A stretch of 61,577 nucleotides of DNA from Legionella drancourtii LLAP12 (GTDB lineage: Bacteria; Pseudomonadota; Gammaproteobacteria; Legionellales; Legionellaceae): the NCBI RefSeq assembly GCF_000162755.2, contig NZ_JH413833.1, forward strand, positions 14,014-75,590. Reading direction: 5' to 3'. Below, piece after piece: positions 1 to 61,577 of the stretch; position 1 is the first letter of the stretch, and each line of letters opens with the position of its first letter. The notes beneath the pieces were generated by a model, which saw nothing but the letters and a program-made list of their open reading frames with translations, was not told where the DNA came from and did not search any database. The translations under genes and the position numbers were made by a program.

Positions 1-72
1 AATCAGCATCATATTCAGAATCAGCATCATATTCAGAATCAGCATCATGTTCAGAATCAGCATCATGTTCAC
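1..72 (-). repeat. 18-bp tandem repeat encoding an acidic hexapeptide
   Basis: Four contiguous 18-bp units, AATCAGCATCATATTCAG with one T/G variant position, are visible and the array probably continues off the left edge. Read on the minus strand they encode Asp-Ala-Asp-Ser-Glu-(His/Tyr). The unit is in frame with the gene, so copy number can change without breaking it. Confidence 0.9.
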
Positions 73-1726
73 CAAAGCTACTACTTACATCTGAACTACG
101 CTGAACATCTGGTTGTGCTATAGCCGTATCAGCCTCTATAATTTTAGCATGAGCAGCAGTCACAAATGATTGTTCAAAATCAGAAGGTGATGGTGGTAGT
201 AGTATCTCAGCATCCTCACCAAGACTGTTTGCATTTGAGTCAAATACATCGGAACTACTTTGAGACGATGAGCGATTTGCGGTACTTACAAAACTCGGCA
301 TATCCTTATTATTGTCTGCCCCTTGAGTGGCGAAAGAAAAGGTTAAATTTTTAGTTACTAATTTTTTATCTTCTTTATTTCTTGCTTTACTAATTAGCCA
401 TTTGCCTAAAGGACTTTCAGGCCCAAATTCAGTAATAAACGTTGTACTGCTCTGTGGATGCTCATGAGCTACAGCCAAAGCTGCTTGTGCTAGCTTATAT
501 GCAGCTAGATTGTCTTTAACTCCTTTAAATACTAAAGCAAGCTCAGCATATGCTTGAATTTTTTGTTTGGCAGTAAAATCTTTCTCGATAGGTTTTGTGC
601 TCTTTAAAACAAGCCAAAGAGGATTTTCAGTTTTTTGATAAAGTTTATTCAACGTATGGACATCAAATGTTGCTGGCTCTAATGTAAATGACTTTTTTAA
701 ATCCGCTCTGCGCAGATCAATCCCTAATGCCTGATGAATATCAGAATAGGCAGAAGGATCCCCTGACACTACAATAGTGATTCCATTTCTTGCATCTAAT
801 CCAAATATTCCGGGATAGGCTTGGGTTAGGACAGTTTTTAAATATCCAGAGGGACTCACAACACCTTCATGCTTAGTATTTTCTGATGGCGAGTTCATGT
901 TAAGATCTAAAATAGATCTTAACATAACCCATTGTTTTTCCTTCTCTTTCATTTTAGGAGGAAGCTTACTGAATAGTTCTCTGGCGAACACGATAGCGGC
1001 TACTTTATTTTGAACAACATTAGCAATATCCTTTACGCTTTTAACGGTTTGTTGCGTAACATCTAGAAGATATTGATTCTCTGTTGGAAATTGCAATTCT
1101 TTGAATGGCATCTCTATCCGCATTATATTTTGAAACGGCTGTGCAGTAATAAATGGGATTTCTCTTTTTTGTTCTTTGCGAACATTGTCCGATACTTTAT
1201 AGCTTGTACTTGCTGCAATATACTCATCTGACTTTAATAGTCCTGCCCGATACTCCTTATAGATATTGTTTATTTCCTGTTCGTAAACAGCTAATTCCCC
1301 AAATTGATCCATGATTTGCTTATATTCTGGTGATTGAACTCGTGAACATACTCTCTCTAGCAATTCCTTAGGCTCTATCCCTGTACCATCATCGTTAATT
1401 AATTCCGTCAAAGAAGGTAAATTCTTATACGAGCGAATTAAGCTATTTAATTTATCTGTATATATATCAATAGTTTCTAATTGCTCCTTTTTATTGTCCT
1501 TTCCACAAACTTGAATCTGATTTCTTAAAAAAGATAACTGAATACTTAGTCGTTGAAAGTCACTTACTAGATTTACCTCGTTCATTACTATTTCTTCGAT
1601 TCTATGTACAATAATCTTAGGTAAATGATTTTCTATTGCCGAAACGGCCACATTCCGTTGTTTCCATATCTCCATTTTTTTTTGCACTGCATCATAATTT
1701 TCTTGAATACCCTGAATTGGTGGCAT
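1..1726 (-). CDS. Partial large acidic-repeat protein, effector-like, 3' end off window
   Basis: This minus-strand frame is open without a stop from an ATG at 1724-1726 to the left edge, giving about 575 N-terminal residues. The start has a good ribosome binding site, GGAGAG seven bases upstream. I recognise no domain. The first 200 residues are helical and charged, including MPPIQGIQENYDAVQKK at the N-terminus; the middle is a mixed globular region; from about residue 480 the protein is rich in Ser, Asp and Glu. At the edge it enters an 18-bp tandem repeat encoding DADSE(H/Y). There is no signal peptide. Size, lack of known domains and a low-complexity acidic tail fit Legionella type IV substrates, but this is inference. 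The C-terminus, where a secretion signal would lie, is outside the window. Confidence 0.85.
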   Translation of the reverse strand, partial: MPPIQGIQENYDAVQKKMEIWKQRNVAVSAIENHLPKIIVHRIEEIVMNEVNLVSDFQRLSIQLSFLRNQIQVCGKDNKKEQLETIDIYTDKLNSLIRSYKNLPSLTELINDDGTGIEPKELLERVCSRVQSPEYKQIMDQFGELAVYEQEINNIYKEYRAGLLKSDEYIAASTSYKVSDNVRKEQKREIPFITAQPFQNIMRIEMPFKELQFPTENQYLLDVTQQTVKSVKDIANVVQNKVAAIVFARELFSKLPPKMKEKEKQWVMLRSILDLNMNSPSENTKHEGVVSPSGYLKTVLTQAYPGIFGLDARNGITIVVSGDPSAYSDIHQALGIDLRRADLKKSFTLEPATFDVHTLNKLYQKTENPLWLVLKSTKPIEKDFTAKQKIQAYAELALVFKGVKDNLAAYKLAQAALAVAHEHPQSSTTFITEFGPESPLGKWLISKARNKEDKKLVTKNLTFSFATQGADNNKDMPSFVSTANRSSSQSSSDVFDSNANSLGEDAEILLPPSPSDFEQSFVTAAHAKIIEADTAIAQPDVQRSSDVSSSFGEHDADSEHDADSEYDADSEYDAD

Positions 1727-1842
1727 TTAAGCTCTCCGGGATAAATAGAAGTTTCCCCATTATTTTTAGTGTAGTATCATATTTCTGTGTGAACAAAAAT
1801 ATAACAGAAATTTTTGTTATATTTTCACTTAGAATGGTAAAC

Positions 1843-1975
1843 ATGAAGAAATTATCCCTAAAAACCTGCCGCTAACGGTAAATTGGTTACCGCCTCTATC
1901 GAGGTTAAGAATGTCGTTGCAGATAAAGCGATGAGGTTAGCAAGCCTGGCTACAAACAGGCTTGCTTTAGATTAA
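1843..1975 (+). pseudogene. Tiny broken open frame, 43 aa if one A is removed
   Basis: An ATG at 1843 opens MKKLSLKTCR and then stops. If one A is dropped from the AAAAAC tract near 1860-1865, the frame continues to a stop at 1973-1975, giving a 43-residue peptide ending MRLASLATNRLALD. The end of this peptide overlaps a strong hairpin. No ribosome binding site is convincing and I recognise no family. It may be a fragment of a lost gene or chance. It is noted because the same kind of one-A break recurs elsewhere in the window. Confidence 0.25.
1940..1965. terminator. Perfect 9-bp stem hairpin between divergent or remnant genes
   Basis: GCAAGCCTG and CAGGCTTGC form a perfect 9-bp stem around an 8-base loop, followed by TTTA. 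It lies between the left-edge gene and the 3' end of the MFS transporter gene, so it could end transcription of the transporter, although the T-run is short. The rest of 1727-2032 holds nothing else I can name. Confidence 0.45.
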
Positions 1976-2032
1976 CTTGACAGCTAAGGGTTGTAAAACT
2001 GGATGACGCGGTAAAGCCCAGACTTTTTTATT

Positions 2033-3355
2033 TCAATGCTGCTTGGCTGGATGAGATTCTTTTAGTAAAAATCCGGCAATCAACAAACTGGCCAAAAAGC
2101 ATAAGGGCATGACTAATAAGGCAATTTGATAGCTTTGTGTGCTGTATACATGCACACCATTAACTACATGCCAAGAATTAGTGTGCTGTAGTATATAACC
2201 GACTAAAGGTTGAAATATTGCTCCGCCAATGAGTACAGACAAATTGTTAAAGCCAGAAGCTGTACCAACTAACTCAGGCGCATTATTTTCTTTGACTACG
2301 GCAAAACTTACTGTTTGGCCACCTGCTCCTAAACCTAATACAAATAAAACAAAAGGGGTCCAACCATAAGTTAATCCGGGTAAATAAAGCAATGTCAGCG
2401 TGGCAATTAAGCCCAAAGCCGCACTAAGAATCAAAGCAATACGTCGGCTTTCAATCTTATCACTTAGCCATCCTAATAATGGACTACCAACACCAATCCC
2501 TATCCAAATCATACTACACAAGCCAGAAGCGGCAACCACACTGATTTGAAATTTTTCTTGCAAATAAGGAACGCCCCAAAGTGCTGCAAATACAGCTATT
2601 GGCGTCCAAATCGCGAAAGCGTAACTACCAATAATCCAGGTATGGGCATGTTTACAAACGGCTACAAGTCGTTTCCATTCATCACGTAAATAATGTTGCG
2701 GAGCAGTTTGATTTTGCTGATGTGGGTAATCGCGTATGTACAGCCAAAAAAATGCGGCCAAAATAAAACCAATAACAGACAAAATGAAGCTCGCATTTCG
2801 CCAACCCACACCTTGAATTAGATAAGCTAAGGGTACTTCGCCAAACATAGCACCAACCGAGCTCATCAATTGGGCAATACCCGCTAAAATAGCAAAATAA
2901 TAAGGTGGAAACCAACGCGATAATAAAACCAAGACACCAATAAAAGAAAATGCCGAGCCAATTCCAATTAAAAAACGACCAATACAAGCAGTAAATACAC
3001 TATCTGTTGAGGCAAAAAAAGCGGAGCCCAAAGCGCAAAGAATAATAGCAAAAGTCATTAATTTTCTAGGGCCATAGCGGTCATATAAAACCCCTGCTGG
3101 CAATTGGGTTGGCGCATAGGCATAAAAATAAAAAGCAGAAATAAAACCAAAGCCCTCGCCAGTAACACCAAAAGTTTTCATCATGGACTCGGCCATAACG
3201 CTAGGCGCTACTTGTAAAATAAATTCATATAAATAAAACGATGCAGCCAGAAAAAATATAAAATAAGCAGTTGCAAGATTGCCACTCGCTCCTTGATTTG
3301 TCTTCTCAGTGTAATATGCGCTCAATTTAAAGTCACTCCGTTGTGGGTAGCACAT
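2033..3355 (-). CDS. MFS transporter
   Basis: A 440-residue inner-membrane protein with the usual twelve hydrophobic segments of the major facilitator superfamily. The motif between TM2 and TM3 is visible as G-V-L-Y-D-R-Y-G-P-R-K at about residues 107-117. A short hydrophilic N-terminus (about 28 residues) precedes TM1 (FIFFLAASFYLYEFILQ). The segment with R-F-L-I-G-I-G-S-A-F is typical of TM4. The substrate cannot be read from sequence; Legionella carries many MFS paralogues, including Pht amino-acid and nucleoside transporters. The ATG at 3353-3355 has no strong ribosome binding site. Monocistronic: 306 bp to the left neighbour and 429 bp upstream. Confidence 0.9.
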   Translation of the reverse strand: MCYPQRSDFKLSAYYTEKTNQGASGNLATAYFIFFLAASFYLYEFILQVAPSVMAESMMKTFGVTGEGFGFISAFYFYAYAPTQLPAGVLYDRYGPRKLMTFAIILCALGSAFFASTDSVFTACIGRFLIGIGSAFSFIGVLVLLSRWFPPYYFAILAGIAQLMSSVGAMFGEVPLAYLIQGVGWRNASFILSVIGFILAAFFWLYIRDYPHQQNQTAPQHYLRDEWKRLVAVCKHAHTWIIGSYAFAIWTPIAVFAALWGVPYLQEKFQISVVAASGLCSMIWIGIGVGSPLLGWLSDKIESRRIALILSAALGLIATLTLLYLPGLTYGWTPFVLFVLGLGAGGQTVSFAVVKENNAPELVGTASGFNNLSVLIGGAIFQPLVGYILQHTNSWHVVNGVHVYSTQSYQIALLVMPLCFLASLLIAGFLLKESHPAKQH

Positions 3356-3457
3356 TTAATCTTATAGCCATTTAGTTTGTCAACATGATTTTGTTGAATT
3401 CAATGTGCCTATTATTAGCCAGACTAGGATAATCTCTTAAAAACCGCATCCCTTCCC

Positions 3458-3611
3458 CATTGCTATTAAGTTAAGGATTTAGGCTTCAAATTTTTCAGAG
3501 CCTGTCGTCCCCGCTTAGGCGGGGATCCATTCCTCACTGGCTATAATGCCAATTCATGGATGGTTTCTCGCCTGCGCGGGAATGACAGATTTCCTTAACT
3601 TAATGGCAGTG
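3458..3611. mobile_element. MITE-like element, 154 bp, with 20-bp TIRs and 10-bp target duplication
   Basis: The left end CATTGCTATTAAGTTAAGGA and the reverse complement of the right end, CACTGCCATTAAGTTAAGGA, match at 18 of 20 positions. The element is flanked on both sides by the direct repeat ATCCCTTCCC (3448-3457 and 3612-3621). The interior contains a CCCCGC-TTAG-GCGGGG hairpin and a second GC-rich arm, CGCCTGCGCGGGAATGACAG. There is no coding capacity, so it would have to be moved by a transposase in trans. It fills most of the gap between the MFS gene and anmK. Related ends occur at 30101-30116 and 53746-53760. Confidence 0.7.
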
Positions 3612-3784
3612 ATCCCTTCCCCCCAATGAACATAGCCATCAAGCTAAGGAGTTTAACCTTGTCTATCCTAAGCCCGAACAGCTTTGAAATCTATCAAAAA
3701 ACATTTTTCCTTTAACTTGACACCATTCCCTATCTTGACACGCAGCTTCGAGATAGCATCATCAATTTAATTAGCTATGCGTAA

Positions 3785-4876
3785 TTAACTATGCGGATAC
3801 ACCGCTCCTAAAATTGCTGGGCGTTTAGATCCAGTAATCGCACTTAAATCCAAGGCTTTCTTATTTATTGTCTGTGCCGCTAACCAAGCAAAGAGCATTG
3901 CTTCCAAATAGTCAGGACTAATCCCTATATCGGCAATACTCATAACAACCGTTTGTGGTAGTAAATCAGCAATCATTTGATGTAAAACGATATTATGCGT
4001 ACCACCACCACATAAATACAATTCCTTTACTTTTTTCCGTGCATTAATAACCGTATCAGCAATAGTATGGGCAGTAAAGGCCACCAATGTTTTTTGCACA
4101 TCTACAGCTTTATATTCAGGCTTTAAATAGGATTCTAACCACGCCAAAGAAAAATACTCCTTGCCAATGCTCTTTGGTGCCGCAAGTTGAATAAATGAGT
4201 CAGCCAGTAACTGAACTAATAAAGGCTTAATCACTTCACCCTGTTTGGCCCATGCCCCATCAACATCGTAAGCTTTTTCCTGATGCTTGGCAATCCACGC
4301 ATCCATTAAACAATTTCCAGGGCCTGCATCCCAACCCTTAGTCGGTTCATTAGCATTGATAAAGGTAATATTGCTAATACCGCCAATATTTACTAAAGCA
4401 ACATTAGCTCGGTCTTTGGCAAATAATTCCTGATGGTAAAGTGGCGCAAATGGCGCAGCTTGTCCACCATTTACTAAATCGCGCGTGCGAAAATCGGCCA
4501 CTACAGTAATACCCGTTAGAGAAGAAATTGTATGGCCACAGCCTAATTGAAGCGTATAAGGAATACTACTACTTGTATCGTGGCATAGTGTTTGACCATG
4601 ACTTCCTATAGCACAAATATCATCGGATAATAAGTTAGCTTCCTGCAATAAATCATTTGCAGCACCAGCAAATTCTTGTCCTATTAGGGTATTTAATTGG
4701 CAAATGGATGCGAGGCTTAAATCAGTACCATCAAGTACCTGATCAATACGTTGTTTCAGTGCATCACTGTATTTTTTGGTGATGCCGCACAGCAATTGAT
4801 TGGAGGACATATCAACAAGTGCCGCGTCAATACCATCCATGCTGGTACCGGACATTAAGCCGATGTATAAAGCCAT
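3785..4876 (-). CDS. anmK: Anhydro-N-acetylmuramic acid kinase
   Basis: AnmK phosphorylates and opens 1,6-anhydro-MurNAc from recycled peptidoglycan to give MurNAc-6-phosphate in the cytoplasm. The N-terminal phosphate-binding signature GLMSGTSMDGIDAALVD is intact at residues 6-22, and the middle has the conserved VNIGGISNITF and WDAGPGNCLMD blocks. I place the start at the ATG of MALYIGLMSG because GGAG lies 6 bases upstream; an in-frame ATG 14 codons earlier has no such site. The product is 363 residues, the usual family length. It is followed by tatD upstream on the same strand, with 122 bp between them that contain a hairpin, so it is probably transcribed separately or weakly coupled. Confidence 0.95.
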   Translation of the reverse strand: MALYIGLMSGTSMDGIDAALVDMSSNQLLCGITKKYSDALKQRIDQVLDGTDLSLASICQLNTLIGQEFAGAANDLLQEANLLSDDICAIGSHGQTLCHDTSSSIPYTLQLGCGHTISSLTGITVVADFRTRDLVNGGQAAPFAPLYHQELFAKDRANVALVNIGGISNITFINANEPTKGWDAGPGNCLMDAWIAKHQEKAYDVDGAWAKQGEVIKPLLVQLLADSFIQLAAPKSIGKEYFSLAWLESYLKPEYKAVDVQKTLVAFTAHTIADTVINARKKVKELYLCGGGTHNIVLHQMIADLLPQTVVMSIADIGISPDYLEAMLFAWLAAQTINKKALDLSAITGSKRPAILGAVYPHS

Positions 4877-4926
4877 TTTAATCTCCACAGATAGAGAGGG
4901 ATTATTGCAATTTATCAATCTCTGCC

Positions 4927-4955
4927 TATACCGCGCAGCTTGTCCGCGAGGTATA
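4927..4955 (-). terminator. Imperfect GC-rich hairpin between tatD and anmK
   Basis: TATACC-GCG pairs with CGC-(GA bulge)-GGTATA downstream of tatD. There is no clear T-run in the minus-strand direction, so this could be a weak terminator or an mRNA-processing hairpin at the end of the fab-holB-tatD operon. Confidence 0.35.
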
Positions 4956-4998
4956 AGGATATGAGGTTTTCCCGAACTGATTAAGAAGTTACAGGTTA

Positions 4999-5775
4999 TT
5001 AAAGTCTAAAACAATTATAAAAATTTCTAGTCGTTATTTCCGCTATTTCTGCATAACTTACCCCACGCAGCTCGGCTAAAGCCTCAGCAACATACTTTAC
5101 TAAAGCAGGATGATTTTGCTTACCACGAAATGGTACCGGTGCTAAATAAGGCGAATCGGTTTCAATGAGCATTCTATCTAGCGGGATTTTTCGCGCTACT
5201 TCTTGTAATGCAGTCGCATTTTTAAACGTTACAATGCCAGAAAATGAAATATAAAAATTCAGATCAATCGCTTGATGTGCAATGTCTAGACTCTCCGCAA
5301 AACAATGCATAACGCCACCAATTTTTTGTGCGTTTTCTTCAGCCATTAATTTAATCGTATCTTCAGCCGCTTGTCGTGTATGAATAATCAAAGGCTTAGC
5401 TGTCATTAGTGACGCGTTAATATGTGCTTTAAAACGCGCTCTCTGCTCTTCTTGTGCCTCTTCAGTATGAGTACGGTAGTAATCAAGACCCGTTTCACCT
5501 AAAGCAATACACGCAGGGTTTGCCGCTAAATCACAGAGCATTTGTGCTGTAACCGGGTAATCCATTTCGGTATTCGGGTGAACGCCTACTGAAATACTAA
5601 TATTGGGATAAGCGGCAGCTAATTGCTCCAATTTAGGGTAGTCGCTTAATTCCACACAAACACATAAAAAGTGTTGTACCCCATTGTCTTTTGCTTGCGC
5701 TAATACATTAGCCATATCCTGATTAAAATCGGTTAAATCCAAAAAATTTAAATGGCAATGCGAATCAACTAACAT
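4999..5775 (-). CDS. tatD: TatD family metal-dependent DNase (YcfH-like)
   Basis: A 258-residue TIM-barrel hydrolase of the TatD family, which cleaves DNA 3' to 5' in the cytoplasm and needs two metal ions. The metal ligands are visible: the N-terminal DSHCHL motif (His6, His8), ALGETGLDYYR with the bridging Glu near residue 93, IIHTRQA, MHCF, and the C-terminal IETDSPYLAP. Length and gene order (next to holB and tmk) fit the YcfH branch rather than TatD of the Tat operon. It is the last gene of the long fatty-acid/replication operon, 17 bp after pilZ. The precise biological substrate is unknown. Confidence 0.93.
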   Translation of the reverse strand: MLVDSHCHLNFLDLTDFNQDMANVLAQAKDNGVQHFLCVCVELSDYPKLEQLAAAYPNISISVGVHPNTEMDYPVTAQMLCDLAANPACIALGETGLDYYRTHTEEAQEEQRARFKAHINASLMTAKPLIIHTRQAAEDTIKLMAEENAQKIGGVMHCFAESLDIAHQAIDLNFYISFSGIVTFKNATALQEVARKIPLDRMLIETDSPYLAPVPFRGKQNHPALVKYVAEALAELRGVSYAEIAEITTRNFYNCFRL

Positions 5776-5792
5776 AAGTAAATAACCTCAAA

Positions 5793-6131
5793 TTAAATAG
5801 TGTCTGTCAACTGGTGTGATTTTAGCATTCCCGCTAAATAAGTCTCAATTTTATTACATAAATAGCGACTATTTTCACTAACAAATTGCACTCCTATTCC
5901 AGGCAATTTATTTCCTTGAGCTCCCTTAGGAGTAATCCAGACTATCTTACCTTCAACCTGATACAATTCATGCTCATCCATTAATTTTACCGATAAGTTT
6001 AAAACGATGCTAAGCGGATACAAATGATGAGTACGAATAAACAAGCCTCCGCCTTTAATAAACGGCATATAAGCGGAATATAAAGACGATTGACTATCAA
6101 ATGAGCAGCTTATTTGTTGCGTTTTATCCAT
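5793..6131 (-). CDS. pilZ: PilZ domain protein, type IV pilus biogenesis
   Basis: A 112-residue single-domain PilZ orthologue. It is similar from recall to Pseudomonas PilZ along its length: SLYSAYMPFIKGGGLFI near the N-terminus and KIVWITPKGAQGNKLPGIGVQF in the core. As in true PilZ, the c-di-GMP-binding RxxxR motif is absent, so this is the pilus-assembly type that partners PilB/FimX rather than a c-di-GMP receptor. The start is the ATG at 6129-6131, with AGGAGC upstream; a longer in-frame start 7 codons earlier overlaps holB and lacks a site. It sits between holB and tatD, the usual gammaproteobacterial neighbourhood. Confidence 0.95.
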   Translation of the reverse strand: MDKTQQISCSFDSQSSLYSAYMPFIKGGGLFIRTHHLYPLSIVLNLSVKLMDEHELYQVEGKIVWITPKGAQGNKLPGIGVQFVSENSRYLCNKIETYLAGMLKSHQLTDTI

Positions 6132-6141
6132 ATCGATGCTC

Positions 6142-7035
6142 CTATAAATCAAACAATAAATCTTCCAGGACTAAAGTGTGATTTACATTCATATTATGGC
6201 TTAGTTTTCGTTGCAATGTATTGATTTTATCGATTTGTGCAAAAATCATCAGCGGATTTAATAATGAGGCCAGTTTATTCAGCTGATTTATGGCAGGCCC
6301 AGTAATTGCGACTTGATGGACTCGCATCATCTGTACTTGTGAATAGACCAAATAAAAAAACCAGAGCAGCGTATTAAGCTCAAACTGCGTCCATTGAGCC
6401 GCCATGATACAAGGATGCGTTTTTTTTTCAATCACCGCAATTAAGCCATCAAGAATTGATTCAGCCTGATTCATAACTACTGCTTGCTCTGACTCTTGGG
6501 AATACTGCTCACCAAGCGTTAAAAGGTTGGTGGCGACTAAGTTGGTTTGCGATGAAAAACGAATTACTTGACAGCGGCTCAATACCGTAGGTAACACGGT
6601 GCTTAACTGCTGCGCCATCAATAAAAAAAGTGTGTGCTCCGCTGGCTCTTCCAAAATTTTTAATAATGCATTTGCCGAGGCCGTATTCATTCGATCTGCG
6701 GACTCAATAATGATTAAGCGATGAACCGCACGTTGCGGCGTTAAATAAGAATAATTTTGTAATTCCCTAATCTGATCGATTTTAATTGGCCCACCATTTT
6801 TTTCCGGCTTAATCCATTCCACATCAGGATGCTGATTGCCGGCTGTCATTTGGCAATCAACACATGCATGACAGGGTTTATGTTCTTTATTCTTACAAAC
6901 AACCAATTGGATAAATTGCTTCGTAAAATCCAGAAGCGCACGATCGAATGCGCCAACAAATAGCATTGCCTGTGGGATACGCCCCTGCTTCCATGCTGAT
7001 TGCAAATGCTCCCATTGTGCTGGATAAGTACTCAT
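6142..7035 (-). CDS. holB: DNA polymerase III delta' subunit
   Basis: HolB is the clamp-loader delta' subunit. The zinc-binding cluster is present as CHACVDCQ near residues 56-63 after an upstream Cys at about 48, followed by [10 protein letters not shown], then IKIDQIREL, the sensor-like [15 protein letters not shown] and the SRCQ motif. There is no functional P-loop, as expected for delta'. At 297 residues it is slightly short against E. coli (334), with a divergent C-terminal domain. Its ATG overlaps the tmk stop in an ATGA arrangement, so the two are translationally coupled. Confidence 0.93.
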
Positions 7036-7670
7036 GCCTTATGCTCTATAAACTCTTTCAATACGCATTGAATCGCCAGCTGAACTTCATGCAATGGCAA
7101 ACCAGCATCAATGAGTACTGCATTAGGATTAGTACGCACATGATGAATGTAACTGCTATGGACTCGATGAAAGAAGTCAATAGACTGTTGTTCTATACGG
7201 TCAAACTCACCGCGAGATTTAACCCGCTTCATCCCTTCTTCAGGGCTAATATCTAAATACAAGGTCAAATCTGGTTTAAAACCATCCAAGGCAAAGGCTG
7301 ATAACTGTTGGATCATTTGTTCATTCAAACCACGTCCACCACCTTGGTAAGCCATGGTCGAGAGTTCAAAGCGATCGGCAATAACCCAGGTTCCTTGTTG
7401 CAACGCAGGCTTAATTACTTGTTCAAGAAGTTGTATTCTTGCTGTATACAATAATAATAATTCACTTTTATCATCTAAAACACCCTTATATTCAGTGCCC
7501 TTAATGATCTGCCGCAATAACTCACCAATGACGGTACCACCAGGTTCACGAGTAGTAATCGTCTTAATTTCCAACCGAGTCAAATAATCAATAACCGTAC
7601 TGACCGCGGTAGACTTGCCGGCGCCTTCCAATCCTTCAATAACGATTAACTTCCCGGTTGCAGATGACAT
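7032..7670 (-). CDS. tmk: Thymidylate kinase
   Basis: Converts dTMP to dTDP with ATP in the cytoplasm. The P-loop is GLEGAGKST (residues 14-22). The [15 protein letters not shown] block carries the DR(Y/F)-x-x-S-T substrate-binding motif, and the lid region follows [18 protein letters not shown]. At 212 residues it has normal length. The start overlaps the mltG stop by one base (TAATG) and the end overlaps holB by four, so the gene is embedded in a tightly packed operon. Confidence 0.96.
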
Positions 7671-8669
7671 TAAGATCCCTTGTGTTGGTATTGATGTATC
7701 GCCTGTCTTTGTTGCAGGTAAGTTTCAGAAAATTGATGGGTACCATCACCTTTAGCAACAAAATATAAATAATTAGACAATTGTGGATGCGATGCAGCAT
7801 CCAACGCTTCTTTACTCACCATGGCAATAGGCGTTGGAGGTAAACCTCGATAGCGATAGGAGTTATATGGCGAATCAACCTGCATATCATTATGGGATAA
7901 CTTGCCAGTATACGCCGCTCCTAAGCCATAAATAACTGTAGGATCCATCTGTAACGGCAATTTTTTTATTAATACGATTAACCATAACCCCCGAAATAAG
8001 CTGACGCTCTTGAGGCACTGCTGTTTCTTTTTCAATAATTGATGCCGCTGTGAGTAATTCATACGGATTTTTATAGGGTAAATTGGGCGCTCTATTGGCC
8101 CATACTGTATTTAAATAACTTATCAACTTACGATGAGCATGTTCCAATAGGCTTTTACTACTGCTACCACCTTGATATTGATAGGTGTCCGCTAAAACCA
8201 AACCTTCTGCATTAGAATGATTTTCCTGAATTAAAGACCAATCGCTCGGGTGATAATCTAGGTAAGATGCCTTTGCCAGATCTTGCGCTATTTTCTGCTG
8301 AGTTGTACCGGCAATAATGGTGAAGTTTTGTGTTAACACATCTCCAGAGACAACTCGGTAGAGCAATTGTATTGCTGTCTCACCGGGTTTAATTTGATAC
8401 ACGCCCGCTTTTAAGCGCTGTGACAGACCGGTAACACGAATAATCATGAGTAGTGGTCGTTGGTAATGAATTAAATTCTTCTCTTTTAACGTTTGTACAA
8501 ATTGCGATGCCGATGTAGTACGATCAAGGTTGATAATAACTGGAAGCTCTTGTTTCGCTAAAAGCGGTTTGGCTACTAAACTGTAAAAATTCCAAAATAA
8601 ATAAGAAAAAGACACAAAAAACAGTATTACTCCATAAAGTATCAGTTTTTTATGTCTTATAGAGGCCAT
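7670..8669 (-). pseudogene. mltG: Endolytic transglycosylase MltG, frameshifted
   Basis: MltG is a membrane-anchored endolytic murein transglycosylase that ends glycan strands. The N-terminal anchor (residues 11-30) and the LysM-like and YceG domains run through the catalytic ASIIEKET block, but the first frame stops at 7890 with an unrelated tail after VMVNRINKK. The rest of the family sequence, LPLQMDPTVIYGLGAAYTG through SPYNSYRYRGLPPTPIA, lies in another frame that ends at 7670. The shift falls in an A7 run (7961-7967, T on the plus strand); with six As the frame is continuous and the protein would be about 332 residues. Either the gene is inactivated or the base call is wrong. All motifs on both sides are intact, which argues for a very recent event or an error. 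Confidence 0.9.
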
Positions 8670-9908
8670 TTAGACTCGCTTAAATACTAAGCTACCGTTG
8701 GTTCCACCAAAACCTAATGAATTACTCAACACATAGTCAATTGTTCGCTCTTGTGCTTTATGTGCGACGTAATTCAAATCACAGCCTTCATCTGGGTTAT
8801 CCAAATTAATGGTTGGTGGGGCAATTTGATCTTGAATTGCCATAATACTGATAATGGCCTCTACAGAACCAGCCGCACCTAATAAGTGTCCAGTCATGGA
8901 TTTTGTAGAACTTACTGCTAAATCATAAGCATGGTTTTTAAATATACGCTTGATTGCTTTAGTTTCATTTAAATCATTAAGATAAGTAGAAGTTCCGTGT
9001 GCATTAATGTAGTCAATTTGCTGAGGATCAATGCCTGCATCGTTAATAGCGGCTTCCATCGCACGTGTAGCACCATCAGCGTCTTCATCAGGCGCTGTAA
9101 TATGATAAGCATCACCCGACATACCAAAACCAGCCAGTTCCGCATATATCTTCGCGCCACGGGCTTTTGCATGCTCATATTCTTCTAATACGAGAATACC
9201 AGCCCCCTCACCCATTACAAAACCATCTCTATCTTTATCAAAAGGTCTGGATGCCTTTTCTGGTTCATTATTGCGTTTAGACAAAGAACGTACTGCAGAG
9301 AATCCGGCTAAACACAGAGGCGTTAAGGTCATTTCCGCACCACCGCAAACCATAACATCAGCATCACCGTAAGTGATCATACGCCCTGCCAGACCAATAT
9401 TATGTGTTCCAGTAGTACATGCAGTAACTACAGAAATATTAGGCCCCTTCAGGTTATGTCGAATTGAAATCTGTCCGGCAACCATATTAATAATACCTGC
9501 AGGAACGAAAAATGGAGAAACTTTACGAGGACCACCAGCTAACAGCCTGTCTTCATTATTGGCAATTGTTTGGATACCACCAATACCGGCCCCCACCGCG
9601 ACACCAATACGATTTGCATTCGTTGCATCAATTTTCAGCCCCGAATCCAATATTGCCTCATCTGCAGCGGCAATACCGAATTGGGTGAATGGATCCATCT
9701 TTCGCGCATCTTTAAGCGGCACATAATCTTCAATGTTAAAGTTTTTAACTTTAGCCCAAATTTGTGTACTGTACTCAGCAGTATCAAAATCTTCAGCTAC
9801 TGTTACTCCACTAACACCGGCTAATATGTTCTGCCAAGTATCTTTTACATTTAATCCGACAGGGGTAAGCATCCCCATACCGGTAACAACTACGCGCCGC
9901 TTACTCAA
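8670..9908 (-). CDS. fabF: 3-oxoacyl-ACP synthase II
   Basis: FabF (KAS II) extends acyl-ACP chains by condensation with malonyl-ACP. The Cys-His-His catalytic triad is visible: Cys164 in [10 protein letters not shown], His304 in NAHGTST and His341 in [10 protein letters not shown]. Length is 412 residues, typical. The nucleophile motif reads ACTTG rather than the common ACATG, which is within family variation. It lies 18 bp after acpP and directly abuts mltG, an arrangement common in gammaproteobacteria. The ATG of [12 protein letters not shown] has a GAGGAG site upstream. Confidence 0.97.
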
Positions 9909-9926
9909 TGAATACTCCTCGAAGAA

Positions 9927-10175
9927 TTAAGCTTCTTCTTTATCTAAATTAGATTCAATATAATCAATTGCTTCTTGAATCGTGGTAATTTTTTCAGCTT
10001 TCTCATCAGGAATTTCTGTTTCAAATTCTTCTTCAAGAGCCATAACTAATTCGACAGTATCTAAAGAATCAGCACCTAAATCATCAACAAATGATGCATC
10101 ATTTTTCAGGTCTTCTTCTTTAACGCCTAATTGTTCAACAACAATTTTGCGTACACGATCTTCAACAGTACTCAT
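9927..10175 (-). CDS. acpP: Acyl carrier protein
   Basis: An 82-residue acidic ACP that carries growing acyl chains on 4'-phosphopantetheine. The attachment serine lies in the invariant GADSLD motif at about residue 38. The start is the ATG of [10 protein letters not shown] with AGAGGA upstream; an upstream in-frame ATG would add 22 residues with no family support. The leader before the start (10176-10346) is long compared with the other fab spacings and includes an AT-rich stretch around 10300-10330, so acpP may have its own promoter, as in E. coli. Confidence 0.97.
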
Positions 10176-10346
10176 AACTTGATTTTCCTCTTTCGGTTGA
10201 TAGAAACTTTTTAAAATTCTGGGGGTAAATACCATTCCCATTTAACTACTTAGTATCTCGCCTAAACCCCATACTACAAGCATTTAACGGTCAAAGTTAA
10301 ATGGAAGTGGTATAGTTTATTCATTTATACAGATAACGCAAGTGCA

Positions 10347-11093
10347 TTAATCCATGTACATGCCACCATTTACATGAATCGTACTACCTGTAATATATTT
10401 AGCATCATCGGATGCCAAAAAAGCAACAGCATTCGCAATATCTTCTGGTTGTCCTAATTTGCGTAAAGGAATTCTTTTCAACATTTCTTCCTTTACCATA
10501 TCAGGTAACGCAGCCGTCATATCCGTATCAATAAAACCAGGTGCAACAACATTTACAGTAATGTTCCTGCTACCAATTTCTTGCGCTAAAGACTTAGTGA
10601 AACCAACAACACCAGCTTTTGCGGCCGTATAATTTACTTGGCCTGTATTTCCACTCGAGCCCACAACAGAACCAATAGAAATGATACGTCCCCAACGCGA
10701 TCTAAACATCGGTTTTATACAAATTTTAGACATTCTGTATATGGAATTCAAATTCGTTTCAATAACATTGAACCATTCATCATCGTCCATACGCAATAAT
10801 AAATTATCAGCGGTAATTCCCGCATTATTGACCAGGATTGCTGGAACCTGCCCTGCTTCTGCTAAAGTCGCCATTACCTGTTCTATTTGCTCAGCACTTG
10901 TAACGTTAAGAACAAGGCCTTTTCCAGTCAAATTTTCTTTTTTAAAATATTCATCAATTAGCTCAGCACCTTTTTCAGTGGTTGCAGTGCCATAAACAAA
11001 TGCTCCGTTTTGTGCTAGCTTCAAAGCAATGGCCTGGCCGATGCCACGGCTAGCTCCTGTTACTAAGGCGACTTTGCCCTCTAAATTCTTCAT
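10347..11093 (-). CDS. fabG: 3-oxoacyl-ACP reductase
   Basis: NADPH-dependent short-chain dehydrogenase that makes the first reduction in each elongation cycle. The nucleotide-binding TGASRGIG (residues 13-20), NNAG and the Ser-Tyr-Lys catalytic set (SIGSVVGSSG...NYTAAKAG) are intact, and the C-terminal IHVNGGMYMD is typical FabG. Length is 248 residues. It sits between fabD and acpP in canonical order. Confidence 0.97.
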   Translation of the reverse strand: MKNLEGKVALVTGASRGIGQAIALKLAQNGAFVYGTATTEKGAELIDEYFKKENLTGKGLVLNVTSAEQIEQVMATLAEAGQVPAILVNNAGITADNLLLRMDDDEWFNVIETNLNSIYRMSKICIKPMFRSRWGRIISIGSVVGSSGNTGQVNYTAAKAGVVGFTKSLAQEIGSRNITVNVVAPGFIDTDMTAALPDMVKEEMLKRIPLRKLGQPEDIANAVAFLASDDAKYITGSTIHVNGGMYMD

Positions 11094-11179
11094 TGACGTT
11101 CCTTAAACAAATACATGCCATGAATTCGTATTTATGTAGATTAACCACCTACATGAACTACAATCATACCCACACCAAC

Positions 11180-12118
11180 TTAAACTAATTGTTCTACTAC
11201 TTGATCTAAGTTAATAGTATCGTAAATGCTAATTGAATTTAAAGATCTGTCTATTCTTTTAATTAAGCCACTCAGAACTTTTCCAGGACCGCTCTCGAGA
11301 ATCAATTCAACATTATTATTCTTGAAGAATTGAATGGTTTCAACCCAACGCACAGGACTATATAATTGGGCTTTCAGTTTTTCTCTTATCTCTTGTACTG
11401 ACTGATAAATACTCACATCAACATTGCTAACCACTTTAATCACAGGCTTTTTGAAGTCAACCTCGGCTAAATATGCAGCAAAAGATTCAGCAGCATCAGA
11501 TAATAGAGGGCAATGACAAGGAACACTCACAGGAATAATTTTAGCAAGTCGTGCTCCAGCATCTTCTGCCAAGGCAATAACGCGCAGCACCGCTGGAGTA
11601 TGACCGGCTACTACGATTTGCTCCGTTGAATTAAAATTTGCAGGGGTAACAACTTCATTAGCCTGACTAGCTTCCAGACACAAAAGGTTCACTTGTTCTT
11701 CATTAAAACCAATAACAGCAGCCATGGCGCCAGCACCTAGAGGTATAGCTTGCTGCATAACTTGGCCACGATGCGCTACCAAACGAGCGGCATCCATTAA
11801 AGACAATGCACCAGCACAAACCAAGGCAGGATATTCACCTAAACTATGACCAGCCATAAATTCAGGCTTAGCAATGCCCTGCTGTTCTAAAAGTCGATAG
11901 ACAGCAACATCTGCAGTTAGCATAGCAACTTGAGTATATTCTGTTTGATTAAGGCGCTCTGCTGGCCCGTGTTGAACGAGTTGCCATAAATCATAGCCCA
12001 CGGCCTCAGAAGCCTCTGCAAAAACATCCACAACAATGGGATATTGCAATTCAAAATCAGCCAACATACCTACAGATTGTGATCCTTGCCCAGGAAATAC
12101 AAATGCTGTTTTTACCAT
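11180..12118 (-). CDS. fabD: Malonyl-CoA:ACP transacylase
   Basis: Transfers malonyl from CoA to ACP. The nucleophile Ser92 is in AGHSLGEYPALV, the upstream FPGQGSQ oxyanion-hole motif is at residues 8-14, Arg of VAHRGQVMQ is present and the catalytic His202 lies in VPCHCPL. At 312 residues it is standard. It is separated from fabH by about 139 bp (12119-12257) of AT-rich sequence, which could hold an internal promoter. Confidence 0.97.
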   Translation of the reverse strand: MVKTAFVFPGQGSQSVGMLADFELQYPIVVDVFAEASEAVGYDLWQLVQHGPAERLNQTEYTQVAMLTADVAVYRLLEQQGIAKPEFMAGHSLGEYPALVCAGALSLMDAARLVAHRGQVMQQAIPLGAGAMAAVIGFNEEQVNLLCLEASQANEVVTPANFNSTEQIVVAGHTPAVLRVIALAEDAGARLAKIIPVSVPCHCPLLSDAAESFAAYLAEVDFKKPVIKVVSNVDVSIYQSVQEIREKLKAQLYSPVRWVETIQFFKNNNVELILESGPGKVLSGLIKRIDRSLNSISIYDTINLDQVVEQLV

Positions 12119-12257
12119 AATAAAATTAACTCCGAACTAAAATTCAACTTAAATTTCGTTTTGAGCAACGTTAGGATTCTTTAAAAAGGCGTCATATTGG
12201 TTCATGCCAAAGTCAAGAAAGCCTATATTTTGCTCAGGATGACAAATATTGTGTTGT

Positions 12258-13211
12258 CTAATAACGAATAACCATAGCGCCCCAAGTCATTCCACCACCA
12301 AAAGACTCAATCAATAATAACTCGTCTCGTTTAATTTGATTGCTTCTAATAGAATGGTTCAGAGCCAAAGGAATAGAAGCAGCAGAAGTATTGCCTTGAG
12401 TACCAATAGTAACAATAACTTTTGACATAGGAAGTTCTAATTTTTTGGCTATAGCTTGAATAATGCGCATATTAGCTTGATGAGGAATTAACCATTGAAT
12501 GTCCGACTTTTTCAATTGACTAAGCTCTAAAACTTCATCAACAACCCCGCCCATTATATTAACGGCTAATTTAAACACTTCATTACCGCGCATATTAATT
12601 GTTGCGCGCTCCATCAGAAATGTTGCGTTGGCAAGGTTTAAAAATTTTTCGGCATCATAGGAAGCATGTAATACACTCCCCAAGATACCTGGCTTATCAC
12701 TAGCACTTAAAATAACTGCTCCAGCACCATCGCCAAATAATACACAGGTCGACCGATCGTTCCAATCAACGGCGCGCGACATACTTTCGCTGCCAATAAC
12801 CAGAACATGCTTTGCAGCGCCTGAAGCAATATACTGCTTTGCAATATCCATTACGTAAACAAACCCGCTGCATGCAGCACCTACATCAAACGCAGGAATA
12901 GGTTTTTCAATCTTTAATGCATGTTGTACATAGCAAGCAACACCAGGAAAAAAATGATCTGGAGTACATGTTGCAACGACAATTAAGTCAATTTCATTTG
13001 CATCAAGACCGGAAGCATTTAAGGCCTGCTCCGCTGCTTTCGATGCCATATAGGACGTCGTTTCATGTTCTTGGGCAATACTGCGACTACTGATACCTGT
13101 CCTGGAAACAATCCATTCATCACTGGTATCCAACATCGATTCCAGTTCAACATTAGTAAGTTGTTTTTCAGGAATATAACCCCCGGTACCACTAATTACA
13201 GCATTTATCAT
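12258..13211 (-). CDS. fabH: 3-oxoacyl-ACP synthase III
   Basis: KAS III starts fatty-acid synthesis by condensing acetyl-CoA with malonyl-ACP. The Cys-His-Asn triad is visible: Cys114 in GAACSGFVY, His244 in IPHQANMRI and Asn274 in [10 protein letters not shown]. Length is 317 residues. Its ATG overlaps the plsX stop by four bases, so the two are translationally coupled. Legionella makes large amounts of branched-chain fatty acids, for which FabH primer choice matters, but specificity cannot be read here. Confidence 0.97.
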
Positions 13212-14236
13212 AACAGCAACCCTTGATTTATAAAGTCGTTTATTTGGGCTCGTACTAAATCAATAACGTCATTTTCTACTTCCAGAATAGCTTGTTCTAT
13301 AGCATGTTGAAAACCAAATGCATTGGCTCCACCATGGCTTTTAACAACAATACCATTCAAACCCAACATACTAGCTCCATTATAACGCGAAGGATCCAGA
13401 CGACTTTTAATATGTTTTAATACAGGCAATGCAATAAAACCAAGCATTTTAGTAAATAGATTGCGATTAAATGATTCTTTAAATAAATCCAGGAACAATC
13501 GGGCAAGGCCTTCACTTGCCTTTAATGCAACATTGCCGACAAATCCATCACAAACCACTAAATCAACCGAACCTGTATAGAAATGATCGCCTTCTACATA
13601 GCCTACATAGTTCATCATAGAACATTCTTCGAGCATGTGCGCTGTGCGTTTGACCTGATCATTGCCCTTCATTTCTTCAACGCCTATATTTAACAAGGCA
13701 ATTTTGGGATTTTGTTTATTTGCAACAGCCTGAACTAATGCGGACCCCATCACGGCAAACTGAAATAAATGTTCAGCGCAGGAATCAACATTAGCCCCCA
13801 AATCAATAACCCAAGTGCGACCTTTCATTGTAGGAAGCTCTGAAATAATTGCGGGTCTATCAATTCCAGGTAATGTTTTTAAAACATAACGCGCCGTAGC
13901 CATTAATGCCCCGGTATTTCCAGCACTAACACACGCATGTGCGATGCCTTCTTTAACCAGATTAATCGCCACACGCATAGAGGAATCTTTTTTATTGCGC
14001 AAAGCATGCGAAGGCAATTCGTCCATAGCAACCACTTCAGAGGCGTGGACTACAGAAAATTGCTGCGATGATGCAACACCCAGCTTTTTTAAATAAGCAT
14101 TAATCTTGTCTTGAATACCAACAAGAATAAGTTTCAGGTTGGGGTTATCTTTAGCTGCGCACACACAGGCAGGAATCACTACACTTAAACCATGATCCCC
14201 ACCCATTGTATCAATTGCAATGGTGATATTTTTCAA
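13208..14236 (-). CDS. plsX: Phosphate acyltransferase PlsX
   Basis: Makes acyl-phosphate from acyl-ACP for phospholipid synthesis, at the membrane surface. The N-terminal [11 protein letters not shown] motif, [20 protein letters not shown] and [10 protein letters not shown] blocks are all present. At 342 residues it is normal. It lies 6 bp downstream of rpmF, the conserved rpmF-plsX-fabH order. Confidence 0.97.
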
Positions 14237-14242
14237 GAAAAA

Positions 14243-14437
14243 TTACTCTTGATCTTCATAAACGTTATCAGTTTCGATAACTTTTCTACCACGATAGTAG
14301 CCATCTTCAGTCATGTGATGACGACGATGAGTTTCACCAGTAGTTGAATCTACAGAGAGCGTAGGCTTTGTTAAAGCATCATGCGAACGTCGCATATCAC
14401 GACGTGAGCGTGATTTTTTGTTTTGTTGTACGGCCAT
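14243..14437 (-). CDS. rpmF: 50S ribosomal protein L32
   Basis: A 64-residue basic protein with the L32 N-terminus [20 protein letters not shown] and conserved GETHRRHH. The start is the ATG with TAGGAG eight bases upstream; an in-frame start six codons earlier is not supported. The zinc-binding cysteines of some L32 proteins are absent, as in other gammaproteobacteria. Confidence 0.97.
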
Positions 14438-14527
14438 TGTATTACTCCTAAACAATTTGCATTCATAAATAAAGCGGGAATATTACCGATATTTTAGCAT
14501 CAATCCAAGTATTAATTGCATAAAAAA

Positions 14528-14956
14528 TCAATAAGAGTCATTTTTTTCGGTTAAAAATTGATTTATTTCACTACGGCAATCAGTAATTTCTGGATGAAAT
14601 TGTGGCGCATAGAGATGTAATTCATCAATAATTAAATCGTCCAGATCAACCTGAAAGCTGGGCGAAACGATACATTCATACTGCTCTAACAGTTTTTCTG
14701 CACGTTCTTCATCCCGACATATCGCAATCGTTGTATTATTGTCGTAAGCGTAATTAAACTCATCTAAACAACGTTGGCATTGAAGCTGGAGTGCTCCATG
14801 AACATGAAGATGAATTAAATAAAAATCCTCTATTGCTTCGACCCAATAGCTCACCTCCAGTGTACAAGGTACGGTGATAAAATGAGGTAGTCGCTCACTA
14901 ACGGTCACTGTTTTGGTTTGTTGGCCGTATTTGACCATTTCTTGTATATGAAACAT
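14528..14956 (-). CDS. yceD: YceD (DUF177) family protein, 23S rRNA accumulation
   Basis: A 142-residue YceD/DUF177 protein; members are needed for normal 23S rRNA accumulation and are nearly always next to rpmF, as here. The conserved CQRCLDEF motif lies near residues 79-86 and the acidic VDLDDLIIDELHLY near 122-135. It begins the operon; the 82-bp gap to the divergent mnmA should hold promoters for both directions. Confidence 0.93.
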   Translation of the reverse strand: MFHIQEMVKYGQQTKTVTVSERLPHFITVPCTLEVSYWVEAIEDFYLIHLHVHGALQLQCQRCLDEFNYAYDNNTTIAICRDEERAEKLLEQYECIVSPSFQVDLDDLIIDELHLYAPQFHPEITDCRSEINQFLTEKNDSY

Positions 14957-15089
14957 TATTACTACATCCTAGATAAATTTTCTCTGCATATTTTCTGTTT
15001 TTATGAGATAATGAACAGTTTGCAATGTAACTATTCAGGTGATGAATCGTTACAAGTCTTTAATAAATAATAAGCGGTATCTGAATTTT

Positions 15090-16175
15090 ATGAAAGCTAA
15101 AATTATTGTTGGCATGTCTGGTGGGGTTGATTCTTCTGTTGCAGCCTGGCTATTGAAAGAGCAAGGATATGAAGTTGAAGGCTTGTTCATGAAAAATTGG
15201 GAACAAGATGATACAGATGGATTTTGCCCTGCAGCCCAAGATCTTGCGGATGCCCAAGCGGTATGCAATCAACTAAATATTCCGCTGCATAGCGTTAATT
15301 TCTCAGAACAGTACTGGGAACGCGTTTTTATGCATTTTCTAAGTGAATATGAGAAAGGACGAACACCTAATCCTGATGTTCTGTGCAATAAAGAAATCAA
15401 ATTTAATGCGTTTTTAAATTATGCTTTAGACCTTGGTGCGGATTACATTGCCACGGGTCACTATGCTAAAAATAAAATTAGTAACAATATCGGGCATTTA
15501 CTTAAAGCAAAAGACCGCGACAAAGATCAAACTTATTTTCTGCATGCAGTAGATCCTGCCGCTCTAGCAAAGACGTTATTCCCTATTGGCGACTATACCA
15601 AACCAGAAATCAGAGAATTTGCCAAACAACTCGGGCTCGTTACGCAAGCCAAAAAAGATTCCACAGGGATTTGTTTTATTGGTGAAAAACGATTTAAAAC
15701 TTTTTTAAAAGAATTTATCCTGGCAAAACCAGGTGAAATTAAAAATATGGATGGCTCTGTGCTTGGAAAACACGATGGCCTTATGTTTTATACCTTGGGT
15801 CAACGACAAGGATTAGGAATTGGTGGTACCCAAAACTCCACGGAAGATCCCTGGTACGTCGTAGATAAAGACGTAGCAACCAATACTCTGTATGTGGCTC
15901 AAGGAAGCCAACATCCTATGCTTTATGCACAAGGTCTAATTTGTGGTCCCATCCATTGGTTAGCAGACTGCAAGGATAATTTACCCCTAACCTGTTATGC
16001 AAAAACACGATACCGACAAGCAGAACAAGGCTGTATGATTTCACCGCCTGATGGTGATTTGCATTATGTAATGTTTTCTAGTCCACAAAGAGCCGTAACC
16101 CCCGGCCAATATATCGTTTTTTATGATAAAAATCAGTGCCTAGGCGGTGCTACGATTGAGCAGATTATTAGGTAA
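15090..16175 (+). CDS. mnmA: tRNA-specific 2-thiouridylase MnmA
   Basis: Thiolates U34 of Lys, Glu and Gln tRNAs with sulfur relayed from IscS/Tus. The PP-loop is GMSGGVDSS (residues 8-16). The two catalytic cysteines are visible in [11 protein letters not shown] (near residue 101) and DSTGICFIG (near residue 199). I choose the ATG of [12 protein letters not shown], which gives 361 residues as in the family; a GTG/ATG pair 17 codons upstream would add an unsupported tail. Downstream is erpA, another sulfur-related gene, 44 bp away. Confidence 0.95.
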
Positions 16176-16219
16176 TTGAATATCTATGATATACTTAAAT
16201 GATACAACCTGGAGTTAAA

Positions 16220-16612
16220 ATGGCAGCTATAGATATATCCCCTACTACCAGCGACATCCGTTTTTCTGTTAGTGCTGCAGACAAAGTGTCTGAGTTAATT
16301 AAAGAAGAAAATAACTCAAAACTTAATTTACGTGTTTCCATCAGCGGTGGCGGCTGCTCTGGATTTCAATACGGATTCAGTTTTGATGAAGAAGTTAACG
16401 AGGATGACACTGTAATCATACAACAATGTTCTGATGGCACCTCTTCTGTAAAATTACTAGTAGATTCCATGAGTTATCAGTACCTTCATAAGGCTGAAAT
16501 TGATTACACTCAAGGTATAGAAGGCGAACAATTTGTGATTCGTAATCCAAATGCGAAAACCACCTGTGGTTGTGGTTCGTCATTCAGCATGGCTGATGAG
16601 GATGATGAATAA
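16220..16612 (+). CDS. erpA: Iron-sulfur cluster insertion protein ErpA
   Basis: A-type carrier that delivers Fe-S clusters to apo-proteins. The three ligand cysteines are present in [11 protein letters not shown] and [10 protein letters not shown], and the FxxE..NPNAK block matches ErpA better than IscA. The start ATG follows GGAG by five bases (GGAGTTAAAATG); an in-frame ATG seven codons earlier contains this site and is rejected. It has 130 residues, with a short insertion (CSDGTSS) and an acidic C-terminal tail compared with E. coli ErpA. Confidence 0.94.
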
Positions 16613-16624
16613 CTTAGTGTTTTG

Positions 16625-16646
16625 GGTTGGGCCACATGGCCCAACC
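16625..16646. terminator. Bidirectional terminator between erpA and the L,D-transpeptidase gene
   Basis: GGTTGGGCC and GGCCCAACC form a perfect 9-bp GC-rich stem with an ACAT loop, between convergent genes. T-rich (TGTTTTG) and A-rich (TAAAATC) flanks lie on either side. Confidence 0.8.
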
Positions 16647-16655
16647 GGCCTAAAA

Positions 16656-17126
16656 TCAATAGGGTTTAATAATTACTTTGGTGCCAATCTTCATAAAATT
16701 CCGGCTTAACCAACGCGCATCACTAGGAATCAAACGCACACAGCCATGACTGGCATTATAATTAGGAACTTCATAAGAACCATGTATTGCATAATTTTTG
16801 CTAAAATACATGCAATAGGGCATAGGCGCCCCACCTCGTCCAACAGGATACCTACTTGAGCGACACCCAGCTCCTCCCTTACTCCATACACGATACACTC
16901 CCGCAGGCGTTTTGCAGCCTCGGTGAATATCCGGACAATACTTCCTTCCTCCCGAACCCCTCCCTGTACGAACTACTTTACCTTGTTCATTAATAGCTTT
17001 CCAAGATAAGGTGTTAGGATTAAAAATAAACGTATTGCCTGCCGAATATGCGGAGCAAAATGGGAAAATAAATAATAAAAGTAGTAAAATGCGAGGTACT
17101 GACAGTGCCGGGAGTTGCTTTTCCAT
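16656..17126 (-). CDS. Periplasmic L,D-transpeptidase (YkuD domain)
   Basis: A 156-residue exported protein with a signal peptide (residues 1-29: MEKQLPAL, hydrophobic ILLLLLFIFPFCSAYSA) and one YkuD catalytic domain. The signature is complete: AIHGSYEVP with the catalytic-site His, then SHGCVRL with the nucleophile Cys near residue 130. Such enzymes form 3-3 cross-links or attach proteins to peptidoglycan. There is no LysM or other binding domain, so it is a minimal form. The ATG at 17124-17126 has AAAGGAAA upstream; a start nine codons earlier would disrupt the signal peptide n-region. Confidence 0.92.
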   Translation of the reverse strand: MEKQLPALSVPRILLLLLFIFPFCSAYSAGNTFIFNPNTLSWKAINEQGKVVRTGRGSGGRKYCPDIHRGCKTPAGVYRVWSKGGAGCRSSRYPVGRGGAPMPYCMYFSKNYAIHGSYEVPNYNASHGCVRLIPSDARWLSRNFMKIGTKVIIKPY

Positions 17127-17257
17127 AATATTTCCTTTTTGTATCCTTCTCACAGTTTATTTTAGTTTAAATTTCAAACAAAACAAATTCGTTTCAGGAA
17201 AAAAAAATTATATGTTCTACTATTAACTTGAGGGAAATTCATTAAGGATAATAGATC

Positions 17258-17686
17258 ATGCAAAAACAATCACTTATAGCAATATCTATGTTACTTGGCA
17301 GCGGTTTAGCATGTGCAAATACCACTGCGCCAAGTACCACTGCAACTCCAGCTGCTGCACCGATAACGGCACCAGCGACAGCGCCATCAGATGCTTCATT
17401 TGAAATGTCTAAAGCTACATGGTTAACAACTATTGTTCCAATGTTACCAAGTCTTATTTGTAAAGGATTTATGGGGGATCCAGACTTAAAACAACGACTT
17501 GATGCAATTAAAATGAGTTATGAGCAATGCGTCAGCGCCATTCCTGAAAGTGTCAGCAAATGCCAAAACCAACTCTATGCAAGTATTCCAGAACAAATCA
17601 GCAGTACTGATGCAGCTACTTGGGGAAAAAAATTCGGTGAATGTATTGGTAAAGATTTTGCGATGAAATACCTGCTGCCTAAATAG
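17258..17686 (+). CDS. Small secreted hypothetical protein
   Basis: A 142-residue protein with a clear signal peptide (cleavage expected after SGLACA, about residue 20) followed by a Thr/Ala/Pro-rich linker (residues 21-45) and a compact helical domain with four cysteines (Cys68, Cys91, Cys102, Cys128 by count, approximate), which could form two disulfides in the periplasm. I recognise no family. A site AAGGA lies ten bases before the ATG. It is divergent from the L,D-transpeptidase, with 131 bp between them. Confidence 0.8.
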   Translation: MQKQSLIAISMLLGSGLACANTTAPSTTATPAAAPITAPATAPSDASFEMSKATWLTTIVPMLPSLICKGFMGDPDLKQRLDAIKMSYEQCVSAIPESVSKCQNQLYASIPEQISSTDAATWGKKFGECIGKDFAMKYLLPK

Positions 17687-17885
17687 AGGCAATAGCTCAT
17701 CTTGATACATTCTGAGTAAATGAGCCACATTCACTCAGAGTGTGCCAAGTTCACATCCCCATTCTCTTGGCTTCATATTCAAACGTCTAAAACAATTTAT
17801 TTAGAAACAATAACTCACACAAAATTATTGTTTCTTAAAATATTATTCAATTACTTAATTTTATTCTAAGGAAAAAAGCATATAC

Positions 17886-17914
17886 TTGACTATATTTAAG
17901 GCATGTAATTTAAA
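17886..17914 (+). promoter_or_regulatory. Candidate promoter of giant locus 1
   Basis: TTGACT, a 17-base spacer and TTTAAA lie just upstream of the 17930 start, whose ribosome binding site is AAGGCGGA. About 30-45 bases further up, an ATTACTTAATTTT stretch is loosely like the cTTAATATT half-sites of Legionella PmrA; only one half-site is passable, so regulation by PmrA is a guess. Confidence 0.45.
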
Positions 17915-17929
17915 CATAAGGCGGAACGA

Positions 17930-20236
17930 ATGTACTCAGAAACCTATGCTCATTTAAAATCCAAGTACAACTATGATAATTTTGAGGTAATTGCCGAAGC
18001 AATTGAAAAACACTTTAGCGACATATTTAAGCTTGCTGTACTGGATGATATAGTCAATAGCACAGGGAGTTATGTTCGGCTCTTTGATGCATGTATGAAA
18101 CAATTAACTGATTTGTATACTGTTGAAGAAGTTGTTAGCAAACTTTACGAGACACTCCAAACTCCCCCCATTAAAAATAAGCTTGAAAAAGAATATATTT
18201 TCATCCCACCAATGGGACTGCAAGGATCAAGACAAATCAATTACTTAGAAAAATTAGCAACCAATGATGCTAAAATAGCAGAGCCACTCTCATTTATTGA
18301 TATGATGCGTGTAGCCAATGGATTACGCCACCTAAAGAAAAGTAAAGATGTTGTTGGTGTAGTCCATTTAAATAATTTAATTGTTCCCAATGCACTGGAT
18401 ATCGAGAAGCTAAAACAAAAAGATGCGCTCATCGTTAATTTTAATCGTGATTTGAAGGGTACTCCTAAATGGGGTGTAATTAATTTGCTCGATAAAACTT
18501 CCCCTTTAATCTATTGCGAAACCCCATTAACCGAACGTGAAAAATCAGAAATACAAAACGCTTTAGGAATTCAACTGACAAAGGACCAATTTAAGGGAGC
18601 AACCGCCAATAGCCTACCCTCAACAGGATATATGGCAATAGCCTGGTTGGATCATAATGTTACCAAAGCCTGGAACTTCGACGTCAGCACTGATTTTACG
18701 GCGTTGTTTAAAGAATTTATTACCGGATATTTTGGTGGAGATAACCCGGGTTTATCTTATGAATTTATTGCAAATGAGCGCACTAAATATTGTACTCATG
18801 CCTTCCAAGAAGTATTAAAAATCACAGATTTTCATGAAAAAAGTTATGGTTCAGATTATACTCAACCAGGTTTTGGCCTATCACGTACCACATGGATTGC
18901 TGGTTTAGGAAAGGCTGATAATGAATCATTTCGTCCAGGAGATCTTGGCAAAGCAGTCCAAATCATTGGTAATGCTAACTGGTCCTATTCGCAAATGGAA
19001 CCGCTACTCCATCAATATAACCGAACTTTACCGCCAGGGTTTGCAGCAACCTTGTCAAGCCATCAGCTCGCTCCGGGTTTCCCCTTGGTACTACAAACTG
19101 CTACCTCTGTTACCTTGAATATCCCAGAAAATTTAGATACAGATGCATTAGAAGATACGCACCACATTGAATGCGCAAAAACAAATACCTCTTCAGGATG
19201 GCTTAATGCTCTCTGGAACAAACTTGGAATGCAACAAGGAGGCACTAAAACGCAATTCTACGCAACAATGATCGTATTAGGTCTTGTGCGCTCTAAAGCA
19301 AAAAAACAAGTACTGTCCCTTAATGTGCCAAGTAACTATCAACTAAATAAAGAAGAGCAGCAATTTGTCATTCAAACGCTATTAGAAAACCCCTATGTTA
19401 CTGAGTTTAAAATTAATGAAACACTCAGTGCCACAAACAAATCATTAGAACAAATTAAGCATGCGTTAACGCCAACATTTGCACGTAACCGTTGGTTAGC
19501 TGCAAATGGCTATCGTCCTCCATTGATTGATAATTATTGGCGTCAAGCAGCGCGATACTGGCTGGTTCATTTAAATCAGGTATCCGATCTATTGCAACCC
19601 AAAAGGGAACACGAATTATTTAAAAATTGTGTTCGGGAAATGGGGCTTCAAGGTTTAAAAGAAGTTTTAGAATTATTAAATGATGATGTTGAACGCGAAT
19701 TTTTTGAAATGCTCTATGGTAAGGATAAACCTGCTTTTTATGCTGCTTGTCTACCAGAGCAATACCCGGAATATTTAGACACCCTATTAAACCACTTACA
19801 GATCGAAGCTTATTTTCCATTTGGTGAATTAGGAATCTCATATCAACCTGGAAATAATCAAAAATTAGTTTCTGTAATTAATGAATTCAACAAACTCAAA
19901 CAATTTGAACGAGTTTCTTTCACTGATTGCTTAAAAAGAACCAGTTATTGTAAAGAATTTCTCCAAACATTAATTGAAGAAGCGCAGAAACAAAAATGGG
20001 TTGGCTTAATTGTTATCCCAGAATTAGAAGAGCAATCCAATACCAGTGAATCACGCCGTGAATTACGAGTGATGTATACCTTCTTAAACGATATCATTTT
20101 GCACAACCGCCATCTGAAAGCAGCAGAAGAAGAAATCAGAAGTATCAATGAGGCCACTGATTTTACGATGCCCGGAACTGGGGACGATGAAATCAAAATT
20201 AAAAACAAAGGATCAACAAGCCGATGCAGCTGCTAG
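17930..20236 (+). CDS. Giant SecA-motor locus 1, N-terminal module
   Basis: A 768-residue open frame with no signal peptide or membrane segment. It aligns by eye, block by block, with the first ~900 residues of the protein at 33589: LNNLIVPNALDIEKLKQKDALIVNF against FTPGTAPYGAEELDKLSKAQ...LIVNI; ARNRWLAANGY against ARNRFLSTVLD; and MGLQGLKEVLELL against MGIKGLDELFQHL. After NDIILHNRHLKAAEEE the frame drifts into a short tail (KGSTSRCSC) and stops, while the next frame carries the expected continuation. It is therefore probably the N-terminal part of one ~3,600-residue protein, cut by a one-base shift near 20201-20206. I recognise no catalytic domain in this module. A cytoplasmic or type IV-exported role is possible; no function is assigned. 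Confidence 0.85.
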   Translation: MYSETYAHLKSKYNYDNFEVIAEAIEKHFSDIFKLAVLDDIVNSTGSYVRLFDACMKQLTDLYTVEEVVSKLYETLQTPPIKNKLEKEYIFIPPMGLQGSRQINYLEKLATNDAKIAEPLSFIDMMRVANGLRHLKKSKDVVGVVHLNNLIVPNALDIEKLKQKDALIVNFNRDLKGTPKWGVINLLDKTSPLIYCETPLTEREKSEIQNALGIQLTKDQFKGATANSLPSTGYMAIAWLDHNVTKAWNFDVSTDFTALFKEFITGYFGGDNPGLSYEFIANERTKYCTHAFQEVLKITDFHEKSYGSDYTQPGFGLSRTTWIAGLGKADNESFRPGDLGKAVQIIGNANWSYSQMEPLLHQYNRTLPPGFAATLSSHQLAPGFPLVLQTATSVTLNIPENLDTDALEDTHHIECAKTNTSSGWLNALWNKLGMQQGGTKTQFYATMIVLGLVRSKAKKQVLSLNVPSNYQLNKEEQQFVIQTLLENPYVTEFKINETLSATNKSLEQIKHALTPTFARNRWLAANGYRPPLIDNYWRQAARYWLVHLNQVSDLLQPKREHELFKNCVREMGLQGLKEVLELLNDDVEREFFEMLYGKDKPAFYAACLPEQYPEYLDTLLNHLQIEAYFPFGELGISYQPGNNQKLVSVINEFNKLKQFERVSFTDCLKRTSYCKEFLQTLIEEAQKQKWVGLIVIPELEEQSNTSESRRELRVMYTFLNDIILHNRHLKAAEEEIRSINEATDFTMPGTGDDEIKIKNKGSTSRCSC

Positions 20237-23200
20237 TGAAGAAATTGATCATATCATTGAACGTGGTTTAGAAAGCATCAATAAAAATAGTAAATGGCCA
20301 TTAAAGAAAGGCGGTGTAGTCCAATTACAATTGCAACAACAGCAACAAATTGAACAAAACCGTCAAATGCAACAAGAACAACAGAAAGTTGTTATTAATA
20401 TACTTGAAGAAGCGATTGCAGGCGATCTGGTCGATTATGCAAATATTGACAATTTGCTAAATAAATTCCTCAAAGAATTTGAAAAAGAAAATACTGTAGA
20501 GCACAATGCAGCTGCCCTAAGAACACATAATGAATCGTTATTACAGGGCTTTTTCCATACTTGGATTAACGCGAATCCGAATGTTAACGCTACTCATGTT
20601 ATTAGACAAATGACTGTTGAGGCGGCACAAGCTTTACTACGTAAGCATACTCGATTGTCCTCTGGATTAAACCCTGAAAACCTACCTAAAGGATTTTATA
20701 CTCAGCGCTCAAAAGATGGTAATTTAATTTTATGCTATAGCCCTGAGTTATCGTATGTAAATCCTCCTAATGCATTAACCATTGACTTATCGATAAATGT
20801 TCCTAAAAACGAAGCATGGGAAGGTGATTTTCGTCAATTTGATTTAAGTAAATACAGTACATTTACAGCGCAATTCGATGAAGCTGACTGGAAAAATATT
20901 GTTCTTTTTTCCTGCATGCAACCGCCCAAAAGCAGCTACGATAATGAGTATAATCTATTCAAGGATGACAACGGTAACCTAATTGGTAAAGTTGATATTA
21001 CGAGTAGTGCTAATCGTAAAAAAATCATTGATTTCTGGCCGGTATTTTTACAAGTATGGCAATATGGTGGAGCCAAAGGCGTAGAACAGTTTATCGCACA
21101 ACCTAGTACTAGTTTTACTCTTACAGATCATGCTATTAAAAAACTATTATTAAGCAAAGTCCCTTCTATGGAGTTAAGAAAATGGGCTTCTGAACTTGAC
21201 ATGAGTGACAAGTATCTACGTGCATTAGGACAAATCTATTATCGTTATGGCGAATTAGGCCTGACTACATTCCTAAGTAAACTACGCCAGTTTGAAGCCG
21301 TATTAGGAGTAGAATTTTTTGATCATTTTAATGAAAACCTATTAGCCCGCAGTGAAAATTTCAACTGTTTTGTGAATAAAAATTTCATCATGACTCTAGA
21401 TGACATGATGGACAAACTGAAATCTCGCGAAGCAAAAGGAAAGTTAGACGCCTGGAAAAAAGTGATTACCCACCATATGCATGCGGTGGGCTGGGACAAT
21501 ATTGATGCTTTATGGCGTGGATATAGTCATTTTGTCGCCGAGCTAGAACAGCTAGGACTGAAACTTGAAGGTGATGAATTTGATAAGATTAAACCAGAAA
21601 ATATGCTCATCTGCATGGATAGAATACTCAACAGCTTAAATCAAATCCCTGACTATGATATGCAAAAGCAATTTCTTGCCAAGCTTGATCATTTTGATTT
21701 AACTTACGGCGGTGTGCATTATGCGTTACAACATGAAGGCTTCAAGTATTTTGATAGCGAATTGGAATTGCATGATTTTGATTTAGGCTCTCCTACTTAT
21801 ACACCTGATTTAGTATCACTGTATCAATGGACAGGTAGTGACGCAACCTTGAAAATGAAGCGTACGCTCGCCTCAAAAGCACAATTTAGCCAGCAAGCAT
21901 ATCACCTTTTAGTAGAAAAACTAGGTAATGATAAAGTAGAATCAAGACATCAATTGCTATGGTTATTGCATACTCATTATAGTGCAGTAAACATGCCCGC
22001 TATTCTGGAGCAACTTGATCTTGTGGCATCCGATTTTCAAGAGCTCATTGCGCGCCATCTCGATGATGCAATTTACATACGAAATAATAAACGACTTAAT
22101 ATTAGCTTTGATGCACTGCAGGCTTTAGCCTCTGTGATAAGGAAAACGGATGTTTCAAAACTATTAAAAGCCTATCCCAATGGTACGTTTCTTGAGGCGG
22201 TCAGCATTCTATACCAATCTCAGCGTTGGAATGATCAAGAAGTAAATAAAATAATCAATTTATTTAGTGCACACCTACCTAAATCAGCAGATTATCCAGA
22301 TTCCTTTTACCGTGAAGGTTATAAGTTGGCTACGTTATTTGGCATAACTGACCCAACCCAACTCCAAGAATTTTACACTGCAACTAAAGATTTACGGCCA
22401 ATAGTACAAATTGAATTACGACTTTTAATAAATCAATTGCTCTCAGTGGATTATGCAACGACTAACTTAGATGCATTAGTAAATCATGCAAATTGGGACG
22501 CACTCATTCATTGTATTAAAGCGATGAAAAGTGATATGGCGCATACAACGATTCATCGTATTGAACTCATTGATCAATTCGATACCCTAGGCATTCAATT
22601 TAAGTACTCCAAAAGCGGAGAATTCCGCGCCCTTGCGTCAAGCCCAGAAGACAAACCGGCTGAGCTCGGATTCTTTGTGGATCATGAAGATCGCCTCTGG
22701 GAGTTTATGCTGAAACATATAGTTGTCCCAACCGAAGGTGACGCTAAAGAAGCATTGAAACCAATTGTCCGCTTTTTGAAAAAATTGCAATTAAACCGTA
22801 CCTATTTAAATGAGATTGAACCTCTATTGTCTTCTTTAGAAGAAGCACAAGAAGGCCATTATTGGAGTGCAACTTATTTCTACCAATTATTGCGTGCCTT
22901 ACAACCTGAAAACGATCAAGCATTATTCCCCATTTCCCTACTTAAAGTGATCTTACAAGAAGAATCAATCGCACCGAGAAAGATTAATAATGTCGAAAAA
23001 GATTTTCCTGTTGAACTCGCAGAGCCACTGCAAACTATTTTGAAAAATTCCGTGTTTAACCGCCATCAACAAGGAATTCTTTGCCAGATAGCCCTGCGTG
23101 AATACAACTGGCAAGGTACTATTGCGTTGCTAAATCAAATCATGGGCACTTTATCAATCGATGGATATGCAGACAGTAGAACTTATGCTTTAGAAATATT

Positions 23201-26200
23201 AGCAAAAAGTAAAAACTTTTCCGATCTGGAAACACGCTACGAAAATTGCCGATGGTTATTACAACATACACCAACTACAGAAATTGCTCCGCAATGGACA
23301 AAAACAACGGCCTTATGGTTAAAAGCATTAAGTTTACGTAAACAAGAAGAAGATTTATTTAGCAAAATAAAAGCGCAATTTGCAGATAATGGGGGTAAGC
23401 TCTCCTTAGTTTTGCATATTCTAGCCTTCAGTACCTTAAGCCCCGGGTTAAAGGATAGTGAAAGCTATGAGCATGAACTAAATAAAAAAGCAGCTAAGCT
23501 GGTTGACAGCCTAGGCGACATGGAATATAGCGATTTAGTTAAATTAGCTAAAGCCTATCCTCAACAGCCCTCACCTTCGGCTGATGACATTCTGCGTTTA
23601 ATTAAGAAACAGAAAAAAGAAGGCCTCAGTTGGAGCGCAAGTTTTGAAACCTTTGAACGTCAACCATTTACTGAGCCACGAACTGATTATGGATTAGTAG
23701 CCGCTACCCGTGATGCCGATTTACAGCGTATGATTTCTGAGACCAAAGTAAGCGCTGAAGAGGCACGCCAAGGACTATCTATCGAAAAAACAGCGCGACT
23801 TACTTTAATTTTCGGCTACTTAAAACAGCTGGAAAATGGTACTGAACATCTGAAAGGAAGTGAGAAATCTATTTCAACGATGGCTCCTCAAGAATTAGCA
23901 AAAGCATTTCAGACTTTATCCAAAGTATCCCCTCAGGATGATTTAACACGCGCACAAATCTGGGCCATATTGTTTGAAGTTCTAGGACGGACTACCCGTA
24001 AATACCCCCATTTAGCACAACAATTTGCATTAATAGCGAATGACATTGGCGTTGATGCCTCAACTCGTGTTTTACAATTGGCTACAGGTGAAGGTAAAAG
24101 TCACTTCGTAGCTATGCGCGCAGCACGCCATGCAGGCCAGGGAAAAACGGTTGATGTATGTACTGCAAAACGAACGCTTGCAGAGCGTGATCTTGAAGAT
24201 TATCAAAACTTATTCGATTATTTAAATATTAAAACAGCGTATATTCATCCTAAGTCATCGCGCACGGCCTATATGGATGCTCAAGTTCATTACGCTACCT
24301 TAGGTGACTTATCGCTCTTTTTAGATGAACAAAGTTATTCTGGACAGCCGATTGAAATCGACCCAAGCGATCGTGTGGCCTTATTTGACGAATTTGACTT
24401 TATCCGTTTTGAAGAAGGTCGCAAGACTGAATACAACTATGCAAGACCGACTGGTAAAACCCCCAAGCAAATGAATTGGTTTTATCAATCAGTAAATAAT
24501 TTTTATACAACTCACCGTGAAGAATTAAATAAAGAAGGTGAGATTCATATAGAAACATTACGTAAGTTTGTTCAATCACTCAAAGCAGATGTGGGTGAAA
24601 ATGAGGAACGCTATAATTTAATTCGGCCAATGCTGCAAGACCCTCTGCAATTGGTACAATGGTTACAATCAGCATTTGAAGCCCATAATTTAGAATGGGG
24701 TATTAGCTTTACAGTACGCGAAGAAAACATTGAGGTGGGTGATGAATCCTACCCAATGCGAGAAGTTATCCCCTTATCGTCCGATAACCAAAAGATGGTG
24801 GGATCAACCTTCAGCGCAGGTGTACATCAATTGTTAGCAGTGCGTTTAAATACTGAAGCACGATTGGAAAAAAACCCCCAAAATTTCCATATTCATCCAG
24901 AAAGTAACATCATTAGTTCTCAAGTTGCTGCACAGCGAATGAAAAAATTATGGGAACGTTGGGAAGGTTTTTCTGGTACGATTTCCGCAGCACAAGCAGC
25001 TACATTATATCGCGAACAGGGTACGCAAGTATTACACGTACCGACCAACCAACGTGACTTACGTTTATGGCATAAACCTAATTTCCACAAGACTGACGAC
25101 ACACGTCTGACAAGTATTATCAAACAGATAAAGACCTGTATCGATAAAAAACAATCCATGTTGTTCTCTTGTAAAAATGACAAACAGGTGCAAGAACTAC
25201 AAGAGAAGCTAAGTAAAAAATTTAGTGCACAAGAGTTAGCACAACATTTTATTTTCTACACGAATGAAGAACACCGTACTGCAGCTGAAGTCTTAGCAGA
25301 CAAAACCGTAAAAGAAGACTGGCATGGCGGTAAAAAACAACATGGAGTTGGTCTTGTCGCCTCAGGATTTGGTCGAGGTGATAACGTAGGCGTGGAAGTC
25401 GTCTTCTTATTCGATGTAAATGATACCAACGACAAACTGCAAAAAGGTGGTCGAACCGCCCGAAATGGTGCTGAGGGTGAAGTATTCCAATTTTATTTAG
25501 AAGATGATTTAGTCCAGGAAGAACAACGCCTATGGGATTTATTGGACGTGCTTGAACCAGATACGGTAAATCATTTAAAGGATCAATTACTCCATGTTCT
25601 AGGTGACAGTGATAACGAACGTTGCTTTGAGCGCGTTATGCTCTTACGTGAATATGTGTTTAGCTTACAAAATGCAGCAAATCAAGGCTACCATAATGCG
25701 CTTGCTCAATATTCATCATGGGGCATGAAAACATTAGGTAAAATTGAAGATCCTGCCACTCGCCAAGCATTAACCGCTAATTTTAGTCTTCAGCTAAAAA
25801 GATTAGATAAATTATGGATCAATATATCCAGTAAAGATAAATTAACTGTAGATGAAAAAATCGCAGAAATTGAAGAGCAAATTACGGGACTATCAGCCGA
25901 TTTCACCACGCGTTATGAAGAAATCGAATTAACGGTTACTCCATTTGATTTGGATACGCATCAACCAACAGAAATTCAGATGGTTGTTCCGGAGGCACCT
26001 CACAAGCCATCCGCTGAAGATCGCGCAGTTGCCTCTATTTGCAGTGTAATGGCTCGTTTACCCGATTTAACACTGCGGGATAGTCATATGGCCAGCATAC
26101 CGCAATTACTTGGCGCTGTGGCAATAAATCCTCAGAAACTAAAGCAATTTGCAATTCGGATTGCTTCATGTACAGCAACCTCTGAATTCCTCCATAAGTT

Positions 26201-28739
26201 GCATCTTGCCGCTATCCAGGCAACGAAACCATCAAAAGCCTGGGAAACGCTTGAATCTGCTGCCGCTCCAGAAATTGAAGGACATGAATTATTTGATGGT
26301 GTTTCTGATACGGTGAGAACTCGCTGTGCTCTTGCCTTAGATGCGTTGGTGCCTTCATTACAAGAACAAACCATTCAGTCACTAAGTGCTCCAACCCTGC
26401 TATCCAAAGAAACACGGATAAATGAAATCTTACCTCTTCTAGAGTATTTAGGTAAATTCTCTGTAAAACAGCAGAATAAATGGGGGGCTGATTTTATTAT
26501 GCAAATGCATGCATTACCGAATCAAATGACTCCCGAATTACTGTCATGGTGCCTTGATGCAAGCCAACCAATGAGTTGTTCAGACTTCACTGTTTTTGGC
26601 ACCATTATGCGCCTAACGTCAGAAAAAAATGGACCTTTGGAAAAAGAGGAGCTTACTGAGCTATATATGCAGTTGGCGCGAGCTACCAAAGCAGAGCCCG
26701 AGCAACGCGTTCGCATGCTTACCAAATGGGAATCATGGACCCAGTACATCCCCAATGATCAATATAAGAAATTTTTAACCGCTTTTTGCCATTCAATGGA
26801 ACATTTTAAAGAAGGTGAAAACTGGGATACATTTACAACCTTAGTTAGAAAAACGCAAGACTGGATCAATAAGGGTGGACAGGCGAATTATGTTCCTGAG
26901 CTATTAAACGTATGGAATGGCCTAGCTAATCGCGTAAAAGATTTACCCGAAATGAATGAGTATTTGCAATGGACCATGAGGCTTGGTGGCAAAGCTTGGT
27001 TTAAAATGATTAATGCAGCAATGCATCTATCACCTACAGAGGCATTCCAGACCCATCTTCATCAATTTAAAGAGTATTGGAATTCACTGGAAGCAACTTC
27101 ATTGAAAAAACAAGCGAAAATCAATAAATTCCATGAATGTTGCGATAAAATCAACCTCTTTTATCAAACGATTAATGAGCTCAGCCAAGAGCAACAAACA
27201 CTAATGAAGAATCAATTCTTGGCATTAGATAATGAAAAATTTACACTCATGATTGATTTCATTGGGGAGTTGACGACCAGCCAGCCACAAGCTTTAGCTG
27301 AAATGTTATCTTATCTCAATGATTCCAGCATAACTTTATCGCGTAGTAAATTACTCAGCAAAGTTATAATCCAGGCAACCGATTATCATAAGCGTAACCC
27401 GCAATTTGCCCATGAGCAATTAATGGAAGCGATTCAACGCTTTAAAGAGTGCGATGAAAATACATTAGAACTCTTACTGCAACTAATGGATCAAAATAAA
27501 GAAACCGCGCAAACAGTTGAACCCTTATTTGATAATACAGTCTTCCACTTGGATAAACATGTGCCTGCTGCGGCAAGAAAAAATGTAGAAGACATAATTC
27601 AATTATTTTACCAAGCGGCAAAAGACACTAATGGCTATCTGAACGCAATGGCGTTAAAACCTTCTATACTTGCTCTATTTGACTTTACCAAGGATTCTAA
27701 AGAGCGTCAAAATCAGCGTCTGATTTTTATGCACTTACTGCAACAACAAGTCTTTGTTAAGGATAAGTTATCTTCTGAAAAGCAAGATTATAAATGGAGC
27801 TACGAACGCAATGAGCAGCTTCTTCAACATGGGCTTAACTGTTATATTCAGCATACGCAGCATGTCTTAGCGGCAAAACCAGCTAAAGCAAATGTTCATC
27901 AAAAACGTGATTTAACGGTGAAACAGCAACATGAATTATTAAAACTGACTGATGAACTAGCAATCATTGGCAAACCATCTCTCCGCATTGATCCTCTGAA
28001 ACAAGAACAAAATGCGGCCATTCTATCTCTAGGATTAAACAATTTGCTAAAAAATTACCAGTCCACTTGGTTTAAATCTAAAGAGCGAGTGGAGCAAGCA
28101 TCTGAATTACAAGCTTCATTAAAGATCGAAGACGCCCCTAGATATCAGGATGTATTACGTGCGATTAGCGAAGCAAAGCTTAAAGCAATTCAAAGCGATG
28201 AAGCACAAAATCAGGTCCGTTGGTTTAAAATGAATAGCAGCGGTCAAAGTCGTTACTTTAATACGTTAAATCAAATGCAAGATTTGGTTTTACGTCAGTG
28301 GTCACAAGATATTAAAGAACTTCATGGCCTTACAGCGTATAAAACCCATAATCAACAAGAGTTTGTGCAGTTAGTTCACTGTTTCCAAAAGGCGGCTGCT
28401 AAATATTATGACGAAAATTACCCGACCCCTGATAATCCACGATATCATGAAAAACGACAAAAATTAGGTCGCTTCTTTGGGGGGGGTAAAAATCGAACTG
28501 CTCTAGAAATTTTACTTACAGTTTTAGGGCAATTCGAGGGAGAAATACTAAGTGATGGTCTTTCTGAAGAAGGGGTAGAAAATCTGATAAATGGATTAAA
28601 TCAATATGTATCGACACTTCCTGGCCATTTGGTGACGCTAGCGAATGAGATATTAATCAGAGGTGATTCATTACAACTTAATCTGAGTGAACAAGCTGAT
28701 CATGAAGAGATAAGATCTACGTTTAAAGGCGACCTTTAA
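20187..28739 (+). CDS. Giant SecA-like DEAD-motor protein 1
   Basis: About 2,850 residues (the frame is open from 20118; the ATG at 20187 follows GGGGA, an ATG at 20148 is an alternative). Residue numbers below count from 20148. A Q-rich linker (about 60-90) is followed by an LPKGFY...GDFRQF module (about 180-250). After helical sequence comes a SecA-type motor: P-loop ATGEGKS (1312-1318), HYATLGD, Walker B DEFD (1414-1417), the GVHQLLAVRLN motif matching the SecA GLHQAVEAKE junction, FSGT, VPTNQ, ASGFGRGDNV and GGRTARNGAEG (about 1767-1777). The remaining ~1,000 residues are helical with no recognised domain. No SecA C-terminal zinc motif and no signal peptide. It is not the housekeeping SecA (about 900 residues). 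Either an ATP-driven effector or an unknown cytoplasmic machine; function not assigned. Confidence 0.88.
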   Translation: MKSKLKTKDQQADAAASEEIDHIIERGLESINKNSKWPLKKGGVVQLQLQQQQQIEQNRQMQQEQQKVVINILEEAIAGDLVDYANIDNLLNKFLKEFEKENTVEHNAAALRTHNESLLQGFFHTWINANPNVNATHVIRQMTVEAAQALLRKHTRLSSGLNPENLPKGFYTQRSKDGNLILCYSPELSYVNPPNALTIDLSINVPKNEAWEGDFRQFDLSKYSTFTAQFDEADWKNIVLFSCMQPPKSSYDNEYNLFKDDNGNLIGKVDITSSANRKKIIDFWPVFLQVWQYGGAKGVEQFIAQPSTSFTLTDHAIKKLLLSKVPSMELRKWASELDMSDKYLRALGQIYYRYGELGLTTFLSKLRQFEAVLGVEFFDHFNENLLARSENFNCFVNKNFIMTLDDMMDKLKSREAKGKLDAWKKVITHHMHAVGWDNIDALWRGYSHFVAELEQLGLKLEGDEFDKIKPENMLICMDRILNSLNQIPDYDMQKQFLAKLDHFDLTYGGVHYALQHEGFKYFDSELELHDFDLGSPTYTPDLVSLYQWTGSDATLKMKRTLASKAQFSQQAYHLLVEKLGNDKVESRHQLLWLLHTHYSAVNMPAILEQLDLVASDFQELIARHLDDAIYIRNNKRLNISFDALQALASVIRKTDVSKLLKAYPNGTFLEAVSILYQSQRWNDQEVNKIINLFSAHLPKSADYPDSFYREGYKLATLFGITDPTQLQEFYTATKDLRPIVQIELRLLINQLLSVDYATTNLDALVNHANWDALIHCIKAMKSDMAHTTIHRIELIDQFDTLGIQFKYSKSGEFRALASSPEDKPAELGFFVDHEDRLWEFMLKHIVVPTEGDAKEALKPIVRFLKKLQLNRTYLNEIEPLLSSLEEAQEGHYWSATYFYQLLRALQPENDQALFPISLLKVILQEESIAPRKINNVEKDFPVELAEPLQTILKNSVFNRHQQGILCQIALREYNWQGTIALLNQIMGTLSIDGYADSRTYALEILAKSKNFSDLETRYENCRWLLQHTPTTEIAPQWTKTTALWLKALSLRKQEEDLFSKIKAQFADNGGKLSLVLHILAFSTLSPGLKDSESYEHELNKKAAKLVDSLGDMEYSDLVKLAKAYPQQPSPSADDILRLIKKQKKEGLSWSASFETFERQPFTEPRTDYGLVAATRDADLQRMISETKVSAEEARQGLSIEKTARLTLIFGYLKQLENGTEHLKGSEKSISTMAPQELAKAFQTLSKVSPQDDLTRAQIWAILFEVLGRTTRKYPHLAQQFALIANDIGVDASTRVLQLATGEGKSHFVAMRAARHAGQGKTVDVCTAKRTLAERDLEDYQNLFDYLNIKTAYIHPKSSRTAYMDAQVHYATLGDLSLFLDEQSYSGQPIEIDPSDRVALFDEFDFIRFEEGRKTEYNYARPTGKTPKQMNWFYQSVNNFYTTHREELNKEGEIHIETLRKFVQSLKADVGENEERYNLIRPMLQDPLQLVQWLQSAFEAHNLEWGISFTVREENIEVGDESYPMREVIPLSSDNQKMVGSTFSAGVHQLLAVRLNTEARLEKNPQNFHIHPESNIISSQVAAQRMKKLWERWEGFSGTISAAQAATLYREQGTQVLHVPTNQRDLRLWHKPNFHKTDDTRLTSIIKQIKTCIDKKQSMLFSCKNDKQVQELQEKLSKKFSAQELAQHFIFYTNEEHRTAAEVLADKTVKEDWHGGKKQHGVGLVASGFGRGDNVGVEVVFLFDVNDTNDKLQKGGRTARNGAEGEVFQFYLEDDLVQEEQRLWDLLDVLEPDTVNHLKDQLLHVLGDSDNERCFERVMLLREYVFSLQNAANQGYHNALAQYSSWGMKTLGKIEDPATRQALTANFSLQLKRLDKLWINISSKDKLTVDEKIAEIEEQITGLSADFTTRYEEIELTVTPFDLDTHQPTEIQMVVPEAPHKPSAEDRAVASICSVMARLPDLTLRDSHMASIPQLLGAVAINPQKLKQFAIRIASCTATSEFLHKLHLAAIQATKPSKAWETLESAAAPEIEGHELFDGVSDTVRTRCALALDALVPSLQEQTIQSLSAPTLLSKETRINEILPLLEYLGKFSVKQQNKWGADFIMQMHALPNQMTPELLSWCLDASQPMSCSDFTVFGTIMRLTSEKNGPLEKEELTELYMQLARATKAEPEQRVRMLTKWESWTQYIPNDQYKKFLTAFCHSMEHFKEGENWDTFTTLVRKTQDWINKGGQANYVPELLNVWNGLANRVKDLPEMNEYLQWTMRLGGKAWFKMINAAMHLSPTEAFQTHLHQFKEYWNSLEATSLKKQAKINKFHECCDKINLFYQTINELSQEQQTLMKNQFLALDNEKFTLMIDFIGELTTSQPQALAEMLSYLNDSSITLSRSKLLSKVIIQATDYHKRNPQFAHEQLMEAIQRFKECDENTLELLLQLMDQNKETAQTVEPLFDNTVFHLDKHVPAAARKNVEDIIQLFYQAAKDTNGYLNAMALKPSILALFDFTKDSKERQNQRLIFMHLLQQQVFVKDKLSSEKQDYKWSYERNEQLLQHGLNCYIQHTQHVLAAKPAKANVHQKRDLTVKQQHELLKLTDELAIIGKPSLRIDPLKQEQNAAILSLGLNNLLKNYQSTWFKSKERVEQASELQASLKIEDAPRYQDVLRAISEAKLKAIQSDEAQNQVRWFKMNSSGQSRYFNTLNQMQDLVLRQWSQDIKELHGLTAYKTHNQQEFVQLVHCFQKAAAKYYDENYPTPDNPRYHEKRQKLGRFFGGGKNRTALEILLTVLGQFEGEILSDGLSEEGVENLINGLNQYVSTLPGHLVTLANEILIRGDSLQLNLSEQADHEEIRSTFKGDL
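20201..20206 (+). other. Frame break in giant locus 1 at an AAAAAC tract
   Basis: In frame one the sequence reads ATT AAA AAC AAA GGA and stops 27 bases on. Without one A it reads ATT AAA ACA AAG GAT CAA, which enters the long downstream frame at KTKDQQADAAASEE. The paralogue at 33589 is uninterrupted across this position, which supports a break here rather than two natural genes. Confidence 0.6.
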
Positions 28740-28751
28740 ACTATAAACCCT

Positions 28752-28778
28752 GTGGGTTGAGTCATTTGACCAACCCAC
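28752..28778. terminator. Terminator between giant locus 1 and dnaQ
   Basis: GTGGGTTG pairs with CAACCCAC, continued by GTC/GAC with one bulged A around an ATTT loop. It lies between the convergent ends of the giant gene and dnaQ and could serve both. Confidence 0.7.
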
Positions 28779-28783
28779 GTTAT

Positions 28784-29482
28784 CTATTCGTCCCAATGAT
28801 TAATTCCTGATTTTTTAGTCAGAAACTCTACAAAAATTTGATGTTGATCGAGCTCATTAGCCTCAGCAAGTACTACTATGGGATTTGCCAAACGCAGCGC
28901 GGCAATTTCCTGTACCTTAACGGTGGTATTATTCGCATTCTCCTCAACGTCTGCAAATAAACTGCTTTGACCACCAGTCATCGCTAAATAAACAAAAGCC
29001 AGGATCTCAGCATCGAGTAACGCGCCGTGAAGCTGACGATTGAAATGATCAATTCCAAAACGTTTGCATAAGGCGTCCAAACTATTACGCTGCCCAGGAA
29101 ATTTGTCGCGAGCATAAGTTAACGTGTCAAAAACATCACAATAGTCTTCTAATTTTTTCTTCCATTGCACATGGCGTAATTCAGAATTCAAAAAACCCAT
29201 ATCAAACGCCGCATTATGAATAATTAATTCGGCACCACCTACGAATTGCAAAAATTCAGAAACCTTATCAGCAAATAAAGGTTTGTCTTGCAAAAATTCA
29301 TCACTAATGCCATGTACACGAAAAGCACCTTCATCAACTAAACGCTCGGGATTAAGGTAAACATGGAAGTGTCTCCCGGTTAATTTTCTATCGATTAATT
29401 CCACGCAGCCAATTTCAATGACACGATGCCCTTGCTCATGGCCAATACCGGTGGTTTCTGTATCTAAAACAATTTGTCGCAT
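28784..29482 (-). CDS. dnaQ: DNA polymerase III epsilon subunit (proofreading exonuclease)
   Basis: A 232-residue DEDDh 3'-5' exonuclease. Catalytic residues are visible in LDTETTGIG (Asp7, Glu9), IIHNAAFDMGF and HGALLDAEI, and ALCKRFGID is typical of DnaQ. The ATG of MRQIVLDTETTG follows GAGAG; a start 15 codons upstream would run back into rnhA. It is four bases downstream of rnhA, in the same direction, forming a small operon; in E. coli the two are divergent. Confidence 0.95.
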   Translation of the reverse strand: MRQIVLDTETTGIGHEQGHRVIEIGCVELIDRKLTGRHFHVYLNPERLVDEGAFRVHGISDEFLQDKPLFADKVSEFLQFVGGAELIIHNAAFDMGFLNSELRHVQWKKKLEDYCDVFDTLTYARDKFPGQRNSLDALCKRFGIDHFNRQLHGALLDAEILAFVYLAMTGGQSSLFADVEENANNTTVKVQEIAALRLANPIVVLAEANELDQHQIFVEFLTKKSGINHWDE

Positions 29483-29486
29483 TAAA

Positions 29487-29921
29487 TTACTCTCTAAGCT
29501 CTTCGATACCTTTATTAGCCAAAGCATCTACTAATTCATTCTCAGTATGGCCTGAATGCCCTTTAACCCAATGCCATTTTATTTGGTGCTGAGAGGCCAA
29601 ATCATCTAACATTTTCCACAAATCCGCATTTTTAACCGGCTCTTTTTTGGAATTGCGCCAACCGTTTTTCTTCCAACCAGCCAACCAATCCATCATTCCT
29701 TGTCGTAAGTATTGAGAATCGGTATATAAATCAACAACGCAAGATCGTTTTAATGCTTCTAAACCTTTAATAGCGGCCATGAGTTCCATACGATTATTAG
29801 TAGTATGCGCCTCGCCCCCATGTAAGGTTTTTTCCTGACCTTGATAGCGAAGCAATACGCCCCAGCCACCAGGGCCAGGATTTCCTTTGCACGCACCATC
29901 TGTATAAATTTCAATACTCAC
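29487..29921 (-). CDS. rnhA: Ribonuclease HI
   Basis: A 144-residue RNase HI that removes RNA from RNA-DNA hybrids. The metal-binding acidic residues appear in [40 protein letters not shown] and ELVDALAN. The substrate-binding basic protrusion ([16 protein letters not shown]) and the [10 protein letters not shown] loop are intact. Paired with dnaQ. Confidence 0.97.
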
Positions 29922-30100
29922 TTAACCCTCTTTACGCTATAAATTGTAAAACATTCGATAAACGCCTTCTCCCAGTAAGGAATATAGGTCTCAAGCTAAG
30001 CCCTATTCCTACGTTCCGCGGCTTATCTGCGAAATCCAGAGATCTGCTCTTTGCGCAAGATCATTAGATCCCGCGAACATGCTGCGGGAAGCAGACAGAG

Positions 30101-30116
30101 GATTTCCTTAACTTAA
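30101..30116. repeat. Dispersed 16-bp repeat, related to MITE end
   Basis: GATTTCCTTAACTTAA is identical to 3588-3603 at the right end of the MITE-like element. The flanking gap 29922-30153 also contains a short TCCCGC...GCGGGA hairpin. No partner terminus is visible, so this is a decayed or partial copy. Confidence 0.55.
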
Positions 30117-30153
30117 CGCCTATACACAACTAAGAGGAGAAGGTAATTTTTCA

Positions 30154-31671
30154 TTAAATAAAACTAGTGTTCCCCAAGAACTCCTCGCTCAGAATCTTCT
30201 GTTTAACCGCTGCAATATCAGGGGCAAAATAACGATCACTGTCATAAGGCGCAACGCAAGAACGCACCTTATTATACACGTCTTCCAGTAAGGGGGCAGT
30301 TTTTAAAGGTTTGTGGAACTCAATTCCTTGACAGGCTGCCAATAATTCAATCGCCACAATTGTTGCTGTATTATCATTCATTTCATGTAATCTTCTTGCG
30401 GCATTCGTTGCCATGGACACATGATCCTCCTGATTAGCTGACGTTGGTAAACTATCAACTGAATGAGGATGAGCAAGTGCTTTATTATCACTAGCACAAG
30501 AAGCCGCCGTCACATGAGCAATCATAAACCCAGAATTTAAACCACTTTCTTTAACTAAAAAGGCAGGTAAACCACTAAAGTGTTTATCAATTAATAAAGC
30601 AATACGACGTTCCGCATTCGCACCAATTTCAGCAATTGCTAAAGCAAGATTATCGGCAGCCATAGCAATAATTTCCCCATGAAAATTGCCACCAGAAAGA
30701 ATATCGCCCTGTTCGCTAAACACTAAAGGATTATCAGAAATAGCATTGGCCTCCACTGCTAGCGTCTCTTTAACAAAACGAATTTGATGCAATGCCGCCC
30801 CCATGATCTGAGGTTGACAACGTAATGAGTACGGATCCTGAACCCGAGAACAATCTAAATGAGATTCACGAATTTCACTACTGGCTAATAATTCCCGATA
30901 ACGAGATGCCACATCACGCTGCGCCTGATGCCCACGTATCTTGTGTATCCGATCATCAAAAGGAACATCACTGCCTCGGGCTGCATCTACAGATAATGCA
31001 CCGACAATTGTTGCTGTTTCAAATAGATTTTCAGTGACAAATAGTGCAGCAATCGCTAAAGCCGTCGAAACCTGCAATCCATTAAGTAAAGCCAAACCTT
31101 CTTTAGCTTCTAATTCTAGTGGTGTAAGACCTGCTATTTTTAAACCATCCACTGCACTTATTAGTTTACCTTGATAACGTACTTCCCCGACACCAAGCAA
31201 TGGCAACGACAAATGCGCTAATGGAACCAGATCCCCTGAAGCACCAACGGAGCCTTTAGCAGGAATACAAGGATAAACCTGATGATTAAATAAAGTAACC
31301 AACGCTTCAATTAATTCCAGGCGCACCCCAGAATAACCTTGAGCTAAGTTATTAATTTTAAGCAACATGATCAAGGCAACCACGTCATCTGCAAGCAAGT
31401 CACCAGTGCCACAAGCATGAGACAAAACAATATTACGCTGTAATTGTTTTAAATTCTCAGGTGAAATCGTCTGATTCGCTAAAGAGCCAAAACCGGTATT
31501 AATTCCATAAACAGTCTTTTTACCCTCAAGTACTTTTTTTACGGTTTGATGTGATGCATGAATTACATCAAATGCACTTTCGGCAAGAGCACAAGGTAAT
31601 TTTTTACTCAAAACAAGCTTAATCGACGCTAAGGTCAATTGGCCTGGTTGAAGAATAAAACGCTCGGACAT
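30154..31671 (-). CDS. hutH: Histidine ammonia-lyase
   Basis: Deaminates histidine to urocanate, the first step of histidine use. The MIO cofactor forms from the Ala144-Ser145-Gly146 triplet in [26 protein letters not shown] (active-site Tyr), SDNPL and the QEDHVSM block are present. At 505 residues it is normal. It is 33 bp downstream of hutU and codirectional. No hutI, hutG or hutC regulator is present in the window, so the later pathway steps must be encoded elsewhere. Confidence 0.97.
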
Positions 31672-31704
31672 TAATTAACTCCTTTTGATACAAAGAAATA
31701 GACC

Positions 31705-33369
31705 TCAAGACTCCATCGGCAACCACAGTTTGTTTTCTTGCGCACACTGCTTCGCCAGTGCATAACCAGCATCCGCATGGCGCATAACCCCTGTTGCCGG
31801 ATCATTATGTAGAACTCGAGCCAGACGTTGTGCTGCCTGCTCCGTTCCATCAGCGACAATAACCACTCCAGCATGTTGCGAGAAGCCCATACCAACGCCA
31901 CCGCCATGATGAATGCTAACCCAGGTAGCACCGCTAGCGCAGTTTAATAAGGCATTCAATAAAGGCCAATCAGATACTGCATCACTACCATCCATCATCC
32001 CTTCGGTTTCGCGATTTGGACTGGCAACAGAACCTGAATCTAAATGATCGCGACCAATAACGATTGGAGCCTTAACCGAACCATTTTTAACCATCTCATT
32101 AAATGCCAAAGCCAGACGCGCTCGATCCTTTAAGCCAACCCAGCAAATGCGTGCCGGTAAACCTTGGAAGGCTATTTTTTCTTTTGCCATATTCAGCCAA
32201 TGGTGTAAATGCTTATTATCAGGAATCAGTTTTTTAACCATCTCATCGGTAGCATAAATATCTTCAGGATCGCCCGATAAAGCAACCCATCGAAAAGGTC
32301 CTATACCCTCACAAAATAATGGGCGAATGTACGCCGGTACAAAGCCCTCAAAAGCAAAGGCATTTTGTTCACCGGCTTCAAAAGCCATTTGGCGAATATT
32401 ATTACCGTAATCAAAAACAGGAATTCCACGTTTTTGAAATTCGAGCATGGCATGTACTTGAATTGCCATGGATTTTTTAGCCTCATGAACTACTTGTTCT
32501 GCAGCGGTTTGCCGCATCTTGGCAGCATGTTCTAAAGTCCAGCCAATGGGAAGATAACCATTTAAAGGATCGTGTGCACTGGTCTGGTCAGTAACCAATG
32601 CAGGGGTAGCACCACGTGCTACTAATTGTGGGAAGATTTCCGCAGCATTTCCTAAAATTGCAACCGAGAGAGGTGTTTGTTGCTGACAGGATTCATGTAT
32701 CCAGGATAATGCTTCATCTAAATCACGAGTATACCGATCTAAATAGCGTGTTTTTAAGCGCTTTTCAATGCGTGCGAGATCACATTCAACGGCTAAAACG
32801 CTAGCGCCCGCCATCGTTCCGGCTAAGGTCTGTGCGCCTCCCATACCGCCTAAGCCACCAGTCAAGATCCAACGTCCGGCTAAATCACCATCATAATGTT
32901 TACGTGCAGCAGCGACAAATGTTTCATAAGTCCCTTGGACAATTCCCTGAGAACCAATATAGATCCAACTCCCGGCAGTCATCTGGCCATACATCATAAG
33001 GCCTTTTTTATCTAATTCATTGAAATGCTCCCAGGTAGCCCAGCGAGGAACTAAATTGGAGTTGGCAATTAATACCCTAGGTGCATCTTCATGGGTGGTA
33101 AAAACACCAACGGGTTTACCTGATTGGATCAATAACGTTTGATTGGCCTCTAAAGATTTTAAAACCTGTTCAATTTTAGCAAAACAATCCCAATTACGCG
33201 CAGCTTTTCCCAAACCACCATAAACGATCAACGAATCAGGATCTTCTGCTACATCCGGGTCAAGATTATTACAAAGCATACGTAATGCCGCCTCAGTCAA
33301 CCAGCTCTTAGCCTGCTTGTCTGTGCCACGATTTGCTCGAATTACCCGCGCAGTTTTGTTCTCCTCCAT
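31705..33369 (-). CDS. hutU: Urocanate hydratase
   Basis: Converts urocanate to imidazolonepropionate using tightly bound NAD+. The glycine-rich [10 protein letters not shown], the [11 protein letters not shown] block and [13 protein letters not shown] near the C-terminus are typical. Starting at the ATG of [16 protein letters not shown] (GGAGC ten bases upstream) gives 554 residues, the family length; an in-frame start 17 codons earlier is rejected. First gene of the hutU-hutH pair. Confidence 0.97.
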
Positions 33370-33484
33370 AAAGCGTGCTCCATTGCTAAAAAAATTACAC
33401 TCATCATACACCAGACACATTTTAGATGCATAGAGATTAACTTAGTTCATCCTTCCTATTTCATTGCTATTTCCAGGGTTTTTA

Positions 33485-33513
33485 TTGATTAATTTAAAGG
33501 TTCTGTGTATATT
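33485..33513 (+). promoter_or_regulatory. Candidate promoter of giant locus 2
   Basis: TTGATT, a 17-base spacer and TATATT lie 76 bases upstream of the 33589 start. The start has AAAGGA nine bases upstream. The gap 33370-33588 lies between divergent hutU and this locus. Confidence 0.55.
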
Positions 33514-33588
33514 AAAAGAACACTTATCTAGGTTGAGTAACTCCACGTTCCTACCAATAAAACTTACTCAAATAAAAGGATAGTATCC

Positions 33589-36500
33589 ATGTATCAAAAA
33601 TTAGTAGAGCATTTACAAAATAACTTATTAGAAAATTATAAAGCAAGAATACTCTCTACATGGATGAATGAAAAAAGTGATGTAATTGATAGCGAATGCG
33701 ATGCAGAAATAACAAGAATAAGAACCGAATGGGCGCGCAATAACCAGTGTCTGGTCCCCAAAAAAAATCACACCCTAATCACTGTCGATGGTGGTTATCA
33801 AGTAGATGAGCAAGAATATAACAATCTGTCAATTGATTATTATGGGATTCGTGACTCCATTGATAATAAATACAAAACACAATTTATTAACGACCATTGG
33901 AATTCAAAATACAATGCATTACAGAACCGCTTTGAAGAACAACTAAAAAAGCTCGAACATGAAAAAATTATTGAGCAATTTTTAGCACGACATTCCTGGC
34001 TGCAAGAAGAACTTAACTCCGCTATGGAGTTAAGCTATGCAACGCCTATTGCCTACGAATTTTTATTTACATTCACACAAAACCAGCTCGACGAACTCGA
34101 ATCGCCACATAATTCAAAACCATGGTCATGGGAAACAATAGAGGAAATTCAATCTGCTGCGGCAAAATGGCCACCACTAAATAAAGCTAAACTAGCACTT
34201 GAAATAGAAGGTTTTCCCTATAAAAAAATCGCTCAGACGTACTATGCGAGAAATCCCTCTCTGCGTAGTGCAGTTGAGGCTGTTCGTAACGTTCAATTTA
34301 TGCTAAGAAATACGGGAAGATTTATTAATTATGTCCCTAGACGTATTGATATATTGCGTTATTTAGCAAAAAACTACGCATCCCATACTCAAGCTGAATT
34401 AGCCGGTGGTATTTTTACCCCAGGCACAGCGCCCTATGGTGCGGAAGAATTAGATAAATTATCGAAAGCACAATTAACACATCTAAATACCCTAATCGTT
34501 AATATCGGTAAGGAGACTGAACCTGTTTGGATTAGCTTATCGAAAACCAGTGCCTCTTCTGCAGATTGGGAAGCCTATATCCCTGAGTCATTGGATGGTA
34601 ATTCCATGCTTGCCCTTGCTGAAGCCAAATTATCTTCATTTATTCAACAAGGAAATAAAGTCACATTTAAAACTGTCGACTATAAAGATAATGCCCAGCA
34701 AAATAATCTTCAAGAAGCAAATGATTTAGCCATATGGCATGCTGTACTTTTAGGTCGCGTTGTACCATGGCAACACGAGGATCATGCAAAGCGCCCGCCT
34801 CTTAGCCAATACCGAAACACCATTCCTGTACCCCTCTTTCTCGAATTAGCTCACAAATCATTCCAGCCTCCTGGTTATGGTAAGGGAAATCTAGATGAAG
34901 TTGATCAAGCATTTTCACGAAGAACGCCCTTTTCCAATGCCAGCCTCGAAGAAGAACTTGGTTACCTTAAAGTTCGTGAGTATCTTTTAAATGACGCTTA
35001 CTTTTATACAGAGCAAGCACGAGAAACCAAGCTCATGACGGCTTTTGATCAGCAACAAATTATCTTGTCTTCATCAACAAAAGGAGCGCTGCCTGATCAA
35101 CTTAAGCTCATTAACCAGGCAAAAGAATCACTGTTAAAACATGCTTTATTCGTTATTTACCATAATGAAAATATAACAAAGCTGGTCATGCCCGCCTTAC
35201 CTAGTGCTGGAATTTATAATCAAGATTTACCGCTTGAACAATTATTTAACCTCAATGCCTCTCTTTTAACCGTGCAACCATCTCATTTACTCCCCTTAAA
35301 AGAAGATGACAATTTCCTGTCTCTGGCCATGCAGTGTTCCGCGCGTAATCGATTTTTAAGTACCGTTTTAGACTCATCATCCTGGAATGGAATGAGTGAA
35401 CTCTCCAAACGCGCCAAACTTTGGAGTACTGCGGGACGTGAGATGGTACATTTTTATAGAAATCAGAATAAATACGTTGAATTGGATTTCATTAATGAAT
35501 ACCAAAAGCTGAATGCTCAATGGCGCACGACATTTTTTGATCATTCGCAAAAACCAAACGATCCTAAATCGCAATCCCTATGGGCTTTGGCGCAAATAGC
35601 ACAAATGGGCATCAAAGGCCTGGATGAGCTATTTCAACATTTAAACCTTAGTTACATTAATGCTTGGGATAATACCTTTAAAGAGCCAGCACCTAATTTA
35701 CCAGCGGTTTTTGATTTAGTAGGAAGCCTTAATAGTGATCCGGTAGCCTATACCAAGCATTTAAAAAATAAAATACAAGCGCTTGATAGCAATAACTGCA
35801 GCCCCATATTTAAATCATTATCGTTTATTCTTCCTCCTTCTATAACCGCAGTACACAATGACCTGATTGATATCTTTGCACTCATAAATCGACAAAAAAT
35901 ACGTCTTAGTGATGCAGTAGATGAAATTACTTTATATAATCTGAAAATTGCAGATTATCAAGAAGCTAAGAAATTCCTCGAACATATTGAGCAACTAGCT
36001 CAAGACCATTTTGCGCCATTACAAATTTTAATTCATATTCCTGATTGGGATCGCCAAGCATTTTCCAATAGTCAAGATTGTGAACTCAAAGCAAAATATA
36101 AAACGATTCAGAATCTGATTCTGGAGAATCAACGCCAAGCTAAATTTGCAACATTTACAGAAAACACGAAGAACATTCATTTACTTGCCAAAGGCGAAGT
36201 AAAACCTGAGCTTATCCTTGAAGAACATGCAGCGAGGAAACCACAACCATGGTCTGGTGAGGATGTAACGTACCCTTTGACCTCGCAAACACCAGGACTC
36301 CAGCAACAACTCCAACAAGCCGTGGAACAAGAATACATGGTGGAAGAGGAACAAGAGCAAGAACAAGAGCAAGAACAAGAGCAAAAAATTGAAGAATACA
36401 TTAGTGATGAAAGTTTACTCATTACCCGCGAAACCATTGACACCATAGCAAACTGTACTGCGCTCTGGGACGCAGTTCCTATGCACATGAAACAATTCTC

Positions 36501-36801
36501 AGGTTGGGAGCAAAAAAACCTACGCCAATTATTTTCCCTTTGGGTAGGTAGTGATGTTGATGCAGCGCATGTCATAAAAAAAATCGAACCTGGTGCAGTA
36601 CAAAAAATAATGGAACAAGCATCCTCTTTCCGCCTAGGGATATCGCGAGATAATTTACCTGCAGGCTTTTATTTAGCCTATTCACGCAAGGATAGAGGCA
36701 TTATTCTTTGTTACGATAAAAAACGCGAAAAATTGGATTTAAAGACACGAACTGAACAAATAAAAAGAAAAACGAAATCCCTTTACCGTGCAGTTTTATG
36801 A
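33589..36801 (+). CDS. Giant SecA-motor locus 2, N-terminal module
   Basis: A 1,070-residue open frame without signal peptide or membrane segments. A charged, coiled-coil-prone N-terminus (residues 1-130) has no counterpart in locus 1. From about residue 240 it aligns with the 768-residue protein at 17930. An E/Q-rich linker at about 919-932 sits where locus 1 has its Q-rich linker. It then continues through the module around LPAGFYLAYSRKDRGIILCY (about 1023-1042), which in locus 1 belongs to the downstream frame. It ends in a run of Lys/Arg (KRKTKSLYRAVL), with a stop just before the homologous GDFRQF motif. This is best read as the N-terminal part of one ~3,940-residue protein. Function unknown. 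Confidence 0.85.
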   Translation: MYQKLVEHLQNNLLENYKARILSTWMNEKSDVIDSECDAEITRIRTEWARNNQCLVPKKNHTLITVDGGYQVDEQEYNNLSIDYYGIRDSIDNKYKTQFINDHWNSKYNALQNRFEEQLKKLEHEKIIEQFLARHSWLQEELNSAMELSYATPIAYEFLFTFTQNQLDELESPHNSKPWSWETIEEIQSAAAKWPPLNKAKLALEIEGFPYKKIAQTYYARNPSLRSAVEAVRNVQFMLRNTGRFINYVPRRIDILRYLAKNYASHTQAELAGGIFTPGTAPYGAEELDKLSKAQLTHLNTLIVNIGKETEPVWISLSKTSASSADWEAYIPESLDGNSMLALAEAKLSSFIQQGNKVTFKTVDYKDNAQQNNLQEANDLAIWHAVLLGRVVPWQHEDHAKRPPLSQYRNTIPVPLFLELAHKSFQPPGYGKGNLDEVDQAFSRRTPFSNASLEEELGYLKVREYLLNDAYFYTEQARETKLMTAFDQQQIILSSSTKGALPDQLKLINQAKESLLKHALFVIYHNENITKLVMPALPSAGIYNQDLPLEQLFNLNASLLTVQPSHLLPLKEDDNFLSLAMQCSARNRFLSTVLDSSSWNGMSELSKRAKLWSTAGREMVHFYRNQNKYVELDFINEYQKLNAQWRTTFFDHSQKPNDPKSQSLWALAQIAQMGIKGLDELFQHLNLSYINAWDNTFKEPAPNLPAVFDLVGSLNSDPVAYTKHLKNKIQALDSNNCSPIFKSLSFILPPSITAVHNDLIDIFALINRQKIRLSDAVDEITLYNLKIADYQEAKKFLEHIEQLAQDHFAPLQILIHIPDWDRQAFSNSQDCELKAKYKTIQNLILENQRQAKFATFTENTKNIHLLAKGEVKPELILEEHAARKPQPWSGEDVTYPLTSQTPGLQQQLQQAVEQEYMVEEEQEQEQEQEQEQKIEEYISDESLLITRETIDTIANCTALWDAVPMHMKQFSGWEQKNLRQLFSLWVGSDVDAAHVIKKIEPGAVQKIMEQASSFRLGISRDNLPAGFYLAYSRKDRGIILCYDKKREKLDLKTRTEQIKRKTKSLYRAVL
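36349..36384 (+). repeat. 12-bp tandem repeat encoding a Glu-Gln linker
   Basis: Three perfect copies of GAACAAGAGCAA encode an EQEQ run inside the N-terminal module of giant locus 2. The same spot in the paralogue is a glutamine-rich stretch, so a flexible linker is conserved by composition rather than sequence. Confidence 0.85.
36768..36773 (+). other. Frame break in giant locus 2 at an AAAAAC tract
   Basis: The upstream frame reads AGA AAA ACG AAA TCC and stops at 36799. Without one A it reads AGA AAA CGA AAT CCC TTT, giving RKRNPFTVQFYEP...GDFRQF, which aligns with NPPNALTIDL...GDFRQF of locus 1. The break is thus inside a conserved module. Confidence 0.65.
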
Positions 36802-39800
36802 GCCGATGAAGCCGCAAATCTTTAGAGGCGATTTTAGACAGTTCACCCCTGTAGCTTCGCTAATAACGACACAAAAGCTCATGTGGAAATATGTGGCTAC
36901 CGATGATCAAGATCAACAGCGAATAAACAATGCGCTGGGTACACTTGAGCAATTAGCATTAACCACTGCTCCAGAAAACGCATTAACTCAAATGCAAGAG
37001 TTTACACTCACTGGCCAAACCGGGGAGCAACCTGGAACTTTGGAAGATTGTCGCTCCGCGTTAAAAATTTGGGCCCAAGGAAAATTAAACGCACCTGTCG
37101 ACGTATTGGATGCTTTATTTGATAATTCAAGCCAAACTGTCTTAACCGCGGATAATCTTTTCGCCTTGGGGCAAATATTTTATGCGCATGAAGTAAGTCA
37201 TTTAGAAATGGCGTCTAAAAATGCTTCCGATAGCTTTTTTGTGCTCGCCCAACAAATACATCAAGCATTTGGCCCACAACATTTTGCAACATGGAAACGC
37301 TATTTCATCGACCCATCGCAGAATTTAAATGAGTGCCTGACTAAAGAAGAGCTAGATACCGTAGCGCTAAGTATTGTGACCTTAAAAGATGATAAGCCAC
37401 TCCACAATATTTGGTGGGCTTTAATTAGCGCTCATGGAGCATCTACCGGTCTTACCCGTTATAGCCCTTTATGGCGCAGTTTTCAAAAATTACTAACTTA
37501 TACAGAAAAGCATGGTCTGATACTCAATGAAACAAGCATGCTCGAGTATTTAAACAATGCAACTGATTTTCAAGCACAAGTCTTCCTCGACCGCTTATAC
37601 AATGTCTTACGCAATAGCGAAAAAGAACTATTAAAACAAAACATCCAACAAGACATTCTAAATAATATTCATCATATTGATTGGCGTCATAATGGATTTT
37701 ATTACGCATCTCATTACGAAAAATATCCTTATTGGTATGTATCACTTGAGTTAACTGAGTTTAAAGCACACGATAAGCAGGTTAATCCAAGTTATTTATT
37801 AAGTTTGGATAATACTGCACAAAAGAATCCGCATGACCTCGTTATTAGCAGTTTGCGTTATCTTAGTCAAAGAATGCGTATATTGACCACGGATTTTAAC
37901 TGGCTACAAGAAGTAATTAATCGAAATTTAGTAGAAACAGGTCTGTTGGCTACCCAAAAGGGACCTTTAGCATTGCGTCTATTCGTCGTTTGTTTATCTC
38001 AAGGATTGGATAGAACTTCACATATTGACGAAGAGTTAATCGTTAATCAAATTAATGCCTTACAATCTATAGATACGGATATCCTGACTTGGTTGAATAA
38101 ACAAGTACTTTTGGATGGAGAACTTATTCCTGGCTCATGGCAGGTAAAATTTGAACATCTAGCGACGTTAGCAAAGACAATTCAGACCTCCACACTAAAA
38201 AATAATATACTGAGCTTAAGTAATTTTGAAGCCAGAGAATTTATCAACAACTGCGGGCGTGCTTTACAGTGTTATTCAAGCAAACATGTTGCAGACACTT
38301 ATTTTTCTAAAACATCCTACCCATGGCTTAATCAAAATGATCCTGCACAATCTGCTTTAAGTGAATTATTCAATACTCTAGAACGAGATCATTTACAGTC
38401 TGACAGCACCTTATTAAGTGCATACCCTTGGCTGCTCCTTGAAAAAGATAAAGTAAGTCAAAGATGGGGTGATCCGCTTTCTGCTGCTGGCTACAGGAGT
38501 TATTCGTTCTATGAGCAACAACGTATATTAAACAAACAACTAAGATCCATTGATTTTGCTAAATCATCGCATTTACCTTCATACCAGGAGCTGGTAACGC
38601 TTAGAGAGCAAATGCGAGTTACCTATGACGCCTCAGCACGCAAGCAATTTATTAGCGAGCAACTTGAAAAAGGATGCAGCATTACCAATCAAGATGCGGC
38701 CTACCGTTTATTGAATCCAGAAGAACAAAAAACGGCTCATGAATACCTAAGCAAGTATCTAAAAATTAATTTTAAATCGCAAAATATTAAATTATGTGAA
38801 CGCTTATTTACTGAATGCATTGCCGTGAGCGTTGAAAGCGCCGCAGCACATAAGCGCTTGGAAGCATTCTTAAAATTACTAGTAAGCATTGATAATAAGC
38901 CTCATTTCAACGATTTAGGGCTGGTCTTAGGTTTGCTCATAGAGCAATCCCAAAAAGGAGTACAAAAATACTACTCCTTAGAGCAACTGACCAGTTATCT
39001 GGATTGTTTAATTGATAGAGAACATGCGGCCAACGATCACTACCCAATCCATATTTTAACCACTGTTTTACACCAATATGACAGCACAACAAATCAACAT
39101 TCATCATTATTAAATAGCAACTTAAACGAATTAAGATCAGAAATTTATCCAATACAACTCCAGAAAAATATTGCGGATATCGTGCGCTCCGAATTACCGA
39201 GCCAATACAAACCTATACTCACTAAATTTGCCCTGCATCATCCTGAGGACAGTCTTTTTGTCAATACGGCAAGAAGAACACTCCAATCGCTGCATCAAGA
39301 AAATGCAAGTCCACAATGGATAAAAGGCATTGGTAATTTTATCAGCGCCATTACCGATCATGAACTTCCTTTGCTCTACTCAAAACGCACAAGAATTTTA
39401 AGCCAGATTTCTCTTTCTTTTGAAAGAGCCACTAGAGAGTACAGCGGTTTATCATCACAAGATAACGAGCATTTGCACAAGCTCTGGCAAGACAGCCAAC
39501 TGAGACTCATTGAAATTTATCAACAAAAAGACAGCAAGATTAATGGCGATGCAATTGATTTCTTTGCTCTTCAAGAACGGCCTAAAGACGCATATATTCG
39601 CATGATCGTCTTACAAGCTCTTGAACTTGAGAAATTAAACCTTACCGAAAAACTAGTCGATCTAGAGCATCTTAAGTCCCAACTGCAACGCCTTGATGAA
39701 AAAGAGTTAAGTGCTTTAGCAGTCTACTGCCATTCATTGCCGGTGCCTTCAATCGAATTATTTAATAAACTGACTAATCCGCAAGAATTTACCAGTACAG

Positions 39801-42800
39801 AACAATTAATTCACCGATTCGAAACAATAGAACAAGCAATCAAAGATAAAGAGAAAAATACATCAAAAAGACATTACAGCATTACAGCGCGTGATAATGC
39901 GGATTTAATCCGTGTATTTCAGGGCTTAAAACAAAAAGGCAAAGGCGTTATTGCTGAAGACCAACAAAAAAAATTACTCGAGCTACTTTATTACGTTAAT
40001 GCGTTCAGCCAGGTTAATTATTTGGGCACGATCTCTTTTAGCAATTTACAAGCACTACTTCTAGAGCAACGTAACGTGCTTCTAGATAATGCCGCAACTC
40101 CAGATGAAAAAAGTATGGCCTCTGCGCGCATGCTGGCGTGCATGCGTGAAGTGCTGCTACGTAAAACCGGTAAATGGGTCAATCACACGCAAATGCTGGA
40201 TCTTATTTATGCGGCGCAGCATAACAGTGAAAGCCTACTCCACCAGGTGCGTACAGGGCAGGGAAAAAGTATTATTTCTCTGATGCGTGTTTCCTATCTC
40301 GCATTGAACGGCCTCGTAGTCGACATTTTCAGTTCGAAAGACAGCTTATCCAAACGCGACCAAGAAGAATTCAGTCACGTTTTAGATGCAATCGGCATCC
40401 GTAATTCATACATTACCCCTAGTTCACCTGCAGATAAATATCAAACGAATGACAGCCCAAAAAATCTTGGCGCCGTTAATTTTTGTACTATTGGTAATGC
40501 CAGCCTCTTCCAATCAACACAAATTTGGCAACACATTAAAAACATTAATTTAGACCCTAAATTACGTGTTGCTTTTGTAGACGAATGTGACTTCGTACTT
40601 AAATTTGAAGACACCCAGTTTAACTATTCTGCCAATAATGGTGCCGAATCTATTTATAATTTTGATGAATGGGTTTATCGCATTGCGTATAAATATTTCA
40701 TAGAAAATAAAAACAGTTTCCCTCAGGATGAACAAGAGGTATTGCGAATTTCGCGCAACGTCCACCTAAAAGCACTGTGTGAATTGCTACAACAAGAAGC
40801 TAAAAACAGCCCTAAACAATCTGATTTTATCGAAAAATACATTGTTCCGGCTGCTGATGGTGATCTCAAGGCCGTTGCAAAGCGGGATAATATATTAAAG
40901 AAACTCCTTGTTGCCGCTAACTCCGCACAAAATTTAAAGGAAGACGTTCATTTCTGTATACGCCCGGATCAACAAATAGCAGGACAAAGAACTGTCATTA
41001 ACACACGTTTTGCCAAGGTACTTATTGGTAACCAAATTAAGCATGGTTCAACCTATAGTGAGTTGGTACATCAATTCTTGCACGTACGTCTCAATGAGGA
41101 AGCCATTGCTAAAGGCCAAGCACCTAACTTTTTTGTCGAACCAGACAGCCAGGTCGCCCTCTCAAGTAATGCCAAGTATGACCTGAAAAAACACTATCAA
41201 AAACTGGAAGGCTGCACCGGTACAGCCGGTAACAAAGAAGACTTAAAACTGTATGAAGAAATTTTTGGGATTAAACATGTAATTAAATTACCATCACATG
41301 AAGAGTTGCGCAGTAAATTCTTGGGCGTTATTTATGCTAAGGATAAAAAACAACAAATTAATGCCCTTGTTGAGCACCTACTGCAATTTAATGATCGCCC
41401 CATTCTGATGACCTGTGAAGATGATATTGCCGTGAAACAAATGGCTACTTTAGTTAAACAGGAACTGGAACAACGCGGAGTATTTAATCCTGATAATTTT
41501 ATTATCGATACAAATGACAGTGGTTTAGCAGAAAGTGAGGTGGTACCACGCGCAGGGGCAGCAGGAAAAATCACCATCAGCTCAAGGATGGGGCGCGGAA
41601 CAGACATCAAGCCAGAAACCGAAGAAGGACTGATGGTCTTACGTACCTACCCTACACTTCCGCAAATAGTCAAACAAGAAACTGGACGTCAAGGAAGAAA
41701 TGGAGCCAAAGGAACCAGTATTGATATCATTAATTACAGTGATGTATTAAAAGAGCATAAAAAATATACGAAAAAAGATTCTCCTCAGCAAATACGCTTA
41801 GCAGAAATAATGCATGAGGAAGAACAGCATCTGGCGCAAAAACTCCAGAAACATATCAATATTGGCTCGGTTAAATGGGAATGGCTAGCCGATTCCGAAG
41901 AAATGAAAGAAAAATATTTAATCACACGCTCAGTACAACAATTCAAATATGAGCTTAAAAAGAAAAATGAACTTTACCTGCGCCGTAAAGAGTTCCTGAT
42001 TGCTTCTTTGTCTGGCGATGTAGCAGACGTTATCAAACGTAATTTTGATAACACGGCATTCCCCTTAACACAATTTAAGGATGATTGGCTTGAATGCAAT
42101 CAAAAAATTGAAGCCTTATGGAACATCCGTCTGGCAGGAAAAGCAGGCGATAGTGAAGAAGTTTATGTCGAGTTTATCAAGCATGTAGCCATGACATGGA
42201 ACATTTTTTGTCTACGTTACAATGATTTAAATTCAGCGTTACTTGCAGATCCTGCCAAAGCCTTAGGAACAAATATCGAGAGACTGGGCAACAAAGTCAA
42301 TGATGAAATCAAAAAAAATATTGAGCAGTACATTCGGATTTTAACTCTGCAAAAAGAACAAAATTTACTCCTAAGCGAGGAAGCAGGTAAACAACTTAGG
42401 ACATTAAGAAATATAATCATTAAAGAAGTACTCTCAAAATGTGATCCTGATGAAAATATAGATGCAGATCGTGAACTCTTCGAAAGAGCAAGCAATTTAC
42501 GCGACTTAATCACCGATGTGCTGCATGATGATAAAGAGCAAGTATCTTTGGCCGCCAAGGCGCCCACGGCTCAAAAGCCGACAACCTCTACTCATGGTCC
42601 TGAATTTAAGTCCGTTGTTTCCTTCTACCAAGAATGGATAAAAGGCGCTGAGCGCTATTATTTTGCTGCAGGCATACCCGAAAAAACGCGCCAAGCGATT
42701 TATGGAAAATCACCATCTCATCTGCCACTTTTCTTCCAATCAATCTATGAAACAAGTCTTATGAAGAATAAAGAAGCAACAAAACAGTTATTTGATGCAT

Positions 42801-45424
42801 TATCTTCATTACCTAAACCACAGTTATTCCTGGTCCCAATTAAAAACTTAGCGCATACGATCACGCATTTATCAACACGATCAGAACATCCCGATTTTCA
42901 AAAATACCTTGACTGCCTCAATGTGTTTTTCAACATTGAACAACTGCAAAAAATAACCCCCAGAATGTCAACACCAGCAGATCTTAAAAAAATTGGTTTG
43001 CTGTTGAATATGGTCATGAAAATTTCTACAAATAATTTCATTGAGCAAGACAGTAGAAAAACATTCGAATTGATTACAACGCTTTCTCAACGCATTCGCG
43101 AAGACTTTTGGGATGTTTTTGATAAAAAACTGGCTGCGGATATTGAAGCAGTATTCACCTACAGCCCTGAAACAACGGCTCTATTAACCGAGAAAACGCT
43201 GGATTTGGATCTATACCACATAATTAGATCCATTAATCAGAATAAAGAGCATGCGATGCGTGAGCAGCGAATCGTACAAATTGGAAAATATCTCCATACC
43301 CATCATAAGGAACTAGCAGAAGGACACTTGGGTGTACTAAGACCGCTATTTCAAATGGTACTCGGTGACGCTGCAGAAAATTATCTCCCTAACCCACAAG
43401 TGCTGGCGGGAATGCCTACAGAAAGACAAAAAGAGTTTTGGAACTTTATTGCACAACGACAACCGGTATCGCAAAAATCAATCGACGAACTAGTGCGGAT
43501 TTTACATAACGGCTTAGATACAGCCGAGTTTGAGCAACAGATTTTTACACCAATGATGCAATTACCCCCCTATGTCTCGGTGGGCTATATTGCTGAACAT
43601 TTAAAAGGGAACATCAGTCGAACAAACATTACTGATGGTCAAAGGGCATTAGCACAAATTAAAGAAGCAGCTTTAGCATTTACCCAATTTGCACACCAAA
43701 CTGGGCTTATTACCGCAGATCAAAAGTATGCACACGATACTCATAAATTATATGCTGATTTTGTAAATGCATTTAATTATTTTGAACCCGAAGAAAATAA
43801 ACTATTCTTTACGCTATGCGCTAAGAAAAAATATGCAGGTCTGCCACTACACTCGCTACTTGCTCTGTGTAATACATGGAAAAGAAAAGGGATTAATGAT
43901 TTACATGAACTCTTAACACTTGCTGTTGATGTGATGAATATCCCCGCCGATTGCCGCGATCCCATCATTGAAGCCTATAATAAGGGACTAAATGATGGCG
44001 AATCCCTGCATCGTCTAAAATTATTCATTACCCAGGTTAAGGGTCTCACTATTGGCAACACCTTAATGACAAAGCTATGGAACACGTGGCACGACAAGGT
44101 TATAACATCAGAACAACATCTGAATATAAGTGTGCAGTTTGCGCAAAAGGCTGAAGGGACATTATCGGTTACTGATATAAATGCACTCAATATTTATGAC
44201 ACATGGATTAGCAATCCAAACGATACAAAAATGCTGGATGATTCCGTGGAACTAATTAAGGAAATTGCGAAATTTAATATGCACTATCCTAATGTGCCAC
44301 TGCTTGCTGAATTTGTAGAAGGTCCCAAAGACCCACATATTAGAGAGCGCTACCACCAATTTTTACATGCCATAAAAGATAAGGACCTTAATGAGGCGAC
44401 CCTATTTAACCTGTCCCAAGCATGGCTCTCAGGGAGAATCGCTAATTTAACCCTGTTGCAACAAATCATTAACACCAGTCAATTAGCGCAAAAACTACAG
44501 CAAAAAGAAAATTGGGCTGATTACTTTATGTATGCGGCAAAAAATAACGTTGAGCGCCAGGGAATTATGCAACTTATCCATCATAATATTTTGGATTTAG
44601 GCAGTGCTTTTTCGAAAAAATGCTATGACGAATACGGACAATTAGCACTTAGGGAAATTAAGACGCCGGAACATTTATCCCAAATGACGTTAGTGCAAAG
44701 AAGAACTTCGTTAACGACGAACTTTAAAAAAGTAGTTGTGTTTACGCAGGAAATAACAAGCATTAATAATGATATTATTCCTGAGAACGCACCCAAAAAA
44801 GCAGCTACTGGTGAAATGAATCAAAACAGCTTGTTCTTTGCGGAACAACAAGCTGCTTATAAGAAAGAATGGTGGGTTAACAGTACGCGTAAACAACAAG
44901 CGAACTCCCTATTTAAGAATTTAAATACCATTTCAACCAATAATAAAGCCGATTTCTATCAAGAATCCCTAAAACATATCTGGACAGCGCAAAGAGAAAT
45001 TTTAGAAAGTGATATTGGTACAACGAGAAATAAAAAAGGATACAGCAGGCTCTATGACATCACCGTGCAAATGTCCATCCATCTCATGAAGCAATATATT
45101 GCTGATGCGGACATAGGCATTCAAGATAAGCTATGGCTAAATGATTCATTACAAAAACAAATAGGTAAACATATTAGCCTATTAGCAGAGCGCTTACCTG
45201 ATGCTCATGAATACAAAGCACTATTTAGTACCTATACCAATAATTGCGAAAAAATGAAACCAGGATCAACTGAGTTCATGGTATTTCAAGAACAGTTACA
45301 GGAAGTAACGAGCAATAAAGTTCCCAAACATTTGCGCTATTTGGTAACTAATATTGCGTATTTTATGGATCTAGCTGGCGACAATGGTGCCTATAAAGAA
45401 AATAAGGCACCCAAAGCATTGTAA
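36788..45424 (+). CDS. Giant SecA-like DEAD-motor protein 2
   Basis: About 2,878 residues from a GTG overlapping the upstream stop (an ATG at 36803 is the alternative start; homology with the upstream frame favours a single protein). The SecA-type motor is more canonical than in locus 1: P-loop RTGQGKS (residues 1155-1161), NFCTIGN, Walker B DECD (1265-1268), LVHQFLHVRLN, GCTGTAG, the motif V MGRGTDI (1601-1607) and GRQGRNGAKG (1633-1642). Helical regions flank it, about 1,100 residues before and 1,200 after, with no recognised domain and no zinc-binding C-terminus. The whole frame aligns with the protein at 20187. It is not housekeeping SecA. Whether it moves protein, nucleic acid or neither is open; an exported host-directed factor is one possibility. 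Confidence 0.88.
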   Translation: MQFYEPMKPQIFRGDFRQFTPVASLITTQKLMWKYVATDDQDQQRINNALGTLEQLALTTAPENALTQMQEFTLTGQTGEQPGTLEDCRSALKIWAQGKLNAPVDVLDALFDNSSQTVLTADNLFALGQIFYAHEVSHLEMASKNASDSFFVLAQQIHQAFGPQHFATWKRYFIDPSQNLNECLTKEELDTVALSIVTLKDDKPLHNIWWALISAHGASTGLTRYSPLWRSFQKLLTYTEKHGLILNETSMLEYLNNATDFQAQVFLDRLYNVLRNSEKELLKQNIQQDILNNIHHIDWRHNGFYYASHYEKYPYWYVSLELTEFKAHDKQVNPSYLLSLDNTAQKNPHDLVISSLRYLSQRMRILTTDFNWLQEVINRNLVETGLLATQKGPLALRLFVVCLSQGLDRTSHIDEELIVNQINALQSIDTDILTWLNKQVLLDGELIPGSWQVKFEHLATLAKTIQTSTLKNNILSLSNFEAREFINNCGRALQCYSSKHVADTYFSKTSYPWLNQNDPAQSALSELFNTLERDHLQSDSTLLSAYPWLLLEKDKVSQRWGDPLSAAGYRSYSFYEQQRILNKQLRSIDFAKSSHLPSYQELVTLREQMRVTYDASARKQFISEQLEKGCSITNQDAAYRLLNPEEQKTAHEYLSKYLKINFKSQNIKLCERLFTECIAVSVESAAAHKRLEAFLKLLVSIDNKPHFNDLGLVLGLLIEQSQKGVQKYYSLEQLTSYLDCLIDREHAANDHYPIHILTTVLHQYDSTTNQHSSLLNSNLNELRSEIYPIQLQKNIADIVRSELPSQYKPILTKFALHHPEDSLFVNTARRTLQSLHQENASPQWIKGIGNFISAITDHELPLLYSKRTRILSQISLSFERATREYSGLSSQDNEHLHKLWQDSQLRLIEIYQQKDSKINGDAIDFFALQERPKDAYIRMIVLQALELEKLNLTEKLVDLEHLKSQLQRLDEKELSALAVYCHSLPVPSIELFNKLTNPQEFTSTEQLIHRFETIEQAIKDKEKNTSKRHYSITARDNADLIRVFQGLKQKGKGVIAEDQQKKLLELLYYVNAFSQVNYLGTISFSNLQALLLEQRNVLLDNAATPDEKSMASARMLACMREVLLRKTGKWVNHTQMLDLIYAAQHNSESLLHQVRTGQGKSIISLMRVSYLALNGLVVDIFSSKDSLSKRDQEEFSHVLDAIGIRNSYITPSSPADKYQTNDSPKNLGAVNFCTIGNASLFQSTQIWQHIKNINLDPKLRVAFVDECDFVLKFEDTQFNYSANNGAESIYNFDEWVYRIAYKYFIENKNSFPQDEQEVLRISRNVHLKALCELLQQEAKNSPKQSDFIEKYIVPAADGDLKAVAKRDNILKKLLVAANSAQNLKEDVHFCIRPDQQIAGQRTVINTRFAKVLIGNQIKHGSTYSELVHQFLHVRLNEEAIAKGQAPNFFVEPDSQVALSSNAKYDLKKHYQKLEGCTGTAGNKEDLKLYEEIFGIKHVIKLPSHEELRSKFLGVIYAKDKKQQINALVEHLLQFNDRPILMTCEDDIAVKQMATLVKQELEQRGVFNPDNFIIDTNDSGLAESEVVPRAGAAGKITISSRMGRGTDIKPETEEGLMVLRTYPTLPQIVKQETGRQGRNGAKGTSIDIINYSDVLKEHKKYTKKDSPQQIRLAEIMHEEEQHLAQKLQKHINIGSVKWEWLADSEEMKEKYLITRSVQQFKYELKKKNELYLRRKEFLIASLSGDVADVIKRNFDNTAFPLTQFKDDWLECNQKIEALWNIRLAGKAGDSEEVYVEFIKHVAMTWNIFCLRYNDLNSALLADPAKALGTNIERLGNKVNDEIKKNIEQYIRILTLQKEQNLLLSEEAGKQLRTLRNIIIKEVLSKCDPDENIDADRELFERASNLRDLITDVLHDDKEQVSLAAKAPTAQKPTTSTHGPEFKSVVSFYQEWIKGAERYYFAAGIPEKTRQAIYGKSPSHLPLFFQSIYETSLMKNKEATKQLFDALSSLPKPQLFLVPIKNLAHTITHLSTRSEHPDFQKYLDCLNVFFNIEQLQKITPRMSTPADLKKIGLLLNMVMKISTNNFIEQDSRKTFELITTLSQRIREDFWDVFDKKLAADIEAVFTYSPETTALLTEKTLDLDLYHIIRSINQNKEHAMREQRIVQIGKYLHTHHKELAEGHLGVLRPLFQMVLGDAAENYLPNPQVLAGMPTERQKEFWNFIAQRQPVSQKSIDELVRILHNGLDTAEFEQQIFTPMMQLPPYVSVGYIAEHLKGNISRTNITDGQRALAQIKEAALAFTQFAHQTGLITADQKYAHDTHKLYADFVNAFNYFEPEENKLFFTLCAKKKYAGLPLHSLLALCNTWKRKGINDLHELLTLAVDVMNIPADCRDPIIEAYNKGLNDGESLHRLKLFITQVKGLTIGNTLMTKLWNTWHDKVITSEQHLNISVQFAQKAEGTLSVTDINALNIYDTWISNPNDTKMLDDSVELIKEIAKFNMHYPNVPLLAEFVEGPKDPHIRERYHQFLHAIKDKDLNEATLFNLSQAWLSGRIANLTLLQQIINTSQLAQKLQQKENWADYFMYAAKNNVERQGIMQLIHHNILDLGSAFSKKCYDEYGQLALREIKTPEHLSQMTLVQRRTSLTTNFKKVVVFTQEITSINNDIIPENAPKKAATGEMNQNSLFFAEQQAAYKKEWWVNSTRKQQANSLFKNLNTISTNNKADFYQESLKHIWTAQREILESDIGTTRNKKGYSRLYDITVQMSIHLMKQYIADADIGIQDKLWLNDSLQKQIGKHISLLAERLPDAHEYKALFSTYTNNCEKMKPGSTEFMVFQEQLQEVTSNKVPKHLRYLVTNIAYFMDLAGDNGAYKENKAPKAL

Positions 45425-45432
45425 GATTATTT

Positions 45433-45461
45433 TGAATGCGGTAGGAACACTACTGCATTCA
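45433..45461 (+). terminator. Hairpin after giant locus 2
   Basis: TGAATGC-GGTAG pairs with CTACT-GCATTCA (12 bp with one G-T pair) around a GAACA loop, just after the stop of the giant gene. The T-run is weak, so termination is likely but not certain. Confidence 0.55.
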
Positions 45462-45597
45462 GGCTTAATGCTCTAAATAACAGGAATTCTATTTTCTCAA
45501 ACGAAAAATACCTCTTCATCTCCCCATCGAACCAGAGATAACAAACCATATAGCCACTCTAAAAATGCTATGTTATACTGAAAATAACGTCTATTAA

Positions 45598-47061
45598 TTG
45601 TGTTATGATAAATTGTCTAATTCAGAAAAACACCCTAAGTCGCTGCGCGTATTTTTTGCTACAGAAATGTGGGAACGATATGGTTTTTACGTTGTTCAAT
45701 CGCTTCTTGCTCTTTATTTAGCCTTGCATTTTAAATGGCCGGATAAAGAAACTTATGCCTTAGTAGGCTCATTTACAGCGCTCACCTACCTCTCTCCAGT
45801 TGTCGGTGGTTGGATAGCAGATAAATTACTTGGTCAAAAACGAGCCGTCTTGTTAGGCGCTGTCGTCCTTTTTATTAGTTATTGCCTTTTATCAACCGTA
45901 GACAGTACAACCATCTTGACTGCCTCTTTAGCGGGTGTTGCTGTCGGAACAGGTTTATTAAAACCCAATATTTCCTCACTTTTAGGCAATGAATACCTGC
46001 AAGGTTCCGCCCGACGTGAAAGCGGATTCACTATTTTTTATATGGGGATTACCTCTGGTATTATCTTGGGAACTACCCTCCCAAGCATACTTAATGAATA
46101 TTTAGGTTGGGCTGCCTCATTTACCAGCGCAGCAATTGGGATGATTATCGCATTTATCGTATTTTTACTTGGCATAAAAATATATAAAATTAAAGATTAT
46201 AATTCTTTTGTATTTCAATATAAAAAAATCTTTACCGCATTCGGATTAATGCTCCTATTATGGTCCTTATCTTTTTATATTTTGAACTCACCACAATTAG
46301 CGAATCTAATCTTTGGCCTTGTTGTCTTATTCTCAGCAAGCTATATTGTCTATGCGGTAAATGGTGAAAACGCCAATCAATCACGCAAAACGCTCATTAT
46401 CGGCTTATTGTGCATTATCTCAGTCGTCTTCTGGTCTTTTTATTTCCAAATGTTTATGTCACTAACGCTCTTTATTTCACGAGTTGTGGAACCAACATTT
46501 TGTGGTATTCAGTTTCCTGCCCCCTATTATGTCACCATCCAAAGCATTGGCATGTTGATTATTGGTTATTTTTTAGCAAAGAAAAATCCTCAACTCAATT
46601 TAAAAGAACGCGGTTTAAATATTGGCAAAAAATTTCTGTTTGCTATTTTTATTACCACCGTAGCATACGCTATTATCGCGTTGGTTAGTAATTTCACCGA
46701 ACGCTCAGCCTTATTATCGCCATTGTTAATTATCCCAGCTTATCTCATGTTTTCTTTAGCAGAATTATTGCTCTCTCCTGTTGGCTTATCGGCAATTACC
46801 CTTCTTGCTGATAAAAATAAAGTCAGCACCATGATGGGGATCTTTTTCGTTTCCTTAGGTATTGGTGGATTTTTATCTGGGAAACTGGCTTCATTAACAG
46901 CCATTCCAGCAGGTGAAACGAACGTTGCCATATTAAAAACGCTTTATGCAACAGCATTTGCACAACAGTTAGGCATCCTTTGTATTGCCGCATTAGGGTG
47001 TCTCATACTCTTTGCTGTAATTAAATTTTTACTCACACATATGCAACTACCAGAACATTAA
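45598..47061 (+). CDS. POT/PTR family proton-dependent peptide transporter
   Basis: An inner-membrane transporter of up to 487 residues with about 12-14 hydrophobic segments. The POT signature ExxER is visible as EMWERYGFY (about residues 24-32), followed by the SFTALTYLSPVVGGWIADK block with the GGxxAD motif, and GTGLLKPNISSLLG. Such proteins import di- and tripeptides with protons, which suits an organism living on amino acids. No ATG precedes the conserved N-terminus: the frame has TTG codons at 45598 and 45613, so the gene uses TTG or its true start is disturbed. It follows giant locus 2 by 173 bp. Confidence 0.92.
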   Translation: MCYDKLSNSEKHPKSLRVFFATEMWERYGFYVVQSLLALYLALHFKWPDKETYALVGSFTALTYLSPVVGGWIADKLLGQKRAVLLGAVVLFISYCLLSTVDSTTILTASLAGVAVGTGLLKPNISSLLGNEYLQGSARRESGFTIFYMGITSGIILGTTLPSILNEYLGWAASFTSAAIGMIIAFIVFLLGIKIYKIKDYNSFVFQYKKIFTAFGLMLLLWSLSFYILNSPQLANLIFGLVVLFSASYIVYAVNGENANQSRKTLIIGLLCIISVVFWSFYFQMFMSLTLFISRVVEPTFCGIQFPAPYYVTIQSIGMLIIGYFLAKKNPQLNLKERGLNIGKKFLFAIFITTVAYAIIALVSNFTERSALLSPLLIIPAYLMFSLAELLLSPVGLSAITLLADKNKVSTMMGIFFVSLGIGGFLSGKLASLTAIPAGETNVAILKTLYATAFAQQLGILCIAALGCLILFAVIKFLLTHMQLPEH

Positions 47062-47290
47062 TTTTGCAAATATTGGGTCAACATCTAACCTCACAATTAC
47101 GTAGCACGGGCCATTTAACCCAACATTGGCTCTTCCTTACCCGCTTGGCGTTGCGATGAGCACTGCTGTTGGATCAAACAACCCCTGCTACATTATTGAT
47201 AGAAGTATAATATATTACTTTAAACGCCTAGCAACTCCCAATAAATACTGATATCATTCAGCGCTTTTTGATAGAAGATTTCTTATTATT

Positions 47291-47623
47291 ATGTCAGCAC
47301 AAAATCCAATGTTACCTAAACTAATCCACGCCCTTGAAGACATTCAAGCAGTAGATATTAAAGTGATTGATGTCCACAAACAAACAACCATCACAGACTA
47401 TATGATTATTGCCTCAGGTCGTGCCTCACGTCATGTCAAAGCTGTAGCACAAAAAGTAATGGAAGACATGAAAATGGCTGGTTTGCCTGCATTAAACTGC
47501 ACCGGCATGGAAACTGGCGACTGGGTGCTTGTCGATTTCGGCGACTTTATCGTTCACATAATGCAACCTGAAAGCAGACAATTCTACAACTTAGAAGGTC
47601 TTTGGGAAGAGCAATCTAGCTAA
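47291..47623 (+). CDS. rsfS: Ribosomal silencing factor RsfS
   Basis: RsfS (Iojap/DUF143) binds L14 on the 50S subunit and blocks subunit joining in stationary phase or starvation. The 110-residue protein carries the conserved [17 protein letters not shown] and [16 protein letters not shown] blocks. It is eight bases upstream of rlmH, the usual pair. The gap before it (47062-47290, 229 bp) holds no gene I can see. Confidence 0.96.
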
Positions 47624-47631
47624 TAAATGCC

Positions 47632-48102
47632 ATGTTAAAAATTACCGTTATTACTTTAGGCAATAAAATGCCCGACTGGGTGACCCAAGGCTCCAATGAT
47701 TATGCCAAACGCTTTAATGACGGGATTCAGCTGAAAATAGTTGAAATTCCGTTAATTCGCCGCAGTAAATCTTCTGATCTCGCACGTATCATGGAAAAAG
47801 AATCTGTCTTGATTAAAGAAGCCCTACCTACGGGTGCACGGATTATTGCATTAGAAATTGAAGGGAAATCATTTGGCAGCGAAGAATTAGCCCAGAAAAT
47901 AACCCAATTACAACAAACCTCAAGTCATCTCTGTTTTCTCATTGGTGGTCCTGAAGGCCTCTCTCAGGAAGTACTTAAACTATGCCATGAGCGCTGGTCT
48001 TTATCAAAATTAACCCTTCCTCATCCTTTAGTGCGAGTTATATTACTGGAAGCCTTGTACCGGGCTTGGTCGATTATCAATAATCATCCTTATCATAAAT
48101 AA
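47632..48102 (+). CDS. rlmH: 23S rRNA pseudouridine1915 N3-methyltransferase
   Basis: A 156-residue SPOUT methyltransferase. The knotted SAM-binding region is seen as [11 protein letters not shown] and the C-terminal [20 protein letters not shown] with conserved HxxxR and YRAW elements. Coupled with rsfS upstream and the mrdA-rodA genes downstream, the standard order. Confidence 0.97.
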
Positions 48103-48230
48103 CCAGGGTCTCTAGGGTCTGTTGAAATTTAATTTAATTTTCTAACGTCAACCCAGATGTTGTTTATAGTAAAAAAAGCCATTTTGATATACTATGCTTT
48201 TTTTTGCTCCATACTAACCCTCTGTGCGTA

Positions 48231-50099
48231 ATGAGTCTTAATCAATCGTTTAGAAATTATCAAACAGAATCACAGCATCAACGTTTTAGACTTAATTTGC
48301 TGGTTGCTTTTATCATCATTTTATCGTTAATTCTGATATTACGACTTGCATACCTGCAAATCTCAGAATTTAAAAAATACCAAACCCTCTCCTTAAAAAA
48401 TCAAATGAATATTACCCCTATTGCGCCCCCCAGGGGTGTAATCCTCGATAGAAATGGGGTATTAATGGCAGAGAATATCCCAGTCTATGTTCTTGAAATT
48501 ATCCCCGAACACGTCAAAGACATGCAGCAAACACTAAAACAACTGCATAAGCTAATTCCATCGATTAGTGAAGATGATATAGACAGCTTTAACCGAGCAA
48601 GGAAACAAAATCGCTCGTTTATGCCGATTCCAATTAAATTAAAATTAACCCAAGAAGAAGTAGCACTTTTTGCAATTAATCAATACCATTTTCCTGGGGT
48701 TAGCATTAAGGCGCGTCTAATGCGTTATTATCCGCTAGGCGAAATCACCGCGCATGTATTAGGCTATGTGGGACGTATTAATATTCAAGAACTAAAAACA
48801 GTTGACCCCACCAATTACCGAGCGACCAATTTTATTGGTAAAGCTGGTGTTGAAAAATACTATGAAGATATTCTCCATGGTAAAGTCGGCTATCAAATGG
48901 TTGAAACGGACGTTAGTGGACGCACATTAAGGGTCATTGATAAAATTAACCCCCACTCGGGCGCTAAACTTTACTTAAGTATCGATACCCGTTTGCAAAA
49001 AGCAGCTTATGAAGCCCTAAAAGATAAACGCGGCGCCGCCGTAGTTATTAATTCTAAAAATGGCGAGGTTTTAGCAATGGTGAGCTCACCTAGCTTTGAT
49101 CCCAATATTTTTGTCAGCGGAGTGAGTTCAAAAGAATATAAAAAATTATCCAACACCCTACAGCGACCTCTGTTTAATCGAGCAGTTCGTGGCGTTTACC
49201 CCCCAGCTTCGACCATCAAACCTTTTGTTGGTTTAGCCGGCTTGGATAAAGGATTCATCACAACATCAACCACAATCTATGACCCAGGAAAATATAAACT
49301 ATCGAACTCCAGCCATTACTATAGGGATTGGAAAAAAACGGGACATGGTATGATTAATTTTAAACGCTCAATCACTGTTTCTTGTGATACGTTTTATTAC
49401 CAATTGGGTAATAAAATGGGTATTTCCAATATTGAAGACATGCTGGTTAAATTTGGTTTAGGCCATTTGAGCCATATCGATCTTTATGAAGAAGCATCAG
49501 GAATTGTGCCGAGTTTACGCTGGAAAAAACAAACTAAAGGCGTAACCTGGTACCCTGGCGACACCTTAATCACGGCCATTGGTCAAGGTTTTATGCTGGC
49601 CACACCACTGCAAATTGCCAATGCTACAGCATCCTTAAGCCAACATGGACAACGTTTTAGACCACATTTATTAACTAAAACGGTAAACAGTGATAACGGT
49701 GAAATAAAACGTTATAAACCCATTGAAGAATATCCCATTTATCTTAAAGATGAAGACAATTGGGATATTGTTAAAGAAGCCATGCACAGCGTACTTACCA
49801 GCAATGAAGGAACTGGTTACCGATTTGGACGAAACCCACCCTACCCTGTAGCAGGAAAAACTGGAACGGCGCAAGTATTTAGTGGCCGCCAATATGAAAA
49901 AACAAAGTATGAAGATATACCCGAAGCGTTACGTGATAATTCATTATTTATTGCCTTTACTCCAGTAGATAAGCCTGAAATTGCATTAGCAGTAGTCGTT
50001 GAAAATGATGTTGTTGCTTCTGTAGTTGCACGCAAGATACTCGATACTTATTATGAACTTTATCCGATGAAAACGAATCATGAACAGACGACACACTAA
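48231..50099 (+). CDS. mrdA: Penicillin-binding protein 2
   Basis: Class B transpeptidase that cross-links peptidoglycan during rod elongation. One N-terminal membrane anchor (about residues 26-46) is followed by the PBP dimerisation domain and the transpeptidase domain with SxxK as Ser327-Thr-Ile-Lys330, SCD in TVSCDTFYY and Lys543-Thr-Gly. The ATG of MSLNQSFRN gives 622 residues, close to E. coli PBP2; a TTG nine codons upstream is less likely. Overlaps rodA by 20 bases. Confidence 0.96.
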   Translation: MSLNQSFRNYQTESQHQRFRLNLLVAFIIILSLILILRLAYLQISEFKKYQTLSLKNQMNITPIAPPRGVILDRNGVLMAENIPVYVLEIIPEHVKDMQQTLKQLHKLIPSISEDDIDSFNRARKQNRSFMPIPIKLKLTQEEVALFAINQYHFPGVSIKARLMRYYPLGEITAHVLGYVGRINIQELKTVDPTNYRATNFIGKAGVEKYYEDILHGKVGYQMVETDVSGRTLRVIDKINPHSGAKLYLSIDTRLQKAAYEALKDKRGAAVVINSKNGEVLAMVSSPSFDPNIFVSGVSSKEYKKLSNTLQRPLFNRAVRGVYPPASTIKPFVGLAGLDKGFITTSTTIYDPGKYKLSNSSHYYRDWKKTGHGMINFKRSITVSCDTFYYQLGNKMGISNIEDMLVKFGLGHLSHIDLYEEASGIVPSLRWKKQTKGVTWYPGDTLITAIGQGFMLATPLQIANATASLSQHGQRFRPHLLTKTVNSDNGEIKRYKPIEEYPIYLKDEDNWDIVKEAMHSVLTSNEGTGYRFGRNPPYPVAGKTGTAQVFSGRQYEKTKYEDIPEALRDNSLFIAFTPVDKPEIALAVVVENDVVASVVARKILDTYYELYPMKTNHEQTTH

Positions 50100-51198
50100 A
50101 CCCGTTTATCGCTTCACTGCGAAATCACTGCATTTGGATCTCCCTTTATTGGGCTTGCTGCTGCTCTTAATTAGCTTTGGCCTGTTGATTTTATACAGTG
50201 CATCTAATGCCAATATGAGTATGATTTTTCGTCAATCCATGCGCTTGGTTATTGCATCACTTATTATGATTGTGCTTGGTTTTATTCCACCACATAAATA
50301 TAAAATCTGGACACCCTGGATTTACAGTATCGGTCTGGCCTTGTTAGTTGCCGTAATGCTCATGGGTAAGATTGGTAAAGGGGCCCAACGATGGCTGGAA
50401 TTAGGTTTATTCCGCTTTCAACCGTCAGAAATCATGAAACTGGCTGTGCCCATGATGGCCGCCTGGTATTTTGACCGCCAAACACACCCCAGTAGTTTAA
50501 AAGCTATTTCTGTTGCCGGACTTATTATCGGCATTCCGGCTTTACTGATCGCCAAACAACCTGATTTGGGTACGGCAATTATGGTAGCTGCAGCAGGGTT
50601 TTGCGTTATATTTTTAGCCGGTATCCGTTTTAAAGTAATTTTATTAATTATTCTCCTAATCGGCTCAGCAATACCCATCGTGTGGCATGTGATGCACGAT
50701 TATCAGAAACAACGCGTTTATACATTGCTCGACCCCGAACAAGATCCCTTAGGTTCAGGTTATCACATTATCCAATCCAAAATTGCGATTGGTTCCGGTG
50801 GTCTTGTCGGAAAAGGCTGGTTGCAAGGCAGTCAATCGCATCTTAACTTCTTGCCAGAACATGCGACAGACTTTATCTTTGCCGTAAGTGGTGAGGAGTT
50901 TGGCTTTGCCGGCGGCTTTGCCATCATTGCGCTCATTGTTTTAATTTCATTAAGAAGCTTAAACATTGCCTCCCACGCCCAAACAACATTTACCCGCCTC
51001 CTGGCCGCAAGTCTTGCCATGTCTTTCTTCATGTCTGGCTTTGTGAATATAGGGATGGTAATGGGTATTATTCCCGTAGTGGGAATTCCTTTGCCTCTAG
51101 TAAGTTATGGTGGCACGGCGATGGTGACCTTTTTAGCCAGTTTTGGCATATTAATGTCGATTAGCTCGCATAAGATTTTGTTTAATTGTTTGCGTTAG
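50080..51198 (+). CDS. rodA: Rod shape-determining peptidoglycan polymerase RodA
   Basis: A SEDS-family glycosyltransferase in the inner membrane, partner of PBP2. About ten hydrophobic segments are seen, along with the conserved RWLELGLFRFQPSEIMKLA, KQPDLGTA, FLPEHATDFIFAVSGEE and PLPLVSYGGTAM motifs; the first carries the catalytic-site neighbourhood. At 372 residues it is normal. Start overlaps the mrdA end, implying coupled translation. Confidence 0.97.
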   Translation: MNRRHTKPVYRFTAKSLHLDLPLLGLLLLLISFGLLILYSASNANMSMIFRQSMRLVIASLIMIVLGFIPPHKYKIWTPWIYSIGLALLVAVMLMGKIGKGAQRWLELGLFRFQPSEIMKLAVPMMAAWYFDRQTHPSSLKAISVAGLIIGIPALLIAKQPDLGTAIMVAAAGFCVIFLAGIRFKVILLIILLIGSAIPIVWHVMHDYQKQRVYTLLDPEQDPLGSGYHIIQSKIAIGSGGLVGKGWLQGSQSHLNFLPEHATDFIFAVSGEEFGFAGGFAIIALIVLISLRSLNIASHAQTTFTRLLAASLAMSFFMSGFVNIGMVMGIIPVVGIPLPLVSYGGTAMVTFLASFGILMSISSHKILFNCLR

Positions 51199-51207
51199 TG
51201 AATTTAA

Positions 51208-51612
51208 CTACTCGTGCAAGAGGGCACCAATGTTGCAAAAATGATCCGACTTACAAAATCCTACGTTTTGGGTGGATTTCAATTGTAAATACCAAATTAA
51301 ATGATACTTATATACGTGTTCCATGCATTCAAAGATTGAACTGAACATACGCATGATTTCAAATCTTTTAATAGCTTGGCCATAAGCTGGATTTTTATGC
51401 GTATTAATCGCACTGATATCACACGAGGGATTACTCCTTATTAGTTTTTTAAGAGACTCTTTAGCAGCAATAGTATTGCTGCTAAAGAGTCTCTTAAAAA
51501 TCAATCGCCCCCTCCTCATCCACTGCAAGAGAAAGATATAGTACACCATTGTTTCGGTGTTTGAATTTATAACCGCAAGCTTATCGTCTGCACCATTATT
51601 TAAATATGCCAT
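51208..51612 (-). CDS. Questionable open frame containing a palindrome
   Basis: A 134-residue open frame without a recognised domain. Its AAGGA directly abuts the ATG with no spacing, and 18 codons on each side of the middle are dictated by the 55-bp perfect palindrome at 51446-51500. It is Cys-, His- and Phe-rich near the C-terminus, unlike its neighbours. The region is next to IS remnants, so this is more likely translated junk or a piece of mobile DNA than a real gene. Confidence 0.25.
   Translation of the reverse strand: MAYLNNGADDKLAVINSNTETMVYYIFLLQWMRRGRLIFKRLFSSNTIAAKESLKKLIRSNPSCDISAINTHKNPAYGQAIKRFEIMRMFSSIFECMEHVYKYHLIWYLQLKSTQNVGFCKSDHFCNIGALLHE
51446..51500. repeat. 55-bp perfect palindrome (27-bp arms, 1-base centre)
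   Basis: TTTTTAAGAGACTCTTTAGC continuing to base 51472 is exactly mirrored by 51474-51500 around a single G at 51473; all 27 pairs match. As RNA either strand would form a long hairpin ending in U residues, so it could act as a bidirectional terminator downstream of rodA. Such length with no loop is unusual for a terminator and suggests a mobile-element end or a rearrangement scar. Confidence 0.9.
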
Positions 51613-51749
51613 TCCTTTTTATGGTGTTATTCTCATCATCACAAGTTTTTTTCTGTGTTACAAAAAAGTTATTTAAAACTTTGCGGCCAATTTCCGTTGT
51701 GTTTCGATTCAAGGCAAGGGCTACACCTTCTATAAGATTATTTACTCAT
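51596..51749 (-). pseudogene. Short coding remnant
   Basis: On the minus strand a frame reading NNLIEGVALALNRNTTEIGR and on to a stop at 51596-51598 looks protein-like, with an ATG just upstream (51747-51749) in a different phase after ATGAGTAAATAAT. It sits between the IS4 remnant and the palindrome and partly overlaps the frame at 51208-51612. I cannot name a family. Confidence 0.25.
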
Positions 51750-51766
51750 GTTACGCACACTCCATT

Positions 51767-52625
51767 TTAAGCGGCCATATTTTTAAGCTCCTGCCACGCA
51801 ATCTGACTTGCTCTAAGGATTAGTTTGTACTTGATGGCAAAGTGATTTAACTGAGTTTTTATCTTCAACAGTTCCAACTTGCAATAGGCAATAATAGAAG
51901 CATAAATATGATTACACTGAGTTTTGACGGTTCGAGTGGGTGACTTGGTTAGCTTGCATTTTGCTTAATTGACTTGTGATACTCTTCAATCCGCCACCGT
52001 TTCTGGTACACTTCATAAAGACGTTCGGCACTACTTAGCCTGTCATTAGAAACAAGATAGAAAATTCCTGTTGAACCATTTTCGTTTTTGAAAATCTTTT
52101 TCAGAAGCCTCACGGGGAAGTCTAGGCCTTTAAGCCAGACTGTGTGCGCTATATCCTCGTCAAGTTCTAATGCCCTTACTTGTTCGTACCATCCGTTTTT
52201 GGCATCGTTTTCAGATAAGACTAATATGCGATTAGACTTGAGCCCAATGATTAACGATTTTTGAAGGTTGAACCATATTGGCCTTCGAGCCAAACCAGTT
52301 GTCGGCCAGCACATAATCAAACATTACCTGATTGGTAATGGCTTGGGCAATCAGGTTTTGAAATAATTGATTTTTGGTTACTAATGACTTTCTTCTCGTT
52401 TGTCTGGTTTTAATATCACAATAGGCAATTTCTTTTTTTAATCACCTCATATCCTATGGGTACACTGAAGTCAGCATAGCGAACCATGCAAGACAAGATA
52501 TTTATCCCTTTGAGTACAGCTCCTTTGACATGAGAGTAATACCAGAAATTCACTTCATTCTCATCGGTATATGGTTTTTCTTCGATGGAATCATCAAGTA
52601 TCAAATATAAATCAGCACGAACCGA
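51767..52625 (-). pseudogene. IS4-type transposase remnant, frameshifted and 5' truncated
   Basis: Pieces of one transposase lie in successive frames: LDDSIEEKPYTDENE (carrying a DDE Asp) to VIKK near 52435; KEIAYCDIKTRQTRRKS to VLADNWFGSKANM (second Asp); LQKSLIIGLKSNRILVLSEND to YQKRWRIEEYHKSIKQNAS with the Y-R-E-K signature; and LTKSPTRTVKTQCNH to a stop at 51767. The first shift is in an A7 run (52433-52439) that reads through with six As. The part upstream of LDDS is missing; the sequence there now leads into the gene at 52705. No terminal repeats or target duplication were found. A dead element. Confidence 0.85.
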
Positions 52626-52704
52626 TCAATATATACTCAACACACCCAGAATAACAGCAAGTTATAGGCTACAATTAATACAAATAATAGATAGTGAGTT
52701 TAAA

Positions 52705-53535
52705 ATGATGCGCGGAGTAGAACGTGATTATAGTGAGTTCACACACTTGAAAGAAGATTCATGTGCAAAGGTTAGCCAACAAAATGCAACGCAAATGCTT
52801 GACGGTGCAAAAGATCAAATAATAAAGAAATTGCAAAAACTGGATGTTAATAATATTAAAGAGGTTGAAGATTTATATTTAATTGTTGCCCAACTAACCC
52901 ATGCAGCCTCCTATGTAGCCGCGATAAACAAAGCAGAGAGAAAAAGGACTTCATTTGATGATGAGATTGAAAGTATTGGCCTTGATGATATCGCTCCTAT
53001 ATTACTAGATACATTCAAAGATCAGCCACAAACATTAAATTTAGCCAAAATAAATTTAATTGATGACACCCATAAGCCGAGCAAACAAGCTTGGGCTGGC
53101 TTACATTGCAGGATGGTACTAGTGGCTAACGCAACAAAAGCACATCATGTAATGGCAGTTTTAAAAGATAATATCCCAACTTACAAAAGTCATCTTGAAA
53201 ATAAACTTAAAGAAAATGGAGTGGTTATACCCCCCCCCAAGGAAATGCACGATGCCCCCCCTACAATAATCAAAAAACTAGTCACTAGATATCACGTCGT
53301 TTCAGATATAGAAAATAGAATTAAGGATAAAGAAAGTTTAAATGAAAGCGATATGAAGTTTGTAAAAGAAAAAATAAAAATATGCCTTGCTCATAAACCA
53401 GATTGGTCTGAAAGACCTTTTCTTCAAAAACTCACAGACGTTTTAAGTTTCGGTATAAAGCCTCTATATAGAGCATTTTTTTCCAAAGAAAAAGAGTTAC
53501 AAAAGACACTAGAGCAATCGATTACGCAAAAATAG
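52705..53535 (+). CDS. Hypothetical helical protein, effector-like
   Basis: A 276-residue soluble, charged, helical protein with no recognised domain or signal peptide. The ATG of MMRGVERDYSEF follows GTGAG; the frame is open further back to 52585, but that part overlaps the IS remnant in antisense and is unlikely to be coding. Pro-rich VVIPPPKEM in the middle and a Lys/Glu-rich C-terminal tail (SKEKELQKTLEQ) are notable. The E-rich tail would suit a Dot/Icm signal, but this is weak evidence. Its original upstream region appears to have been replaced by the IS. Confidence 0.7.
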   Translation: MMRGVERDYSEFTHLKEDSCAKVSQQNATQMLDGAKDQIIKKLQKLDVNNIKEVEDLYLIVAQLTHAASYVAAINKAERKRTSFDDEIESIGLDDIAPILLDTFKDQPQTLNLAKINLIDDTHKPSKQAWAGLHCRMVLVANATKAHHVMAVLKDNIPTYKSHLENKLKENGVVIPPPKEMHDAPPTIIKKLVTRYHVVSDIENRIKDKESLNESDMKFVKEKIKICLAHKPDWSERPFLQKLTDVLSFGIKPLYRAFFSKEKELQKTLEQSITQK

Positions 53536-53745
53536 AAATCAAACCGAAAATTGAGTAGCCAACTGTTCATGGATTGGCAAAAAACAAAATTTACTCTTAG
53601 CCAGGCGTTGGCTTGCTTGTGCCATCGCCAATCAGGCCTGTCCTCCCAAAGATTTAGTACCCAATACCAGCGCATGCTAAAGTGCTTCCTCAGCCCGGTT
53701 CAAAAATAAATTAGCCCTGTCCCGATTTCTTATCCATAACTCGCG

Positions 53746-53760
53746 TTAACTTAATGGCAG
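53746..53760. repeat. Solo copy of the MITE terminus
   Basis: TTAACTTAATGGCAG is identical to 3595-3609, the right terminus of the MITE-like element. No opposite end is found in 53536-53745. This interval contains no gene I can support. Confidence 0.6.
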
Positions 53761-53781
53761 AGGGACTCCCATTGATTATAC

Positions 53782-54345
53782 TCAGAGCAAAGCCGCCACC
53801 GGCGCATAACTACGTCGATGAATCACACAAGGACCGAGGTGCACTAAAGCTTCTCGATGCGCAACAGTTGGATAGCCCTTATGCCCTGCAAACCCATAGC
53901 CAGGATAAATGGCATCAAGCGCCTCCATTTCTTCATCGCGTAGTACCTTCGCTAAAATCGAAGCCGCACTAATTTCAGGAATTAAACTATCCCCCTGAAT
54001 AATTGCCCGGCAGGGAACAGCTAACCTAGGTGCATGCGCGCCATCAACCAATACCTCATCAGGTTTAATCGGTAAGGCCTCTACCGCTCGGCGCATCGCT
54101 AGCAATGTTGCTTGATGAATATTTAGTGCATCAATTTCATCAACTTCTGCCCTGCCATAAGCAAAAGCTAAAGCGCGTTCTTGTATTTGTAATGACAACA
54201 ACTTGCGTTTTTTAGGGGTCAATTTTTTAGAATCAGCAAGTCCTTCTATTGGTTCTTTTAAAATAACCGCTGCTGTAACTACGGCGCCCGCCAAAGGACC
54301 ACGCCCCACTTCATCAACACCTGCAATTAGTGCGTTTTTATTCAT
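53782..54345 (-). CDS. rnhB: Ribonuclease HII
   Basis: A 187-residue RNase HII that removes single ribonucleotides from DNA. The [15 protein letters not shown] motif (Asp-Glu pair), [19 protein letters not shown] and [12 protein letters not shown] blocks hold the catalytic residues. It is divergent from the oxidoreductase-lpxB operon with 110 bp between them; elsewhere rnhB often lies just after lpxB, so this is a rearranged version of the same neighbourhood. Confidence 0.96.
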
Positions 54346-54455
54346 TATTATTCCACTCAGCTCAATATAGGCCTAATAATACCCATTTAAAATTGATTTA
54401 TCACCCAGGAAATGCGATCATTACGCACAAATTATTAGCAAATAAACTTATTTCT

Positions 54456-55418
54456 ATGAATAAAATTCGCTGCGCAGTTGTCGGTGTCGGCTATTTAGGT
54501 CGATTTCATGCACAAAAATACCAACTTATCCCTAATGCAAAATTAGTTGCGGTCTGTGACGCAAGTCAAACAGCAGCAGAAGCAGTTGGACATGAATTAA
54601 ATGTTCCGGCCTACACTCAATATCAGGAATTATTTAATCAAGTTGATGCGGTAAGTATTGCGGCGACAACAAGCAAGCATTATGAAATAGCTAAAGCCTT
54701 TTTAGAGCAAGGCATTCATGTTTTACTTGAAAAACCAATTACAGAAACCACCGCGCAAGCTGAAGAATTAATTCAACTGGCTAAAAAGCATAATGCAAAA
54801 TTACAAATAGGACATCTTGAGCGTTTTAACTCAGCTCGGCTCGCACTCGATAATTATTTAACAATACCGCACTTCATTGAGGCAGAGCGCCTAGCGCCCT
54901 TCACGCCACGCGGTGCTGATGTGAATGTGGTGCTTGATTTAATGATTCATGACATTGATCTGATTCAGAATATGATAAAAAGCCCTATTGTTTCTATTCT
55001 GGCACAAGGCACGCAGGTACTAACCAAGACGATTGATATTGCTCATGTACGTCTTACTTTTGCTAACCATTGTGTTGCTAATCTAACCGCCAATCGTGTC
55101 AGTCTTAAGACCTCACGTAAAACGCGAATATTCCAAGATGATTCGTTCTTATCGATTGATTATCAGAGTAAACAACTTTCCGTATTTAAAAAAGGGACCG
55201 GTGAAATGTTTCCTGGGATTCCTGATATGGTTCATGAAGAAAAAGAACTGGAAAAAGGTGATGCTTTGTTAGAAGAAATAAAAGCATTTCTCCAATGCAT
55301 TGCCGAGAATAGCGACCCCATAGTTACCGGAGAAGATGGTCTAGCGGCATTGCAAACCGCAGAACAAATCACTGCATTGATTCATACTAACCTGCTTGAA
55401 CGCCATGCAAAAAGCTAA
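54456..55418 (+). CDS. gnnA: Gfo/Idh/MocA oxidoreductase, probable UDP-GlcNAc 3-dehydrogenase GnnA
   Basis: A 320-residue NAD-dependent sugar oxidoreductase: Rossmann motif VVGVGYLGRFHAQKY at residues 8-22, EKPITET with the conserved Lys, and HDIDLIQNM in the second domain. It overlaps lpxB by 14 bases. Legionella lipid A is built on 2,3-diamino-2,3-dideoxyglucose, made by GnnA oxidation and GnnB transamination of UDP-GlcNAc, and GnnA is of this family, so the position next to lpxB supports that role. GnnB is not in the window. I start at MNKIRCAVVG; an upstream start 42 codons earlier runs back into the rnhB promoter region. Confidence 0.85.
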   Translation: MNKIRCAVVGVGYLGRFHAQKYQLIPNAKLVAVCDASQTAAEAVGHELNVPAYTQYQELFNQVDAVSIAATTSKHYEIAKAFLEQGIHVLLEKPITETTAQAEELIQLAKKHNAKLQIGHLERFNSARLALDNYLTIPHFIEAERLAPFTPRGADVNVVLDLMIHDIDLIQNMIKSPIVSILAQGTQVLTKTIDIAHVRLTFANHCVANLTANRVSLKTSRKTRIFQDDSFLSIDYQSKQLSVFKKGTGEMFPGIPDMVHEEKELEKGDALLEEIKAFLQCIAENSDPIVTGEDGLAALQTAEQITALIHTNLLERHAKS

Positions 55419-56565
55419 ACGCGTTGTCATCATTGCCGGTGAAGAATCAGGAGATGTTCACGCATCGGTCTTGATTAAACAATTAAAGGCCAGTTACCCT
55501 AATATTGAAATTAGTGGGATTGGCGGCAAGCACATGCAAGAAGCTGGTGCAGAATTAATCTCTGATCTAGCACGTTTCGGCGTTACAGGAATTACTGAAG
55601 TTATTCGCCATCTTGGGGTTATTCGTAAAGCATTTAAAGCCATCAAGAAACATTTAAGCGAACAAAAACCAGATTTACTTATTCTAGTCGACTACCCTGG
55701 CTTTAACTTGCGGTTAGCAAAATATGCCAAACAGAAGTTAGGACTTAAGATCGTATATTACATTAGTCCGCAAATTTGGGCTTGGAAAGCAAAGCGTATT
55801 CATCTCATCAAAGAATGTATTGATATGATGGCGGTTATTCTCCCTTTTGAAAAAACAATCTATGATAAAGCTCAAGTACCCGTACGTTTTGTGGGGCATC
55901 CTTTGGTTGAAAAAATAGCTGCCGTTGAAGATAAAGCATCACAACGAAAGACCTTAAATTTACCTTTAGACGCTCAAATTTTTGCGCTTCTCCCTGGCAG
56001 TCGCAGCAATGAAATTGAGCGACATATGCCCGTATTACGTGATACAGCAAAGCGCCTACATCAACGTTATCCTGACTTACAATTTGTCATTCCGATTGCT
56101 GGCACTATTAATGCAGAAAAAATAACGCAGTATTTTGCCCAAAGCACCCTGCCAGTGACCTTTATACAAGGCCAGGCATTAAACTGTATGGCTGCCGCAG
56201 ATTTTGTAATTGTTGCTTCTGGCACGGCATCACTTGAATGTGCCTTATTAGAAAAACCAATGTGCATCATTTATAAATCATCATTCATCACCTACATTGT
56301 GGCCGCAAAACTCATCAAGGTAAAATTCCTGGGATTATGCAATCTTTTATCAAATAAAATGATTGTGCCTGAATTTTTACAGTATGATTGTAATCCTCAT
56401 GAATTAAGCAAATACATCACTCAATTCTATAATGACAACACGCAATCTAAAACGATGCTTGCTCGATTAGCAACACTTAAAGACTCTTTGTCTTCAGAAA
56501 GATCCGACTGCTCTTTGTTTGCCCTAATAGAGAGTCAATTGCTCGAAAAAAATGCATCATTTTAG
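55405..56565 (+). CDS. lpxB: Lipid-A-disaccharide synthase
   Basis: Condenses UDP-diacyl-sugar with lipid X to give the lipid A disaccharide at the inner-membrane surface. The AGEESGDVHAS motif, GIGGKHMQEAG, the DYPGFNLRLA block, YYISPQIWAWK and FVGHPLVEKI are all intact, as is the LLPGSRSNEIERH nucleotide-binding site. At 386 residues from the ATG inside the end of the upstream gene it has normal length. Confidence 0.97.
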   Translation: MQKAKRVVIIAGEESGDVHASVLIKQLKASYPNIEISGIGGKHMQEAGAELISDLARFGVTGITEVIRHLGVIRKAFKAIKKHLSEQKPDLLILVDYPGFNLRLAKYAKQKLGLKIVYYISPQIWAWKAKRIHLIKECIDMMAVILPFEKTIYDKAQVPVRFVGHPLVEKIAAVEDKASQRKTLNLPLDAQIFALLPGSRSNEIERHMPVLRDTAKRLHQRYPDLQFVIPIAGTINAEKITQYFAQSTLPVTFIQGQALNCMAAADFVIVASGTASLECALLEKPMCIIYKSSFITYIVAAKLIKVKFLGLCNLLSNKMIVPEFLQYDCNPHELSKYITQFYNDNTQSKTMLARLATLKDSLSSERSDCSLFALIESQLLEKNASF

Positions 56566-56674
56566 CTTGAAAATATAGAATATCAATTATCCTTCATGTA
56601 CAATTAATTTTGCTTTCACTGTAAATGTAAGCAATTGGACTGTCGCTGATTTAATTAACAATAAGGAAGTTAAG

Positions 56675-56974
56675 ATGAATGTCATTGAAACACCTGAAAC
56701 TACCCAATCAATCACCAAACAAGATCAAGGTCTTCAAGATCTAGTGTATAATCTTGTTACTCGTTTCCTTGCTGAAAATAAAAGCAAAAATATAGACGAT
56801 CTTTATGACATGATACTGTCTGAAGTTGAACCTCCATTATTACAAGCGGTAATGGAAAAACGTCGCGGTAATCAATTACAAGCAGCTAAAATGCTAGGAA
56901 TTAGTCGCGGCACAATTAGAAAAAAACTACAAAGATATTTTGGAACAAAATACTTCCGCTTAACGGATGAATAA
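56675..56974 (+). CDS. fis: Fis family DNA-binding protein
   Basis: A 99-residue nucleoid protein. The N-terminal part differs from E. coli Fis, but the C-terminal helix-turn-helix (QLQAAKMLGISRGTIRKKLQRYF) is typical. Legionella has several Fis paralogues that control stage-specific genes; which one this is cannot be decided here. An AAGGAAG site lies upstream and a strong terminator follows, so it is monocistronic. Confidence 0.94.
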   Translation: MNVIETPETTQSITKQDQGLQDLVYNLVTRFLAENKSKNIDDLYDMILSEVEPPLLQAVMEKRRGNQLQAAKMLGISRGTIRKKLQRYFGTKYFRLTDE

Positions 56975-56983
56975 GGTATAGAA

Positions 56984-57012
56984 GAAAGAGGCTCGTTCAT
57001 CGAGCCTCTTTC
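56984..57012 (+). terminator. Rho-independent terminator of fis
   Basis: GAAAGAGGCTCG and CGAGCCTCTTTC form a perfect 12-bp stem with a TTCAT loop, followed by ATTTTAT. Confidence 0.9.
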
Positions 57013-57122
57013 ATTTTATCTCCATGAATAAACAATCTTTTTTTCCCTCTATATTTTAATAACTGTTGACTCTTGAATACCTTTATATAAGATAGCTTCT
57101 AAAGAATTCTAGGAGGATCCTC

Positions 57123-58889
57123 ATGTTATCTGATGTCAATATCAGGGAGTTAAACCAGCAAGTAACCGATAAGTACATCGGTACCGCAACATACTCTACC
57201 CTACTACACAATTTAGTAGAAAAATCGCCTATTTCTGCCATAGTAAATGATATCAATACTCAGTTAGCTTTAATTGTTAAAAGTGATAAAACCAATATTG
57301 AGTCACTTTTAGTAAATAAAGCTTACGCATCGCAGATGCAACAAGATATAGAAGAAAATCAGAGTGATGCTCAAGAGATGAGGAACGATTTATTATTATC
57401 CTCCCAATTAACTCTGGAGGCGACGGCTCTTACGAAAAAAATCTCAATGTATGGATTAAGAATACAGAATGACAGTGCGAATATCGACTACCTGCAAGAC
57501 AAAATAAGAGAACTAAATCAACAAATTGCAAATTATGGTGCGACTCATCACCAGCCAAACACCGATCCATATAAACAAACAACCCATGGTCATTCGCACG
57601 GACAAACAACCCATGGTCATTCGCACGGACAAACAACCCATGGGCATTCACACAGACAAACAACCCATGGGCATGGTAATGCAGAAGTCTCATTAGAAAA
57701 ACAAAAACTAATATCACTAAAAGAAAGACTCAATACTGAATTAAGTTTGGCACAAAAAAACTTAAACGAAATACAATTAGAATATAACAACACAAAAAAT
57801 CATGCCCAAACAATAGAAAAAAGCCTAACTAGAGAGCTACCTAAAAAAGCGCAACAAAGAAATGAACGCGCTATTGAACGAACTGCACGTGAAGATGCGC
57901 GTCTAAAAAATGCATCCAGAAAGCAACACCTTACCCCTCACAACTACCAATTATTAGTACATACAATTGCGATTGCTCATCAAAATATAGACCTACAAGA
58001 AAAGCTGTTCAAAGATGAAGTTGCCAAGCAAAGCTATAAGCTATTTGTTGCACGTATTGAAACCTACTTAAAATCTGAATCGAAACTAAGTTATCACGAA
58101 ACAGAAGCATTGAAACAGGTTATTATCCACATGCATAATCACTTTGAAGTACTTAAAAAAAGAACTGTTGAAATGGAAAAATTAGAACGTGCTCAAAACA
58201 ATAAAAATAGATTGGTAGGTGAACTGCGGCAGGAAGAACAAAAGCTTCATCAATTAAAAAATAATCCTATTCTGGAATCTCAAAATCAACAGCTACTCGA
58301 GCAAAATCAACAGCTAGAAAAAGCAATTGAGCAACGCCATACACTGAATAATAAGCTTCTTAAAATTAGCGCGTTTACCTTCTTATCAACTGGAACATTG
58401 CTTGGCGGCGCATTTCTGGCAATGAAATTGCTCCCCCTCGCAGTCAGTTTAATTCCCTTATTATTCATCCCTGCGGGGATAATTGCTATAGCAACCATTG
58501 GACTTTTAATTGCATCATTGGTTTATACTGTCCGGAGTAATTCAGATAAATCCCAACTAAAACAAAATAGTGCTACAATCACCAGCAATAGTGAACTAAT
58601 TTCCAATAAAAATAATACAATCAAAACGCTTGAACAGATAACAATACCTTCATTAAAAACTCAACTGAATGATATTGAACAACTTATTACAGGACTTGAA
58701 CAGCGCATTAGCGATCTGGAAAAAGAGGCTGAGCTATCCTTAAATAAAGCCCATAATGTAAACCCAACTGCAACCAAGGATCCCAATTTCATCTTTACGC
58801 CACCTATTCCAGAGACAACTGAGCCCACTCCTTCTACGTCTCCAAATAAGGAAGATATTGATTTTGTATCGGCGACTTTCAGATCATAA
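57123..58889 (+). CDS. Coiled-coil membrane protein with His-rich repeat, effector-like
   Basis: A 588-residue protein with a strong AGGAGG site. Residues about 1-150 are helical; 152-185 hold a histidine-rich repeat (QTTHGHSHG); a long coiled coil follows to about 410; two closely spaced hydrophobic segments (about 415-470, FTFLSTGTLLGGAFLAMK and onward) could form a membrane hairpin; then another coiled coil and a Pro/Thr-rich acidic tail. This layout of coiled coils around a TM hairpin is known for Legionella effectors that act on host membranes, but no family is recognised. The downstream gene is convergent, 10 bp away. Confidence 0.85.
   Translation: MLSDVNIRELNQQVTDKYIGTATYSTLLHNLVEKSPISAIVNDINTQLALIVKSDKTNIESLLVNKAYASQMQQDIEENQSDAQEMRNDLLLSSQLTLEATALTKKISMYGLRIQNDSANIDYLQDKIRELNQQIANYGATHHQPNTDPYKQTTHGHSHGQTTHGHSHGQTTHGHSHRQTTHGHGNAEVSLEKQKLISLKERLNTELSLAQKNLNEIQLEYNNTKNHAQTIEKSLTRELPKKAQQRNERAIERTAREDARLKNASRKQHLTPHNYQLLVHTIAIAHQNIDLQEKLFKDEVAKQSYKLFVARIETYLKSESKLSYHETEALKQVIIHMHNHFEVLKKRTVEMEKLERAQNNKNRLVGELRQEEQKLHQLKNNPILESQNQQLLEQNQQLEKAIEQRHTLNNKLLKISAFTFLSTGTLLGGAFLAMKLLPLAVSLIPLLFIPAGIIAIATIGLLIASLVYTVRSNSDKSQLKQNSATITSNSELISNKNNTIKTLEQITIPSLKTQLNDIEQLITGLEQRISDLEKEAELSLNKAHNVNPTATKDPNFIFTPPIPETTEPTPSTSPNKEDIDFVSATFRS
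57576..57677 (+). repeat. 27-bp tandem repeat encoding a His-rich nonapeptide
   Basis: Three full copies of a 27-bp unit (CAAACAACCCATGGTCATTC and so on) and a partial fourth encode Q-T-T-H-G-H-S-H-G. The third and fourth copies carry synonymous T-to-G and G-to-A changes. The density of histidines suggests metal binding, which is not proven. Confidence 0.9.
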
Positions 58890-58899
58890 TATAGGCAGA

Positions 58900-61577
58900 T
58901 TAAAATGTTTGTAATCTATCATTCCTAAGGGGATTCTTCGCAGCTGAGGAGCATGAGATAGTCGGCTCTTTTTCATGTGCAAAAAACCCGCCTGTATTTA
59001 AATAGGAGCTTATATTTTTAAAGGTAGTTTGCTGTGCGGGAGCCTCAGCTGAGTGCCGCAACACGTCAATTCCAATGGATGCTGTTTGGCGGATAAATTC
59101 TGTTGATTGATTGCAATGTTGACTTAACAAATAAGACATTTGCGATACATTATGCTCATTATTGCCTAGCATCCCTTCTGCTCTTGCTGCAATTTCATTT
59201 ACAATCATATCTCCAGGAGCTCGTATAATAACTCGCACCATCATATTAAATAGGGTATTGCACATTCTACTTAGAGCATGTAAAACACGAGTCACATCTT
59301 TAATAATTTTTTGTCCTAACTCCTGCCAAGATTTTAGAGACCAAGTTAGAGGACTCAAAAAACAACGAACAATCAATGGAATATAGTCTGTAATAATAAT
59401 TAATGTTCGGTTTAAAGAGGTTTTTTTTGTAGGAGGATACAAAAAAGCAGATATTCCTTTTATAAAATCACTTTTATTTTTAATATCATTAAATAACTCT
59501 TCAAGCATCATCAGCAATGCACGTTTTTCTCGATGGGATAAATACTGGAGCGAATCGTTCTGATTTACCAGAATTTGAAAGAATTCTATTTGTAACAAGA
59601 GTTCTTTACTTAAATTTAATTGATTAAGATTACTATTTAATGCCTCCTGGTGAGGCTCGCAGTCCATGGAATTTATACCTAAGGGATGATTAATACCCAT
59701 TGTATTTTCAAAAAATTCTATTACTAGAAAGTAGTTAACTGCATCATTGTTGGCTATTTGGGTAATTACATTGAGAATAGATTGAGGAACTGCATTTTTT
59801 AATAGAGAAAATAGTTGCGTATATATTTGCGTCACCAACGGCAATGCAGCTGGAGCCAGCATGGATAACATTGCGCCAAGTTGCATTAAGAGAATTAAAT
59901 TTGTTTTAAAGGGATGTTTAGCTAAGGAATAAGTAATCCCTTCATCTATACTTGTTTTCATTTTATCAGAGATGAAATTTAATAAATCTGTCCATTCACC
60001 AGCACTTAGATGGTAAGGTACATTTGCCATTTTGTCGCTTGTTATAAATATGGAATCCGTATTTTTGGAATTACTTTGTTGCACAATGCTCTTTTCTTGT
60101 TCTTCAAACGGAGCTAGTAGTTGTAGGTTTTTTTCTTGAATATTGTTAAGAGCGGATTTTGTTTCCGATAAAATTATTTGGCACTGGTCAGTTCGCTCCT
60201 CTTTTTTAAACTTTATTTTTACATCTAACAGAATATCATAAAATCCTATAACCAAGCGGGAAGCGACATCCAAACAAGTTCGTCCGACATCCTTTAACAA
60301 ATTAATTACTAATAAAGCCAATTGGTGCCCTTTTATTGTGCCAAAACTTGTTCTCTTAAATGAGCATGAATCAAAAATTTCTTTAATTAATGGCGTAGTA
60401 TTATTTTGAAGCTTATATGGAAAAAGAAAGGCACTTAACGAAGGAATTTTTATCAAATCAAAGGTGAACAGAGCAGTGAATAAAGCAACGGGTAAGTCGA
60501 TAATTAAACTTATTAGGAAATATGCGGATCCTCGAACCAATCTGTTAAGTAAGTTCAATATCGAAAAATTCTTCCAGGAGGTTCTTTTTTGATTGGAAGC
60601 AAAATCATTTAATGGAGCCCCATTTAATAGATATTCTCCATCTTTATACTGAATACCATATCCTGATATTTCATTAATGGTATAAATGACCTGTTTTGCC
60701 TTTTCCTCATCTAGCTCAGAAAAATCAATAGCTAAATTATCGATAATATCTTCGAAATTTCCCTGATGAGATGCCAAAATTGGATTATGCGGATCCGCCT
60801 CGTAACTTTGAATCGCTTGCAGCGCATTTTCGCAAGCAACATGTAGCTCTCCTCGAAAAAAGGATTTTTCTTGACGACTATATACAAGGTTCTGATTAAA
60901 CTCTTGTATTTTTGTAATAATTGCCATACCCATGTTTTTTACTTGGGTATGAATTGAATTAGGACCAGTAGGCTTTAAAAGGATTTCAAATTCTTGAGGT
61001 GATGCATTTTTAATTTTTCCTGAGATTGTTTGTAAATTTTTCTCTAATCCTTCATATAGTGTTTCCATTTTATGAAATACATTTTTATCATAGACTAATA
61101 ACGAACTTAATGTATTACGATGAATGATTTTGGATTTAATTAATTCGCTTATTACCTCATTTATTTTTACTTGAAGCTCAATTTTCTGCTGCTCGTGCTG
61201 ATATTCATCCATGGTATTTGTCATGCGCTCTATAGGTTCTAAGGCCGTTAATAAATCTTGAGAAAAATCCAGCAAGGAAATTTTTTCTTTATAAAGAGAA
61301 GTGACTTTATGAGTTTCATAGGCACGCGTTAAAACTATTTGACGGTATTCGCCTAATTTAATTATTGCTTGTGAAATTGGAGTTTCTGCAGGAACCAGTC
61401 CATATCGTTTGAGTTTTTCGATAGTATCTTTTCTAGTATGATAGATAAGTGTTTTAAATTTTCCGTTTTTTTCTATAATATGAACTGCTTCCGTGGCTGA
61501 GGTCTTGATTTCCTTTTTAGAATAATAATCTAACTCATCTGAATAAATTTTTCCTGGTATTTTAGAAATCTTAGGAG
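58900..61577 (-). CDS. Partial large membrane-associated protein, 5' end off window
   Basis: The frame is open from the right edge to a stop at 58900, giving at least 890 residues; the methionine-like TTG near 61273 is internal. The edge-proximal part (about 100 residues) includes KTLIYHTRKDTIEKLKRYGL. The middle has hydrophobic stretches such as FLISLIIDLPVALFTALF and, later, LILLMQLGAMLSMLAPAAL, that may be membrane hairpins, separated by helical charged regions. The C-terminus is soluble and Ser/Asn-rich. No domain is recognised. With the convergent coiled-coil gene it makes a pair of effector-like membrane proteins at the right edge. Confidence 0.85.
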   Translation of the reverse strand, partial: PKISKIPGKIYSDELDYYSKKEIKTSATEAVHIIEKNGKFKTLIYHTRKDTIEKLKRYGLVPAETPISQAIIKLGEYRQIVLTRAYETHKVTSLYKEKISLLDFSQDLLTALEPIERMTNTMDEYQHEQQKIELQVKINEVISELIKSKIIHRNTLSSLLVYDKNVFHKMETLYEGLEKNLQTISGKIKNASPQEFEILLKPTGPNSIHTQVKNMGMAIITKIQEFNQNLVYSRQEKSFFRGELHVACENALQAIQSYEADPHNPILASHQGNFEDIIDNLAIDFSELDEEKAKQVIYTINEISGYGIQYKDGEYLLNGAPLNDFASNQKRTSWKNFSILNLLNRLVRGSAYFLISLIIDLPVALFTALFTFDLIKIPSLSAFLFPYKLQNNTTPLIKEIFDSCSFKRTSFGTIKGHQLALLVINLLKDVGRTCLDVASRLVIGFYDILLDVKIKFKKEERTDQCQIILSETKSALNNIQEKNLQLLAPFEEQEKSIVQQSNSKNTDSIFITSDKMANVPYHLSAGEWTDLLNFISDKMKTSIDEGITYSLAKHPFKTNLILLMQLGAMLSMLAPAALPLVTQIYTQLFSLLKNAVPQSILNVITQIANNDAVNYFLVIEFFENTMGINHPLGINSMDCEPHQEALNSNLNQLNLSKELLLQIEFFQILVNQNDSLQYLSHREKRALLMMLEELFNDIKNKSDFIKGISAFLYPPTKKTSLNRTLIIITDYIPLIVRCFLSPLTWSLKSWQELGQKIIKDVTRVLHALSRMCNTLFNMMVRVIIRAPGDMIVNEIAARAEGMLGNNEHNVSQMSYLLSQHCNQSTEFIRQTASIGIDVLRHSAEAPAQQTTFKNISSYLNTGGFFAHEKEPTISCSSAAKNPLRNDRLQTF

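What the first reader, a model, noticed from the sequence alone, without database searches (positions are those of the whole stretch)
17930..28739. Giant locus 1: a ~3,600-residue protein built around a SecA-type motor
Reading through one frame break gives a ~3,600-residue protein whose central part has the ordered motifs of the SecA ATPase, including the junction after the preprotein cross-linking domain (VHQLLAVRLN), but has no SecA-like size, C-terminus or signal. SecA-type motors inside such a large helical scaffold are not a textbook class. The motor motifs are seen; the absence of a name for the family is my recall, not a search result.
Basis: partly seen in the sequence, partly recalled or inferred. 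Interest (0 to 1): 0.85.

Follow-up and report, generated by a model that had tools for sequence, protein, structure and literature searches.

The report
Giant SecA-motor protein of Legionella relatives
A Legionella-like bacterium carries a very large gene whose central part is clearly a SecA-type protein-pulling motor, attached to a head that looks like a dead ubiquitin protease plus leucine-rich repeats; relatives of it are common in Legionella and look host-directed, but what it does is not yet known.

Summary
Window 17930-28739 carries two overlapping open frames (768 and 2,863 codons) that align, each apart, to intact single genes of 3,590-3,793 aa in eight relatives. The paralogue at 33589-45424 and the housekeeping mltG are split too, so assembly errors are likely.

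Single distant members carry a USP domain, a RickCE-like protease or ankyrin repeats beside the same motor. 111 of 143 genomes of Legionella's order have a match. In a draw of 369 gammaproteobacterial genomes, all 11 with a giant have the Dot/Icm marker DotD; one giant lies directly upstream of dotD.

Best reading: a host-directed type IVB effector that pulls on polypeptides, recruited through ubiquitin- or protein-binding heads; delivery and pulling are inferred. Large SecA-domain proteins are in print for Wolbachia and Amoebophilus. New variant of a known kind.

The parts
17930..20236 (+). N-terminal piece of giant 1 (768-aa ORF): CE-clan-like fold (about residues 77-280) lacking catalytic His and Cys, then a leucine-rich-repeat-like region (about residues 430-745); homology runs to residue 749
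   Evidence: ORF; alignment to intact orthologues; model pLDDT 89.3, pTM 0.87; structural matches; catalytic columns
20148..28739 (+). C-terminal piece of giant 1 (2,863-aa ORF): Q-rich linker, LPxGF module, helical region, SecA motor, C-terminal region; homology begins at residue 30
20424..20963 (+). LPxGF module (residues 93-272 of the long ORF), found in 33 of 65 proteins or pieces searched, the clade-1 members used for the profile included
   Evidence: profile search
23820..25559 (+). SecA-type motor, residues 1225-1804 of the long ORF, with intact Walker A, Walker B and motif VI arginines
   Evidence: model; PDB comparison
25611..25922 (+). long helix and a helical hairpin after the motor (long-ORF residues 1822-1925; conserved Trp 1890), in the place of SecA's helical scaffold and two-helix finger
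   Evidence: secondary structure of the model; W kept in 29 of 32 rows; equivalence to the finger is inference
20148..20236 (+). overlap of the two open frames, in which the frame changes relative to intact relatives; described only, not mended
33589..36801 (+). N-terminal piece of the paralogue, giant 2 (1,070-aa ORF)
36788..45424 (+). C-terminal piece of the paralogue, giant 2 (2,878-aa ORF) with SecA motor, 25% identical to giant 1 over the motor

Best explanation
Giant 1 is one member of a large family of SecA-derived motor proteins in bacteria that live in eukaryotic cells. Shown: a SecA/SecA2-type ATPase core with its catalytic residues, kept under purifying selection, inside a ~3,600-aa protein whose N-terminal head is predicted to have a CE-clan (ubiquitin-like-protease) fold without catalytic residues, followed by leucine-rich repeats. 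[quoted passage not shown] the head and the repeats hold a host protein, perhaps a ubiquitin- or Ubl-modified one; the motor grips an unstructured stretch in its clamp and pulls, unfolding it, stripping it from a complex or pushing it through a membrane. It would thus work like SecA mechanically and like a p97/Cdc48-type segregase in purpose, without being a ring ATPase.
Confidence: 0.5

Rival explanations
1. An accessory SecA (a 'SecA3') working inside the bacterium: it feeds special substrates to SecYEG or to the Dot/Icm coupling complex, with the large arms as built-in chaperone.
Against: No Sec component among the annotated neighbours of the two L. adelaidensis giants (elsewhere neighbours were compared only with window proteins). 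Protease-like head, leucine-rich repeats, USP, RickCE-like and ankyrin domains are host-facing modules. Up to 8 divergent matches per genome and low conservation next to conserved neighbours are unlike a housekeeping export motor.
Confidence: 0.2
2. A nucleic-acid helicase (superfamily 2) or defence ATPase misread as SecA.
For: It has SF2 helicase motifs; Helicase_C is hit in some relatives.
Confidence: 0.04
3. The window copy is a decaying pseudogene.
For: One frame break in giant 1 and one in giant 2.
Against: A break also splits the cell-wall gene mltG into two pieces that cover complementary parts of the YceG profile (3-187 and 185-274), pointing to draft assembly error. Otherwise 2,863 and 768 codons are open, catalytic residues are kept, dN/dS 0.12. 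Eight relatives have closed, full-length genes.
Confidence: 0.15
4. Gene obtained from, or shared with, host protists or invertebrates, in which it has an unrelated housekeeping role.
For: PMC3639933 reports large secA-domain genes in insects and Daphnia, and secA-domain matches in Tetrahymena and Polysphondylium, related to Wolbachia and Amoebophilus genes.
Against: Not testable here: no eukaryotic collection is held. The Legionella giants form deep clades of their own and 111 of 143 genomes of the order have a match, so any transfer into this lineage would be old.
Confidence: 0.1

Closest known systems
SecA / SecA2 protein-translocating ATPases
   Different: ~3,600 aa instead of 800-900; motor 16-20% identical in the structural alignments; NCBIfam SecA models score at most 66 bits against cut-offs of 725-1,085; separated from six SecA rows in the tree at 100/100; helical wing and zinc tail not seen in my reading of the model
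Large SecA-domain proteins of Wolbachia (wBol1_1091, wBol1_1092), Amoebophilus (Aasi_1144, Aasi_1610) and eukaryotes (PMC3639933; PMC3482391)
   Same: SecA domain inside a very long protein of a bacterium living in eukaryotic cells; Amoebophilus ones were proposed as effectors
CE-clan ubiquitin/Ubl proteases of bacterial effectors (SseL, XopD, NopD, OtDUB, RickCE)
   Different: Giant-1 clade has K/Q for His and S/T for Cys in 10 of 10 rows, so no protease activity is expected
p97/Cdc48 segregase with its ubiquitin adaptors (recalled)
   Same: Proposed job: ubiquitin-linked pulling and unfolding
   Different: Not an AAA+ ring; the likeness is functional and inferred

Membership tests
SecA translocase | Two-RecA SecA motor with Walker A, Walker B and motif VI | tested here: met
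SecA translocase | Preprotein cross-linking (clamp) domain | tested here: inconclusive
   Structure: 608 residues align with 5eul, 387 with the motor-only 3bxz, so a clamp-like part is likely; by sequence SecA_PP_bind is not reported for giant 1, though it is for relatives L103 (above cut-off) and L110 (below)
SecA translocase | Size of 800-900 aa and score above SecA equivalog cut-offs | tested here: not met
   two pieces of 768 and 2,863 aa; best 66 bits against 814
SecA translocase | Works with SecYEG at the bacterial inner membrane | not testable with these tools
   -
Large SecA-domain proteins of intracellular bacteria | SecA domain within a protein of more than 1,400 aa in a host-associated bacterium | tested here: met
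   host association of the window's organism is inferred from its kinship
Large SecA-domain proteins of intracellular bacteria | Full-length homology to eukaryotic secA-domain proteins, as reported for wBol1_1092 | not testable with these tools
   no eukaryotic collection is held; literature only
CE-clan ubiquitin/Ubl protease (head domain) | CE-clan fold | tested here: met
CE-clan ubiquitin/Ubl protease (head domain) | Catalytic His and Cys | tested here: not met
   K/Q and S/T in 10 of 10 giant-1-clade rows; the positions were read from the sequence pattern, not from a residue-by-residue structural alignment
Dot/Icm (type IVB) effector | Occurs only where a Dot/Icm system is present (Gammaproteobacteria) | tested here: met
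   in one draw of 369 genomes, 11 of 11 with a giant frame are among 48 with DotD, 0 of 321 without DotD have one; the 854-aa match in G614, without DotD, was set aside as SecA-sized without further check
Dot/Icm (type IVB) effector | C-terminal glutamate-rich signal | tested here: inconclusive
   mild enrichment, 42 giants against 160 control ORFs
Dot/Icm (type IVB) effector | Demonstrated translocation | not testable with these tools
   -
Anti-phage defence protein | Match to a PADLOC model | tested here: inconclusive
   no hit for 3 proteins at E 0.01; absence from one library does not exclude it

The most novel reading that the evidence does not exclude
The giants are the first known class of injected protein-pulling motors: bacteria have turned the SecA translocation ATPase into an effector that, inside the host cell, is guided by (pseudo)ubiquitin-protease heads and repeats to ubiquitin-marked or membrane-bound host proteins and mechanically unfolds, extracts or translocates them, a bacterial counterpart of the p97 segregase.
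Probability: 0.3. Interest if true: 0.93.

Novelty: new variant of a known kind. Interest (0 to 1): 0.74.

Why it matters
One of the two largest loci of its window belongs to a family with a match in 111 of 143 genomes of Legionella's order, often several per genome, and its two members in L. adelaidensis are annotated as 'hypothetical protein'. Known effectors mostly modify host proteins as enzymes (established knowledge, recalled); an injected motor that moves them would be a different kind of tool. The family also gives a natural series (dead CE-clan head, RickCE-like head, USP head, ankyrin repeats, degenerate motors) from which to learn how a housekeeping translocation motor is re-purposed.

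Full report
What is in the window. On the + strand, 17930-20236 (768 aa) and 20148-28739 (2,863 aa) overlap by 89 nt. The window is from a Legionella-like bacterium: a contig of Legionella sp. MAG BO158 (L017) carries neighbours 81-93% identical to window proteins (rlmH 93, hutU 90, POT transporter 82, hutH 82, dnaQ 81; these gene names are my reading of the sequences, not a database result). A paralogue with the same plan lies at 33589-45424, also split in two frames; the motors of the two are 25% identical, E 1e-39.

One gene, split once. Searched apart, the short ORF (1-749) aligns to residues 1-746, and the long ORF (30-2860) to 767-3600, of the closed 3,601-aa gene in L017 (54% and 61% identity). 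Of 43 relatives fetched by profile scan, 31 are closed ORFs of 2,062-3,876 aa, ten run off a contig end, two are shorter (1,552 and 1,301 aa), and none has a stop in the match. Eleven align to the short ORF; eight of these are closed at 3,590-3,793 aa (L017, L. londiniensis, L. yabuuchiae, L. impletisoli, L. fairfieldensis, L. anisa and two further MAGs). The housekeeping mltG is likewise split, its pieces covering YceG profile positions 3-187 and 185-274. Three breaks in one window, one of them in a cell-wall gene, point to assembly error more than to decay.

Other members. A profile of the LPxGF module, about 1,000 residues before the motor, hits 33 of 65 proteins searched at E 1e-3, the clade-1 members that made the profile included; among the others are a giant from the order that holds Orientia (L102) and one from outside the window's order (L107). 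Host-facing domains sit in the same frames as the motor: USP in L102 (E 9.7e-24; its Cys box follows the His box in my reading), a RickCE-like protease in L110 from a contig labelled viral (E 2.6e-4, 21.7 bits, below the 27-bit cut-off; HW, D and C-G boxes in my reading), ankyrin repeats in L104 (E 6.6e-127). Hydrophobic segments near the C-terminus occur in some short-type giants, not in the long piece of giant 1 or its eight intact orthologues. Three of 32 motors have lost catalytic residues (L036, L042, L044).

Distribution. With a 43-row core profile the long frames of eight Legionella genomes and Orientia chuto score 333-648 bits and ordinary SecA 196-214 (best E 2e-63); matches from an Amoebophilaceae and a deltaproteobacterial genome score lower, 193 or less, and in part. 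At E 1e-75, 111 of 143 genomes of the order have 1-8 matches (the list of places is capped, so not every frame length was seen). In the order that holds Orientia (Rickettsiales, inferred) 20 of 216 match at E 1e-70: 14 with a frame of 1,000 aa or more, six SecA-sized. In a draw of 369 Gammaproteobacteria 12 match at E 1e-70, four of them from the window's order and one (G614, 854 aa) SecA-sized (at most four candidates per genome scored). DotD in a draw of 369 with the same handles: 48 genomes, 47 over the cut-off. The 11 genomes with a giant frame are all DotD-positive; none of the 321 DotD-negative ones has one (Fisher 6e-11; 2e-7 without the order; 2e-6 without the order if G614 is counted as a giant). 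Relatedness makes these values too small. DotB was found in 8 of 8 tested, 7 over the cut-off. In G512 a 2,369-aa giant ends 75 bp before dotD, followed by a frame that no NCBIfam model named, dotB, and dotA (one model just under its cut-off, another over) and icmV on the other strand. This linkage was not seen in the other 117 loci held. A careful tree of 57 motors separates six SecA rows from the other 51 at 100/100, with giant 1 in a 12-row clade (100/100) and giant 2 in an 8-row clade (100/99); two SecA-sized proteins lie on the giants' side.

Neighbours. Of 26 loci whose frames were compared with window proteins, only L017 shares several window neighbours. I did not test neighbour conservation among the other species; close species share flanking frames by length. 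The annotated neighbours of the two L. adelaidensis giants are varied housekeeping and hypothetical genes, no Sec component.

Mechanism. Shown: SecA-type motor, intact catalytic residues, purifying selection, confinement to DotD-bearing genomes in one gammaproteobacterial draw. Predicted: protease-like dead head and repeats. Inferred: delivery to the host, recruitment through the head, pulling on polypeptide. The C-terminal signal test is weak. The best rival is a bacterium-internal accessory SecA.

What is known. PMC3639933 (section 9 read in full) reports two large secA-domain genes in Wolbachia (4,488 and 11,829 nt) with relatives in insects, Daphnia, Tetrahymena, Polysphondylium and Amoebophilus. 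PMC3482391 (section 37 read) lists SecA-like domains among Amoebophilus effectors. My ten paper searches showed no listing on Legionella members; two Legionella effector surveys are not held. I therefore call this a new variant of a known but uncharacterised kind.

Noticed in passing
window 33589-45424: Paralogous giant 2, also split in two frames; orthologues of 3,861-3,876 aa in L. erythra and L. rubrilucens.
   Followed up: partly
window 7670-8669 (- strand): mltG (YceG) is split into two overlapping frames, a third frame break, in a housekeeping gene.
   Followed up: yes
window 57123-58889: 588-aa protein with a LegC3 N-terminal coiled-coil domain (E 2e-15) and HGQTTHGHS-type repeats, a likely effector.
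   Followed up: no
window 58900-61575 (-), 2-1726 (-) and 52585-53535 (+): Large ORFs without any Pfam match at E 0.01; possibly further effectors.
   Followed up: no
window 51949-52320 (- strand): Short frame that reads like a transposase remnant (recalled; no search run) in a gene-poor gap.
   Followed up: no
L017:2139-21033: In the nearest relative the giant-1 orthologue lies between the POT transporter and hutU/hutH/dnaQ, that is, at the place giant 2 has in the window.
   Followed up: partly
L102:1069-2868: USP domain whose Cys box follows the His box in the sequence, as if circularly permuted, in a 4,414-aa giant from the order that holds Orientia.
   Followed up: partly
L110:547-6828: IMG/VR contig labelled viral that carries a SecA giant with an intact-looking CE-type protease; possibly bacterial.
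   Followed up: partly
L111:4385-17164: A giant directly upstream of dotD, with dotB, dotA and icmV, in an unnamed gammaproteobacterium.
   Followed up: yes
L044, L042, L036: Giants whose motor has lost Walker A or B residues: dead or altered paralogues.
   Followed up: no
L001/L005 (NZ_LR134418.1): 'Plasmid 9' of L. adelaidensis holds housekeeping genes such as rpsT, murJ and hemA beside two giants, so it looks like a piece of chromosome.
   Followed up: no
L008:13187-18784 and L010:15171-20768: An 1,865-aa frame follows the giant-2 orthologue in both loci, same strand; not examined.
   Followed up: no
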